Source: Bolinopsis microptera
Taxonomy: Eukaryota; Ctenophora; Tentaculata; Lobata; Bolinopsidae
Assembly: GCF_026151205.1 (NCBI RefSeq)
Contig: NC_087081.1
Coordinates: 3,663,246-3,727,245, forward strand
Length of the DNA stretch: 64,000 bases
Direction of reading: 5' to 3'
Below the pieces are notes generated by a model that was not told the origin of the DNA, did not search any database, and saw only the letters and a program-made list of their open reading frames with translations. The position numbers were made by a program, and so were the translations under genes. This document shows, in pieces, positions 1 to 64,000 of this stretch; the stretch's first letter is position 1, and every line of letters begins with the position of its first letter.

Positions 1-12
1 CAAACTCTATAC

Positions 13-330
13 ATGTGGTTATACAACACTGTTACACACTGTTACACCCTGTTACAACACTGGTTACACACTGTTACACACTGTTTACACACTGATCACC
101 ACTGTTTCACCTGTTACAACACTGTTACAACACTTTTACCCACTGTTACACACTGTTACACACTGTTACAAACTGTTACACACTGTTACACACTGTTACT
201 CACTGTTACACACTGTTACACACAGTTACTCTAAACGTTACATTACAAACAATGTTAACACACTGTTACACACTGTTTACACACGATACACACAATTACA
301 TACTGAGGTACTGTTACAGTGTTAACAATT
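13..330. repeat. CTGTTACACA-type minisatellite
   Basis: Degenerate tandem copies of a roughly 10-bp unit (CTGTTACACA and variants) run from the window edge to about position 300. The open frame across it is only the repeat being free of stops. Confidence 0.9.
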
Positions 331-842
331 GCTAAAATCCCATAATGATACCTAAATGAATTCTGTTTCTTTAAACTCTGCGTTATCTTCCAAGAGGCCC
401 AGAGAGATAACCAACAAAAACAAAAAACACGTGATATCCACTTAAAGGTCAGTTACATCGGTGAAACTTCTTAATAAGGGTTACGTATTGTCCTGTTTAC
501 CATCTGCCCTCTGCGTCGTCCGAAGAGAACCAACAGTAGAGGAAGAAGGGGGAACTCCAACAAAGATAGATTGTAGAATTCTCACCCAGTCCATACCTCC
601 TACGTACGGCCTTTTACCTGAAAAATCAAAACAAATTTACTGAAATGAAAAACAGTCGGGAAGATTTATTTACTTATTAAAACAAGCGATATATCTTGTG
701 GGTGAGATAGTAAATGTAGTAATACATTAGTAGTAGTAAGGATACATTATACACTAAAATTATTATGTAGTAATGTTTACCTTACTTAAAACAGTTTTCG
801 CAAAGGGTCATACGGATTTAATTAAACTTTCTTTAAATAGAA
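331..842. other. non-coding, nothing recognised
   Basis: AT-rich sequence with short chance open frames only. I see no domain, splice-bounded exon or RNA gene. Confidence 0.5.
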
Positions 843-870
843 CGGATAAAGGAATTAATTCCTTTATCCG
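843..870. repeat. 28-bp perfect palindrome
   Basis: Two 14-base arms (CGGATAAAGGAATT and its exact reverse complement) meet with no spacer. It could be a hairpin or a short foldback relic. Confidence 0.9.
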
Positions 871-3800
871 CCATGTTCTGAATTCATGGGCAATGTATTG
901 GATCACTTCCAGTAGCGCGCGATCGCCCTTCCGCGGCAAATGTATTGGATAACCTTACATCACACATCTTGAGGGCCTTTGTGAAGACCGAGACCGAGAC
1001 AAAACGCGATCAAACCCTCCTGAAATCGAGATGAAATTGTTTTTAAAAACAATTATCTACAAGGGGTCTTTATATAGCTCAGTACTGTTTGCCCGATTGA
1101 GGTAATTCCAGTTTGTATGCTTACCATCATCACCTATTCCGAGACTATGTTAAAATTCAAGAATTTTGGGTTCGCATCGGTTTGGCTAGATAAACTTTTA
1201 AAATAATGTAAACAGCTACAAACCTGCTAGGGAATGCCAATGTCTTTACTGTCAAGGTATTTGGAAAAACGAAAACCACAACGAACTATACAACGAGGAA
1301 GAGCCAAAGAAATTAGACCACTACTGTCAGCCGCCATGCACGCGTGACCTGTAAATATTATGTAAATATGTAGTATATTATATAAATATTTAATATATTA
1401 TACAAATATTAATATATTATACAAAAATTTATACATTGACATTGGTGGGTCTGAATCTAAAAGAAAGTTAAGCCGACAATTTTTTGAGATGCGAAGCCTC
1501 TTCTTACTAAAACATCATTTGAAATACACAATCTCTATACTTCCCTTGTAGTCAGTTAAACTTAATGAATCTAGATTATTGTTGTATCTTCTCAATATTC
1601 TCCTATACCAGACTATCACACATCGGTATAACGGTTTAAATCATAAGCAACAAAGAAACTTAATAGTTTTACTAACCGGCAATGTCGAGGATGCCGAACG
1701 CAGAGAGTCATATCCCAGGGTTGACAGAAGGGATAAAGAACTCACCCGGGAGGTAGTATTTGATAGGTTGCATATTTCAGCTGCTTTTGCACGTGCAATT
1801 AAAAGCCAGAATTAAGTGATAATTAATTATGCAATATAACTTAAAAACTAAAAAATATGTGATAATAATTATGAAGCAGTTATAGAAGGTTTGAAAACCC
1901 ACCTTATCAAGGGAGAAATTAAGTATAAAGAATAATCTTGTGTCAACAATATTAAAATTAATTTCAGAGAAGCATTCGATTCATAAACATAATAACAAAA
2001 TTAAAATATCTTTATGAAGCTAAACAATTGGAGTATTCAAACTGTAATACACTGTTACACTTCACACTGTCAACCAACTAAGTCATATGTAACACACAGA
2101 TCGAACAAATGGGTATTGTGAAGCAGCATCCGGCCAGCATCCTACACTGCACTTTACAACAACTACTTCATGGGACACAATTTTTACTAGCATTAATTAC
2201 TAGCAATGTCGTTTCATGGGGTGTGTAACTCATAAATAAATAATAAACATAAATTCATACAAAATAAATGTTTGACTTAAATACGAAACATGCTAGTTAG
2301 AAGTAGTAATACTGGTTAAAAAAATCTCCTCGTAAGCTTTAAAGGTCGGCGAGTGCAATATGAAATTGCCACTAACTGACAGTATCAAACACGAATTTTA
2401 AAAACGCATCTCGGGTGCGCCAACATTTGTTTGTCAACAGCTATTTTCAAACACCAGCAACCAATTCTCAGAGACATGATAGTTTCAGCAAGCGATATGA
2501 AAGAGGTGGAGGGTAATTGACAGCGTATACCAAAGGCCACAAAAATAACATTCGAATGATTGAGAAGACCGTTACAAATACAAGTTATTAATGTAACGTT
2601 TGTTATGGTAAACGTGTTTGTTATGGGAACGATAGTAAATATTATCCGTCGACGTAAACAAAATAGTAATGTATTTAAACCTACATTGAACAACCGCTGA
2701 AAAACTTTTCGTATTTTATATCGTCTCGAGTTTCACTGTCCACCAACTCGATACAACGTTTTTCAGCCCCAAATTTTGATATTGTCTCAAGTAAGACTAA
2801 ATTCAAGTTTGATAATTACTGCTATACTGCATTATCTCATCGATGGTGGTGGGGCGGTCGGAGGGGTACACTGCTCATCGAAGCCGTACAAACATTTGCT
2901 ATCAACTGCTATGCTATACAATGTACAATTATAAGGAGTGCCAAAACGCGGTGAAAACGATAAAAATTGAAAGTAGGAATTTTGTGTAAACAATTTATAC
3001 GTAGGAAACATTTAAATTCAAATGTGAAAAATCCATGAAAGTACTTTGGTAATTCACTGTATTATTAAAACTGATTAGTTACGTATTTATGAAAGTATAA
3101 ACTGATAAATATGAAACAATTTACAACAAAATCCCAAGTTTGAAACAAAAAACGTACTATCATCAATCGATTTTAAGTATTTATCATTATTCAAGCAATA
3201 TTTAAAAGGTATAACAAAAATTAATTCACCTATAATCAGGGTCGTTTACATATTATAATTATATAAGGGGCCTGATGCCGCCGGCCGGGGTTTTTCCAAA
3301 TATTACCTTACTAGTGTGATTGTGACATAATACTAATAGGCAGAATATTATTGCTTAATAGCTATGTATGGAATTGGAGGACTTCGACGCGCGCGCGAAT
3401 TGTCATTCTTGTTCGTATCGAATCGAGCAACGATTGTTGCTCTGCTTCGCAGAGCACCGAACTTGATGGGTTGACATCGTCAATCCATTACTATATCAAC
3501 TCCAATATCCAATAAATTTTTGAAAAGCCCTATTGGAAGGTTTTACAAATTTTCAGAATGATTTCATTCAAGGAACCAAAAAATATATTCCGAATAATAC
3601 GTCCAAAATTTTAAACTAACTTTTGCTCCCAAAGCCACGCGCATCCCAATTTTGGCACTTATGCGAAACTCACTGATGATTCCAAAAACGTACAACAAAA
3701 TTTATATTGTAAAAAGGCTCACACTCTCCAAAAAAAATGTGAACAAAAATTTTGAAAATCCGAGCAACTTTATTTTATCGTGCACCTCCAACTGGAAAGA

Positions 3801-4379
3801 CGAAAGGTATGACATCGTCAATATTCGCTAAACCATCAAAATCATTAATTTTTTAATCACGCGCCGTTTTTTCTAATATCTAGCCAAAAGTAGATACGCG
3901 CGTCGGGCTACCATCCAAGTCAAAACAGTTCGAAATAGTTAGGCGTCGCACGATAAATAAACTTTCTCGTTAAATTTTGTACCATGTTTCTGGACTGGAA
4001 TTTCACATACCATTAGTTAACCTTTTTGGAAGTCAGGAGTTTCCCTAGTGCCTATTGATGTGCGCGGTTTTGAGCAAATTAGCTGTAAAAGTCGCGTAAT
4101 TTGCCGAAATCTCGATTTTTCGTTTATTTTGTATACTTCGTTCTGCATGAATCTCTAAAATTTTGTCAGACCTTCCATCTTAACTCCGACAATTTTTGGG
4201 GATATGGCCTTGATAAGTGTAAAAATGCAAAATAGTATAATTTAGTAACCAATGTCTACTGATTCTCAAACAAATTTTCGACATTTTACGTAGCTGACAA
4301 TTCCAATTGTTTATGGAAGTATTTAATTTTCATTGTTTAAAAATGTGTGCCGAAATAGCGCTAAAAAAAACCATCTAGT
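871..4379. other. intergenic AT-rich sequence
   Basis: No gene is supported. The stretch holds short GC-rich patches (near 905-935 and 3385-3465, the latter with a small TGCTCT/AGAGCA hairpin) and many A/T runs. A coding-like patch at 1675-1812 matched nothing I know. Confidence 0.5.
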
Positions 4380-4710
4380 CGGCACGCCGGCTTACATGAT
4401 CCCACATACCTAACTCGACCCTAAGCCCTAACCCAGAAATCCCGAAGCTATCGATATTCTTAACCACAACCCTAACCCTAACCCGAGCCCTAAATAATCG
4501 AATTCACGTTTTACTAGCCTGTCACGTGACCAAAACGGATTTTTGCCCATAACTCTCCAGGGAAGCATTTTAACCCTACGTCATGGGGGGTGATTCGGAA
4601 TCAGCGTCCAAAAATACACCGATGAAGATAACTTTCATGCCTAAAGGGACTTTTCACAAGAATTTTCTTCAAATTTGGGCGAGCGATTTAGTAGGAGCGC
4701 ATATTATACG
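4380..4710 (+). repeat. dispersed repeat with telomere-like words, copy A
   Basis: This stretch aligns by eye with 62280-62597. Shared features in order are CCCTAACCC-type words, a CTGTCACGTGACC box, a GTGATTCGGAATCAGCG block, and an end reading GGGCGAGCGATTTAGTAGG. The left boundary is unclear. It is probably a relic of the mobile element whose boundaries are exposed by the copy near the right end of the window. Confidence 0.75.
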
Positions 4711-5079
4711 TTACTAAATTGCAAGTTATTCTGCTTGCCAAAAATGGGAACACGATGTAGTCGTATTTATATTATACTTTTCATTTTCACATAGCCACGA
4801 GTCTACAGTTTACTGCTCGCTATTGCTAATGCTTGAAGCTATAAGCGTTACTGTGCCGCGCCGCGCATCCAATTACGCTTCTCGCTAGATCTGCGAGATG
4901 CACTTATGTGCCTCGCCGAGCTGCGATGAATCGACATCATCAATTAAGGCTCAGGTTAGATAACTTTGATAGCTTTAGAGTGAGGGTTTGGATTCACATA
5001 TGACATGATAGCCATGTGTCTACGCGTACTGCGTGGACTGTCGCAAAACGACATCCTTCATTAATTATGCGCCGCGATA

Positions 5080-5700
5080 TCTAGCGCAAGCTGTCACCAC
5101 GATATCAAGCGCTAGATAGCGCTATCTACTTCTACTTCTAGCACTATCTAGCGTAAACTGTCACAAACCGACATTCTCCGCTAGATAGCGCTATCTAGCG
5201 GAGAATGTCGGTTTGTGACAGTTTACGCTAGATAGCGCTATCTAGCACTAGCTGTCGCCGCGATATCTAGCGCTAGAAAGCGTTATCTAGCGTAAACTGT
5301 CACAAACCGAAATTCTCCGCTAGATAGCGCTAAATAGCGCTGCGTCAGATGTCGTTGCGACATATAGCGTTAGATAGCGCTAGACACCGATAGATGTCGC
5401 AAAAAATGCGGACATTTTATGAAAATAGCGCTATCTGTCGCCTGGCGCCAGTTCTGCGTGCCTTGCGTCATCTAGTGTCATCTAGCGTCATATAGCGTCA
5501 TACAGCGTCATATAGCGTCATATAGCGTCATGTACCGCTAGATAGCGACAGAAAGTGTCAGATAGCGACATTCGAAAGGTGCCGAGCAATTAGCGACAAT
5601 GTCGCTAATTGGCGTCATCTAGCGTCATCTATCATCATCTAGCGACATTTCACGCTAGATGACGCTAGGTGACGCTAGATGACGTCATATGTCGAATTTC
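5080..5700. repeat. CGCTA/TAGCG palindrome-rich satellite, block 1
   Basis: The block is built from words such as TAGCGCTA, GATAGCGCTATC and GCGTCATCTA in both orientations, so nearly every segment can pair with another. The repeats are degenerate and have no fixed period. It contains the long palindrome listed separately. Confidence 0.85.
5144..5235. repeat. 92-bp perfect palindrome
   Basis: The two 46-base arms are exact reverse complements with no spacer, centred between 5189 and 5190. After a single mismatch a few further bases also pair. The sequence could extrude as a cruciform. Confidence 0.92.
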
Positions 5701-5822
5701 AACTATCAGTAAAGGTCCAAATCATGTTGATGGGGTCAGCGTAAAAAACGGTGAATAAAAAAAGCTATTATAATCGCTTATAATAGCGCTTTTTAATTCT
5801 GTTCCAACCGGTATTAATAAAA

Positions 5823-6057
<235 letters not shown>

Positions 6058-6109
6058 CTTTTACTGTTACTGTTACTGTGATAGGATATGATATCTTGTG
6101 CTATATGAA

Positions 6110-6745
6110 GCGACGACATCTGACGGAGCGCTATCTAACGCTATCTAGCGCTATATGACGCGACATATAGCGCTAGATAGCGACATCTAGCGCTAAATAG
6201 CCTGGACTGTCACGACCCGAAATTCTTCGCTATTTAGCGCTATCTAACGCTATTTAGCGCTATCTAACGCTATTTAGCGCTATCTTACGCTATCTAGCGC
6301 TATCTAGCGCTTTATGTTGCAACGACATCTGACGCTATCTAGCGCTATATGTCGCAACGACATCTGACGCTATATAGCGCTATCTGGCGCTATATAGCGC
6401 TAGAAAGCGTGAACTGTCGTAAACTGACTTATCCCGCTATCCATCGCTTAATGTCGCCTGCGTCAGATATCGCCTGCGTCAGATGTCGTCGCGTCAGATG
6501 TTGTCAGATGTCATCAAATGTCGCTAGATGGCGTCAGATAGCGTCAGATGTCGCGGCAATATATGACGCTATATAGATAGTAGATCAAGATGACGCTAGA
6601 TGTCGTCCCTAGAATTTTTATGAAAATAGCGCTATCAGTATCTGTCGCCTGGCGGCAGTGCTGCGTGCCTATCGTCATCTATCGTCATCTAGCGTCATCT
6701 ATCATCATCTGGCGATATTTCACGCTAGATGACACAAGATGACTT
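6110..6745. repeat. CGCTA/TAGCG palindrome-rich satellite, block 2
   Basis: Same word set as block 1. The stretch at 6620-6740 matches 5420-5690 in order, so blocks 1 and 2 look like diverged products of a duplication with a period of roughly 1.06-1.2 kb around the CA tract. Confidence 0.8.
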
Positions 6746-6747
6746 CA

Positions 6748-7440
6748 TATGTCGAATTTCAACTATCAGTAAAGGTCCAAATCATGTTGATGGGGTAAGC
6801 GGTAAAGAACGGTGAATAAAAAAGCGATTATAATCGCTAATAAGCGCTTTTCAATTCCGTTCCATCCGGTATTAAAAGAAGCGCTTATAAGCGATTTTTT
6901 GTGCAACCACGTTTAGAACCATGTTGATAGGAAAAACGGTAAAAAGCGGTGGAAAAGATTGAAAAAGCGGTAAAAAGCGGTAAAATAAAAAGCGACAATA
7001 AGCGACAAGGAGCGACAATTGGCAATAAAAATCGCTTATAAGTGGTTTTCAAAAAAGCGCTCTGTAGTCGCTCAGTAGGCGCTTTCAAAAAGGCTAAATT
7101 GCAGTCAACGTATAATCGCTTATTTATCGCTTATAAACGGCGCTTATAAGCGCTTTTCTGAGCGGGCCGCTTTTCCAGCGCTTATAATCGCTTTATTCTT
7201 GGAAAAATCGCTTTCGAAGCGATTTAATCGATTAGAAACGACCAAAAAGCGATTACAAGCGCTAAAAAATAAGGTAATCGCTTTTAAAAATATTTACAGC
7301 AATTATAATCGGTTATGAGCGCTTTTATTTGAATCAATTATAATCGCTATAAAAGCGATTATAAACAGCCTAAACCGAATATAATCGCTAAATAAGCGCT
7401 CAGTAGGCGACAATGAGCGCTCATAGTAAAATTTTATTTA
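6748..7440. repeat. duplicated segment then GCGATTATAATCGC-rich repeats
   Basis: Positions 6748-6885 repeat 5686-5820 closely (same CATATGTCGAATTTC start and GGTATTAA end). From about 6790 the sequence changes to words such as GCGATTATAATCGC, GCGCTTATAAGCGC and AAAAAGCGGTAAAA, again highly self-complementary. Confidence 0.75.
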
Positions 7441-7800
7441 TGGAAACTTGTCATTTGTACGGAGTTAAATCAAAATAGAACAGGCAGGGTTTTTGTTAAT
7501 GTAAAAAAAAAATGTAATTTAATAAGTTCTATTAGGTTGTATTGACCGAATTTTTTTTTTTTAGGAAAATATTTTCAAAATTTACATACAATATAACATG
7601 TGGCGCAAAATAAAATCAAAATATAACTGATTGCGATCTCTAAAGGACAGATGTATGTAAATTTCAAAGGGAAACCAGAACGCAGTAAAATTGTAGTCGA
7701 AACCACACCGCACAAGCCTAGTCCCTGGAAAATGAAAATCAATCAAATAATATGTTGATAAAAAATCATATCCCATCAGTCCTTCTCGGAGCTTACGATC

Positions 7801-8030
7801 TTATTGTTCCTTATAACATGAACTCGCTGAGCTAGGCTCCAATTCCCGTTTCTGCTTAACTTCAAGAACTAACTTCCTGAAGGCAGCTCTCTGCTCGGCT
7901 GATCGGTCGGGGCTGATGTACACTGAGTCATACCCCTCCACTTCTCTTAGTTTTCTCGCTTTGCTCGCAACACTCGCCGCACATGATCTGAGCCGCTGAG
8001 AGTGAACTTGATAGGTTTAACGAATATGAA
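7801..8030 (-). pseudogene. LINE ORF1 fragment (nucleic-acid-binding protein, broken)
   Basis: Read on the minus strand, two frames joined by a frameshift near 7950 give PIKFTLSGSDHVRRVL, then EGYDSVYISPDRSAEQR and FRKLVLEVKQKREL. The same order of motifs (VKFTLSSSDQAR, VYITPDRSAADR, a KK.V..LL.KR segment) occurs at the C-terminal end of the intact ORF1 at 48974-49951, so this is a decayed paralogue of that element. ORF1 proteins of non-LTR retrotransposons bind their RNA. No ORF2 is visible next to it. Confidence 0.7.
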
Positions 8031-8579
8031 TACAGAATACTGAAATGACTGAATATTCTCGGTCGAATGAATCACCGAATATTCCGTCAAAATGCATATC
8101 GAAAACTCATACTGAACTTTCAAGCTAAATAATATTTTATTATTGCACAGCTTGGGGCACAAATTAAATTGAAATTACACTTCCGGGAGAATAGTTCAAG
8201 TTGGGGCATAGTTGAGACAAAAAATGACCTGAAGCACAGCTTAGGGAAACTTAACTGTTTTGGGGTACAGTTGGGGAAAAAAATTATTTCAATCTTAAAT
8301 GTGCAACAGTAAACAATCTTTTGAAGTAATTGTAACTTAATGAAAACAATGTATACACAATTATATTAAAATTAGTTAAAATAAACCTAATTCCTGAGAC
8401 AATGTCGAAAACCAATACATTTAACAATTTATACCTTATCGGTTGTGAAGTCAATCCCGGGATTCGGGAATCCCGAGCAAACTAAATTACTAAAGTTATA
8501 AGTATAACACCATGCCCCATGGGCATGATCACTATGACTTTGATTCTAGAGTTCAGAAAAAGAGTAAAACACTAAAATT

Positions 8580-9230
8580 TGGATAATGATTAATCACTCT
8601 ACACTCGACTGTCACGTGACTTTTTCAACCCGTTCTCTAGCTGGTCATGAACGACTATTCGAAACCCTAACCCTCTAATCTGATCCCAACCCTAACCCTA
8701 ACCTTACCTGGGGACCCCAGGCTATTATGTTCATTAACATAAATTATTCCACCGAATAAATATTCGGCGGAATGACAAGCTGAGCGCAGCCCAGTAACCC
8801 TAACCCATTCCTTAACAAAAGCATATGCTGAAATTCTAACCCTAACGAGAAATTAGGCTAACTTTTAATTAAATTTTAACCCTATGAGTATTGCTGAAAG
8901 CACAGTGCAAGGCCTACACGGACCGCCTCTAACTAGCCAATCCCTGTTTACATGCCGTGTAGCAGGGGACTAGAAAGAGCTAAACTAGTAAGCGGGGCAT
9001 AGCCAATACACTGTACTCCCATCATTGAGTATATTACCAACCAAAACTATTTCATTGCACGGGGGGTGATTCGAAATCAGCGCGTCTGAAAATACATCGA
9101 TTGAAGATGATCTCAAAGTCAACTGTCGGGGGCCCTTTTTTGAACAATCTCGAAGATCGATTGTAGAGTGATTTAGCACGCTCGCTAAAATTTCACAAAT
9201 TTTTGGAAATGTTTGGGCGGTCATGAGCGT
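8580..9230 (+). repeat. dispersed repeat family with CCCTAA words
   Basis: Positions 8588-8700 match 61925-62040 (shared CACTCTACACTCGACTGTC, TCTAATCTGATCC and CCTAACC runs). Positions 8796-8862 match the reverse complement of 63005-63075. Positions 9060-9190 resemble 62660-62930 in reverse complement. These are mosaic copies of one family, not genes. Confidence 0.7.
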
Positions 9231-10307
9231 GAATAATAATTATTATGTCCGTGAAAAACTTGGTGATCGGTAAAAAACTTGTCCGTGACAATTCTGTTCG
9301 ATAAGATAGTTATATTTATACATTAAGCCATCTTATTCTTCTTTCTTACATCTATAATGCTTTCTTTTAGGTTTGAGAACTGTTCGACTGCAGCATGCTT
9401 GTTATGTAGTTGTCATACGTTGTATATATGACCCGCTGCGTGTCTCCCCCTGTATCTTAAACGACCGTGGGGTCACAGCGTGATACAACAACATGCAAAT
9501 TGAAATTCCTCAGCTCCCTTATTTTCCTGTTGCAAATTGTAGAAGCTATAAGAGAAACGCAATGCCGCCACCTTGGCCTTGGACGCCTCCGCTACAACTC
9601 GTTTGCGGGAAAAGAAGGACACAAAAAGACACCCCTCGTCTAAAAGTAAAGCCGAGGAGAGAGAGAGAGAGATGATTCATCATTAACTCGACCCATAACG
9701 CGGTACTGCTCTTGTACATTGTATTTGTACATTAATGTACATTGTACTACTACTAATTGTACAATGCCGAGGATCACGAGATGGTTCTCATAATTGAGCG
9801 CGAGGAAGGAGCTGCTGCAGCGTATCTGCGTGGAGCCACCTGTCGCAATAGGCATTGCGACAGGTGTGGATCATGGAACGCCTGCAGAGACGGTGTGAGG
9901 GGGTGGTGTTCCAACTGCAACTGTGCTTAGATAGATTACCAAGTTATTTAAATTATGTAAACAAGGAGGAAGATCTTTAATATCTTTAGTACTAAAACTT
10001 TTCCTGTTTTATTAATTAACAAATTAAAAGTGACTGGTTTGTGAGCCTGTTTTTGTTTTACATTTTTGTTCCAGTCTTCAAGTTCAAATAATTATTCGGA
10101 CATTTGTACCCATTATTCATCTTTTATAGTTTTATTCATTCCTTAAGATTCAAATTTTGAAGATTCTCAAGATTCATTTTGTTCATATATACTCGTTTTA
10201 ATTTGTAACCAATGAAATTAAAAGTTCAAACAAGGTTTTTAGAATAAAGATAACCAAGAGGATAATTGAACTGAAAATATATATTCCAGAAAAGTTTAAA
10301 TTCATGA
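9231..10307. other. non-coding, nothing recognised
   Basis: Contains a short GA run near 9655-9672 and A/T-rich sequence. Small open frames here show no recognisable protein feature. Confidence 0.5.
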
Positions 10308-10455
10308 AATGAGATGAAATGAGATGAAATGAGATGAAATGAGATGAAATGAGATGAAATGCAATGAAATGAGATGAAATGAAATGAGATGAGATGAAAT
10401 GAAATGAAATGAAATGAAATGAAACGACATGAAATGAAATGAAATGAAATGAGGT
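10308..10455. repeat. GATGAAATGA minisatellite
   Basis: Tandem GAGATGAAAT and GAAAT units, about 15 copies, flanked by near-identical AAATTCATGAAAT sequences on both sides. Confidence 0.95.
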
Positions 10456-10865
10456 ATTTATATTCCGCTCATATGATTAACCAACAACACAAGGAACTGA
10501 AAACATATATTCCAGAAAATTTTAAATTCATGAAATTCATTCCTCAACACCAGGAAGGTGGTTAACCATGTCAGAGCGGCTAATTGTGAGTGATGTGAGC
10601 AAATGAGTAAATGTGAACTAAAATATTAGTCTACTCTTTAGACATAGACAAAATTATTGTAAACCACATTAAACTAAGTAGAGGCAGAAACCATACAATA
10701 CATGTAGGTATAATAAAGGTTATTTCAGTGACATAATCAACCAAAAAGAAACAGATCCTAGAAAGGTAGAGATCAAGGCATAAAATGGAGTGCGATAAAA
10801 AATAAAAGCCAATATGTCTTGCAAACTGCAACGTGAAGACAAAAGGAGCAGTAAAAGACATCAAA

Positions 10866-11148
10866 ACTGATTATACAAATGCTTAAATGGTTCTTTAACA
10901 TTCGCTTGAAACAGTTAGTATCAGTAATACATCTCAACATCAGTGGAAGAGAGTTCCATGCAACCGGTGCATGGCTTGAGAAACGTCTGTCATCAACTTT
11001 GGACTTTTCATTTGTTGGTATCTTGAGCATGAGATGGTCACCCGGTCTCTTCGACCTGGTCACGGTGTTTGAAAGTTCTGTATCCTCTACATCCACATCC
11101 AGTAATACTTTGAGGTAACCCGGTGCAGTACCGTGAACTGATTTAGAA
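10866..11148 (-). pseudogene. C-terminal end of a LINE reverse transcriptase (relic)
   Basis: The minus strand reads VHGTAPGYLKVLLDV, then RPGDHLMLKIPT, then APVAWNSLPLMLR and FKRMLKNHL. This matches the familiar tail of CR1/L2/Jockey-group LINE polymerases (H..AP.YL..L, then W N S L P followed by FK..LK..L). Only the last ~95 residues are present with no polymerase motifs, so it is a 5'-truncated insertion. Its group differs from the RTE-like element further right. Confidence 0.7.
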
Positions 11149-11159
11149 TATAAGTTATA

Positions 11160-11648
11160 AAATACTTAAATGTCGGTTCAGAATGTCCATTTGAAACTCA
11201 ACAATCGCGATCGGATGAGAAATCAATATGATTCTAGATACGTACAAAAATCGTGTCTATTTCTCCTAGATAACATTAATAACTATCATTACAGCAAAAA
11301 AATTGAACCCTTCTACCATGACAAGCAAATGTCATTTTGGATAATAAACATTTGATAATAAGCTTAGAAACAGGTGGGAGGATGGGCCATCCATGGGTCG
11401 TTAAAAAACTAACCATCTTCTTAAACTTCAGAGTTTATTCATGCTCTTGTTGAAAGTACTTTAGTGTACTTGCTTGTACTAATAGTAATACTTACTTGGG
11501 CTATAGCTATATAGTATATACTATATATATACTAGCTCCACGGGCCTCCTTTTTATTTTGCGACATTATGGCTCACCCTCCCACCAGAATCAAAGTTTAT
11601 TTATCCAAGCATTGAAATTTAACTGGTACAAAAATCTGTTTTGTTTAA
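11160..11648. other. intergenic, nothing recognised
   Basis: AT-rich, with a TATA-dinucleotide patch near 11508-11535 and no supported gene. Confidence 0.5.
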
Positions 11649-11863
11649 GGGGCCATCTACTTAGGACGTCCGCCAAAATCGCAAATTTTCAGACCACCCC
11701 CTCCCCCTGTCCGAATGTTTTCGAATTTTCAAAACCACACGAATTTTTAATTCGTTAATTCTGCCAAACTTTCCGGATTGTCAGAAACCACCTCCACCCT
11801 CCCCCTGTCCGGATTTCCAAAACTACCCCTCTATATTTGCCGGACGTCCTAAGTAGATGGCCC
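11649..11863. mobile_element. PIF/Harbinger-like MITE
   Basis: Terminal inverted repeats of 23 bases (11650-11672 and 11841-11863, starting GGGCCATCTACTTAGG) are exact reverse complements. The element is flanked by TAA on both sides, which fits the TWA target preference and GG-start termini of PIF/Harbinger elements. The interior is 170 bp of C-rich sequence containing two rough copies of a CCTCCCCCTGTCCG block. It has no coding capacity. Confidence 0.8.
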
Positions 11864-12417
11864 TAACTCTAATCAATATATTCAGTGAATAAAAATTCAA
11901 AACAACCACTAAGTTTAAATAAAAGTCGATATGCATTATGCACAGGCAATAAACACTTTTGTCTACCGGGTGAAACCAGCTTTGCGTATTTCGTCTGAAA
12001 TTTATTTTGTCGATATTTTGTATATTTCTCATTATTCTTTTAGCTGAGTTATAAATTAACACTCGTTACAACCGATATTGTCCAATTGGAGGCCTTCATA
12101 ATGCAGTCAAAATGATTATAACTTTTATTTCTATACCATTTCTTTTATTTCTATACATTTCTGTACTATGAAGGCATACATCCGAGGCAAGAAACCGTGC
12201 TTATGATTATGTGAGATTGCCTGTGTTTATGTAAAAATACACAGCTGAAATACAAAACCTTTATATCAGAAAACTGTAAAAATGTAATGTATAATCACTG
12301 TCATCAAAATCAAAATCAAACCCAAAAAATTGAACATTTCAAACTTACTCAAGCAACTAAGTAAATAAAATAAGTATTCAAAACCTACCAAACAACTACA
12401 ACAGTCTCCTTATGTTT
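11864..12417. other. 3' flank of the Ly6-like gene
   Basis: AT-rich sequence downstream of the minus-strand gene. It probably includes the 3' untranslated region, but I could not fix a poly(A) signal. Confidence 0.4.
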
Positions 12418-13599
12418 TTAAATTAGTTCTACCAGTCTCTGTTTTAACCCTTTTTCATTAGTGTCATTTTCAACCTTCGATTTAGACTTTCCTTTGTCCT
12501 TCGGTTCAGATCCGCCTTTACCCACTTTAGGATGTTTTCCTTTTTCCTTGGACTTATCTTTTTCCTTAGACTTATCTTTTTCCTTGGACTTATCTTTTTC
12601 CTTGGACTTATCTTTTTCCTTGGACTTATCTTTTTCCTTGGACTTATCTTTTCCCTTGGACTTATCTTTTTCCTTGGACTTATCGTTTTCCTTGGACTTA
12701 TCTTTTTCCTTGGACTTATCTTTATCCTTGGACTTATCGTTTTCCTTAGATTTATCTTTGCCCTTGGACTTATCTTTGTCTTTATCTTCTGTTATCTTTT
12801 TACCCTTCTCATCTTTAGATTTAGTTTTCGAAGAACTGGAGTCTGATCTAGAACTCTTCTCCTCGATCTTTGCCACTTCAACTTTAACCTGTCCAACTCT
12901 GAACTTAAGCATGAATGACTCCCTCAAAGACTTCTTCCTGTGTCCCACTTTCCGGTACTCCTTCCCCTTCCTGGGTCTTATCTTGAAGTACCAGCAGCAG
13001 ATCGAGATAACAATACCCAGACACACAAGCAGGGACACTACAGCTGATACAATGATTATAGCAAGCTCCAGCTGGTCTTGGAACTCCTTGTTACACAGAT
13101 CGTGAGCGCAAGCTTCCTCTCTACACGTCTCACTCTTCATCTGCTGGAACCCGGCACACAGGCTGAAGTCAGGGGCTGAACAAGTCCGGTATTCTAACAG
13201 GACTGTGTCGGTGGTTTTAGCAGGTTGAGCAGGAGGTGTGGCACTAGTGTGGTACCAGGGTTGCGCTGTGGGGTATGCTAGTCCAGGTGGTAAGGTTAGT
13301 TCCACCCTGCTTGTGGCTATCAGACAGGACTGAGTACAGCTGATTATCTGGCAATGTTCCAGGTAATCCCCCACAATACCGCGTACCCCGGACGTCTGCC
13401 AGGTGATGAGCTCTGTGGTGTTACGATAAACCACTGTGTCATTGTGTTGCTTGTGCACGTAGCACTGGTAGCACTGGATAGTGGGTGGTGGAGTGGTGGG
13501 GAACAACTGGGGACGAGGTGAGGTTGGGAGGGGTGGCGTGGAGGCCGGGAGGGATGGAGTGGAGGGGATCAGACTCGATAACACCAGGGTCCACAACAT
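12418..13599 (-). CDS. Ly6/uPAR-like type I membrane protein with KDKSKE-repeat tail
   Basis: 393 residues in one coding exon. Residues 1-12 look like a short signal peptide, followed by a Pro/Ser/Thr stretch to ~40. Residues 41-172 are cysteine-rich: an opening CYQC pair at 43/46, further Cys at 83, 88, 92, 140, 148, 159, 164, and a closing CAHDLCN. The CxxC start and DLCN end are the signature of the Ly6/uPAR three-finger fold. Most family members are GPI-anchored, but this one has a clear membrane helix at ~177-203 followed by basic residues. The cytoplasmic tail is strongly charged, and residues ~272-353 are about 13 copies of KDKSKE encoded by an 18-bp minisatellite. On the coding strand a TTCTTCTTACAG acceptor sits just upstream of the ATG, so a 5' non-coding exon is likely. 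Ligand and function are unknown. Confidence 0.8.
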   Translation of the reverse strand: MLWTLVLSSLIPSTPSLPASTPPLPTSPRPQLFPTTPPPTIQCYQCYVHKQHNDTVVYRNTTELITWQTSGVRGIVGDYLEHCQIISCTQSCLIATSRVELTLPPGLAYPTAQPWYHTSATPPAQPAKTTDTVLLEYRTCSAPDFSLCAGFQQMKSETCREEACAHDLCNKEFQDQLELAIIIVSAVVSLLVCLGIVISICCWYFKIRPRKGKEYRKVGHRKKSLRESFMLKFRVGQVKVEVAKIEEKSSRSDSSSSKTKSKDEKGKKITEDKDKDKSKGKDKSKENDKSKDKDKSKEKDKSKENDKSKEKDKSKGKDKSKEKDKSKEKDKSKEKDKSKEKDKSKEKDKSKEKGKHPKVGKGGSEPKDKGKSKSKVENDTNEKGLKQRLVELI

Positions 13600-14584
13600 T
13601 CCTCCTGTAAGAAGAAGATTAGCAACTGAGATTTATTTTATAAATCTTAGTTTTATTAAATTTATATGTACTATATTGACTAGTATACAGAACGGTAACT
13701 CCCAAATTCATATTGTTACTGGTATGAAAATATTTCAAATAAATTAAAACATCAACATGATACAGATGGTACTAAATAAAGTAATTTTCTGCTACAGAGT
13801 CAACCCAACTAAAATTACTTGCGTTAAAATAGATGACACAGATTTTGTTATGTCACAAAATTAATCAATTACGATACGATGATGCCATAATGTAGGTAGA
13901 TGCGAAACCAAAATAATTGTAAAGATGACGTCACATTTGGTAATATATCTCGCATATTAGTGTAAATAGATAATTAATTAGCGATAATTGGTTATAATTA
14001 GGGCGTATTTAACAGGGTGAGATCAACAAACAACAGCAGGACAATTTCTTGGAAATAGAAACAAGCAACATCGGTGTTGTATGGATGGAAGCAAAAATTA
14101 AATGCAAGTTGAAGGAGAAGATAGATGAAAGTAGCGTAACGTCAATTAATTAATTACCTGTATTCAATAACCCAATAATTAGAAATAATGCGATCACATT
14201 ATGAAATTGAATATTAAGGATATGCAATAGTGGCTCCCATTGCCCTGTAAAAGGAACATTTGACCTACAACGAAGGACCATACAATATTCATTACAAAGC
14301 GTTGTGTGGATAGATGCTATAAATAGGAATAACCTATGTTATAAACTTATAAACAATCTTATAATCTTAATTTATTCGTAACTTTAACCCGTTCTTGACA
14401 TAAATAGCAAGTTTTTAAACATTTACAGTATTTACCTCCTTATTAATAAAGTTTCGACTGTGTAAATTATCCTGACATTATAATCAAAAAGAGATGATAA
14501 TTGACCAAAACCCATAATCATGGGTAGAGTGAACCGCTGCCAGTGTCTCTCTTTTCCAAACAAAAGGAAATGATATTATTGAGG
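13600..14584. other. upstream region of the Ly6-like gene
   Basis: AT-rich. It should hold the first intron and promoter of the minus-strand gene, but I could not identify the first exon or a clear promoter. Confidence 0.4.
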
Positions 14585-16729
14585 AACCGTCCGCAAATGC
14601 AAATTGATACCGAGAATGAAATTGGTCGCTTGCTTTTCCCATTCAATAAGCTTTATTACAATTCGTAACTCATCTATTAAAGATGGCACCGCACAGGAGG
14701 GCCAAGGTGCAAATAATATAAACTCTCGTGACCATGAGCGTGCGGCGCCAGGGGTTTTAAGCCCTATAAAGGACCATCAACCTTTACAATAACAACATTG
14801 TAATATAGCAATTCCTAAAACTTATAATAATAATACTCGTAGGACACAACAAAAACCATTTAAATAATTCTGACAAGATAACAAAACTGACAAAATCAAC
14901 AAAATGTGATGTTTCTTTCAAGAAAATGTCAGATTTTGTTCCAAATAGACTCCAGTGATGACAATATTCCAATGAAGGTAACCAAATAAATCACTTATTT
15001 CTACGCAGTTCTCATATTCTCAAATAATTTGTAGTGTTAAAAGTATTAATGTGTTTAACACTACTATATAACACAATTTCTTTTCACTAAGTCTATTCAG
15101 AAAAAATCAGAAACTTTCTCGAAAACCGAATAAAATTACACGACTTAATAAAAATGTGCTGTTCTTAAAGAATTCTTAAGTTTACGGGAGTGACAAATAA
15201 ATCAGGCAGTAATCTGATATCAGAAATATCGTGAAGCAAATGTATATACTTAAATAAGGCACGAATATATTAATGATACATATGACGATCCAGTGAGCTG
15301 AATAGAACTCAGAAAAACAGTTCTGCAGAGGATAAACAACAATATGTTTTCAGACACTGAAATTGCTAGGCAGTAATCAGATATCATATTTAACCTTACG
15401 ATTAAAGGATTATACCGGTACCTGGTACAGAATGATTTGATTATGATGCATCAATAAAGGAAGTGTAATGAATGAAACTACGTAATGATAACTGTTAACA
15501 AAACGTTTGGTTCATGACTGATTAACTCCCACCTCGAACAACTGTTCTCAAACCCAGATTTGAATACAACACCTCTCCGTGTGTTATAAGACGCACTACA
15601 ATTTGTACCGTCAGTAAAATAAGTCATCGCATAACCTAATTAAATGGCGAGCTTTGCAATCGTTCTGTAGACGAAAAGATGCTGTTAACGACGTTGTAAA
15701 GTTTTCCAATCAATATTCTAAAGTTCTACCAATAGAGGATTACGGGGCAAAACAAAACAGAAACTAACATTTTTGTGAGGCTAACGAATCAATTTGTTCA
15801 GAAAATAACAGAATTGCAACTCACTTAGTAATCGATACCTGTGGGGCACGACATTCTTACCTTACATTATTAAACTTAATTTAATGTAACGAGATTAAGT
15901 AGGTATAAATTATGAAGAAATGAGAGAAACTTGATTTAAAATCCAGCTAACAAATTAGACTTTGAAACGATGGTGCGAGGAATACTACGCACTTTAATCA
16001 TCACGAAGTTTACCTACACAAAACTTCAATCACTCATACCCGGGATTTTAGAACAAATTGGGCATGATTCTAATAAACACCTAGATTTACATAACACGGG
16101 ATGTAGGCTACAAATACCAAGTAATGATATCCTGATGTTGCAGACACTATAATGACTCGTAAATATTTGAGGGGAAATAAGATCAGATGCTGTGGCCAAC
16201 TTGGGTAGAAGGTGATAAGGGGGAGGTAGTAAGTATCCTAGTTAGCTAAAACTAAAAGGTGTTGAATGATATCAAGAAAGCAAGAAAGGTGTTAAGTAAA
16301 ACGGAAATGTGATACGGATCAGGTCGGAGCACATGCACAGCTGTGTAAATTAATTACCTTCCACCAAATTATCTGCATATTTTAGGAAACGTTACACCCC
16401 AGCTGCTGTGGGGATTACACGTTATAACGTTATAATACTCTGATAACAACTTTGCAAAGAACTGCAGGTAAATTCCTCATTTAAAGTCAAATTTAGATAT
16501 CTTATTACACATTTTAGCTCAGGTAGGCTAAATTGTGCCATATTGTGCAGCTCAGCCAAAATCAGAGACAATATTTTCAATCGTGATGATCCAGCGCTGA
16601 TAACTTTATAACTAAGAAGTTTTGGTCACATGTTAAGCATCAATCTAACTCCTGCCGTATTCCTAATTGTGTTAGTTACTGATCTGGACCGATTTCATTC
16701 TCGGTATCATTTTGCATTTGAGAACGGTT
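14585..16729. mobile_element. possible element bounded by 43-bp inverted repeats
   Basis: Positions 14585-14627 and 16687-16729 are reverse complements at about 39 of 43 positions, both containing TGATACCGAGAATGAAAT. The 2.06 kb between them is AT-rich with no recognisable transposase. No clear target duplication flanks the ends, so it may be a decayed DNA transposon or two facing copies of a short repeat. Confidence 0.45.
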
Positions 16730-17577
16730 TATTTTTGGGGACTGGTTTATTAGCCAGTCAATGTTTACGAATATAATAACTTTATTAAATAATTATAAAT
16801 ATATAACATAAATCAAATCTTAAACCGAATATTTGCACCCAATTCATAAATAAAAATAAAAAAATGATGATTTATTGATTTAAACAAACAAAAGATAAAG
16901 CACACTGTGCTTCCAACAAAGCAACAACCTTTAAAGCTATTAGACTCGCGATTAGTTTTATTGATGTATTTATTAATCTACTGTAAGTGAAATGTGTCAA
17001 AAAATGAAAAAGAAATAAGTTCCGGATTTTAGACAAATAAGTTCCACGCACTCAGTTCAAATAATATAAAAGTATAAAAGAACTTTAAAAATACCTTTGA
17101 TTTAAGAGCTCTCGAAAAGCAAACCACTGAGCACTGACGACCGTTGATCTGAGGCTGATATCAAATAAGCAACTGAGGGGCGGCAGTGACAAGTGTGAAG
17201 TGTGACTGAAGACATACTACCTCCAAACAACAAATCCATGTCTACCTCTGCCCGCATGTTATTATCAGCCTGGTAAGGGTTCTTGGATCCAGATAACCCC
17301 CGATACAAGGAGTAATAGGGCAAAAGTAGCTACTTTCTGGATGCAGAGAGCCTCACTGACAGGGGATGTTCCTGTGAATAGCTTGTCGGGACGGTTTACA
17401 GGGTTTATGAGGAGATAGGCAGGGTGCACACCGCACGTGTAGCTTGAGTCTGCATTGATACAACTTTACATGGGTTGTGACAGGTAATTCTATGCACTCA
17501 CTGAACACAAAGTAATATCACTACAAAAACGATCAAAATGCCCCAGTGGTCCTCTCAAATCTTTACACGTGCATCAA
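16730..17577. other. intergenic, nothing recognised
   Basis: AT-rich to ~17100, then a less AT-rich patch 17100-17460 without an identifiable product. Confidence 0.45.
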
Positions 17578-17676
17578 CTTAACGGGTGATACTCGTAAAA
17601 TATCTGTTCCATATATTGGACCGTCGACGAGTCCAACTCGGCGCGCGTCCTGGTAGGTTGTAAACCTACAAGCATC
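17578..17676 (+). repeat. dispersed repeat, inverted partner at 63158-63235
   Basis: The string GGGTGATACTCGTAAAATAT, then GAGTCCAACTCGGC and CGCGTCCTGGTAGGTT, recurs in reverse complement near the right end with a small internal indel. Confidence 0.8.
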
Positions 17677-18514
17677 AACTAATTCTTCTAATTCCACTGA
17701 TTCAACTTCAACTTCAACAATATGTCAAAAATTTAAACCGTAAACTGTAATAGTTAATACTAATACTAATACAGGTACCCTGTAATAATACACTTAGTTT
17801 GTCTTATAACTGTTTTATATAAGTGTTTCGTTTCATTTCGTTTCGTAAGGACACCATTTATATTTATAAAGACGGAGCCCAAATGAAGTAAAATTAAAAA
17901 CAGCAAGGCTTCATAAGTGAACAAGAATTTCGCCGCGGTTACACCACGCACGATTAATTTTCCCTGCTTAAAGTTAAACCGTTAATTATAATATTTGCAA
18001 CGAAAAGTTAATTTTATCGATTAATTAAAATTAGTTATTGGATTATTTTGTTGTTAAAAAGTTGCAATATTTTCATCGTAATTTGTTATTGCGCGCGTGC
18101 AGGATTGCATGTAATCAAATTGCGAATATTTAGTACGCCGCGCGCAAATTTTGGGCTATTTTAATTTGAACGGCATCGTTTGACAATTGAAATTCGCGTT
18201 GGATACTGCAATTAAATAACACATGCCGAGCGTCGCGCGCAGCATAACAGACCCTTCCTATACACTTAATTATAGAGGAGTGGTCTATATTGCGAAGGAG
18301 CAGACTTTTGTCATCACCGCAGGTCCATCGGGATAGCTCATATATCCAAACCCGATTACTTATTCCCTACGATCTTTTTGCCTTCGGCAAGAGCAGGAAA
18401 AAAAATCAAAGACGCCACAACAGGTCTCAAAATAGATCGGGTGCAACAATTATAAAGCACTTTTCACACACCTTACTTCTACCAGAAAATTTAAAGACGG
18501 GTTGCGATGAGCTA
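17677..18514. other. intergenic, nothing recognised
   Basis: AT-rich with a few CG-rich words (GCGCGCGTGC near 18090, GTCGCGCGCAGC near 18232). No gene supported. Confidence 0.45.
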
Positions 18515-18582
18515 TTGTCCGAGAGGAAAGCAGCCCACGCTACTTCGAAGAAATTTAGACGAGTATCATCTGTCAAGATGAA
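18515..18582 (+). repeat. dispersed repeat (CTACTTCGAAGAAATTTAGA family), short copy
   Basis: The run GCTACTTCGAAGAAATTTAG followed by ACGAGTA.CAT..GTCAA also occurs at 62860-62905 and 63890-63935. Only this 3' part of the family unit is present here. Confidence 0.8.
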
Positions 18583-18895
18583 TTAACCGTCTTTAGTACT
18601 TTAGTATTTGAGTATGTTTGATATCTTAAAAGAAATGCACAACTTTATGTTGTCAACATGACAACATAAAGAATTGTAAAACAATATTTGAGAAATGTGA
18701 AAGAATAGAGCAATCAGCAAAACGTTTTAACTTTCCTCATAACAAAATCATGCATAATGCAGAAAAGAATAGAAATGTGAGAACGATGAAAAAGAAATAT
18801 TTAAGTAGTGCAACAATTATAATAATATTTAATACAGTAACTTATTGCCATGTGGTTAAAGTACAGCACTATTTCGGATTTCCATGTGGTTCGGG

Positions 18896-19093
18896 AGATG
18901 CTATGAAACTTCAACTAATCATCGCATAAAACAAAATATAAATATAATCTTTCCATTCAGTTATGCGTCTACCCCTACTCACAGAGAAGCATTAGTCATG
19001 GTAAATATAGCCTCTATAAACTATACTTATATAGTATAGTATGTAAAAAGTGAACGTTATGACTGGAACAGTCTTACTGTCTCCCTGTCACTG
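18896..19093 (+). repeat. dispersed repeat, short copy
   Basis: Two blocks (18896-19013 and 19047-19093) match 20167-20268 and 21163-21204. Here the blocks lie about 35 bp apart. In the other copy they lie about 890 bp apart. Confidence 0.8.
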
Positions 19094-20166
19094 AAAAAAA
19101 GTCATCGTATGAGCCGACTGATGAGATTACAATTTCATCATCGAGCGAGAAATCCACATTGTAACTTAACCAAACAGAGTAGCTACTACGCGTGTGCCGT
19201 GACCCAAGCAGAAATATTGAAAGAGGTTGTTAAGCTCTCAAAATAAGGCGCAGGTAAAATAACATAGTTCGATGCAGACGGGGTTGTCGTGAATCTATAA
19301 AGTACCTCTCCCAGGGGGTGACTGGACATGGGAGAATGACTAGTACGAATATCAGTGATATCTTGGCTAGCATCATGATGTTAGAGCAGGACTACAAATT
19401 GCAAGAATGATTAAGCGTGGCTAGCATCATGATGTTAGAGCATGATGTTAGAGCATTGTTAACAACAGAAAATTAACAAATGTTTACTAGGTTCCAATGA
19501 TACAGTAAATAAAGATTTGAACTCAAAAGCGTTCGCTTTTGAGACCCTGTTCTTCGTTTCACGAATATTCCTCTTGTTAGCCGTTTAGACCAATTATTCT
19601 TAGCAGACCTTAGCAATACGATCGTCACGATTCCTAATCAGAACTTTTCCACTCAAGTAAATTGTATTATGCAAACTGTTGTTCTTCAAACTTATTTGCA
19701 GATGGCCGCAAAGAAAAAGAAAATATTTACTCGTATTGTGGAATAATAAAGTAGTTATTAGTACTAGTAGGAACTAGTAAAAATAATGATGAATAAATAA
19801 ATAAAAGATGGGAGATTTAAAGGTGCAGTCCTCAATAAAATATCACTAACACATTTCTATTTTCTATGGGTTACTTTTGGGACTTTCGGACAGGACGACA
19901 GTTATCATCTGTGTAGCTTCTACATGTGAGATTTAAGTCGAGGTGAGGAAAGGAATTTATAGTGGTAGGAGCATTATAACATCCTGATAATATAAAAAAT
20001 ATTTTAATAATGCTACGTAATAATTCTTAAAACACACAATCCTTTAAACTAAATAAATGGTTGGTTATATCATAAACCTGGGGAACTGTACAAAATTTAA
20101 CACTGAACATACTCAACTTGCCCACAGCACTAATTGTACAACGGGGGCCGTTACTGATTCAATGAA

Positions 20167-21204
20167 TGCTATGAAACTTCAACTAATCATCGCATAAAAC
20201 AAAATATAAATATCATCTTTCCATTCAGTTACTACTACTCACAGAGAATCAGTAGTCATGGTAACCACTAACATGACGATTTATCTTACATATCCTGATA
20301 ATAATCTTACATTTTGGGTTGCAGGGTTGCTGCTACAATTGGACTTAGAATGAATGAAGGGAAAACCAAATTCATTACTCAGAACATCGAGAACCCTGAT
20401 ACCATCAAGTCCCTGGGTAACAGCACAATAGAGCATGTGGAAGACTTTACCTATCTGGGTTCTAGAATCAGAGACAGTGAGAGTGATATCAGGGTTAGGA
20501 AAGAAAGAGCATGGGGAGCATGCCACATACTAAAAAACTTTGGAAATCTAACCTTAGAAAGTCTATCAAGACCAGAGTTTTCACAGCACTAGTCGGTGCT
20601 TTTGTACGGTTCCGAGACTTGAACTATGACGAAAAGGCTAGAGAAGATGGTTGATGGTTGCTATACGCGAATGTTAAGAATGGCCTCTAACATCAATTAA
20701 TATCGAGACTATGTCCGCAACCACAGCCTGTACGGTGATCTTCCCAAAGTCAGCTCCAAGATAACCCAACGAAGGCTCAGACTTGCAGGTCATGCTCACC
20801 GACATCCGGAGCTGACACTGAACAAACTGATCCTCTGGAAGCAGAGTCATGGGCATACTAACACGGCACGACCTAGATAACCTAAAAGCAGATACTGGGC
20901 TGAAGTCAGTAGATGAGATAGCTAGACTGATGGAGGACAGAAAGCTGTGGAGAACTGTTGTCAATGGATCTCGGGAATACTACCCGCCTTAAGTCAAGTA
21001 AGTCAATAATCTTACATATTTTGTATGCTAATACCCCAATTAATTCACCCCAAGTTCAGTGACATAAAATTATGATAACATTACTCTCCAGTGATTTGTC
21101 GACTTCTTATAATTGTTATGGTCTAGAATGTTATCTCAGATGCTACTTTACTCAATTACGAGTGAACGTTATGACTGGAACAGTCTTACTGTCTCCCTGT
21201 CACC
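20167..21204 (+). mobile_element. long copy of the same repeat containing a LINE fragment
   Basis: The left and right blocks are shared with the short copy at 18896-19093. The extra interior sequence contains the LINE relic listed next. Either the LINE inserted into this copy or the short copy is a deletion derivative. Confidence 0.6.
20314..20995 (+). pseudogene. RTE-like LINE reverse transcriptase 3' fragment, frameshifted
   Basis: Across several frames it reads LRMNEGKTKFI, FTYLGSRI, RKERAWGACHILK, then CYTRMLRMAS and RRLRLAGHAHRH. These parallel, in order, the C-terminal third of the better preserved element at 27352-28635 (LHLNESKTKYI, VYLGSRI, KAKAWGACHQLK, CYTRMLRMAL, RRMRLAGHVARH). 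Stops and frameshifts after 20592 make it non-functional. The catalytic FADD motif lies upstream of the retained part. Confidence 0.85.
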
Positions 21205-23200
21205 AAAAACAAACACAATCACGAGGAGACAGTAAACTAATTACAACACTACAAATCTATTACATTTATTGAGAAAATTATGTAATGTAACGCGATGGAA
21301 GTTCTTTAAGCGGGCAATTCCAGTCCAAACCCTGGAAACATGACATAAAAGATTTGTTTTCACTTGTTTGAATGAAAAGCACTAATACACCGTAATATTG
21401 GTAAAGGAGCGCAGAGCAAGAGTAGGGAGTAAGGAATATAAAGGTCAGAGTAGTAGAGAGATAATGATATCTACATCAGTACATTAGGGGGCTTTTCTGC
21501 AGGGGTATGTTTCCACGGTGACCTGATTGCTTACTAATTGCATGCAGCTGGCTAGTCGATAGATGTAATGTGTTACCCTTTGTATTTTTACTGCGGATCA
21601 CGTGTTAAAAGGCGGGATTCGTTTTAAATGTTATGTAAATGTTAGAGCAGAGAAAGTGTTATATATATAAACTAAGCTGCATGTGAACTATGAAATGTTG
21701 GCAAAAAAGTGGGGGAAAAGTGAACTTATCAATCTATGAAATATTGAGATTGAAGACATGGAATCAATAAATCAAGACTGGAAAATGAAAGACAAAGGCT
21801 GAGATTAATAGTCTCATGTACCCGATAGATGGTATGCATCACAGATTACATAACAAACTGAATGATTAATTAAACTAAATCATGAATACGGTATAAATAA
21901 GAATGCGGATCCCTCCTTTGCGTCTTCAGATTTTCGTGAGCAGCCAAGTACCCTTGAAATAATATGTAACGTAAATATTTTATCAGATACAAAAAAAACA
22001 TTTTTCCTTGACGTATTTTCCATTATTTGCAGTTTGTTGCGATTTTATTTCATTTGTCGTCAGTTTATTTTTTATTTAGTTTTCACATATTTTCTAGAAG
22101 TTATGTTTTCAGGAGTGCCCATCGGGGTCCTTATTTTTAACTTATTATGATTGTAATCAATAAATTAGTCCATTAGAGACGACCCCCTTACGAGGGGCTT
22201 TCAATCAATCGGAATAGATAGAACTGAGATTAACAGTTAAACATCTGACTTATCAATTAGCAACGATCGGTATAACAGATAAGGACTTAAAGTTGATTTG
22301 CTGTCGGATACGAAGCCTCTTTGTCCTAATACCGATCAACGTATTTTTGGAATTTAACATTCTGTACTGTAAGGAGCATCCCATCGGTCACAGATTAGGT
22401 CCATTGTTGAAATATTGAAATATTTAAATAACAAATACAAGATATTATGATACAGTAAAATAAATTTCGTGCTCCGATATCCTTGCACGAGTGGTACACG
22501 ATGTTAACAAAGAGGGAGATAAGTAGGGACGGCTTCTTGCCCCACGATGCGGGCCTGTCACGCACCGACGTGAGACAAAAGGCTTCCTTGTCAAACATTT
22601 CAGAGCATGCATCCAAACCATCATTCGTCCACCTCAATGTGACCATTTCGGCATTGTGGTAATTTTTTGAGCCTCCAAGTGTACAATTGTACATCATGAT
22701 TCCAGATACCAAACTTAAAATCGCTCTACAGACTTTACATTACCTATCAATATCATAGAATTATAGAATTATACAGGGGCGGCAAAAAGTCAGTGCATAC
22801 GTATTTCAAATCATTTTTATCGTTTCAAACCAAGAAATTTGAAAAAAAAAGTTTTAACGATCTTTGAAAATCCGTTTTAGCGTCCATAACAATTAACAAT
22901 TAAGGGTTCTGGGTTTGTTAGGTTGCCAAAGTTGTAGCAGAAAACACGACTTTTTGCCTGTACCACTAACAATGTATAGTAAGGACCTGCAAATCGTAAC
23001 CTTCTAAATACTACAAACACCTCTTGAAATAGGAAAACAGTATATATGCGCGACATAATTGATAATACTAATGACCGATGATGTATGACAAAATCACAGA
23101 ATACAGTGTAGCTTCTCTGAGTTAAAATTAAATAGGTTAAACTGTTTAATGGTTAAACTGTTCCAATGGTTGTAGATGCGTAGGTGATCAAAAAGATCAC
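21205..23200. other. intergenic, nothing recognised
   Basis: AT-rich with a somewhat GC-richer patch at 22490-22640. No domain or splice-bounded exon identified. Confidence 0.45.
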
Positions 23201-23905
23201 CGCTGACTAGCAGTTCTGTGCTCTCACTATAAAAGCCAGGGCTGTGAATCGGAGGTACCCCGCTAGTGCCCCCCTGTCAGTACCTAGTCGAATAAGTCGA
23301 CCTTAGCCTCTCTGCAACAAGTCCTCCTGATGCCTCCACGTGGTGAAGACTGGATACTGGACGATGGATGGTGGTGAACTCCAGGCAAGAATCAGGATGG
23401 GCGACGGGTAGATAGCTGACCCCCGGAGAGACAAGATAGGAACGTCAGTTGTCTCTCGAACTCCTAGCCTCTGAAGAAGAGAGGTGCGGAGCATCAGCTG
23501 GAGGTGTTGGTCATTATATCCTCTGACTTTCCACTACGACCCAAATGATTGGACCACGCTCTGGTGGAAAGGATGACCCCCCATACCCGGGGTAACGGGC
23601 AGTCAGGGAGAGGGCTAGCTCCTGCAAAAGTTTAGCTTATGCTGACACCCTAGCCCCCCTACCTCAGGGACAGGAGTGGCTACCTTCGGGTAGTGTCGGA
23701 AAAGAAGAAGAAGAAGAAGAAGAACTCACCACATCATTTACCCTGAGCAGACAGTTCGATTGGTTAAAGTCTGAAAAAAAGTTCAACTCAAGTTGATGTT
23801 CCTGCGGTTCAAACCCAAATGTTCCGGTAGCGTGGCTTTGGGAAATGACCATTTGCCACCATGGAGGGGACTCCATGGGGTCATTTAGCTATTTGAAAAA
23901 CAACT

Positions 23906-25736
23906 ATGATGAATTTAAACAGCACTAGGGTTAAAGCCCCTAACACGAATCTTGTGGAGGGTCGGCAGTTTTATGACTTGGTTGGCTTAAAACCCAATCT
24001 GGGAGGGCCAGGCGATGATGTACTGTCGTACCCAACACAACACAACAGGATAAGTACAGAACCGGAAAAGAAGAGCAGTAATAGTGGCAGCGTTGTGTCG
24101 TGTAGTAGGAAAACGTTCATCGGGACACTGAACGTTCGTACTGTTAGGGAACAGTATAAGAGGATAGAGTTAGCATCGCTCTTCCTTGAGAGTAGAGTTG
24201 CAGTTTTAGGGGTACAAGAGCACCGGATTGTGCATGAGGAGGAGATCAAGATCCAGAGTTTCGAGAAGGGTGTGCACCTGGTGACCACACCTGCTTGGAG
24301 AAACACCCGACAAGCTGCTACTGGTGGAGTTGGGTTTATGCTGACCAAGCAGGCCTACAAAGCAGTGAGTCTCATGAAATCGTTTGGGAAGCGAATTTTT
24401 CTCATATCCTTTGATGGAAACCCACGGCTTACAGTAATAACGGTGTACAGTCCCACTGAAGCAGCATCTAATGAAGAGGCAGAGGACTTTCACGAGGGAC
24501 TAAGATCTGCATTAGGAGAGGTACCAGCCCATCATCTGCTAATGGTTGTTGGTGATCTTAACGCCCATCTTAGCAGATTGAATGAGGAGGATTCAGGTTG
24601 GTACTGGCATCGAGTATCCAACAGAAACGGATCGCTTCTCAGGGATACTTTGCTGGAGGGAAACCTTGAGGCAACTAACCACCGATTCCAGAAACGTCCC
24701 GGTAAACTATGGACGTATCTCTCTGACGGAACACTGAGCAAGAGTCAGATTGATTACATCCTGATAAGGAAGAAGTGGCGTAACTCAGTCAAGGACACTG
24801 TTGTCTCCAATTCTTTTAACTCTCTTGGGTCGGACCACCGTCTAGTAGTTAGTTCAGTCAAACTCAGCCTGCGAAAGTGCCAGAATGCACCTAGAGTAGT
24901 AAGATATGACTACAGACTGCTCAAAGAGAATAAGGAGTTGCAAGCCTTGTATTCTGTGGAGGTGAAAAACAGATTCTCTATGCTACTGGAGGAAGAATCT
25001 AGTGAGCAGAACGATCCCACGATTCAGTACGGAAAGCTTATGGATGCCGTGAAAGCAACCAATCATAAGTTGCTTAAGCCCATCCCAAGAAGACAACGTA
25101 ACAACCCCTCCCAAGATCCTAGGGTATCGGAGAAGAGGAGAACTCTGTTTCAGGCCAAAGACGCGTATCATGAAAATCCTACAGAGGAGAGTAGAGAGGT
25201 AGTTAAGGAGTGTAAGGATGCACTTGCAGTGAGCTACAAAGAGGTTGAGGAGAAGACTCTTGTTTCTAGGATCAGGCGGGCTGAGGATGCTGCTGACAGG
25301 TGCAAAAATAAGGAAAGTTGGGACCTTATTAATGACATAAATGGCAGGAAAAGCAAGCCATGCAGCCTGGTTGATGGAGGTAGTGCAGAGGGGAGATTGA
25401 AGAGCTGGAAGGACCACTTCACTAAGCTCCTGGGTCAACCACCATCTGTACCTGACCAGGAAATAGTTATCCAAACCATCCACCCCCAGCAGGATATAGA
25501 GACTGGTCTGTTTTGCAGGGAGGAGTTAGCGGAGGCGAGGAAACAGATCAAGGAGGGTAAGGCCTATGGTGATGATGGCATAGCTCCAGAGATTCTCAAA
25601 AGAGTGGACATGGACGACCTGATTCTAGAGTTCTGTAACAGCGCTCTGGTTGATGGAAAAATCCCTGATCAATGGCGGCAACTCAACATCGTGCCTGTGC
25701 CAAAGAAAGGAAATCTAACTAAAGTGGATAACTACA
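23906..25736 (+). pseudogene. LINE ORF 5' part: AP-like endonuclease and start of RT
   Basis: About 610 residues before the insertion. Residues ~70-325 are an exonuclease-endonuclease-phosphatase fold: GTLNVRT near the start, a VQEHR segment (catalytic Glu region), VITVYSPTE, VVGDLNAH and the SDHRLV motif at the end. This enzyme nicks target DNA to prime reverse transcription. A charged linker follows, then the RT N-terminal region (ARKQIKEGKAYGDDGIAPEIL, VPKKGN). The frame stops a few codons into the inserted transposon. Start chosen at the first of two adjacent ATGs. The longer upstream leader has no good in-frame start. Confidence 0.88.
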
Positions 25737-27347
25737 GGGCAATTCCACCGTGACGGACACCACGATTTTGCTGTTTTTTAAACTTCAAACGAATGTTGTA
25801 CTCGAGATGTTGTTTATTTATCAGTTCCAACTGTTTATTAGTCCACATTTAACCTTTCTACAGGTTGTGTGAAAATTTCAGACCCTTACCATTATTACTT
25901 TCTGAGATAGCACCCCTGTGACGGACGCGACTTAAATATGACACTTTTTTTGGGTGTCTACTCAGATGGTACCCAAATTTATCTCAAAAAGTTATCTATT
26001 GTCTCTAATTTGGTATAACAATGATAGAAGAAGGTTTAGGGATTTCTAAGATGCCATTTTCTTGGAGATTGCTCAATTTTTGTTTGCATGGCGCCATTTT
26101 CAAATTGTGACAGACGCGACTGTGACGGACACACGTTTTTTTTCAATTTTTCCAAATCTTCCACTTGACACTTTTATCTTGTTCAGTGACATCTACTCTG
26201 TATTCATGCCAATTTTTAGGCCTCAAATACCCCCAAGAGGTCTGCAATAGCCAAAATTGTCCATTTTGGGCATACGCTAGGGTATCAGTCTAGGGGCATC
26301 AATTATTTCTCTACTTGAACAAATTTATAACTCTGGTAAAACATTCATCACTGTTCAATGCATCATACTGCTGAGACCATCTCCTAAAAGTTTCATTACT
26401 TTAGTGTTTAAAATGTGGAAGATATTGCATTTTTACTTCAAAAATATGCGAAAATAGGGTAAAGTCCATTTTTTGTGCCTTTTACCTCTGAAAAAGTTGT
26501 AAGCAAAAAAAATGGCAAAAACTCAGTAAATTTAATTATTGAATTGCATATGATGTTATTTGATAGTCTAGTCAACATAGTCAACACAATCCAACCTTAT
26601 TTGACTTCTATTTGTCTTGGTTTTAGTCAAAATAATGGAAATATGGATAAAAATGGCTAAAAGTGAGCCGTACGCCCATATATGGGCATATACAAAATTA
26701 TACATAACTCGGCCATTTTCTGTCCAATTTTCGATTTGACGACATAGTTTTGTTGAGGACGGTCTCAGCTTTAAGCAAAATGCATTTAAAGTCTGTTTAA
26801 AGATTTTTTGGAGCATTTTCAAAAAAATGTGACGGACGCGACAAGTTGGGACCCCCCTTCCAAAAATTTTTTCTTAAAAGATACAAGCCTGATAATTTCT
26901 ACGGTACTCCCTTACCTTCAGAAGAGATATGTTACAGTGGTTTTTTGAATATAAATAGCACTATGTGGCTCTGAAAAAACTTTTTTGCTTAATTTTGTGA
27001 CGGACGCGACACCATCTTTGTGGAAATTTTTTAGAAAAAGTGTTTGAGTAACGGTTGTGAAACTTTGCATAGCTCTCATTCTTATGCCTATGCCTAAGTG
27101 TATGAAATTTCATAGAGAAATATTGCTGCATACCCAAACTATGGCCCTTTGAAAATTTGAATGATTTTTTTCATTTCCGAGTAGTGTTCCTTTGAATGAG
27201 AAAAATCAAAAGTTAACGCAATATGAAACAAAAAACTTTTGTTGACCTGTAAGGTTAAGAGTCTAATGAACATATTTTAACCAAAATTAGGAGCCTATCT
27301 TAACATTTTTCATTTTCACCAAGTGGAACCTTACCGTGGAATTGCCC
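25737..27347. mobile_element. non-autonomous DNA transposon nested in the LINE
   Basis: 1,611 bp with 12-bp perfect terminal inverted repeats (GGGCAATTCCAC at the left, its reverse complement at the right) and a TACA target duplication at 25733-25736 and 27348-27351. Across the site without the insert and one TACA, the codons read N-Y-R-G-I-A-L in frame with both LINE halves. The interior is AT-rich and has no transposase, but contains about six same-orientation copies of a GTGACGGACGCGAC-like word (near 25750, 25918, 26107, 26121, 26828, 26997). Superfamily not assigned; a 4-bp duplication is compatible with several. Confidence 0.9.
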
Positions 27348-27351
27348 TACA

Positions 27352-28635
27352 GAGGAATCGCTCTTACGTCCATTGTTAGTAAGACCCTGAATCGTATGAT
27401 CCTTAACAGAATCAAACCAGCGATGGAGAAAATACTGAGGATCAACCAAAACGGATTTCGGGAGGGACGCAGTACCACCAGCCACATTCTGTGTCTAAGG
27501 AGGATCTTGGAGGGGGCTAGAGACAAAAACCTGACCGCCCTTCTCTTGTTCATCGATTTTAAGAAGGCCTTTGATAGCATTCATAGGGGTATATTGATGA
27601 AGATACTCCTGGCATATGGGATACCAGAGCCCATTTGTTAGGCTGATAGATGCTATGTACAAGGACACCATGGCACGAGTCATCACGGAGGATGGTCTGA
27701 CTGAAGCTTTCCTTATACTGGCTGGAGTTATGCAGGGAGATACACTGGCGCCCTACCTCTTCGTGATTGTCATTGACTATGTGATGACAACAGCACTTAG
27801 AGGTAAAGATCTGGGCTTCACTGTCAACCCCAGAAGAAGCAGGAGATACCCAGCAGTTAAGATGACAGATGTCGACTTTGCTGACGATCTTGCACTGACA
27901 ACAGACACCGCAGAGCAAGCGCAAGATCTTCTCCTCAGTGTGGAGCTGGCTGCTAACTCCGTTGGACTTCACCTCAACGAGAGTAAGACGAAGTACATCA
28001 GAGTCAATCTCTCTGAGTCTGACTCTACCGTAATTAAAGCAGCAAGTGGGCAGGAGATAGAGCAAGTAGATGACTTTGTCTACCTTGGAAGCAGAATAAT
28101 GAGTGCGGAGAAGGACTTTGATGTTAGGAAAGCAAAGGCATGGGGGGCCTGTCATCAGTTAAAGACAACCTGGAAGTCTGGAATGCGCAGGGACTTAAAG
28201 ATCCGTGTCTTTCGAGCAACGGTTGAGCCTGTACTCCTGTACGGCTCTGAAGCTTGGACGATAAGCCAATCCATGACTAAGCGGATCAATGGATGCTACA
28301 CTAGAATGCTCCGGATGGCCTTGAACATACGTTGGCCACAAATCATCAACAACAGTGATTTATACGGCAACATCCCAAAGCCATCAGCGATGATAGCCTC
28401 CAGAAGAATGAGACTGGCTGGACATGTAGCCAGGCATGACGACCTTCTGGCAAACCAACTTCTGTTCTGGGACCCTCAGCATGGATACAGGAGACCGGGG
28501 AGGCCCCACCTTACGTTTCTGGACATGCTAAAGAAGGACACCAGCCTTTCCTGTGTTGAAGAGATAAGATCTGTTATGCTTGACCGCGACGTGTGGCGAG
28601 GAATTGTAGTTGCTCGGACCAAGAAGCCGACTTAA
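27352..28635 (+). pseudogene. LINE ORF 3' part: reverse transcriptase and C-terminal domain
   Basis: Continues the polymerase after the nested insertion: NQNGFREGRST, motif A FIDFKKAFD, motif B GVMQGDTLAPYLF, catalytic motif C FADD, motif D LHLNESKTKY and motif E VYLGSRI. The C-terminal region reads VLLYGSEAW, CYTRMLRMAL and RRMRLAGHVARHD, typical of RTE/BovB-type elements. A frameshift near 27634 (…GIPEP then FVRLIDAMYKD in another frame) breaks the ORF independently of the insertion. After it the frame is open to the TAA at 28633-28635. The copy is dead but young enough to keep every catalytic motif. Confidence 0.9.
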
Positions 28636-28689
28636 GAGGTAAGAGGAAACTGTTAAAGTGCTAATTAGAGTATATTGTAAAATGAATTT

Positions 28690-30560
28690 GTACATTTCCT
28701 AACCAGACCTTTATGTGAGAGCTATTCCTCATAAGCTCATACTCATAGGAATAAGCACCATAGTTTGTGCAATCGCTGTGTGACTTGCAGGTTTTTACGG
28801 TTATATGAGTAGCGTGCCAGTGCGTGCCATGGGATCACGAAAGAAAATGAACATCGGCCCTCATTAAAACCACATATTAATCTGTTCAGTATGTGAACTG
28901 TAGGATCACTAGCTGACAAGCACGGGAATCACAACAAACTATCAGGTTCCTACCTATGTGACCTATGTGAGATTGGAGGACCTTTTTCCTCCAATCTTTT
29001 CCAAGATGCAGGATATTCTATATTCTATAGGTTATCTAACTGATTCTTGGGACTTGCGACCCCACGTGTAGCTTTCAACAACGTTTTTGGGTCCAAGTAC
29101 GTACGCTCAGCTGCAAATAGTAGAAAACCAACTAGTGTAGGAACACCAAAAGTGTGTCTTTGAATGTCGAAGAAGTTGAAATAGATGTGGGAGTCCCCCC
29201 GACATCATACTTCAAGTTCGACAGGGGTGATTTCTGGCGAACTTCAAATTTCAGTGCCTGTCGAACCATACAGTACGTGCATAGTACAGACGTTAGTTGT
29301 TTCCCAAGGGAATTGGGTTGGAGACATTTTTGGAGTTCCTAGGGACCTTATAATAAGCCTATTATTCAAATTTGTGTAGTAAATCTGATTATGAAGCGAT
29401 GGTAAAAGTTGTAAACTGAAGTTTACGCTCGTTCAACAGATATATATAGGATCATGTATAATTATCAACAAAATTAACAGCAAAAGAAATGAAAAAGGTT
29501 GAAATGAAAAATGCTGAAATAATACGAAAATGAAAGTATAATGAAGATGATTAAAAACTCTAAAATGAAATTAAAATGCTGAAGTTGATCGGTATTCCGA
29601 ATATACAATATACTGTGATATATTAGAGAAAACAGTTGGGATGCATCACTAAAAGATGGAAAGGATCATCTGAGAAATAAACTACAACAACTTACACAAC
29701 TAATATAACAATATTATAACTAATAAAACATTAAACTAATATAACAGCATTGAATAGTAACAAATGAGCTGATCAGTCTAAGAATTAGAGCCGCTCAGTA
29801 CATAGTAGCTATCCCAGGAGGGACCCAAACAACAAGTCAGGTGATAAAATAGAATGCGAAAACAATACCCCCCCCCCCCCCCCCCCACAATAACACTAAA
29901 TTTACACGCAGCAACCGGTCACAAACTAAAAAAATAGAAAATTGTGTAGACAGAAAATGCAGACCTGTAAATTCCTAACTCTTAATTTGGTTAAGATAAT
30001 AAAACGAGTGTGCGAGTTTCAGAACTAATACAGAGTTAGCAGTTAACAGTTACCGTTAAGAGTGTAGACTATAAATATCCAGCCTTTAGTCCTATTAGAC
30101 CTTAGATCAATAACTCCCGCTGCAAAGTCACAGTTCACACGCTGCGTGACGCGCGCTCTCTTTCTCTCTCTCTAATTGGTTTAGCATGTTATAGGATGTA
30201 GAATCGGGATAGGAACAGGTCGCGTTCTTTGTGTAGACATTGTGTGTATTTCGTGTGTAATTTGTGTGTGGGTTTTCTGCGGGTATTCTATGTGCTTTCT
30301 GGGTGCGTTTTGTGTGCTTTTATGCATCTTTTGATAACATGCTAATGTGTGTTGTATGGGTGTAGAACTTCGTGGGACGACATTTTGGGTATTTAATATT
30401 GTCGCTCGGTTGAATAGCATTATTAATGGTTCATTAGTTTGGTGTGTGAGTCGGTTTATATTATGCCGATCATTGCAGTAATAATACAATCTGCCATGCA
30501 TCAGATCGCATAATTATGGAGTAGATCTCTCGAGACTATTTAACGCCATCAATTTATAGT
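28690..30560. other. intergenic, nothing recognised
   Basis: AT-rich sequence with a C homopolymer at 29868-29886 and a CT run near 30150-30175. No gene supported. Confidence 0.5.
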
Positions 30561-31222
30561 CTGTACATCTTCCCTCCCTCTCAGCTTATCAGTTGAACTG
30601 TACATCTTCCCTCACTCTCAGCTTTTCAGTTGAACTTTACATCTTCCCTCACTCTCAGCTTATCAGTTGAACTGTACATCTTCCCTTTCTCTCAGCTTAT
30701 CAGTTGAACTGTACATCTTCCCTCCCTCTCAGCTTATCAGTTGAACTGTACATCTTCCCTCTCTCTCAGCTTATCAGTTGAACTGTACATCTTCCCTCCC
30801 TCTCAGCTTATCAGTTGAACTGTACATCTTCCCTCCCTCTCAGCTTATCAGTTGAACTGTACATCTTCCCTCACTCAGCTTATCAGTTGAACTGTTATAC
30901 ATCTTCCCTCACTCTCAGCTCATCAGTTGAACTGTACATCTTCCCTCACTCTCAGCTTATCAGTTGAACTGTACATCTTTCCTTCCGCTCAGCTTATCAG
31001 TTGAACTGTACATCTTCCCTCCCTCTCAACTTATCAGTTGAACTGTACATCTTCCCTCACTCTCAGCTTATCAGTTGAACTGTACATCTTCCCTCCCTCT
31101 CAGCTTATCAGTTGAACTGTACATCTTCCCTCCCTCTCAGCTTATCAGTTGAACTGCATACATCTTCCCTCACTCTCAGCGTATCAGTTGAACTGTACAT
31201 CTTCCCTCGCTCCCAGCTTATT
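30561..31222. repeat. 37-bp minisatellite
   Basis: About 18 copies of a 37-bp unit containing CATCTTCCCTC and CTCAGCTTATCAGTTGAACT, with few differences between copies. Confidence 0.97.
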
Positions 31223-31784
31223 TGACCTAATTTAGAATCTTTCTAGTCTCTGATCGTTACCGGAATGTTAATTTACTAGTTGCTGCTTTATCCCTTTACT
31301 ATCTGCCCTCACAGTTCACACAGCTATAACAAGGTGTTTGTGTTGTTGTGTTGTATTTAGCAATTATGTGTTACTTATTACTCTTATTAGCTTATTAGTA
31401 TATCTTACCTCGGATAATTAAGATTAAGGTCGCAAGCGTTATACCAAGTTTTTTTCCACCTAGTCCTACAAAAACGGAAGTGAATTGTTACACTTCACAA
31501 TTGTTACCACCTATATAACTCTATAATAACAGAAGTGAAATGTCATGTTCAAATGTCTGCTTTAAAGTAGACTGCGTATCTGAATAAGCAGTTACATCTG
31601 ACATTATCGCTCTGAACAAGGCTGTAAACTAATTCAATTTATCAGGAACTTTATAGGACCCTTTTTATAGGAACGTTAATATGGTGTACCGCTTCGGCTG
31701 TAGCCCCCTGTATTATCGAATTACGTTTCCCTTCTGATCCCGCGCGTTTTCATTTGAAGTCTCTGGAATTTGTTTAACTTTTTG

Positions 31785-31935
31785 TTGTCTCCAATATTGA
31801 TAATGTGTTAGTTGTGTCTCCAATATCAGTACTGTTTTAGTCGTGTCTCCAATATTAAGATATTACCACTGTGTTACTTGTATCTCCAATATCAGTACTG
31901 TTTTAGTTGTATCTCCAATATCAGTACTATGTAAC
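31785..31935. repeat. short TCTCCAATATCAGTACT repeat
   Basis: Five degenerate copies of a ~30-35-bp unit (TCTCCAATATCAGTACTGTT). Confidence 0.85.
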
Positions 31936-33040
31936 ACGTCATAGTTAAATGGTAAGTTGCTCCCTCTGCATCAAATTGTTGACCAGCCCGCAGAATCATA
32001 TTTAAACTAAGAAACTGTTGGGAAATTGTCAAATTGTCTTCCTCTGAAACAGTTTACTATGTTTTGCAGTTATTTTCTTCTATATTTGGTAACCCTCTCT
32101 TTACTTACGAATGCCATAATCTTTACATATATTCTGCTATACTTAGTGCGAGGGTTTATGTTACAGTTCTACTCTATCCTTCCATTAGCCCTTTTGAAGG
32201 AATAATTTAACTTAAACTTACTTTATTTATTTTTAAATGTACGCATTTTACACGCATTTTACACGTTTATATAGTTCGACAACTCAAGTTCGCCAGATAT
32301 CAACCCTTTCGAACTTTGGTACGTGTCAAACTAGTGTCTGGGTAGAGTACTCTTTGACAAATAGTTTCTGCTTGTGATCCAACAGCGATTGAAGGGTCCT
32401 CATTATTGGAACCCCCTGGTTCAATGACAGATAAAACAATTTTCTGAAATCTAGCAACCAGCGGTTAGAAATTCCAGAACCTTTCAGTATAATTTTAATT
32501 CTCTTGTTTGCCACTCGGTTCTGGTCTAGCAGTAGCAAACAGGAAAATTGATTGATATCCGACTGTTTCCGGTTCAGCAGCCAAATCTCTAAACCGATAC
32601 TCGTTCACTAGACTTTGTGATAATATATAAAGTGTGGTACGTGGTAGAGATTTATATATAGCGTACTCTACAATCTAGTTATACAAAACGGAGTACGAGT
32701 TACCATGAAGATAGTATTTCATCTACGTAACAATAATTGAGTCTGAGGTCAATTTCCGTAGAATATATACTATATAGATATGGATAATAGAGAATATTAA
32801 GATTACATTCACACATATAGCTGAACATCATGAGTCAAGTGGAAAACAAACAAACGAATAGACTTTACTCGTACTATAAATTAGCATTTCCCTGTTCATT
32901 ACCATGGTAACGTGTTCACTAAGATATGATTGACATTATATTGTTGATCCTTGCAGGATTGAATATTCGTGTGAGATGAGATACTAGATAGTTAAACATT
33001 TTTTGAATTTTTCGAAATTCGTCTGATTGTGTTACTATAG
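31936..33040. other. intergenic, nothing recognised
   Basis: AT-rich. Contains a TTACCATGGTAAC palindrome near 32901-32914 (RFX X-box-like) but no gene. Confidence 0.45.
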
Positions 33041-33042
33041 GT

Positions 33043-33405
33043 ACATTACTAGGTGTTGCTAGGTGTTGCTAGTTGTTACTAGGTGCATTACTAGGTGTTG
33101 CTAGGTATTGCTAGGTGTTGCTAGGTGTTGCTAGGTGTTGCTAGGTGTTGCTAGGTGTTACTAGGTGCATTATTAGGTGTTGCTAGGTGTTGCTAGGTGT
33201 TGCTAGGTGTTACTAGGTGTTGCTAGGTGTTGCTAGGTGTTGCTAGGTGTTACTAGGTGCATTACTAGGTGTTGCTAGGTGTTGCTAGGTGTTACTAGGT
33301 GTTGCTAGGTGTTGATTGGTGTTGCTAGGTGTTGCTAGGTGCATTACTAGGTGTTGCTAGGTGTTGCTAGGTGTTACTAGGTGTTGATATGTGTTACTAG
33401 GTGTT
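33043..33405. repeat. TTGCTAGGTG 10-bp satellite
   Basis: About 36 copies of a 10-bp unit GTTGCTAGGT, with recurrent GTTACTAGGT and GCATTACTAGGT variants. Confidence 0.97.
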
Positions 33406-33599
33406 TCTATTTGTTTAATGAACTATAACCGCCGGTTCAACTGTACCCGTAACTAAGTAACTAAACTGGCAAATAAACCTGAATAAACCTGATTTAATAA
33501 CTAATAAAAAGTAAAATAGCGGTTTAGTATTTATTTAAAATTCAGAGGAACAAACTCTATATTTTGCAATGACATACGACTACTACTGGCTAGTTACTG

Positions 33600-33735
33600 A
33601 ATGGTCATCACCATGGTAACGTGACATGCTCTGTTATTGGTTGTTATTAGTCACATGACCTGTAATTACTATAGTCCCTCATTAGAGGTATATAATGTAA
33701 GAGTACGGGCTGTGTAGTCAGAGTCTTTACTACAA
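33600..33735 (+). promoter_or_regulatory. possible RNA polymerase II promoter
   Basis: Within 100 bp there are CACCATGGTAACG (X-box-like), a reverse CCAAT box (ATTGG), and GTATATAATG at about 33688. No coding exon follows nearby. It could serve an unseen upstream exon of the receptor gene (ATG at 38563) or a non-coding transcript, or be chance. Confidence 0.25.
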
Positions 33736-34225
33736 TACTGATCACTTTCTGTGTGTGTGTCTGTGTGTGCTGTGTGTGTTTGGGGTCATTATCCACTCTC
33801 TCTCTCTCTCTCTGTGCTGTGTAGACCACTTGGATGGAACTTGTGTACCGTTTTGTATTACGTATTTGTTACGTCATGTAAAGTATTTGATGATGATCTG
33901 TTATCGGATCATACTTTCTGCTCTCGCGCTGAATGGATTTCTTTATTCTGCTGTTTTTATTCAGTGCGGTTTGTTGATCTGCCATGATAATACATGTTAC
34001 TTCAGATACTACATTATTATGCAGTATATAGTGTGCTTGATGGTGAGCCTGCCTGATAAGCTAATTTCCCCTTTTCCCCCTCTATAAGCAGATAATAAAG
34101 TCCCCCCTCTCTTCATGGTCCCACTACCCAGTTACCTGATACTGGCATTACCTCCTATTACCTCACAACATATTAACCTCTGATCCAACAATGAGCCAAC
34201 ACGCTGGAACCTGGATCACACCTGA

Positions 34226-34292
34226 TCTCACTGCCACGTGACTGCTCCGCCCACGTGACTGCTCCGCCCACGTGACTGCTCCGCCCACGTGC
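34226..34292. repeat. tandem CACGTG-box array
   Basis: Four CCACGTG(A)CTGCTCCGCC-type units of about 17 bp. CACGTG is the canonical E-box, so this could be a small regulatory cluster. Confidence 0.6.
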
Positions 34293-35067
34293 TTGTAGAG
34301 TGTAGGTCATTATACACGGTGGGGCCAGATGACCAGGTATCAGGTATCAGGTAACAGTGTCCCCTGGAGCGGAGTGTTACTCTAGTTTACACTCTTCTAG
34401 TGTGGGTTAGTGTTTAGTAAGTGTTTAGTGGGGCCAGTGTGTGATGTCACTGCTGGTCATGCAGGCTAACTTATACAGTTATATTGTGTAGTTTGTAGTT
34501 TGTAGCTTGTTACCCTTGTATGGAGCTCTTGTACATTTGCTGCTCCCTCTGCTCCCTCCCTCATCAGTCCTCCTTTATAAAGCAGTATAATACACTAATA
34601 CAGCTCAGCTTATGAATTAGCGAGAGCCTTATCGTGACGTGTGTGTACTATTCTTCAGTAAGAATGTGGGGCTAAATCGTCTCAAGTATAATCGTATAAA
34701 CTTTCTAGTTTCCATTCATTTTTAGTTTGTATTTTGTTTTGTATTTTGTTAGGGAGTCTTGGTAGTAATTGCTGTGGTTGATCTTCATGCTTTAGAATAA
34801 TGCATTTATATATAGAACATTCTTATAGTCAGGGTAAAATAGAGATAATAGAGGACACAGATAGCGTTCTTTATACACACTCAAACTCACACTGCAGGTC
34901 CTCGCTAACTTCCCGTGCGTTATACCCCCTCCTTCACAGTGTTTATTTAGTCTGTGTGTAAATACCTTGTGTTAGCCCTCATATCACCGTGTAAACATAC
35001 CTCATAATACTGGCTTATAACACAGCGTTATCTTTACAAGGCAGCAGTGATGTAATGTAATTATACA
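34293..35067. other. intergenic, nothing recognised
   Basis: No gene, RNA or mobile element recognised. Confidence 0.45.
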
Positions 35068-35415
35068 TACTTTATACCCCCCCCCCCCCCCCCAATACTT
35101 TATACCCCCCCCCCCCCCCCCAATACTTTATACCCCCCCCCCCCCCAATACTTTAATACCCCCAATACTTTATATACCCCCATATACTTTATACCCCCAA
35201 TACTTTATACCCCCCAATACTTTATACCCCCAATACTTTATACCCCCAATACTTTATACCTCCAATACTGTTTTACCCCCCAATACTTTATACCCCCCCC
35301 CCCCCCCAATTCTTTATACCCCCCCCCCCCCCCCCCCAATACTTTATTTCCCCCCTCCCCCCAATACTTTATACCCCCCCCCCCCCCCCAATACTTTATA
35401 CCCCCCCCCCCCTCC
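35068..35415. repeat. CAATACTTTATACCCCC repeat with C runs
   Basis: Around 15 units of CAATACTTTATA separated by C tracts of 4 to 19 bases. The C-run lengths are likely unreliable in assembly. Confidence 0.92.
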
Positions 35416-35914
35416 ATGTGTATTGTATCAGATCATTGTATTAGATACTATCAGGTGTAAGTGCGTGAGTCTGAACAGTAGAATGTACAACATAGCAAGC
35501 ACACATTAAGAGTAAAGAGAGAGAGAGAGAGAGCTCATCATCTAGCTCCAGATGATGCAATCTACAGTTTATTACATTGCATATTTCTGTGTGTGGTACA
35601 GTCCTTTTTATTACAAATTCAAGCTTTTAGTGCCGTGTCTGCTGCTGTGACACATATTCTAAGTTTGTGACTTGCTTTCCCGCCAAAAGTTAGAAAGAGG
35701 CATAGCTGATTCTGCTTTCCAAATGCTCTTTTGTATTTTTCCAATTTGTTGTTTTCTAATTAGTTCTTCTCGTAGGGTTGTAACCCTAGGGCTGCTGGCA
35801 CTGTTGGTAGTGGACAGTTCCATCTGTTGTGTTGCATTTTGAATACCTTTTTTTAAAACCTTTTTTTCTGTGTGATTATTGTGTAATTATTCGGGTTCTT
35901 TTGCGATAGTCAAA
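35416..35914. other. intergenic, nothing recognised
   Basis: Contains a GA run near 35517-35532. No gene supported. Confidence 0.45.
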
Positions 35915-36300
35915 ACGCGACAACTAGCGCTGGATGGCGACAACTAGCGCTATCCAGCGCTAGTTGTCGCCATCCAGCGCTAGTTATCGAACTGTTTTCT
36001 GCGATGGCCAGTTGCGCTGGCCATCGCAAACTATCGCGTGCGACAGTGTCGCATAGCCAGCGACAACTAGCGCTGGATAGCGACAACTAGCGCTGGATGG
36101 CGACAACTAGCGCTGGATGGCGACAACTAGCGCTGGATGGCGACAACTAGCGCTGGATAGCGACAATTATCTAACATATATATTTTGCGCTGGCCAGCGT
36201 TATCCAGCGCTGGATAGCGACAACTAGCGCTGGATGGCGACAACTAGCGCTGGATAGCGCTAGTTGTCGCCATCCAGCGCTAGTTGTCGCATTTTGACTA
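35915..36300. repeat. GACAACTAGCGCTGGAT satellite, block 1
   Basis: Units of about 18 bp (GCGACAACTAGCGCTGGAT) in direct and inverted orientation, making several nested hairpins. The GCGCTA core resembles the CGCTA-rich blocks at 5.1-6.7 kb. Confidence 0.9.
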
Positions 36301-36550
36301 TCGCAAAAGAACCGATTTTGATACATTGCGCTGGCTAGCGCTGGCTAACGCTGGCTAACGCTGGCTAACGCTGGCTAGCGCTGGCTAGCGCTGGTTAGCG
36401 CTGGCTAGCGCTGGCTAGCGCTGGTTAGCGCTGGCCAGCGCTAGCTGACGAGTAATAGCGCACAAATTTTGCGCTGGATATCGATGGCCAGCGCTGGCTA
36501 TCGCTTAGCGCTGGCCAGCGCTAGTTGTCGCTATCCAGCGCTAGTTGTCG
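36301..36550. repeat. GCGCTGGCTA satellite
   Basis: Tandem GCGCTGGCTA / GCGCTGGTTA units of 10 bp (about 36327-36440), followed by GCGCTAGTTGTCGC hairpin words. Confidence 0.88.
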
Positions 36551-37200
36551 CGTTTTGACTATCGCAAAAGAACCATTATTCGTTATACTATTCCGCTTGG
36601 TAACCGTATTTTCACGGCACTGGTTTAATAGTTTAATGTTAGTAAGGTTACTCTTTATTCCACTCTCAAGTTCCCTTTAAGTGTTCCATATACGCTCTTT
36701 CTTCTTCACTTTTCACCCGGGATTTTCCTGTTTGTTTACACAAAACAACACCAGCTAACACCAACTAACTAGCGCTGGATAGCGACAACTAGCGCTGGAT
36801 GGCGACAACTAGCGCTGGATGGCGACAACTAGCGCTGGATGGCGACAACTAGCGCTGGATAGCGACAATTATCGAACATATATATTTTGCGCTGGCCAGC
36901 GTTATCCAGCGCTGGATAGCGACAACTAGCGCTGGATGGCGACAACTAGCGCTGGATAGCGCTAGTTGTCGCCATCCAGCGCTAGTTGTCGCGTTTTGAC
37001 TATCGCAAAAGAACCATTATTCGTTATACTATTCCGCTTGGTAACCGTATTTTCACGGCACTGGTTTAATAGTTTAATGTTAGTAAGGTTACTCTTTATT
37101 CCACTCTCAAGTTCCCTTTAAGTGTTCCATATACGCTCTTTCTTCTTCACTTTTCACCCGGGATTTTCCTGTTTGTTTACACAAAACAACACCAACTAAC
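36551..37200. repeat. duplicated segment and satellite block 2
   Basis: Unique sequence at 36551-36765 recurs almost exactly at 36992-37205 (offset 441 bp). Between the two copies, 36770-36990 repeats the block-1 satellite of 36061-36290. The left copy ends in two or three CCAACTAACA units and the right copy runs into the long array of that unit. Confidence 0.9.
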
Positions 37201-38282
37201 ACCAACTAACCCCAACTAACCCCAACTAACCCCAACTAACCCCAACTAACACCAACTAACCCCAACTAACCCCAACTAACCCCAACTAACACCAAATAAC
37301 CCCAACTAACCCCAACTAACACCAACTAACCCCAACTAACACCAACTAACCCCAACTAACCCCAACTAACCCCAACTAACCCCAACTAACCCCAACTAAC
37401 CCCAACTAACCCCAACTAACACCAACTAACCCCAACTAACCCCAACTAACACAAAACAACACCAACTAACACCAACTAACCCCAACTAACCCCAACTAAC
37501 ACCAACTAACACCAACTAACACAAACCAACACCAACTAACACAAAACAACACCAACTAACCCCAACTAACCCCAACTAACACCAACTAACCCCAACTAAC
37601 CCCAACTAACCCCAACTAACACCAAATAACCCCAACTAACCCCAACTAACCCCAACTAACACCAACTAACACCAACTAACACAAAACAACACCAACTAAC
37701 ACCAACTAACACCAACTAACCCCAACTAACCCCAACTAACACCAAATAACCCCAACTAACCCCAACTAACACCAACTAACCCCAACTAACACCAACTAAC
37801 ACCAACTAACCCCAACTAACACCAACTAACCCCAACTAACCCCAACTAACCCCAACTAACCCCAACTAACACCAACTAACCCCAACTAACACCAACTAAC
37901 ACCAACTAACACCAACTAACCCCAACTAACCCCAACTAACACCAACTAACCCCAACTAACCCCAACTAACCCCAACTAACACCAACTAACCCCAACTAAC
38001 CCCAACTAACACCAACTAACCCCAACTAACCCCAACTAACCCCAACTAACACCAACTAACCCCAACTAACCCCAACTAACACCAACTAACCCCAACTAAC
38101 CCCAACTAACCCCAACTAACACCAACTAACCCCAACTAACACCAACTAACCCCAACTAACCCCAACTAACCCCAACTAACCCCAACTAACACCAACTAAC
38201 ACAAAACAACACCAACTAATACCAACTAACACCAACTAACACCAACTAACACAAAACAACACCAACTAACACCAACTAACAC
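37184..38282. repeat. CCAACTAACM 10-bp satellite
   Basis: About 110 copies of CCAACTAACC or CCAACTAACA with occasional ACAAAACAAC variants. The array stops about 280 bp before the receptor start codon. Confidence 0.97.
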
Positions 38283-38500
38283 CAGTACAGATGTAATCAG
38301 AGTGGAACTATATCTCACTACTTTAAGACCCTGTTATTACATGATCACGCTAGACATCCCTCTCTCCTCTTCACCCTTTACTAGCTTCAAACAGGACCTC
38401 CTCAGTATCCCTGATAACAGATTAAAACAAAACTGAAAGCGAAACTGATAACAGATTCCTGACAGCACTCTTGATAACAGATTTCTGAAAACTGATCCTT

Positions 38501-38532
38501 GAAAACAGATACTCCTCAAAGTATCTGTTTTC
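38501..38532. repeat. hairpin just upstream of the receptor ATG
   Basis: Two 12-base arms (GAAAACAGATAC and its reverse complement) with an 8-base loop, 30 bp before the start codon, in a stretch with further GATAACAGATT repeats. It would lie in the 5' untranslated region. Confidence 0.6.
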
Positions 38533-38562
38533 GTCCCTGAAAACAGATACTCAACAAAACTC

Positions 38563-38620
38563 ATGTTCGCACAGCTGATATGTTTCACTTACCTCATTCT
38601 TCTCACCTTACAATCAGAGG
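38563..38620 (+). CDS. receptor exon 1: signal peptide
   Basis: Encodes MFAQLICFTYLILLTLQSE, a short hydrophobic leader, and ends in GAGG|GTAAGT (phase 1). Chosen over the ATG at 39090 because only this exon joins exon 2 in frame. Confidence 0.75.
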
Positions 38621-41600
38621 GTAAGTTACTAAATTAGTTACTAAATTAGTTACTTCTTAAATAACCACGATTTGATTGTTCGGGACATAAATAAGGGCAT
38701 GTTTAATGCTATTACGCATAAACTGGATAAGTTGGCCTAGTAACACCTAGTAACACCTAGTAACAACTAACACCTAGTAACACCTACTAACACCAGGGCT
38801 GTGCCCCCGATCAGAGATACCCTGCGCAGGCACATGTACTATCAAGCTCTCCCAGAGTCTTAACCACGGCCAGGCTGCTCTCCAGTGCAAAACTCAAAAC
38901 AAACGTACTTATATGGGGTGAGTGTTGTGGTGGAATAGTAAACTTTCAGTTTCGCTTTCAGTTTCGCTTTTTATTCTCTTGCAAAGCCGACTTGAAGTTA
39001 TTATGATCAATCTTAACCTAAAGTGTAATTTACACTGAAGAGGGTGACCGAGGGTCTAATGACCCCGTCCTCCAGTTCAAGAACTGACGATGAGTTGGAG
39101 AGTGGATGCGCTAGCTCTGTGTTTGGGACTAACACTAATCTTAATATCTGGTCTCGATATAAGCTCAGAGGTATTTATTTTATCATTGAGTTTAAACACT
39201 TTTAAGGAGAAGCTTATATATTTCCTTCCTATATTTCCTAGCTGAAGACGATTTACACATGCATTTTGAAAGCCCCTGCAAAAACAAACTTTTCGTATCA
39301 CTTATATGTTTTAAATAATCGCCCTCCAGGTATATTTCCTTGTTTCTCATGCTGACAAGAAAGGTTTACTAGCTATACCAGAAGTAGCTGAGCACATCTA
39401 ACTATTTCTAGGATTCCCACAATCCGAGACTTATAATTAGTACCCGTCAGTACTGTCCAGTCTCTAACATTATAATGTTTCAGATGGTTTGATAGTAGAT
39501 GAGACAGGAGTAACAATAGACAGGATAAACTGGGGTATAAAGTACTGTGGAGCTGTTGACCAACTGGGTAACTTCATGCCCCATCCTTGTACTTGGAACA
39601 ACTACCGAGCCATCTGCGTTAGTAACCAGAGTAAGTCTGCTGTTTTCTGACAAAAGTGCTTAAGTAACACTAGGTTCATTTTGTGCAAATTGACTTTAAA
39701 GATTTCAATTCTGTAATTGCTCTGAGCTAGCTGCTGTTTAAACTGCACTATGTTTCTAAGAGCTATCTGCTTTAGTAACCAGAGTAAGTGTACTCATCAC
39801 TACACACAAATATCTTAACTATTGCGCGGCTTGTTGGATAACACCAAATAACACTTGCTCCTTCACCAACACAACCTCACCCCGCAGTCCAATACGACAA
39901 GAATAACTTACGAGAGTGCGGGGGAGAATACTACTGGATAACGGACAGGTCGGATCTAGACTACGAGAGAGGGGTGGAACACTGTAGGCAGAACAACATG
40001 GTCCTTGCTACTCCCTATACTAATGCTAGGAGGAACTGCTTCCAGCCTGTTATGCAGGCTCGAGCGATATCTAAAGCTTGGATTAATTACAAGTAAGGGT
40101 TGTTTGTTAATTACAGGTAAGGGTTTTTTGTTAATTACAAGTAAGGATTAATTACAAGTAAGGATTACTTACAAGTAAGTAAGGGTTGTTTGTTAACTAT
40201 CTAAAGCTTGGATTAATTACAAGTAAGGGTTGTTATGTTAATTACAGGTAAGGGTGTCTTGTTATAAGTTAATTACTAGAAGGATTAATTACAAGTGTAA
40301 GGGTTGTAACTTTACTTGGATTATTACAAGTAAGGTTTTTTTACTTTTAAATACATTTGGTTTAAGTTAAATAGTTTATATGAAGAGTATTTGTATCGTT
40401 CAGATATATTTAATCTTTTGAAGAACAGTATTTGTACTAATATTTATAGAAATATAAACGAAACTATAATAATCTGAAGTCAAATTGACTATCGAGAACT
40501 GCACTAATTCAGCTTTATAGTCAACATGTCAATACGCAAACAAGGTTGTCTATGGCCTAACAATTAAGACCCAGGTCTTAGCCCGTCCTACATAATTAAG
40601 ACCAAGCAGAACCTCAAGTAATAAGAGGTTCTGTTTCCCGACAACTATTAATGTATTAATTGCAACTTTCCCGAAATAGTGTGATCAGTTATTTGTTATC
40701 TCTTTATCTGTAGCCTTGTTGATAACGCGTTGTGTTTCAGTATAACAGCAGCTACACAGAAGATAACACCGTGGGACCGGGAGTACTGTATCAAGGTTAA
40801 CAGGTACAACCAGTACACTGTAGATAAATGCGAGACTCGGCTGCCTGTCTTCTGCTCTAGTTTTGGAGGTTAGTTTTTAGTACTTTAGCTGTAGTGAGGA
40901 AACTTGTTAGAGGCAATCTTTGTTATCATGTGTATACTATGTGTACATAGTACATAGTCCATGTATACATGTAACATGTATAATTGTGACATGTATAGTA
41001 CATCAAAACAACATTTCAACACAATAAGTTAACTTATTAAGTTCGTTAAATACTAAAATTAGTAACCTTTCAGAACTAGAAGCATCCGGAGTAGTGGTAC
41101 AGAAAGGTGAACCTGCCGTTATGTCTTGTAAATGCTTTAACTGCACTGTCAATGATATAGGTTAGTGCCGCCCATATGGTTTTGTTGCTTGTACTCACGT
41201 TTAATAGCTAGCTCATGCAAGCAACTGTCCATCGACCTACTTTATTTATATATCGTGTTGAACATACTATTCTCAACGTTATTGCCCCCCCCCCCCCACT
41301 AATTATACCAACCTCCCCCTAACAATACCCCCCCCCCCTCACCCCACCCTAACAATACCCCACCCTAACAATACCCCGCCCCACCCTAACAAAACCCCAC
41401 CCCACCCTAACAATACCCCACCCCACCCTAACAATACCCCACCCCACCCTAACAATACCCACCCTAACAATACCCCACCCCACCCTAACAATACCCCACC
41501 CCACCCTAACAATACCCCACCCCACCCTAACAATACCCCACCCTAACAATACCCCGCCCCACCCTAACAATACCCCACCCCACCCTAACAATACCCCACC

Positions 41601-44600
41601 CCACCCTAACAATACCCCACCCCACCCTAACAAAACCCCACCCCACCCTAACAATACCCCACCCCACCCTAACAATACCCCACCCTAACAAAACCCCACC
41701 CTAACAATACCCCCCCCCCCCCCCCTAACAAAACCCCGCCCTAACAATACCCCACCCTAACAATACCCCACCCCACCCTAACAATACCCCACCCCACCCT
41801 AACAATACCCCCCCCCCCCCCCTAACAATACCCCACCCCACCAGAGTGGACGGATGGTATGACAGTATGGAGATCAGGAGATAACGCCGGAGGTTTCTCC
41901 GTCCGCTCAGTACCCGACACAACGGGCGTCAGATCAACCCTCACCCTAACTGAGACCTTGTTAGACCAGACCTTTACATGTGTTCAGAGAACTCATTTCT
42001 CCGACTCGGTTATATATAAAACTGTGGAGGTGGATGTTTATAATTTGGAGGTGACGTCACACTTTGTGTTTTATGGAGCACAGATTACTGTTACTTGCAA
42101 GTTTAACAATGATAAACATCTGGATATTGATAGGGTGGAGTGGAGTGATAGGAGGGATAATGTGAGTGCTATTTATTTCTTTATATTAGTTACAATTTTC
42201 TTTATTTATCCGTCTTTATATTATAGTTACAATGTTCTTTATTTATCCGTCTTTATATTATAGTTACAATGTTCTTTATTTATCCGTATTTATATTATAG
42301 TTACAATGTTCTTTATTTATCCGTCTTTATATTATAGTTACAATGTTCTTTATTTATCCGTCTTTATATTATAGTTACAATTTTCTTTATTTATCCGTCT
42401 TTATATTATAGTTACAATGTTCTTTATTTATCCGTCTTTATATTATAGTTACAATGTTCTTTATTTATCCGTCTTTATATTATAGTTACAATGTTCTTTA
42501 TTTATCCGTCTTTATATTATAGTTACAATGTTCTTTTCTTTATTTATCCGTCTTTATATTATAGTTACAATGTTCTTTATTTATCCGTCTTTATATTATA
42601 GTTACAATGTTCTTTATTTATCCGTCTTTATATTATAGTTACAATGTTCTTTATTTATCCGTCTTTATATTATAGTTACAATGTTCTTTATTTATCCGTC
42701 TTTATATAATAGTTACAATGTTCTTTATTTATCCGTCTTATCTCCTTTTATAACGTTTTTATTTCATTTTATATTTTTTCTGATCTGCTTTTCATTTTGA
42801 TTTAAAGTTTTCAAAGGAAGACAAGACAAGTGAATTAGTTTGAATTAATACTAGAAAACCCACTGTAAATGTAAATATTCAGATAACAAGAACGTTTGTG
42901 TCCTTTCTTTTCTGACCTATCTTTATTTTTAATGTTACTTTTCCATCACTACAGACGGATTTGTCGGGTAGAGCGCGGCTCTCCTACGACGAAGCAACAG
43001 TAGTGTCAAAACTAGAGATCCCTGTAGAGTATTACACCCATGATGTCATGTGCACTTTCTATGCTAGAGGGGACGGTATTACAGCTTACTCGGGTGTCAG
43101 CAGAATCATCATTTATAGTAAGTCAATAGTAAGTCAATAGCGGTTATCAACGACTTTAAGAACATTCCACCGTACGAACTCTGACCAGGCCCGTTTTTAG
43201 CCTTTGTTCGGTGAATTATATGAAATAGATATAACAAGGTGATCAGTTAGCCGGTAGATAACAGGAACATCTTCTCAGAGATAAACGGAGAAGACCAGTC
43301 AGTGCCTGCTAACGCTAACACGACCCTATCATGTGATCTGAGGGAGCAAGAGGGGAGAAGTGTGGATCTTATACCTCCTACCAGAGTCGACTGGTAAGTT
43401 TGTAATTTGACGTCATACCACGTGGCCTCACACCACGTGACCTCGCACCTTACTCTGTATATCTTTTTCAGTTTCTCCTTGCTTATGAGGAGTGGTACCC
43501 TCGTGCCACCAATCCTAACACTTGCTACCCCAGGAAACAAGGAGACAGCTCGTACATCATACCCTCGGATATAATAAACCCTTACAGAGCGGTCCTGGTG
43601 CGGAACATGAGGACCGGGGTAGATACCTACTCTTGCAGATTCCTCTTTGAGAACGGCAATATCCTCACCAAAACCCTTACCGTCACTGCTTTCGGTGCGT
43701 ACTCTTCTTTTTCTCTATTCGAATTTTGCTAATACTGGGAATACTGCATATTTAGCAGCTAAGCAATTAGATGTAATTGCAATAAGTAGTTTCATACTGC
43801 ATTTCCGTTTTAATAATGGCCTGGAAGAGCTCATCAATTCTAAGAGCCGTACTTTTAAAAGTACCGTGGAAGAATATGGGTATTTGCCCAATTTGAGTAT
43901 TTGTCCAATTTACCCTATTAAGCTATTAGCATTTGACTCTTGTTCCCTTGTTGTATTTGACTCTATTTCTGTTTTCCCCTAGATTTTGAAGGTATTCCCG
44001 CACTGGCAGCTAACGGTACAGCAGCAATGTTGAATTGTAAATACAGTAAAGGGGCCCCTCCTGACACGCCACTATGGTGGGAGCGAGAAGGTCAGTATAT
44101 TATAGATTATACATTATACATTATACATTATACCTTATACATTATAATATTATACACTATACATTATATTATTTAGTACCTTCTACCTGGCGAAAAAATC
44201 TGATAAAGACACAAACGGTCAGCCATTAGCTAATAACGAACCATGGCGAAGTAACAAGTCACTAGGTTCCTTACTCTGTACTGAGAAGGACATTCAAAGA
44301 AGGAGAATCCTAGCTGAGATTGCTTTTAAGAACTTTGGAAAAGTATGGTTGTCCGGTAAGAAAATTTCCCTTGAAAGAAAGCTGAGGTTATATGATGCTC
44401 AAGTTGTATCTGTATTGATCTACAACTCAAATAGTTGGAGTCCTAAGAAAGCAACCATGGAGAAAATGGACACACTCCATCGTAGACACCTCAGGTCCAT
44501 TTTAAACATCAAATGGCCTAAAGGTATGATAAGCAACAAAGCATTGTATGAAAGGTGCAAAGTTGAAAAGTTATCCAAGCGTATTGAACACCAGCGGTGG

Positions 44601-47600
44601 AAGATGTTTGGACACATTCTCAGGAGTATGGAGAACACCCCAGCCCAAACGGCTCTCTCTTTTGCTATTGAATCAGATAATTTATTCATTGGTAGATTGG
44701 GGAGACCTAGAATGAACTTGTTATCGGTTTTAAGAAGTGATTTAAGTAGTAGAAATTTGCAAATGGACAACTTGCATGAATTGAACGAAATTAGAGATAT
44801 AGCTGCATGCAACAGATGTTGGGAAAATCTTTTTCAAGGGTACAGTTTACCGCATTAAGGTATTTTTAAGAATCATTTTTGTCGGTAAGATCCTGTTTTA
44901 TAATAATAATAATAATACATTATATACTATACATTATAATATTATCATAAGAAGCTTTATAGTTTATACAAAGAAAAGGTTAGACTTATTGAAATGTTTC
45001 AAATGTTCTGGTCGTTATAACTAATAATTTGACTTTACTACTTCTTCATTTTACCTGATATAACTAATAATTTGACTTTACTACTTCCTCATTTTACCCG
45101 ATGATTTGCTTCAGGAGTTAAGATATCAAATGGTAAGAAGTATAAGGGAGAAACGTACGAGATAACGTCCAACTTCGTTAATGACGGTTTCTACATGGCC
45201 ACCACTACAGTTACTGTACGAAATGCTTCGGAGGAGGCAACTTTTCAGTGTGGGCTCAGAGTCTCGGGTAGGTTGATAGATTAATTAATTAATTGTTTAA
45301 ATTTAAATTATTATTAACAAATTTAAATTATTTCTTTGATTTTTCTTGATTTATAGGGATCTTTTATCTGGTGACTGTGCAACGTTGTAAGTATTATTTA
45401 TGTGTATATTATGAGCTGCATAGCATTTATTCCTTAAAAGTAATGACACCCATTTAAAACGAACACAAAACAGATAAAGTGTGGAGGAAAGATATCCCTA
45501 TGAAGATCTATATGGGAATGTTCATCGCCCCTAATGTAACGATTGCGGAGGAGATTGACTCGAACACTGGACAGATTGTAGTAAACTGCTCGGTGTGGGC
45601 TAATCCCCGTCCTAACATCCAGATATTCGTGGATACTGAGGTAATAACATCCAGATATTCGTGGATACTGAGGTAATAACTTCCAGATATTCGTGGATAC
45701 TGAGGTAATAACATCCAGATATTCGTGGATACTGAGGTAATAACATCCAGATATTCGTGGATACTGAGGTAATAACATCCAGATATTCGTGGATACTGAG
45801 GTAATAACATCCAGATATTCGTGGATACTGAGGTAATAACATCCAGATATTCGTGGATACTGAGGTAATAATATCCAGATATTCGTGGATACTGAGGTAA
45901 TAACATCCAGATATTCGTGGATACTGAGGTAATAACATCCAGATATTCGTGGATACTGAGGTAATAACATCCAGATATTCGTGGATACTGAGGTAATAAC
46001 ATCCAGATATTCGTGGATACTGAGGTAATAACATCCAGATATTCGTGGATACTGAGGTAATAACATCCAGATATTCGTGGATACTGAGGTAATAACATCC
46101 AGATATTCGTGGATACTGAGGTAATAACATCCAGATATTCGTGGATACTGAGGTAATAACATCCAGATATTCGTGGATACTGAGGTTATAATATCCAGAT
46201 ATTCGTGGATACTGAGGTAATAACATCCAGATATTCGTGGATACTGAGGTAATAACATCCAGATATTCGTGGATACTGAGGTAATAACATCCAGATATTC
46301 GTGGATACTGAGGTAATAACATCCAGATATTCGTGGATACTGAGGTAATAACATCCAGATATTCGTGGATACTGAGGTAATAACATCCAGATATTCGTGG
46401 ATACTGAGGTAATAACATCCAGATATTCGTGGATACTGAGGTAATAACATCCAGATATTCGTGGATACTGAGGTAATAACATCCAGATATTCGTGGATAC
46501 TGAGGTAATAACATCCAGATATTCGTGGATACTGAGGTAATAACATCCAGATATTCGTGGATACTGAGGTAATAACATCCAGATATTCGTGGATACTGAG
46601 GTAATACATCCAGATATTCGTGGATACTGAGGTAATAACATCCAGATATTCGTGGATACTGAGGTAATAACATCCAGATATTCGTGGATACTGAGGTAAT
46701 AACATCCAGATATTCGTGGATACTGAGGTAATAACTTCCAGATATTCGTGGATACTGAGGTAATAACATCCAGATATTCGTGGATACTGAGGTAATAACA
46801 TCCAGATATTCGTGGATACTGAGGTAATAACATCCAGATATTCGTGGATACTGAGGTAATAACTTCCAGATATTCGTGGATACTGAGGTAATAACATCCA
46901 GATATTCGTGGATACTGAGGTAATAACTTCCAGATATTCGTGGATACTGAGGTAATAACATCCAGATATTCGTGGATACTGAGGTAATAACATCCAGATA
47001 TTCGTGGATACTGAGGTAATAACATCCAGATATTCGTGGATACTGAGGTAATAACATCCAGATATTCGTGGATACTGAGGTAATAATATCAGATATTCGT
47101 GGATACTGAGGTAATAACATCCAGTTATTCGTGGATACTGAGGTAATAATATCTAGATATTCGTGGATACTGAGGTAATAACATCCAGATATTCGTGGAT
47201 ACTGAGGTAATAACATCCAGATATTCGTGGATACTGAGGTAATAACATCCAGATATTCGTGGATACTGAGGTAATAACATCCAGATATTCGTGGATACTG
47301 AGGTAATAACATCCAGATATTCGTGGATACTGAGGTAATAACATCCAGATATTCGTGGATACTGAGGTAATAACATCAGATATTCGTGGATACTGAGGTA
47401 ATAACATCCAGATATTCGTGGATACTGAGGTAATAACATCCAGATATTCGTGGATACTGAGGTAATAACATCCAGATATTCGTGGATACTGAGGTAATAA
47501 CATCCAGATATTCGTGGATACTGAGGTAATAACATCCAGATATTCGTGGATACTGAGGTAATAACATCCAGATATTCGTGGATACTGAGGTAATAATATC

Positions 47601-50600
47601 CAGATATTCGTGGATACTGAGGTAATAACATCCAGATATTCGTGGATACTGAGGTAATAACATCCAGATATTCGTGGATACTGAGGTAATAACATCCAGA
47701 TATTCGTGGATACTGAGGTAATAACATCCAGATATTCGTGGATACTGAGGTAATAACATCCAGATATTCGTGGATACTGAGGTAATAACATCCAGATATT
47801 CGTGGATACTGAGGTAATAACTTCCAGATATTCGTGGATACTGATGTAATAACATCCAGATATTCGTGGATACTGAGGTAATAACATCCAGATATTCGTG
47901 GATACTGAGGTAATAACATCCAGATATTCGTGGATACTGAGGTAATAACTTCCAGATATTCGTGGATACTGAGGTAATAACATCCAGATATTCGTGGATA
48001 CTGAGGTAATAACTTCCAGATATTCGTGGATACTGAGGTAATAACATCCAGATATTCGTGGATACTGAGGTAATAACATCCAGATATTCGTGGATACTGA
48101 GGTAATAACATCCAGATATTCGTGGATACTGAGGTAATAACATCCAGATATTCGTGGATACTGAGGTAATAATATTCAGATATTCGTGGATACTGAGGTA
48201 ATAACATCCAGATATTCGTGGATACTGAGGTAATAATATCTAGATATTCGTGGATACTGAGGTAATAACATCCAGATATTCGTGGATACTGAGGTAATAA
48301 CATCCAGATATTCGTGGATACTGAGGTAATAACATCCAGATATTCGTGGATACTGAGGTAATAATATCCAGATATTCGTGGATACTGAGGTAATAACATC
48401 CAGATATTCGTGGATACTGAGGTAATAACATCCAGATATTCGTGGATACTGAGGTAATAACATCCAGATATTCGTGGATACTGAGGTAATAATATGCAGA
48501 TATTCGTGGATACTGAGGTAATAACATGCAGATATTCGTGGATACTGAGGTAATAACATCCAGATATTCGTGGATACTGAGGTAATAACTTCCAGATATT
48601 CGTGGATACTGAGGTAATAACATCCAGATATTCGTGGATACTGAGGTAATAACATCCAGATATTCGTGGATACTGAGGTAATAACATCCAGATATTCGTG
48701 GATACTTTTATCTAAAACTTTTCAAACAATACATAATTATACAGAATTGAATGCTTCTAAATAAACCCAGTTATAAAAGGAAAAAAACCGATATAGCCCT
48801 AATTTTCACTATCCCAGAATATCGAAACCCAAATTATGTATTGAGAGAGGGGTAACCAAAACACGGTAGTGTGCAGTAAATACCACACCCGCAATAAAAT
48901 TGGGCCCTAGCAACAATTAATTAATCAATGAATCAAAACATATAATATTGTACTTATAGAAAATATAAAACTCTCAGGGCTCCTTCTCCGAGCTAATGAC
49001 TCTAAAGTTCCTGATTACGTGAACTTTGTCCGGCTCTGCTGTCCTTTTATTGAGTAGCTGGACGACAACTTTCTTGTAGGCTATTCTGTCTGCAGCTGAT
49101 CTATCAGGAGTTATGTAAACAGAAGTAAACCCGTCTACATGTCTTAATAACTTAGTCTTGCTCAAGATGGTACGAGCTTGATCTGAGCTTGACAAAGTGA
49201 ATTTAACTGGTCTGACTCGTTCACTTGTGTCCTTTCCAACTCTATTACATCTCAAAATTTTTGGTTTTTCGTTGAGATGGTCCAACAAAATACCAGATAC
49301 CTTAGCATCCAAGTTCTCCTCAGTCTCTGGGATCCCAAAGATAATCAGACTTTTACTTCGATCTTCTTCTAGGGCAACCCTTTTCACTGCAGCTTGGATT
49401 TTCTTCGGTGCAAAGGCGTTTTTGCACGTGTTTTTCAACAGAGACGAAAAGGTCTTAATCTCTTTCTGAGCTGCACTTTTCACAGTTCCAATCTCGTCAT
49501 CCTTCTTCAAAGCTAACTTCTCCTGCAGATCACTGATTTTTGTCATATCTTCTTCTTGTTTAGAGAGTAACTTCTCTTGCAGTTCTATGATCTTATTCGC
49601 ATCTTCTATTTTTTCTTTCCTGAACACCCTGTTGTCGGTAGCTGTTTCTGTGGCAGATTGTAACAATGGACCACAATAATCGTTCAGCAAACAGCACACT
49701 GTCTCTAGCCATTCTGATAACCTCTCTCTAGGCACACTTCTCTGGTTCAGTTTGTCAAATTCCACATCATCGTTGTGTTCGGCACCGATTTTAATTCTAA
49801 TCTCCTTAAAAATACTGTTAGTTGCCATGTGTATCTGATTCACATACTCCGTAAGGAACTGGCCATTCATAACCATAGCATCATCTAGCATATCCAAGTG
49901 TTCATTCTGTAGCGGCAAAGGCATCGTACACGTTGTACAGAAAATGTACAAACAATGTATACAAATCTACAAAGCCAGAGAGATAATTCAACGCGCACAC
50001 AAAACTGCTGATAAGAGAGCTACAATTTAGCAACGAATGTAAAAGTGTAATATCGGTACTGAGGTAATAACATCCAGATATTCGTGGATACTGAGGTAAT
50101 AATATCTAGATATTCGTGGATACTGAGGTAATAACATCCAGATATTCGTGGATACTGAGGTAATAACATCCAGATATTCGTGGATACTGAGGTAATAACA
50201 TCCAGATATTCGTGGATACTGAGGTTATAACATCCAGATATTCGTGGATACTGAGGTAATAACATCCAGATATTCGTGGATACTGAGGTAATAACATAAT
50301 AATACTCAGTCGATATACTTTACAGCAACCCAAAGCTATTCAACCTCCAAAACCACTCAGCTTCTTCCCAATTTCATGTTTTAATTTATTAATTGACAAT
50401 TAATCGACTGTAGCTTAATAGGTTAACACTGACTTCTCGACCAGGCAGGAGAAGGGTTGCTGAGCAGTACAAACAATAAAACTACACTGACAGTAAGAAT
50501 AGATCAGACGTGTGAGGCTCCCCAACTTAAGTGTCTGGCAACAAGTAACGAGGGGACCAGGGAAAATGTCGTTAAGTCTAAACTTAACAAAAAGTGCGGA

Positions 50601-53600
50601 TTCTTTGCCAAATGTAGGTTTCTTCCGTTATCCTGTCTTCTTCTGGCCTCGACAGAAAGTTATTTTGATGTCTGATAAAATAATTTGTCTGCGTTTACCT
50701 TTTTACTGAAAATACCCATCTTTTTACTGAAAATACCCGTCTCCGGCAGTGACTCTAACAATAAAGTTAGCAATTGGCGGCTCACTTCTGCTGCTTGTGA
50801 TAATAATAATAGTGATCTGCTGCTGCTTCTGCCGCAAGACAAAGGAACTGAAAGAGGAAGTGGAATACCACCGTGAGGTCCTATCTCAGGTTAATACTTA
50901 ATTATTTAATTATTTAACTACTTTTTTTAGTTAATTATCCCTTTCTCAGTTTGATAATAATAATAATTATTTAATTACTTTTTAGTTAATTAGCCCTTTT
51001 TCAGTTTAATACCTAATTACCTAATTATTAAATTACTTTTTTAGTTAATTAGCCCTTTTTCAGTTTAATACTTAATTACCTAATTATTAAATTACTTTTT
51101 CAATTAATTAATCCTCTCTCAGGTCATGTATCTCTCTAATCCCTTACCCATTCTTACCTGTCAGGTTGATGGAACTAGTACTATGTACAGTATGAACTTG
51201 TCACGTGGAGGTAAGACCAGTCTTCCTCCGAAGTACGAGGATATGTACTCTGAGGCCGGCACTAATGTGAGTCAGTATATTATACATTATACACTGTATA
51301 TTATAATTATACATTATACATACGAACACCGATGGGACAGTAAGACAACATTAAGACAACATTAAGACAACAATAAGACAACATTAAGACAACATTAAGA
51401 CAACAATAAGACAACGTTAACGCAACAAACACCAATAAGACAACAAACGATAAGACAACATTAAGACAACATTAAGGCAACATTAAGGCAACATTAAAGC
51501 AAACATTAAGACAACATTAAGGCAACATTAAGACAACATTAAGGCAACAATAAGACAAGATTAAGACAACAAACACCGATAAGACAACAAAATAGGATAA
51601 AATATTAAGACAACATTAAGACAACATTAAGACAACATTAAGACAACAAACTGTGTTAATGTGTCTTATTGGTGTCTTAATGTTGTCTTATTGTTGTCTT
51701 AATGTGTCTTAATGTTGTCTTAATGTCCCATCGGTGTTCGTTCTAGTTGTCCATTATACATTATACATTATAAAGTACGAGGATATGTACTCTGAGGCTG
51801 GTACTAATGTGAGTCGAGGGGCACATTTTTCAAATTGGTCTGATAATGTTATAAAAGTTCACAGTTTTCTTTAGAATCATGTAAAAGATGCAATGTTAAA
51901 CTCATTCTTGAAGCTGTAAGAGTTGCGATATTTACATTTCTTTTATCACCCCCGTTTTAGTTGCTCACTTTAATCACGTGAGTACTCCTAATCACGTGAC
52001 TACTCCTAATCACGTGACTACTCCTAATCACGTGACTACTCCTAATCACGTGACTACTCCTAATCACGTGACTACTCCTAATCACGTGACTACTCCTAAT
52101 CACGTGACTACTCCTAATCACGTGACTACTCCTAATCACGTGACTACTCCTAATCACGTGACTACTCCTAATCACGTGACTACTCCTAATCACGTGACTA
52201 CTCCTAATCACGTGACTACTCCTAATCACGTGACTACTCCTAATCACGTGACTACTCCAGACTTTAATCACGTGACTACTCCTAATCACGTGACTACTCC
52301 TAATCACGTGACTACTCCTAATCACGTGACTACTCCTAATCACGTGACTACTCCTAATCACGTGACTACTCCAGACTTTAATCACGTGACTACTCCTAAT
52401 CACGTGACTACTCCTAATCACGTGACTACTCCTCATCACGTGAATACTCCTACAGAACTACGACCCGATAGTGAAAGATAAGATGTACATGGAGCTGCAT
52501 GACACTGACGTTGCTGAATACAACCAGCCTTACTCGGAAGTGGGGCTCATGTCCCCCAAATATCAGAGAATCGAGTCCGACTACGAGCCCGCACCTCAGC
52601 TATTTATGAGCAGGTCAGCTTACAAGTTCATTAATTAATCAGTCTGTTAATTTAATAATTTTTTAGTTAATCAATTAGTTTGTTAATTCATTAATTAACT
52701 TGTTCATTAATTGTTTAGTTTATTGAATAGTTGGTACGTGTCATTAGTTAACTTATGTGGGGCCAGCACAAACTGTTCTAAAAGGGGTCCTGAATCGAAC
52801 AGCCTGACAGCCATCAATAAATATTCAGAATCTATCATGATTTTCTCATATTTCCACATGATTATAATCTAACCTATCTCTCCGCAGATCAAAGTCACGT
52901 GACAACATGTCACGTGGTCCAGATAACATGTTCTCCCCGCCCCTCATGAAGAAGTCCACCACCACACTAAGCTACCAGAACCTTAAGGAGCAGTCCTCTA
53001 AGTACCCTAGTGAAGTTGGCAGCATGAACAAATCTAGCGTCTCCAGATCAGCAACCAATATTAATAACCCCAGGTTAGAGGAACGTTATTGAGGAATAGA
53101 AAAAAAAAATGTAACTATATAAATAGAAAAATATGTATATAACTATATTGAGGAAAAGAAAAACCATAATTTTCATTCATCTCTCTCTTCAGTGGATCAA
53201 TCATGATTTGTTACTGGGGACGAATTGATAATCTCGAATTGAATGGAGATCCTTCATTCGTCCTCAGTAACCAATCAATTATTAACATACGCTGTACACT
53301 GTAATCTGTAAACTGTACATACTACATACCTCCAATTATAGATTGATGAATTTAACTGACCCCATCTAGGAAATTCTCACAGCCTGCAGACACCATGGGG
53401 GCGCAACCAGTGAAGATGAACCCCTTTGGGAACGTACAGAGACTGAAGAGTAATGATCATCCTGATGATGAGATTATGTCTATTACCTCTAAAATACCTC
53501 CCTCCGAAATCTCTGGTTCGTTTGAACGTGTGATTCTCTGCTATTTTTAGCTATTATAACTACCCTCTACTTTAAACTCCCTCCTTGAAAATAAGAAATG

Positions 53601-56600
53601 AGTAATAAACTTTAAAACCCTCTCAGATATGACACCTCCTGTTGAGTAATAAACTTTAAAACCCTCTCAGATATGACACCTCCTTTTGAGTAATAAACTT
53701 TAAAACCCTCTCAGATATGACACCTCCTGTTGAGTAATAAACTTTAAAACCCTCTCAGATATGACACCTCCTGTTGAGTAATAAACTTTAAAACCCTCTC
53801 AGATATGACACCTCCTGTTTAATAATAAACTTTAAAACCCTCTCAGATATGACACCTCCTGTTGAGTAATAAACTTTAAAACCCTCTCAGATATGACACC
53901 TCCTGTTGAGTAATAAACTTTAAAACCCTCTCAGATATGACACCTCCTGTTTAATAATAAACTTTAAAACCCTCTCAGATATGACACCTCCTGTTGAGTA
54001 ATAAACTTTAAAACCCTCTCAGATATGACACCTCCTGTTGAGTAATAAACTTTAAAACCCTCTCAGATATGACACCTCCTGTTTAATAATAAACTTTAAA
54101 ACCCTCTCAGATATGACACCTCCTGTTGAGTAATAACCTTTAAAACCCTCTCAGATATGACACCTCCTGTTGAGTAATAAACTTTAAAACCCTCTCAGAT
54201 ATGACACCTCCTGTTGAGTAATAAACTTTGAAACTCTCTCAGGTATGACACCTCCTGTTGAGTAATAAACTTTAAAACCCTCTCAGATATGACACCTCCT
54301 GTTGAGTAATAAACTTTAAAACCCTCTCAGATATGATACCTCCTGTTGAGTAATAAACTTTAAAACCCTCTCAGATATGACACCTCCTGTTGAGTAATAA
54401 ACTTTAAAACCCTCTCAGATATGACACCTCCTGTTGAGTAATAAACTTTAAAACCCTCTCAGATATGACACCTCCTGTTGAGTAATAAACTTTAAAACCC
54501 TCTCAGATATGACACCTCCTGTTGAGTAATAAACTTTAAAACCCTCTCAGATATGACACCTCCTGTTGAGTAATAAACTTTAAAACCCTCTCAGATATGA
54601 CACCTCCTGTTGAGTAATAAACTTTAAAACCCTCTCAGATATGACACCTCCTGTTGAGTAATAAACTTTAAAACCCTAGTCTCAGATATGACACCTCCTG
54701 TTGAGTAATAAACTTTAAAACCCTCTCAGATATGACACCTCCTGTTGAGTAATAAACTTTAAAACCCTAGTCTCAGATATGACACCTCCTGTTGAGTAAT
54801 AAACTTTAAAACCCTCTCAGATATGACACCTCCTGTTGAGTAATAAACTTTAAAACCCTAGTCTCAGATATGACACCTCCTGTTGAGTAATAAACTTTAA
54901 AACCCTCTCAGATATGACACCTCCTGTTGAGTAATAAACTTTAAAACCCTCTCAGATATGACACCTCCTGTTGAGTAATAAACTTTAAAACCCTCTCAGA
55001 TATGACACCTCCTGTTGAGTAATAAACTTTAAAACCCTAGTCTCAGATATGACACCTCCTGTTGAGTAATAAACTTTAAAACCCTCTCAGATATGACACC
55101 TCCTGTTGAGTAATAAACTTTAAAACCCTAGTCTCAGTCCTCAGATATGACACCTCCTGTTGAGTAATAAACTTTAAAACCCTAGTCTCAGATATGACAC
55201 CTCCTGTTGAGTAATAAACTTTAAAACCCTCTCAGATATGACACCTCCTGTTGAGTAATAAACTTTAAAACCCTCTCAGATATGACACCTCCTGTTGAGT
55301 AATAAACTTTAAAACCCTCTCAGATATGACACCTCCTGTTGAGTAATAAACTTTAAAACCCTCTCAGATATGACACCTCCTGTTGAGTAATAAACTTTAA
55401 AACCCTCTCAGATATGACACCTCCTGTTGAGTAATAAACTTTAAAACCCTCTCAGATATGACACCTCCTGTTGAGTAATAAACTTTAAAACCCTCTCAGA
55501 TATGACACCTCCTGTTGAGTAATAAACTTTAAAACCCTCTCAGATATGACACCTCCTGTTGAGTAATAAACTTTAAAACCCTCTCAGATATGACACCTCC
55601 TGTTGAGTAATAAACTTTAAAACCCTCTCAGATATGACACCTCCTGTTGAGTAATAAACTTTAAAACCCTCTCAGATATGACACCTCCTGTTGAGTAATA
55701 AACTTTAAAACCCTCTCAGATATGACACCTCCTGTTGAGTAATAAACTTTAAAACCCTCTCAGATATGACACCTCCTGTTGAGTAATAAACTTTAAAACC
55801 CTCTCAGATATGATACCTCCTGTTGAGTAATAAACTTTAAAACCCTCTCAGATATGACACCTCCTGTTGAGTAATAAACTTTGAAACTCTCTCAGGTATG
55901 ACACCTCCTGTTGAGTAATAAACTTTAAAACCCTCTCAGATATGACACCTCCTGTTGAGTAATAAACTTTAAAACCCTCTCAGATATGATACCTCCTGTT
56001 GAGTAATAAACTTTAAAACCCTCTCAGATATGACACCTCCTGTTGAGTAATAAACTTTAAAACCCTCTCAGATATGACACCTCCTGTTGAGTAATAAACT
56101 TTAAAACCCTCTCAGATATGACACCTCCTGTTGAGTAATAAACTTTAAAACCCTAGTCTCAGATATGACACCTCCTGTTGAGTAATAAACTTTAAAACCC
56201 TCTCAGATATGACACCTCCTGTTGAGTAATAAACTTTAAAACCCTAGTCTCAGTCCTCAGATATGACACCTCCTGTTGAGTAATAAACTTTAAAACCCTA
56301 GTCTCAGATATGACACCTCCTGTTGAGTAATAAACTTTAAAACCCTCTCAGATATGACACCTCCTGTTGAGTAATAAACTTTAAAACCCTCTCAGATATG
56401 ACACCTCCTGTTGAGTAATAAACTTTAAAACCCTCTCAGATATGACACCTCCTGTTGAGTAATAAACTTTAAAACCCTCTCAGATATGACACCTCCTGTT
56501 GAGTAATAAACTTTAAAACCCTCTCAGATATGACACCTCCTGTTGAGTAATAAACTTTAAAACCCTCTCAGATATGACACCTCCTGTTGAGTAATAAACT

Positions 56601-59600
56601 TTAAAACCCTCTCAGATATGACACCTCCTGTTGAGTAATAAACTTTAAAACCCTCTCAGATATGACACCTCCTGTTGAGTAATAAACTTTAAAACCCTCT
56701 CAGATATGACACCTCCTGTTGAGTAATAAACTTTAAAACCCTCTCAGATATGACACCTCCTGTTGAGTAATAAACTTTAAAACCCTCTCAGATATGACAC
56801 CTCCTGTTGAGTAATAAACTTTAAAACCCTCTCAGATATGACACTTCCTGTTGAGTAATAAACTTTAAAACCCTCTCAGATATGACACCTCCTGTTGAGT
56901 AATAAACTTTAAAACCCTCTCAGATATGATACCTCCTGTTGAGTAATAAACTTTAAAACCCTCTCAGATATGACACCTCCTGTTGAGTAATAAACTTTGA
57001 AACTCTCTCAGGTATGACACCTCCTGTTGAGTAATAAACTTTAAAACCCTCTCAGATATGACACCTCCTGTTGAGTAATAAACTTTAAAACCCTCTCAGA
57101 TATGATACCTCCTGTTGAGTAATAAACTTTAAAACCCTCTCAGATATGACACCTCCTGTTGAGTAATAAACTTTAAAACCCTCTCAGATATGACACCTCC
57201 TGTTGAGTAATAAACTTTAAAACCCTCTCAGATATGACACCTCCTGTTTAATAATAAACTTTAAAACCCTCTCAGATATGACACCTCCTGTTGAGTAATA
57301 AACTTTAAAACCCTCTCAGATATGACACCTCCTGTTGAGTAATAAACTTTAAAACCCTCTCAGATATGACACCTCCTGTTGAGTAATAAACTTTAAAACC
57401 CTCTCAGATATGACACCTCCTGTTGAGTAATAAACTTTAAAACCCTCTCAGATATGACACCTCCTGTTGAGTAATAAACTTTAAAACCCTCTCAGATATG
57501 ACACCTCCTGTTGAGTAATAAACTTTGAAACTCTCTCAGGTATGACACCTCCTGTTGAGTAATAAACTTTAAAACCCTCTCAGATATGACACCTCCTGTT
57601 GAGTAATAAACTTTAAAACCCTCTCAGATATGATACCTCCTGTTGAGTAATAAACTTTAAAACCCTCTCAGATATGACACCTCCTGTTGAGTAATAAACT
57701 TTAAAACCCTCTCAGATATGACACCTCCTGTTGAGTAATAAACTTTAAAACCCTCTCAGATATGACACCTCCTGTTTAATAATAAACTTTAAAACCCTCT
57801 CAGATATGACACCTCCTGTTGAGTAATAAACTTTAAAACCCTCTCAGATATGACACCTCCTGTTGAGTAATAAACTTTAAAACCCTCTCAGATATGACAC
57901 CTCCTGTTGAGTAATAAACTTTAAAACCCTCTCAGATATGACACCTCCTGTTGAGTAATAAACTTTAAAACCCTCTCAGATATGACACCTCCTGTTGAGT
58001 AATAAACTTTAAAACCCTCTCAGATATGACACCTCCTGTTGAGTAATAAACTTTGAAACTCTCTCAGATATGACACCTCCTGTTGAGTAATAAACTTTAA
58101 AACCCTCTCAGATATGACACCTCCTGTTGAGTAATAAACTTTAAAACCCTCTCAGATATGACACCTCCTGTTGAGTAATAAACTTTAAAACCCTCTCAGA
58201 TATGACACCTCCTGTTTAATAATAAACTTTAAAACCCTCTCAGATATGACACCTCCTGTTGAGTAATAAACTTTAAAACCCTCTCAGATATGACACCTCC
58301 TGTTGAGTAATAAACTTTAAAACCCTCTCAGATATGACACCTCCTGTTGAGTAATAAACTTTAAAACCCTCTCAGATATGACACCTCCTGTTGAGTAATA
58401 AACTTTAAAACCCTCTCAGATATGACACCTCCTGTTGAGTAATAAACTTTAAAACCCTCTCAGATATGACACCTCCTGTTGAGTAATAAACTTTAAAACC
58501 CTCTCAGATATGACACCTCCTGTTGAGTAATAAACTTTAAAACCCTCTCAGATATGACACCTCCTGTTGAGTAATAAACTTTAAAACCCTCTCAGATATG
58601 ACACCTCCTGTTGAATAATAAACCTTAAAACCCTCTCAGATATGACACCTCCTGTTGAGTAATAAACTTTGAAACTCTCTCAGATATGACACCTCCTGTT
58701 GAGTAATAAACTTTAAAACCCTCTCAGATATGACACCTCCTGTTTAGTAATAAACTTTAAAACCCTCTCAGATATGACACCTCCTGTTGAGTAATAAACT
58801 TTAAAACCCTCTCAGATATGACACCTCCTGTTGAGTAATAAACTTTAAAACCCTCTCAGATATGACACCTCCTGTGGAGTAATAAACTTTAAAACCCTCT
58901 CAGATATGACACCTCCTGTTGAGTAATAAACTTTAAAACCCTCTCAGATATGACACCTCCTGTTGAGTAATAAACTTTAAAACCCTCTCAGATATGACAC
59001 CTCCTGTTTAATAATAAACTTTAAAACCCTCTCAGATATGACACCTCCTGTTGCCATCCTCTCTCCTCGAGGCTGGGAGATCCCTGACGATCCTGCCAGA
59101 ATGTTCAGTCCTCCGACTGCGCGGCGTCCTAGAGAATATGAGCGGAAGTTCAGTGAGCCGGCCATCTTGCCCTGGCAAGATGCCCAGAATAAGGTCAATA
59201 ACTGGAACCTCCCTCCTACTGCAGAAGGTATGAAACAAGATGAACACATTTCACCTTCACACAAACGTTTTAACAACAGTTTTCAACGATGGCTGGAGTT
59301 GGTATTTGGGTTATATTTATAGATTTATGGTTATTGCTTAGGATCGAGGATAATATGGGTAAAGTTTTATAACCTCTAAATCCACTACAGAATTATACGA
59401 CAGACCTCCCAAAAGCGGCTGGTCAACCCCAGCTGGTCCCCTGAGTACAGTGGGAGAATCCACCGGCAAATCCTCGGCCACCCTGGACACCATCAGTGTG
59501 ACACCTACCTACCTGACAAAACCAATCAGTCTCCCCAAACCCAGCACCCACCCTTCTGATAGGGTTGCTGACTGTGTGTCCCCTCCCCCACTTTCAGTAG

Positions 59601-60836
59601 CTCCTTCTTCTGGTTACCCTCAGAGGTTGGTGTTTCTCTTCTAATAGTTGTTATTGTCATGGTAACACCTTCTTTTCTATCCACTTTTTAGTTGCCCCCG
59701 TAACCACCTATTATTATCATTGGTAACACCTCCTTGCTCTTTTCTCCCTTTTATAGTTGTCCTCTGATTATTGTTGCTGACTGTGTGTCTCCTCCCCCAC
59801 TCTGATTATTGTTGTCACGGTAACCTCTCTCTCTCTCCAGCTCAGTTGGTCCATCAGTCTCGGAGTACGAGAGCCCCATGAGTCCACCTACACACTTCCG
59901 GTCGGCTATTGATAACGATCGGCAAAGAAACAACCTTCAGAATAATGTATTCGATATTGACGATCTAAGTTCGGTTAGTTCTACCCTTCTTTGTTGTTAT
60001 CTTGCTTATATACCCTATAAACAGATTAAACGGATTAAACGATTCAAAAGTCAAATTACATGTCTGACCCAATACAAAAAGTAAAATTACCCAAAAGTCA
60101 AAAAGTATATATACTTTTTGATATATATATATCTGTTACCATTTTACTGACACCACGACTTCAACTTTAACAAGACTTTCCGCGAAAACCGTAAGAGACA
60201 TACTTTTGAAACATTTTTGGCTGGGTTGAATGCTTTTATGGCCTTTTGGTCATTATAAAGAAAGAAAGAATCGGCCAAGGAATAAACAATTTAGGTTCCG
60301 AAAAATGGACCCCCAGGTGGTGTCAAAATCACAAATTATGTCTCTTGACACCACTTTAGAGAAACACGGGTTCCTGCTAGTTTATACTAAGTTTCCACTT
60401 AACTACCACTTTATCACATGGTTAATGATCCTATAAATGATCAGGAGATTGTCCCCTTATCTCCCTGTTCCTACCCTCATGCCTGATTCACCACTTGATT
60501 AACCAGTCTCTGCACTCAGGTGGATGTACCGGAGAATGGGATGGACACGTTAGACAGAAGAGTCCAGTACAACATGCAGCCTGCTGCTGAGAATTTCTAC
60601 ACACCGTCTAGAGGACCTCCTCCTTCGGGGCCCAGTTCAGGGGCTAGGACACCACAGGGGACCAGGACACCACATGGAGTCAAGGTTAGCACGGTTTCTA
60701 CCATTTAACACTTTGTAGGATCTAGAATCTAGATTTTATAAACTATTTGTTATTTGTACGTTTGTTAAATCCGATCTAATTTCAGGTGCTGCCTACACTG
60801 CCGAAGAATCCAAATCTCCGGACATCACATTTTTAA
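38563..60836 (+). CDS. CTLD / five-Ig type I receptor with tyrosine-motif tail (24 exons)
   Basis: Exons: 38563-38620, 39484-39630, 39888-40092, 40741-40868, 41074-41160, 41845-42161, 42955-43117, 43279-43393, 43534-43694, 43983-44090, 45115-45267, 45357-45386, 45474-45640, 50445-50613, 50750-50889, 51165-51266, 52456-52613, 52888-53073, 53370-53515, 59036-59227, 59391-59625, 59841-59973, 60520-60684, 60786-60836. All 23 introns are GT-AG, and the joined frame stays open for 3,516 nt (1,171 residues) to TAA. Predicted layout: signal peptide 1-19; half-CTLD-like module 20-68; CTLD ~69-178; Ig-like domains ~180-275, 276-368, 369-460, 461-547, 570-665; membrane helix 676-697; tail 698-1171. No known family has this exact order that I can name. 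A cell-surface recognition or adhesion receptor is inferred. Exons 12 and 16 and the 3' end of exon 14 are the least certain. Confidence 0.85.
39090..39170 (+). other. possible second leader exon, out of frame with exon 2
   Basis: Starts with ATG and encodes a good leader (MSWRVDALALCLGLTLILIS, then GLDISSE). It ends TCAGAG|GTATTT, like the TCAGAGG|GTAAGT end of exon 1 but one G short. Joined to exon 2 it gives a stop in the third codon (ATG GTT TGA). It could be a decayed duplicate of exon 1 or serve another transcript. Confidence 0.4.
39484..39630 (+). CDS. receptor exon 2: half CTLD-like module
   Basis: 49 codons, phase 1 at both ends. Reads INWGIKYCGAVD, PCTWNNYRAICV with Cys at 41, 55 and 64. 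The spacing resembles the C-terminal half of a C-type-lectin-like domain, without an N-terminal half. A missing upstream exon or a shortened domain would explain this. Confidence 0.7.
39756..39796 (+). repeat. duplicate of exon 2 end plus donor
   Basis: The string CTTTAGTAACCAGAGTAAGT and the GAGCTATCTG before it repeat the true exon 2 junction (39608-39636) with a few changes. It lies about 140 bp into intron 2. Confidence 0.85.
39888..40868 (+). CDS. receptor exons 3-4: C-type-lectin-like domain
   Basis: Coding parts are 39888-40092 and 40741-40868. Residues 69-178 include YYWITD, DYERGVEHCRQNNMVLATP (the helix-Cys-long-loop segment), KAWINY, and the closing EYCIKV, DKCETRLPVFC. Cysteines at 79, 101, 119, 153, 167, 175 fit the CTLD disulfide pattern. 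No EPN or QPD sugar-binding triad is seen, so calcium-dependent sugar binding is unlikely and protein binding is the better guess. Confidence 0.8.
40093..40325 (+). repeat. repeated copies of exon 3 end plus donor
   Basis: Intron 3 opens with about seven copies of ATTAATTACAAGTAAGG. The copy at 40197-40233 includes CTAAAGCTTGGATTAATTAC, which is coding sequence in exon 3. Confidence 0.9.
41074..43117 (+). CDS. receptor exons 5-7: Ig-like domains 1 and 2
   Basis: Coding parts are 41074-41160, 41845-42161 and 42955-43117. Domain 1 has Cys198, Trp210, the STLTLTE strand and Cys254 in TFTCVQ. Domain 2 has Cys293 in TVTCKF, Trp308 in RVEWSD and Cys347 in VMCTFYA. Exon 6 spans the junction of the two domains. 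The trio starts and ends in phase 1, so it forms one movable cassette. Confidence 0.82.
41286..41840. repeat. CCCCACCCTAACAATA repeat abutting an acceptor (intron 5)
   Basis: About 25 units of 16-21 bp. The array ends directly in the CCACCAG acceptor of exon 6, so the repeat supplies its pyrimidine tract. The minus strand has clustered GGGGTGGGG and TTAGGGTGGGG tracts able to form G-quadruplexes. Confidence 0.93.
42170..42738. repeat. 37-bp minisatellite in intron 6
   Basis: About 15 copies of a 37-bp unit with TTCTTTATTTATCCGTC and TTATATTATAGTTACAATG. It starts within 10 bp of the exon 6 donor. Each unit contains a pyrimidine-rich stretch followed by TATAG, an acceptor-like sequence. Confidence 0.93.
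43279..43694 (+). CDS. receptor exons 8-9: Ig-like domain 3
   Basis: Coding parts are 43279-43393 and 43534-43694. Cys387 (TTLSCDL), Trp408 (RVDW|K) and Cys442 (DTYSCRF) are the Ig core residues. The exon 8 acceptor was set at TTCTCAG|AG because the upstream ACAG gives an in-frame stop. Confidence 0.82.
43983..45267 (+). CDS. receptor exons 10-11: Ig-like domain 4
   Basis: Coding parts are 43983-44090 and 45115-45267. Cys479 (MLNCKY), Trp pair in LWWER and Cys542 (TFQCGL) form the Ig core. The intron between them carries a truncated LINE. Confidence 0.82.
44165..44925 (+). pseudogene. 5'-truncated LINE in intron 10 of the receptor
   Basis: An open frame of about 230 codons (from ~44176 to the TAA at 44856-44858) reads SLGSLLCTEKDIQRRR, AFKNFGKVWLS, LRLYDAQVVSVLIYNS, HRRHLRSILNIKWP, RWKMFGHILRS and GRPRMNLLSVL. 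This is the C-terminal part of a LINE polymerase, from a family distinct from the element at 23.2-28.7 kb. It ends in an (AAT)n tail near 44901-44916 and sits in an ATTATACATT-rich intron. It has the same orientation as the host gene and lacks catalytic motifs. Confidence 0.85.
45357..50613 (+). CDS. receptor exons 12-14: linker and Ig-like domain 5
   Basis: Coding parts are 45357-45386 (a 30-nt microexon), 45474-45640 and 50445-50613. Cys596 (VVNCSVWANPRPN), TTLTVRID and Cys643 (LKCLATSNEG) match an I-set Ig domain. The usual core Trp is absent and NIQIFVD takes its place. Exon 13 ends GATACTGAG|GTAATA, and this junction is the seed of the 32-bp array that fills the intron. The GTAGGT donor of exon 14 was chosen over an earlier GTGCGG because only it keeps the frame into the membrane exon. 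Confidence 0.78.
45615..48707 (+). repeat. 32-bp array of exon 13 end plus splice donor (~96 copies)
   Basis: The unit AACATCCAGATATTCGTGG-ATACTGAG-GTAAT consists of the last 27 bases of exon 13 plus the first five intron bases. The first copy is the coding exon end itself. Variation is low: occasional T for C, AATAT for AACAT, and a few 1-bp deletions. Because 32 is not a multiple of 3, all minus frames run open for long distances, giving false ORFs of up to 566 codons. Confidence 0.97.
48706..50053 (-). mobile_element. ORF1-only LINE-derived element inside the 32-bp array
   Basis: About 1.35 kb of unrelated sequence interrupts one array unit (left side ends GTGGATAC, right side resumes TACTGAGG, so TAC may be the target duplication). 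On the minus strand it has a leader, one complete ORF1 and a ~260-bp tail. No endonuclease or polymerase is present. Confidence 0.75.
48974..49951 (-). CDS. LINE ORF1-type protein, intact
   Basis: 325 residues from the first ATG (316 from the ATG at 49924, which starts MPLPLQNEHLD). Residues ~110-170 are a coiled coil (KIIELQEKLLSKQEED, KISDLQEKLALKKDDE), the usual multimerisation region. Residues ~200-325 look like the RNA-recognition and C-terminal part of LINE ORF1 proteins: SLIIFGIPETEENLD, LRCNRVGKD, RPVKFTLSSSDQAR, VYITPDRSAADR. Such proteins bind LINE RNA as chaperones. No frameshift or stop is present. It is antisense to the host gene, in intron 13. A broken relative is at 7801-8030. 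Confidence 0.8.
   Translation of the reverse strand: MYIFCTTCTMPLPLQNEHLDMLDDAMVMNGQFLTEYVNQIHMATNSIFKEIRIKIGAEHNDDVEFDKLNQRSVPRERLSEWLETVCCLLNDYCGPLLQSATETATDNRVFRKEKIEDANKIIELQEKLLSKQEEDMTKISDLQEKLALKKDDEIGTVKSAAQKEIKTFSSLLKNTCKNAFAPKKIQAAVKRVALEEDRSKSLIIFGIPETEENLDAKVSGILLDHLNEKPKILRCNRVGKDTSERVRPVKFTLSSSDQARTILSKTKLLRHVDGFTSVYITPDRSAADRIAYKKVVVQLLNKRTAEPDKVHVIRNFRVISSEKEP
50046..50297 (+). repeat. continuation of the 32-bp donor array
   Basis: Nearly eight further copies of the exon 13-end/donor unit after the inserted element. The array stops about 150 bp before exon 14. Confidence 0.95.
50750..50889 (+). CDS. receptor exon 15: transmembrane helix
   Basis: Encodes a Leu/Ile/Val helix (residues 676-697) ending in ICCCFCRK, then a short Glu/Lys segment. 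The Cys cluster at the inner face is a possible palmitoylation site. The basic residues after the helix support an Nout-Cin orientation. Confidence 0.88.
50890..51122. repeat. acceptor-like repeats in intron 15
   Basis: Three to four units of about 58-65 bp, each ending TTAATTAGCCCTTTTTCAG or similar, i.e. a pyrimidine tract plus AG, followed by TTTAATACCTAATTA. The last one ends CCTCTCTCAG at 51122, a usable acceptor. Confidence 0.8.
51165..53073 (+). CDS. receptor exons 16-18: tyrosine-motif cytoplasmic segment
   Basis: Coding parts are 51165-51266 (an acceptor at 51122 is an in-frame alternative adding 14 codons), 52456-52613 and 52888-53073. Residues 717-865 carry Y740 (YEDM), Y752 (YDPI), Y761 (YMEL), Y776 (YSEV), Y786 (YQRI) and Y832 (LSYQNL). 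YSEVGLMSPKYQRI is close to the ITAM spacing YxxL/I-x6-8-YxxL/I, and LSYQNL fits the ITIM consensus. YEDM fits a PI3-kinase SH2 site. Phosphorylation is inferred, not shown. Confidence 0.8.
51290..51745. repeat. ATTAAGACAAC array with inverted right arm
   Basis: About 30 units of 11-13 bp (ATTAAGACAAC) from 51340 to 51650, then reverse-complement units to 51730. Outer parts also pair: CGAACACCGATGGGACA at ~51321 and its reverse complement at ~51724. The intron could fold into a large hairpin. Confidence 0.88.
51771..51822 (+). repeat. duplicate of exon 16 end plus donor
   Basis: AAGTACGAGGATATGTACTC and the following TGAGGCTGGTACTAATGTGAGTC repeat the true exon 16 end (51231-51272) with two base changes, about 540 bp downstream and in the same orientation. 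Confidence 0.92.
51973..52446. repeat. 18-bp CACGTGA array in intron 16
   Basis: About 26 copies of AATCACGTGACTACTCCT with two CCAGACTTT variants. It runs up to the exon 17 acceptor. Each unit has the E-box CACGTG. Open frames on both strands (NHVTTP, SSHVIR repeats) are artefacts of the 18-bp period. Confidence 0.95.
53370..60836 (+). CDS. receptor exons 19-24: Pro/Ser-rich distal tail
   Basis: Coding parts are 53370-53515, 59036-59227, 59391-59625, 59841-59973, 60520-60684 and 60786-60836. Residues ~866-1171 are low-complexity, rich in Pro, Ser, Thr and Arg (SPPTARRPREYERKF, SVTPTYLTKPISLPKP, SRGPPPSGPSSG), with no folded domain seen. SH3-type PxxP stretches occur. The last codons read LPTLPKNPNLRTSHF then TAA. 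The giant 44-bp array lies between exons 19 and 20. Confidence 0.8.
53597..59054 (+). repeat. 44-bp array of exon 20 acceptor plus exon start (~120 copies)
   Basis: The unit AGTAATAAACTTTAAAACC-CTCTCAG-ATATGACACCTCCTGTTG consists of 26 intron bases up to the AG and the first 18 bases of exon 20. The last copy is the real splice site. Variants (TTTAATAATAAAC, CCCTAGTCTCAG, TTTGAAACTCTCTCAGG, ATGATACC) recur in the same order at about 54.2, 55.9, 57.0 and 57.5 kb, showing higher-order duplication. Confidence 0.97.
59640..59840 (+). repeat. intron 21 with partial copy of exon 21
   Basis: GTTGCTGACTGTGTGTCTCC followed by TCCCCCACT (59772-59801) repeats exon 21 coding sequence at 59566-59594. Intron 21 also has three spaced GGTAAC(A)CCTC motifs. 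Confidence 0.8.
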
Positions 60837-61065
60837 TTTAGTTTATATAACCAGTTTAGATTCGTCGAGTTATATATTATATTGATACAATTTATTAAGT
60901 TTTAAATCTTTAACTCTAAGCTATCAGATTTAAATTTCATATTTCTTTGATAATGCATCTTTTGCTACCAACAAGAATGACCAAACATTATGAATGGACG
61001 AGGAGCCATATTGCAGACTGTATTCCACCAGTATTCCACATTCATTATTACAGCATTAACATAAT
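60837..61065 (+). other. receptor 3' flank
   Basis: AT-rich and probably contains the 3' untranslated region. No canonical AATAAA signal was pinned down. Confidence 0.4.
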
Positions 61066-61235
61066 TATTTAATTAACAGTGGCCTGAACTGATCACATTT
61101 ATTTTTACTCCAGTTATATCGATCAAATGTGGTCATGTGTTAATCTTATGTTTTACACCAACTGTAAAGGCTTGATGACTGACGTTTGAAGTTCTTGTAT
61201 CAGACTAAGTGAATACTGCGAGCGTGCAAAGTGTA
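61066..61235 (+). repeat. dispersed repeat, uninterrupted copy (empty site)
   Basis: Matches 62078-62194 plus 62598-62665 as one continuous block, including the undisturbed TAAAGGCT site at 61165-61172. Confidence 0.88.
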
Positions 61236-61920
61236 TAATGAATTGGGAGCACATTATCCCGGGCGATCTAGCTGCTTTGTAAATCACGTGACCACTCCTA
61301 CTTATTTCCTACCTCGCTATAACCCAGATATTGGAGTCTAGAAAACTGAACCCTTTACACTTTACTGTTAACTAGTCACTGAATCTGACTAATTAATATG
61401 TCTCCTCAAGTATGAGAGCGAGAGATTATTTTAACTGATGTTCATGACTTGTTATGTATGATGAATTTTATTTTTCACAAATTTCGTAACTTGTACAATT
61501 TTACTTACTAAAGATAGAAACAAAGTAATAATAATAACCCTGTCGGTCTAGGTGACTCGCTTCTTTCCTGTGAGGAGAAAGGTGACAACACTGTGGGAAA
61601 ATGGGACAGAGAATGGAACAAAATTATTTTTCAATTTTTTTCGGAATTTTGACTTCCAGTTCCAGTACCTCAATTTGGTTTCATACCATCATAGATTAAC
61701 TGACTAATTAATGGTCTCTGGGCAGAAAGTCCGTCCAATCTGTCAAATTTGTTTTCATATATTTTCATATTTTAAAATGGGACAGAAGTTAGAAAATGTG
61801 AATTTTCGTTTTGTTAAGCTACATATAATTATAGAAAACACGTGTATAACTCTAGCGCTACAGCTGATGATAACTATGAACATTTTGTGTTCTTTGAGAT
61901 ACAGATCCACTACCTTACCC
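61236..61920. other. intergenic, nothing recognised
   Basis: AT-rich with no supported gene. Confidence 0.45.
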
Positions 61921-62194
61921 GGATGATGATTAATCACTCTACACTCGACTGTCACGTGACTTTTTAAACACTCTCTCTAGGTGGCCCTGAATGACTATTC
62001 GAAATCCTAGCCCTCTAATCTGATCCTAACCCTAACCGAATCTCTAACATGTAACAAAAGCATAGGTATGCATTTAATTATTTAATTAACAGTGACCTGA
62101 ACTGATCACTTTTATTTTTACTCCAGATTTATAACTTATATCGATCAAATGTGGTCATGTGTTAATTTTATGTTTTACACCAACTGTAAAGGCT
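61921..62194 (+). repeat. dispersed repeat family, left part of second copy
   Basis: 61925-62040 matches 8588-8700 and 62078-62194 matches 61066-61172. Confidence 0.8.
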
Positions 62195-62597
62195 GGCTCT
62201 TACTAATACTAATTCGCTCGCCCAAAAATTTCACGTGACTTTGGTTTTTATGGTTTTGCAGCCGTACAAAACGGTTTTACATAAACCCTAATTCCAACCC
62301 TAACCCTAACCATAACCCCGAAGCTAACAATAACCCTTACCACAACCCTAACCCTAACCCGAGCCCTAAGGCTAAACAATCGTATTCATGGTTTACTAGC
62401 CTGTCACGTGACCAAAACGGTTTTTTGCCCATAAATCTCCGTGGAAGAATTTTTACCCTATACGTCATGTGCAATGTGTGGTGATTCGGAATCAGCGTCA
62501 AAAAATACACCGATTTAGATCAATTTCACACCCAAAGGGCCTTTTCACAAGAATTTTCTTAAAATTTGGGCGAGCGATTTAGTAGGAGCGGTAAAAC
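62195..62597. mobile_element. 403-bp MITE with telomere-like interior, copy B
   Basis: Inserted into a repeat whose uninterrupted version is at 61066-61235, with TAAAGGCT duplicated at 62187-62194 and 62598-62605. The 8-bp duplication fits hAT-type (or other 8-bp) elements. Subterminal inverted sequences match imperfectly (GCTC.TACTAA and TCGCTCGCCCAAA on each side). The interior has CCCTAACCC words and a CTGTCACGTGACC box. No coding capacity. Confidence 0.8.
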
Positions 62598-63075
62598 TAA
62601 AGGCTTGATGACTTACGTTTGAAGTTCATGTATCAGACTAAGTGAATACTGCGAGCGTGCAAAGTGCGAGCGTGCTAAATCACTCTATGCTTTATAGTCG
62701 ATCTTTGAGATTGTTCTAAATGGCCCCCGACAGTTGAAACTAAATGAAACCAACTTCCATCGATGTATTTTCGGTTGACCATTGGTAATGGTCTGGCCCG
62801 GCGCGCGCTACTTCGCTTCGTAGCACTTGCCATCGGGCCAATATTTCGAGAAGAAAGCGGCGCGCGCTACTTCGAAGAAATTTAGACGAGTAACATTCGT
62901 CAAATTTTCGGACGCTGATTCCAAATTTCACCCCTTGACGAGATATTGCAGGCGAAAAACTGTCTCGATCACGTGATACATTATGACCGTATAAGTATAA
63001 CTATAAGGAAGTTAGTCTAATTTATCGTTAGGGTTAAGGTTTCAGCTTATGCTTTTGTAAAGGATTGGGTTACTG
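62598..63075. repeat. mosaic of dispersed repeats
   Basis: 62598-62665 completes the interrupted repeat. 62660-62760 and 62900-62940 resemble 9060-9190 in reverse complement. 62775-62910 is a GGCCCGGCGCGCG…CGGGCC hairpin unit ending in CTACTTCGAAGAAATTTAGA. 63005-63075 is the reverse complement of 8796-8862. Confidence 0.75.
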
Positions 63076-63157
63076 TTAGGCCTAGGGTTGAATTCAGGCA
63101 AAAGCCGCCGCCTAGCTGAGCAATTTGGCATTGCACTTGCAAAGATCATCTTGTAGA

Positions 63158-63237
63158 TTTATAACCTACCAGGACGCGTGCCGACTGCCGAGTTGGACTC
63201 GGAACAAATATTTTACGAGTATCACCCGTTAAAGATC
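63158..63237 (-). repeat. inverted partner of the repeat at 17578-17676
   Basis: Contains AACCTACCAGGACGCG, GCCGAGTTGGACTCGG and ATTTTACGAGTATCACCC, the reverse complement of the left copy, with ~10 extra bases. Confidence 0.8.
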
Positions 63238-63796
63238 ATCACGATTCAAATAATACAATTTAATGTATATTCAATATTATAGCCTGCCAGCAGCTTTTGC
63301 TATAAAATCAGCTAATATAATCAGCTATGAGCTAAATAAATGGAATTTGAAAAAGGTGCATAGGGAGCGTTGACATATTACGTCAATCCATTTTTATACA
63401 GCAAGTAAGAAAAGCTGTCGTTAAGCACAAAGCAGTAAAAATGTTCAAAGATGTGTTCATGATCACTATCAGTGTTTAATATCGCATATCATCTTCATCA
63501 AATGGGGTTTTGTGTATGAACTAGTTCAACGTTAAAAAATTAACTTTTAAAATTAACCAACGTTGGCCTACAAAACGTTTAAGAACTTTTCATTCACAAT
63601 CTAAAAGTAAAATTAAATACAACGTTAAAACGCTCTTCAATTTTAAACGTTGCTCATATCAATTGGTTTATCTTTTTGGGCGTTCGTGTAATGTTTTTTA
63701 TCCCAGTTTCAACGTATTTTCAGTTTCAATGAGTCAGCTAGAACATAGAAACTTAATCAGAATCTCTATTTCCAGACTTTCATAATCAATAATGAT
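63238..63796. other. intergenic, nothing recognised
   Basis: AT-rich with several AACGTT words. No gene supported. Confidence 0.45.
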
Positions 63797-63935
63797 CATT
63801 GACCATTGTTAATGATTTGGCCCGGCGCGCGATACTTCCAACTTCGTAGCTCTTGCCATCGGGCCATTTCGAGAAGAAAGCGGCGCCGCGCGCGCTACTT
63901 CGAAGAAATTTAGACGAGTAACATCCGTCAATAAT
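63797..63935 (+). repeat. GGCCCGGCGCGCG hairpin repeat, second copy
   Basis: Matches 62775-62910 including the leading GACCATTG.TAATG and the trailing CTACTTCGAAGAAATTTAGA. The CG-rich ends can pair (GGCCCG with CGGGCC). Confidence 0.85.
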
Positions 63936-64000
63936 GATCATTATGATTAGGCTCACAACAGCTGGAATAATTATAAAATAAGTTAACCTCCTTTCTGGCT

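Follow-up and report, generated by a model that had tools for sequence, protein, structure and literature searches.

Tandem amplification of a probable splice acceptor in an immunoglobulin-domain gene of the ctenophore Bolinopsis microptera

One gene of the ctenophore Bolinopsis microptera appears to carry 123 near-identical splice acceptors and, a few kilobases upstream, about 100 donors, which raises the question of whether these repeats are true copies of exon boundaries and, if so, which copy would be used. Duplicated splice sites are a classic test of whether choice follows order or pairing across the exon. Here the duplicates belong to a native gene, in an animal lineage that branched early, and acceptor choice by proximity becomes directly testable at this locus. 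The DNA analysed, referred to here as the window, is a stretch of 64,000 nucleotides (C10:3663246-3727245) from a 264.65-Mb assembly of 232 contigs. Among named species, a glutamate-receptor frame from this DNA matches best in Mnemiopsis leidyi and Pleurobrachia bachei (39 and 37% identity), below two closer hits at 97 and 79%. The host gene, at 38563..60836 on the forward strand, was modelled by hand as 25 exons with consistent phases, encoding 1251 residues with immunoglobulin domains (Pfam Ig_3, E-value 1.4e-7). Its protein has a signal peptide, a membrane span and a long tail, as judged by eye; no orthologue turned up when portions of this tail served as queries in two protein searches. 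By this model, exons 13 and 20 of the initial annotation become exons 14 and 21.

Intron 20 opens at the donor CTG/GTTCGT of exon 20 (53370..53515, forward strand; a slash marks a junction or candidate junction throughout). Tandem Repeats Finder reports a repeat at 53599-59053 with a period of 44, 123.0 copies and 97% matches, in keeping with the initial annotation, which had described an acceptor amplified about 120 times as a 44-bp minisatellite (53597..59054). A unit-by-unit split gives 123 tandem units at 53599..59051 (forward strand) with the consensus TGAGTAATAAACTTTAAAACCCTCTCAG/ATATGACACCTCCTGT, which 89 of the 123 match exactly. With exon 21 starting at 59036 as modelled, each unit comprises the acceptor of that exon, in 28 intron bases that include CTCTCAG, followed by the first 16 bases of the exon. 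The TG after the unit is common to the exon as well, hence the 18 exon bases counted previously.

When a 24-base junction probe was searched against the whole assembly with up to two mismatches, it gave 123 matches, all forward, as compared with 0 for a reversed-pattern control. A dispersed repeat is ruled out, since this count equals the number of units and every place among the matches listed lies within the array; no case was seen there of the repeat standing apart from a splice site, the finding that had been named as counting against a junction origin. The array contains 13 unit types, including the consensus, in irregular order. Its first unit is the consensus and its last is a variant common to six other units. 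TCTCAG is intact in 123/123 units, but this says little about selection on the acceptor motif because substitutions are confined to 11 of the 44 columns. Blocks of several units recur along the array, which points to the exchange of several units at once. The same recurrence, together with the difficulty of assembling 5.4 kb of repeats that are 97% alike, might suggest that the copy number, or even the whole array, was inflated by assembly. We regard such inflation as highly improbable, given the irregular succession of 13 unit types and the fact that the neighbouring donor array is broken by an insertion, as expected of a real locus.

The reading frame distinguishes sharply among the copies. 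The exon-proximal one, the last of the 123, is alone in preserving the frame: use of any of the 122 upstream acceptors would lead to a stop within eight codons, ending the protein at residue 1000-1002, whereas the last copy yields the full 1251 residues. Likewise, as had been claimed initially, only the last unit continues into an open exon, exon 21 (59036..59227, forward strand), which reads ATATGACACC at its start as modelled and is supported by phase, open frame and acceptor score. This acceptor has a leave-one-out score of 6.83, the third highest of 24. A rival in-frame start lies 36 bases downstream at CCTCTCTCCTCGAG/GCTGGG (59072..59227, forward strand), where the acceptor is pyrimidine-rich, keeps the full frame and has a score (4.68) such as real acceptors also show; further in-frame AGs at 59135 and 59180 are weaker (0.03 and -1.62). 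If exon 21 truly starts at 59072, the array would be no more than a minisatellite within the intron whose sequence happens to resemble an acceptor, and it might supply a branch point. In a milder form of this alternative, both acceptors would be used, giving isoforms 12 residues apart. The 11 codons between 59036 and 59072 are weakly coding-like, with a mean of 0.09, the remainder of the exon averaging 0.16; they rank above 83% of open intron windows, yet only at the 36th percentile of coding windows. The downstream junction is, however, preceded by GAG, found at 1 of the 24 acceptors of the model as opposed to CAG at 20, and its score is below the 6.83 of the array acceptor. A start at 59072 thus seems rather unlikely to us, the more so in view of a second gene in which the used copy of a similar array can be identified by homology.

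This second gene, a villin/gelsolin homolog unrelated to the host gene, is located on another chromosome (C1). One of its introns, 1501 bp long, has 23 ACTATCAG acceptors in it or at its end. The last copy ends the intron and leads into the exon starting GSHSTTDERG. When this exon is joined to the one ending FIYFWL, the resulting peptide matches the Pfam Gelsolin repeat with an E-value of 4e-13 and aligns to solved villin and gelsolin gaplessly at the junction, so protein homology supports the last array copy as the splice site. Among the upstream copies, 19/22 lead to a stop and 3/22 keep an open frame, and frame alone would therefore not decide the matter there. The part of the exon shared by these units is shorter (about 9 bases) than in the exon 21 array, and the units are more variable. 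The reading frame, the splice-site score and the parallel with this gene lead us to place the junction of exon 21 at 59036.

Boundary arrays in the host gene are found at donors (exons 5 and 14) as well as at the acceptor of exon 21. The mirror-image donor case put forward in the initial annotation proved real. It involves the donor of exon 14 (ACTGAG/GTAATA), present as a 32-bp unit in approximately 97 copies at 45613..48706, with the rest of the array, past an insertion, at 50057..50297 (Tandem Repeats Finder, both on the forward strand). A 20-base donor-junction probe, with at most one mismatch, identified 101 copies, all forward (control 0). Only the first of these preserves the frame; 100/101 run into a stop. 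Acceptor and donor were amplified separately within the one gene, as had been supposed, each repeat being confined to its own junction in the genome searches. The donor of exon 5 (ATTACAA/GTAAGG) is also repeated, at 40068..40264 (forward strand, Tandem Repeats Finder), and of its five copies the first keeps the frame while the other four lead to a stop. In addition, second copies of an exon end with its donor lie on the forward strand inside intron 4 (39766..39792, 15/16 exon bases of exon 4) and inside intron 17 (51776..51816, 14/16 exon bases of exon 17, read from the sequence).

The exon 21 array is probably a minisatellite of the kind called a mirage in amphioxus, produced by tandem duplication across the junction and tolerated as splicing favours the exon-adjacent copy. 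A 44-bp segment over the acceptor would have been duplicated in tandem and expanded to 123 units, which slippage or unequal exchange may have kept alike, as the near-identity of the units and the recurring blocks suggest. The pre-mRNA would then contain 123 almost identical acceptors, with the last, exon-adjacent copy used and the 122 upstream copies removed as intron; splicing to an earlier copy would bring on the early stop visible in the frame. Such an array would do no harm as long as normal mRNA is still made from the outer copy, and the donor arrays would follow the mirror rule, in which the first copy alone keeps the frame. Use of the last acceptor copy would be explained most simply by pairing of acceptor and donor across the exon, that is, by exon definition. 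Where flanking introns are large, the pair of alternative sites nearest across the exon is reported to be preferred (PMC9225289). Two points speak against it: intron 21 is only 163 bp long, which leaves exon definition less than obvious at this locus, and the main shift towards it has been placed in bilaterian ancestors (PMC6142364).

Alternatively, the array could be functional, either as an acceptor bank that slows or regulates the removal of intron 20 or as a site for the trans-spliced leader used by ctenophores, which would give the tail inside the cell an mRNA of its own. The acceptor is directly followed by AT-ATG in the protein frame, with 257 residues from that methionine, and leader trans-splicing is described as common in Hormiphora, affecting at least 56% of mRNAs (PMC8527503). 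Furthermore, four units read CTCTCAG/GTATGA and could serve as acceptor and then donor in turn. Set against this, upstream copies acting as leader acceptors would open a frame of just six codons before a stop, and the presence of like arrays at donors, as well as in a second gene, argues for a general mutational cause. No sign of functional use of the array was found, and we hold a functional role to be very doubtful.

Given several affected junctions in one gene, it may be asked whether junctions as such attract tandem duplication. For every one of the 48 junctions of the host gene, the adjoining intron was searched for the 16 bases of the exon edge, requiring at least 14/16 matches. They recurred at 5/48 junctions, namely the donors of exons 4, 5, 14 and 17 and the acceptor of exon 21, as compared with 0/1012 non-adjacent comparisons and 0/48 exon-interior probes. 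A probe of 8 exon and 12 intron bases gave 4/48 junctions versus 0/1012. The intronic arrays of the gene are likewise crowded towards junctions, with 13/19 spanning a junction or ending no more than 12 bp from it, where 5.3 would be expected and none of 20000 permutations gives as many as 13. For a distance of 5 bp the count is 9/19, compared with 4.1 expected (p = 0.0047). Arrays that reach or span a junction, taken alone, amount to 5/19 against 3.3 expected, which is not significant in the host gene (p = 0.22). The crowding test covered intronic arrays, leaving aside one at 60638-60674 that is exonic. Tandem repeats make up 53% of 38621-60786 as opposed to 9% of a block of C1 used for comparison.

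This block, 200 kb of the 26.2-Mb contig C1, was surveyed with a simple gene finder for which the window gene served as training set. A weak exon cost led to hundreds of predicted exons; after tuning, recovery was 16 to 23 of the 25 window exons, depending on the setting. Because self-training cut recovery to 15, a single-pass version was used, at a setting that recovers 21. Junction matches in the 200 kb were 3/168 and 12/206, with controls of 0/1608 and 1/2008 and exon-interior matches of 2 and 4; on inspection, many of the junction matches sit in false exons inside arrays or zinc-finger-like repeats. Genes in this block with Pfam support include EF-hand, arrestin, condensin, gelsolin and RRM proteins, among others. 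Exon runs were chosen by hand around Pfam hits, with homology checked for part of the exons. In these runs the junction-spanning scan found 1/96 junctions, the villin/gelsolin acceptor; this figure holds after dropping predicted exons 92 and 93, which lie inside the villin/gelsolin array, and with them kept there are 0 matches. The 16-base test gave 3/90, all from these two false exons. Across the 47 introns of the same runs, array crowding was 1/21 versus 1.0 expected with the two false exons dropped, and 3/22 versus 3.0 expected with them kept. In 30 kb of C5, 0/46 junctions matched, these being predictions without a homology check. Boundary arrays thus recur, but not everywhere.

The initial annotation had suggested that a mechanism, or else selection, acts on splice junctions. 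As regards mechanism, the crowding within the host gene speaks for it, whereas none was seen in the other genes sampled, where the observed 1/21 equals the expected 1.0. The boldest reading, in which a process tied to junction sequence or to splicing makes the junctions of the host gene hot spots for such duplication, seeding minisatellites and driving intron growth in the lineage, strikes us as improbable. The appeal to selection finds no support: the data are explained if tandem duplications survive only where their outer copy can still be spliced, and an acceptor motif that is invariant in units so rarely substituted adds little.

To judge from its sequence, the ctenophore array has the anatomy of a mirage, with a boundary-spanning unit, an outermost copy that keeps the frame, and both donors and acceptors affected. 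Amphioxus mirages, described for Adh3 and the globin genes BflGb6 and BflGb9, resemble minisatellites and duplicate exon-intron boundaries on the acceptor or the donor side; they vary in length, many of their repeats retain intact splice signals, and regular splicing is reported to be unharmed (PMC3087553). The likeness extends to unit size, which is 10-72 bp in Adh3 and 150-160 bp in BflGb6 (PMC3087553), similar to the sizes seen here. Apart from the host being a ctenophore rather than a cephalochordate, the present case differs in that several junctions of one gene are affected and in its copy number, 123 and approximately 104 units compared with 3-6 reported for BflGb6. Among the titles and abstract openings covered by our literature search, with subscription papers mostly outside its scope, no ctenophore arrays of this kind were found. 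The kind is known from amphioxus, and the phylum and copy number extend the literature found. The locus suggests that minisatellites which copy exon boundaries also exist outside amphioxus; should they prove common in ctenophores, introns would grow and new splice sites arise through them.

Two other systems bear comparison. In human segmental duplications, internal tandem repeats with units averaging 30 bp can alter exon-intron structure, also at boundaries; these average about 4 units, half of them are coding, and they occur in recently duplicated genes (PMC2812944). In contrast, the ctenophore copies are intronic, and a DNA search of the genome with exons 21 and 22 plus the intron between them gives one match. 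Intron gain has been reported in which tandem duplication across an intron-exon boundary, as seen here, creates a new intron (PMC4974935). Unlike that process, the array copies sit in one existing intron. Intron gain of the AGGT type does not describe them, as the donor of intron 20 is outside the array, at 53515, and the donor-like TGA/GTAATA inside the unit scores 0.25; intron 16 of the host gene may be a better candidate for it.

Intron 16 of the immunoglobulin-domain gene (50886-51122; exon and intron numbers follow our hand-built model) is made up of approximately four units, 55-60 bp long and arranged in tandem, all of them ending in TCAG. It begins at AG|GTTAAT and finishes at AG|GTCATG, and two acceptors, 51123 and 51165, keep the reading frame. 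Judged from the sequence, this layout is the one that would be expected of an intron gained through tandem duplication of an AGGT segment. In the exon-21 acceptor array, built of 44-bp units, the unit at 54210-54245 and three others read CTCTCAG|GTATGA, an acceptor with a fair donor (score of 4.89) immediately after it. In sequence, these four units are laid out like a recursive splice site.

Three further arrays in this gene, at 38736-38794, 41357-41842, and 51971-52452, stop 2-3 bp short of an acceptor and contain no exon sequence. Around 59600-59800, a piece of exon 22, GTTGCTGACTGTGTGTC...CTCCCCCACT, can be read again in intron 22.

The exon-14 donor array, composed of 32-bp units, is interrupted by an insertion (48707-50056), on whose minus strand there is an open frame, 316 residues long, that by eye looks like the first ORF of a LINE. 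In a 200 kb block of contig C1, which belongs to another chromosome, the acceptor array of a villin/gelsolin gene (157453-158953 of the block, minus-strand coordinates) is also interrupted by an insertion, one with inverted ends and, by eye, an apparent 8-bp target duplication, TTCAGGAC. The same block holds a 20-bp array (66597-67258, plus-strand coordinates) whose minus-strand unit, TACTGTTACCAGGGGTGAGT, contains a donor. It lies approximately 100 bp beyond a predicted exon that has a similar donor, and is possibly a degenerate donor mirage, that is, a minisatellite copying an exon-intron boundary, as known from amphioxus.

Elsewhere in the window, a 37-bp array (30561-31221, 17.8 copies), the unit of which includes CCCTCCCTCTCAG, has no established adjoining exon. 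An 18-bp repeat (12540-12777, 13 copies) sits within a stretch that, by eye, resembles a lysine- and serine-rich coding frame on the minus strand.
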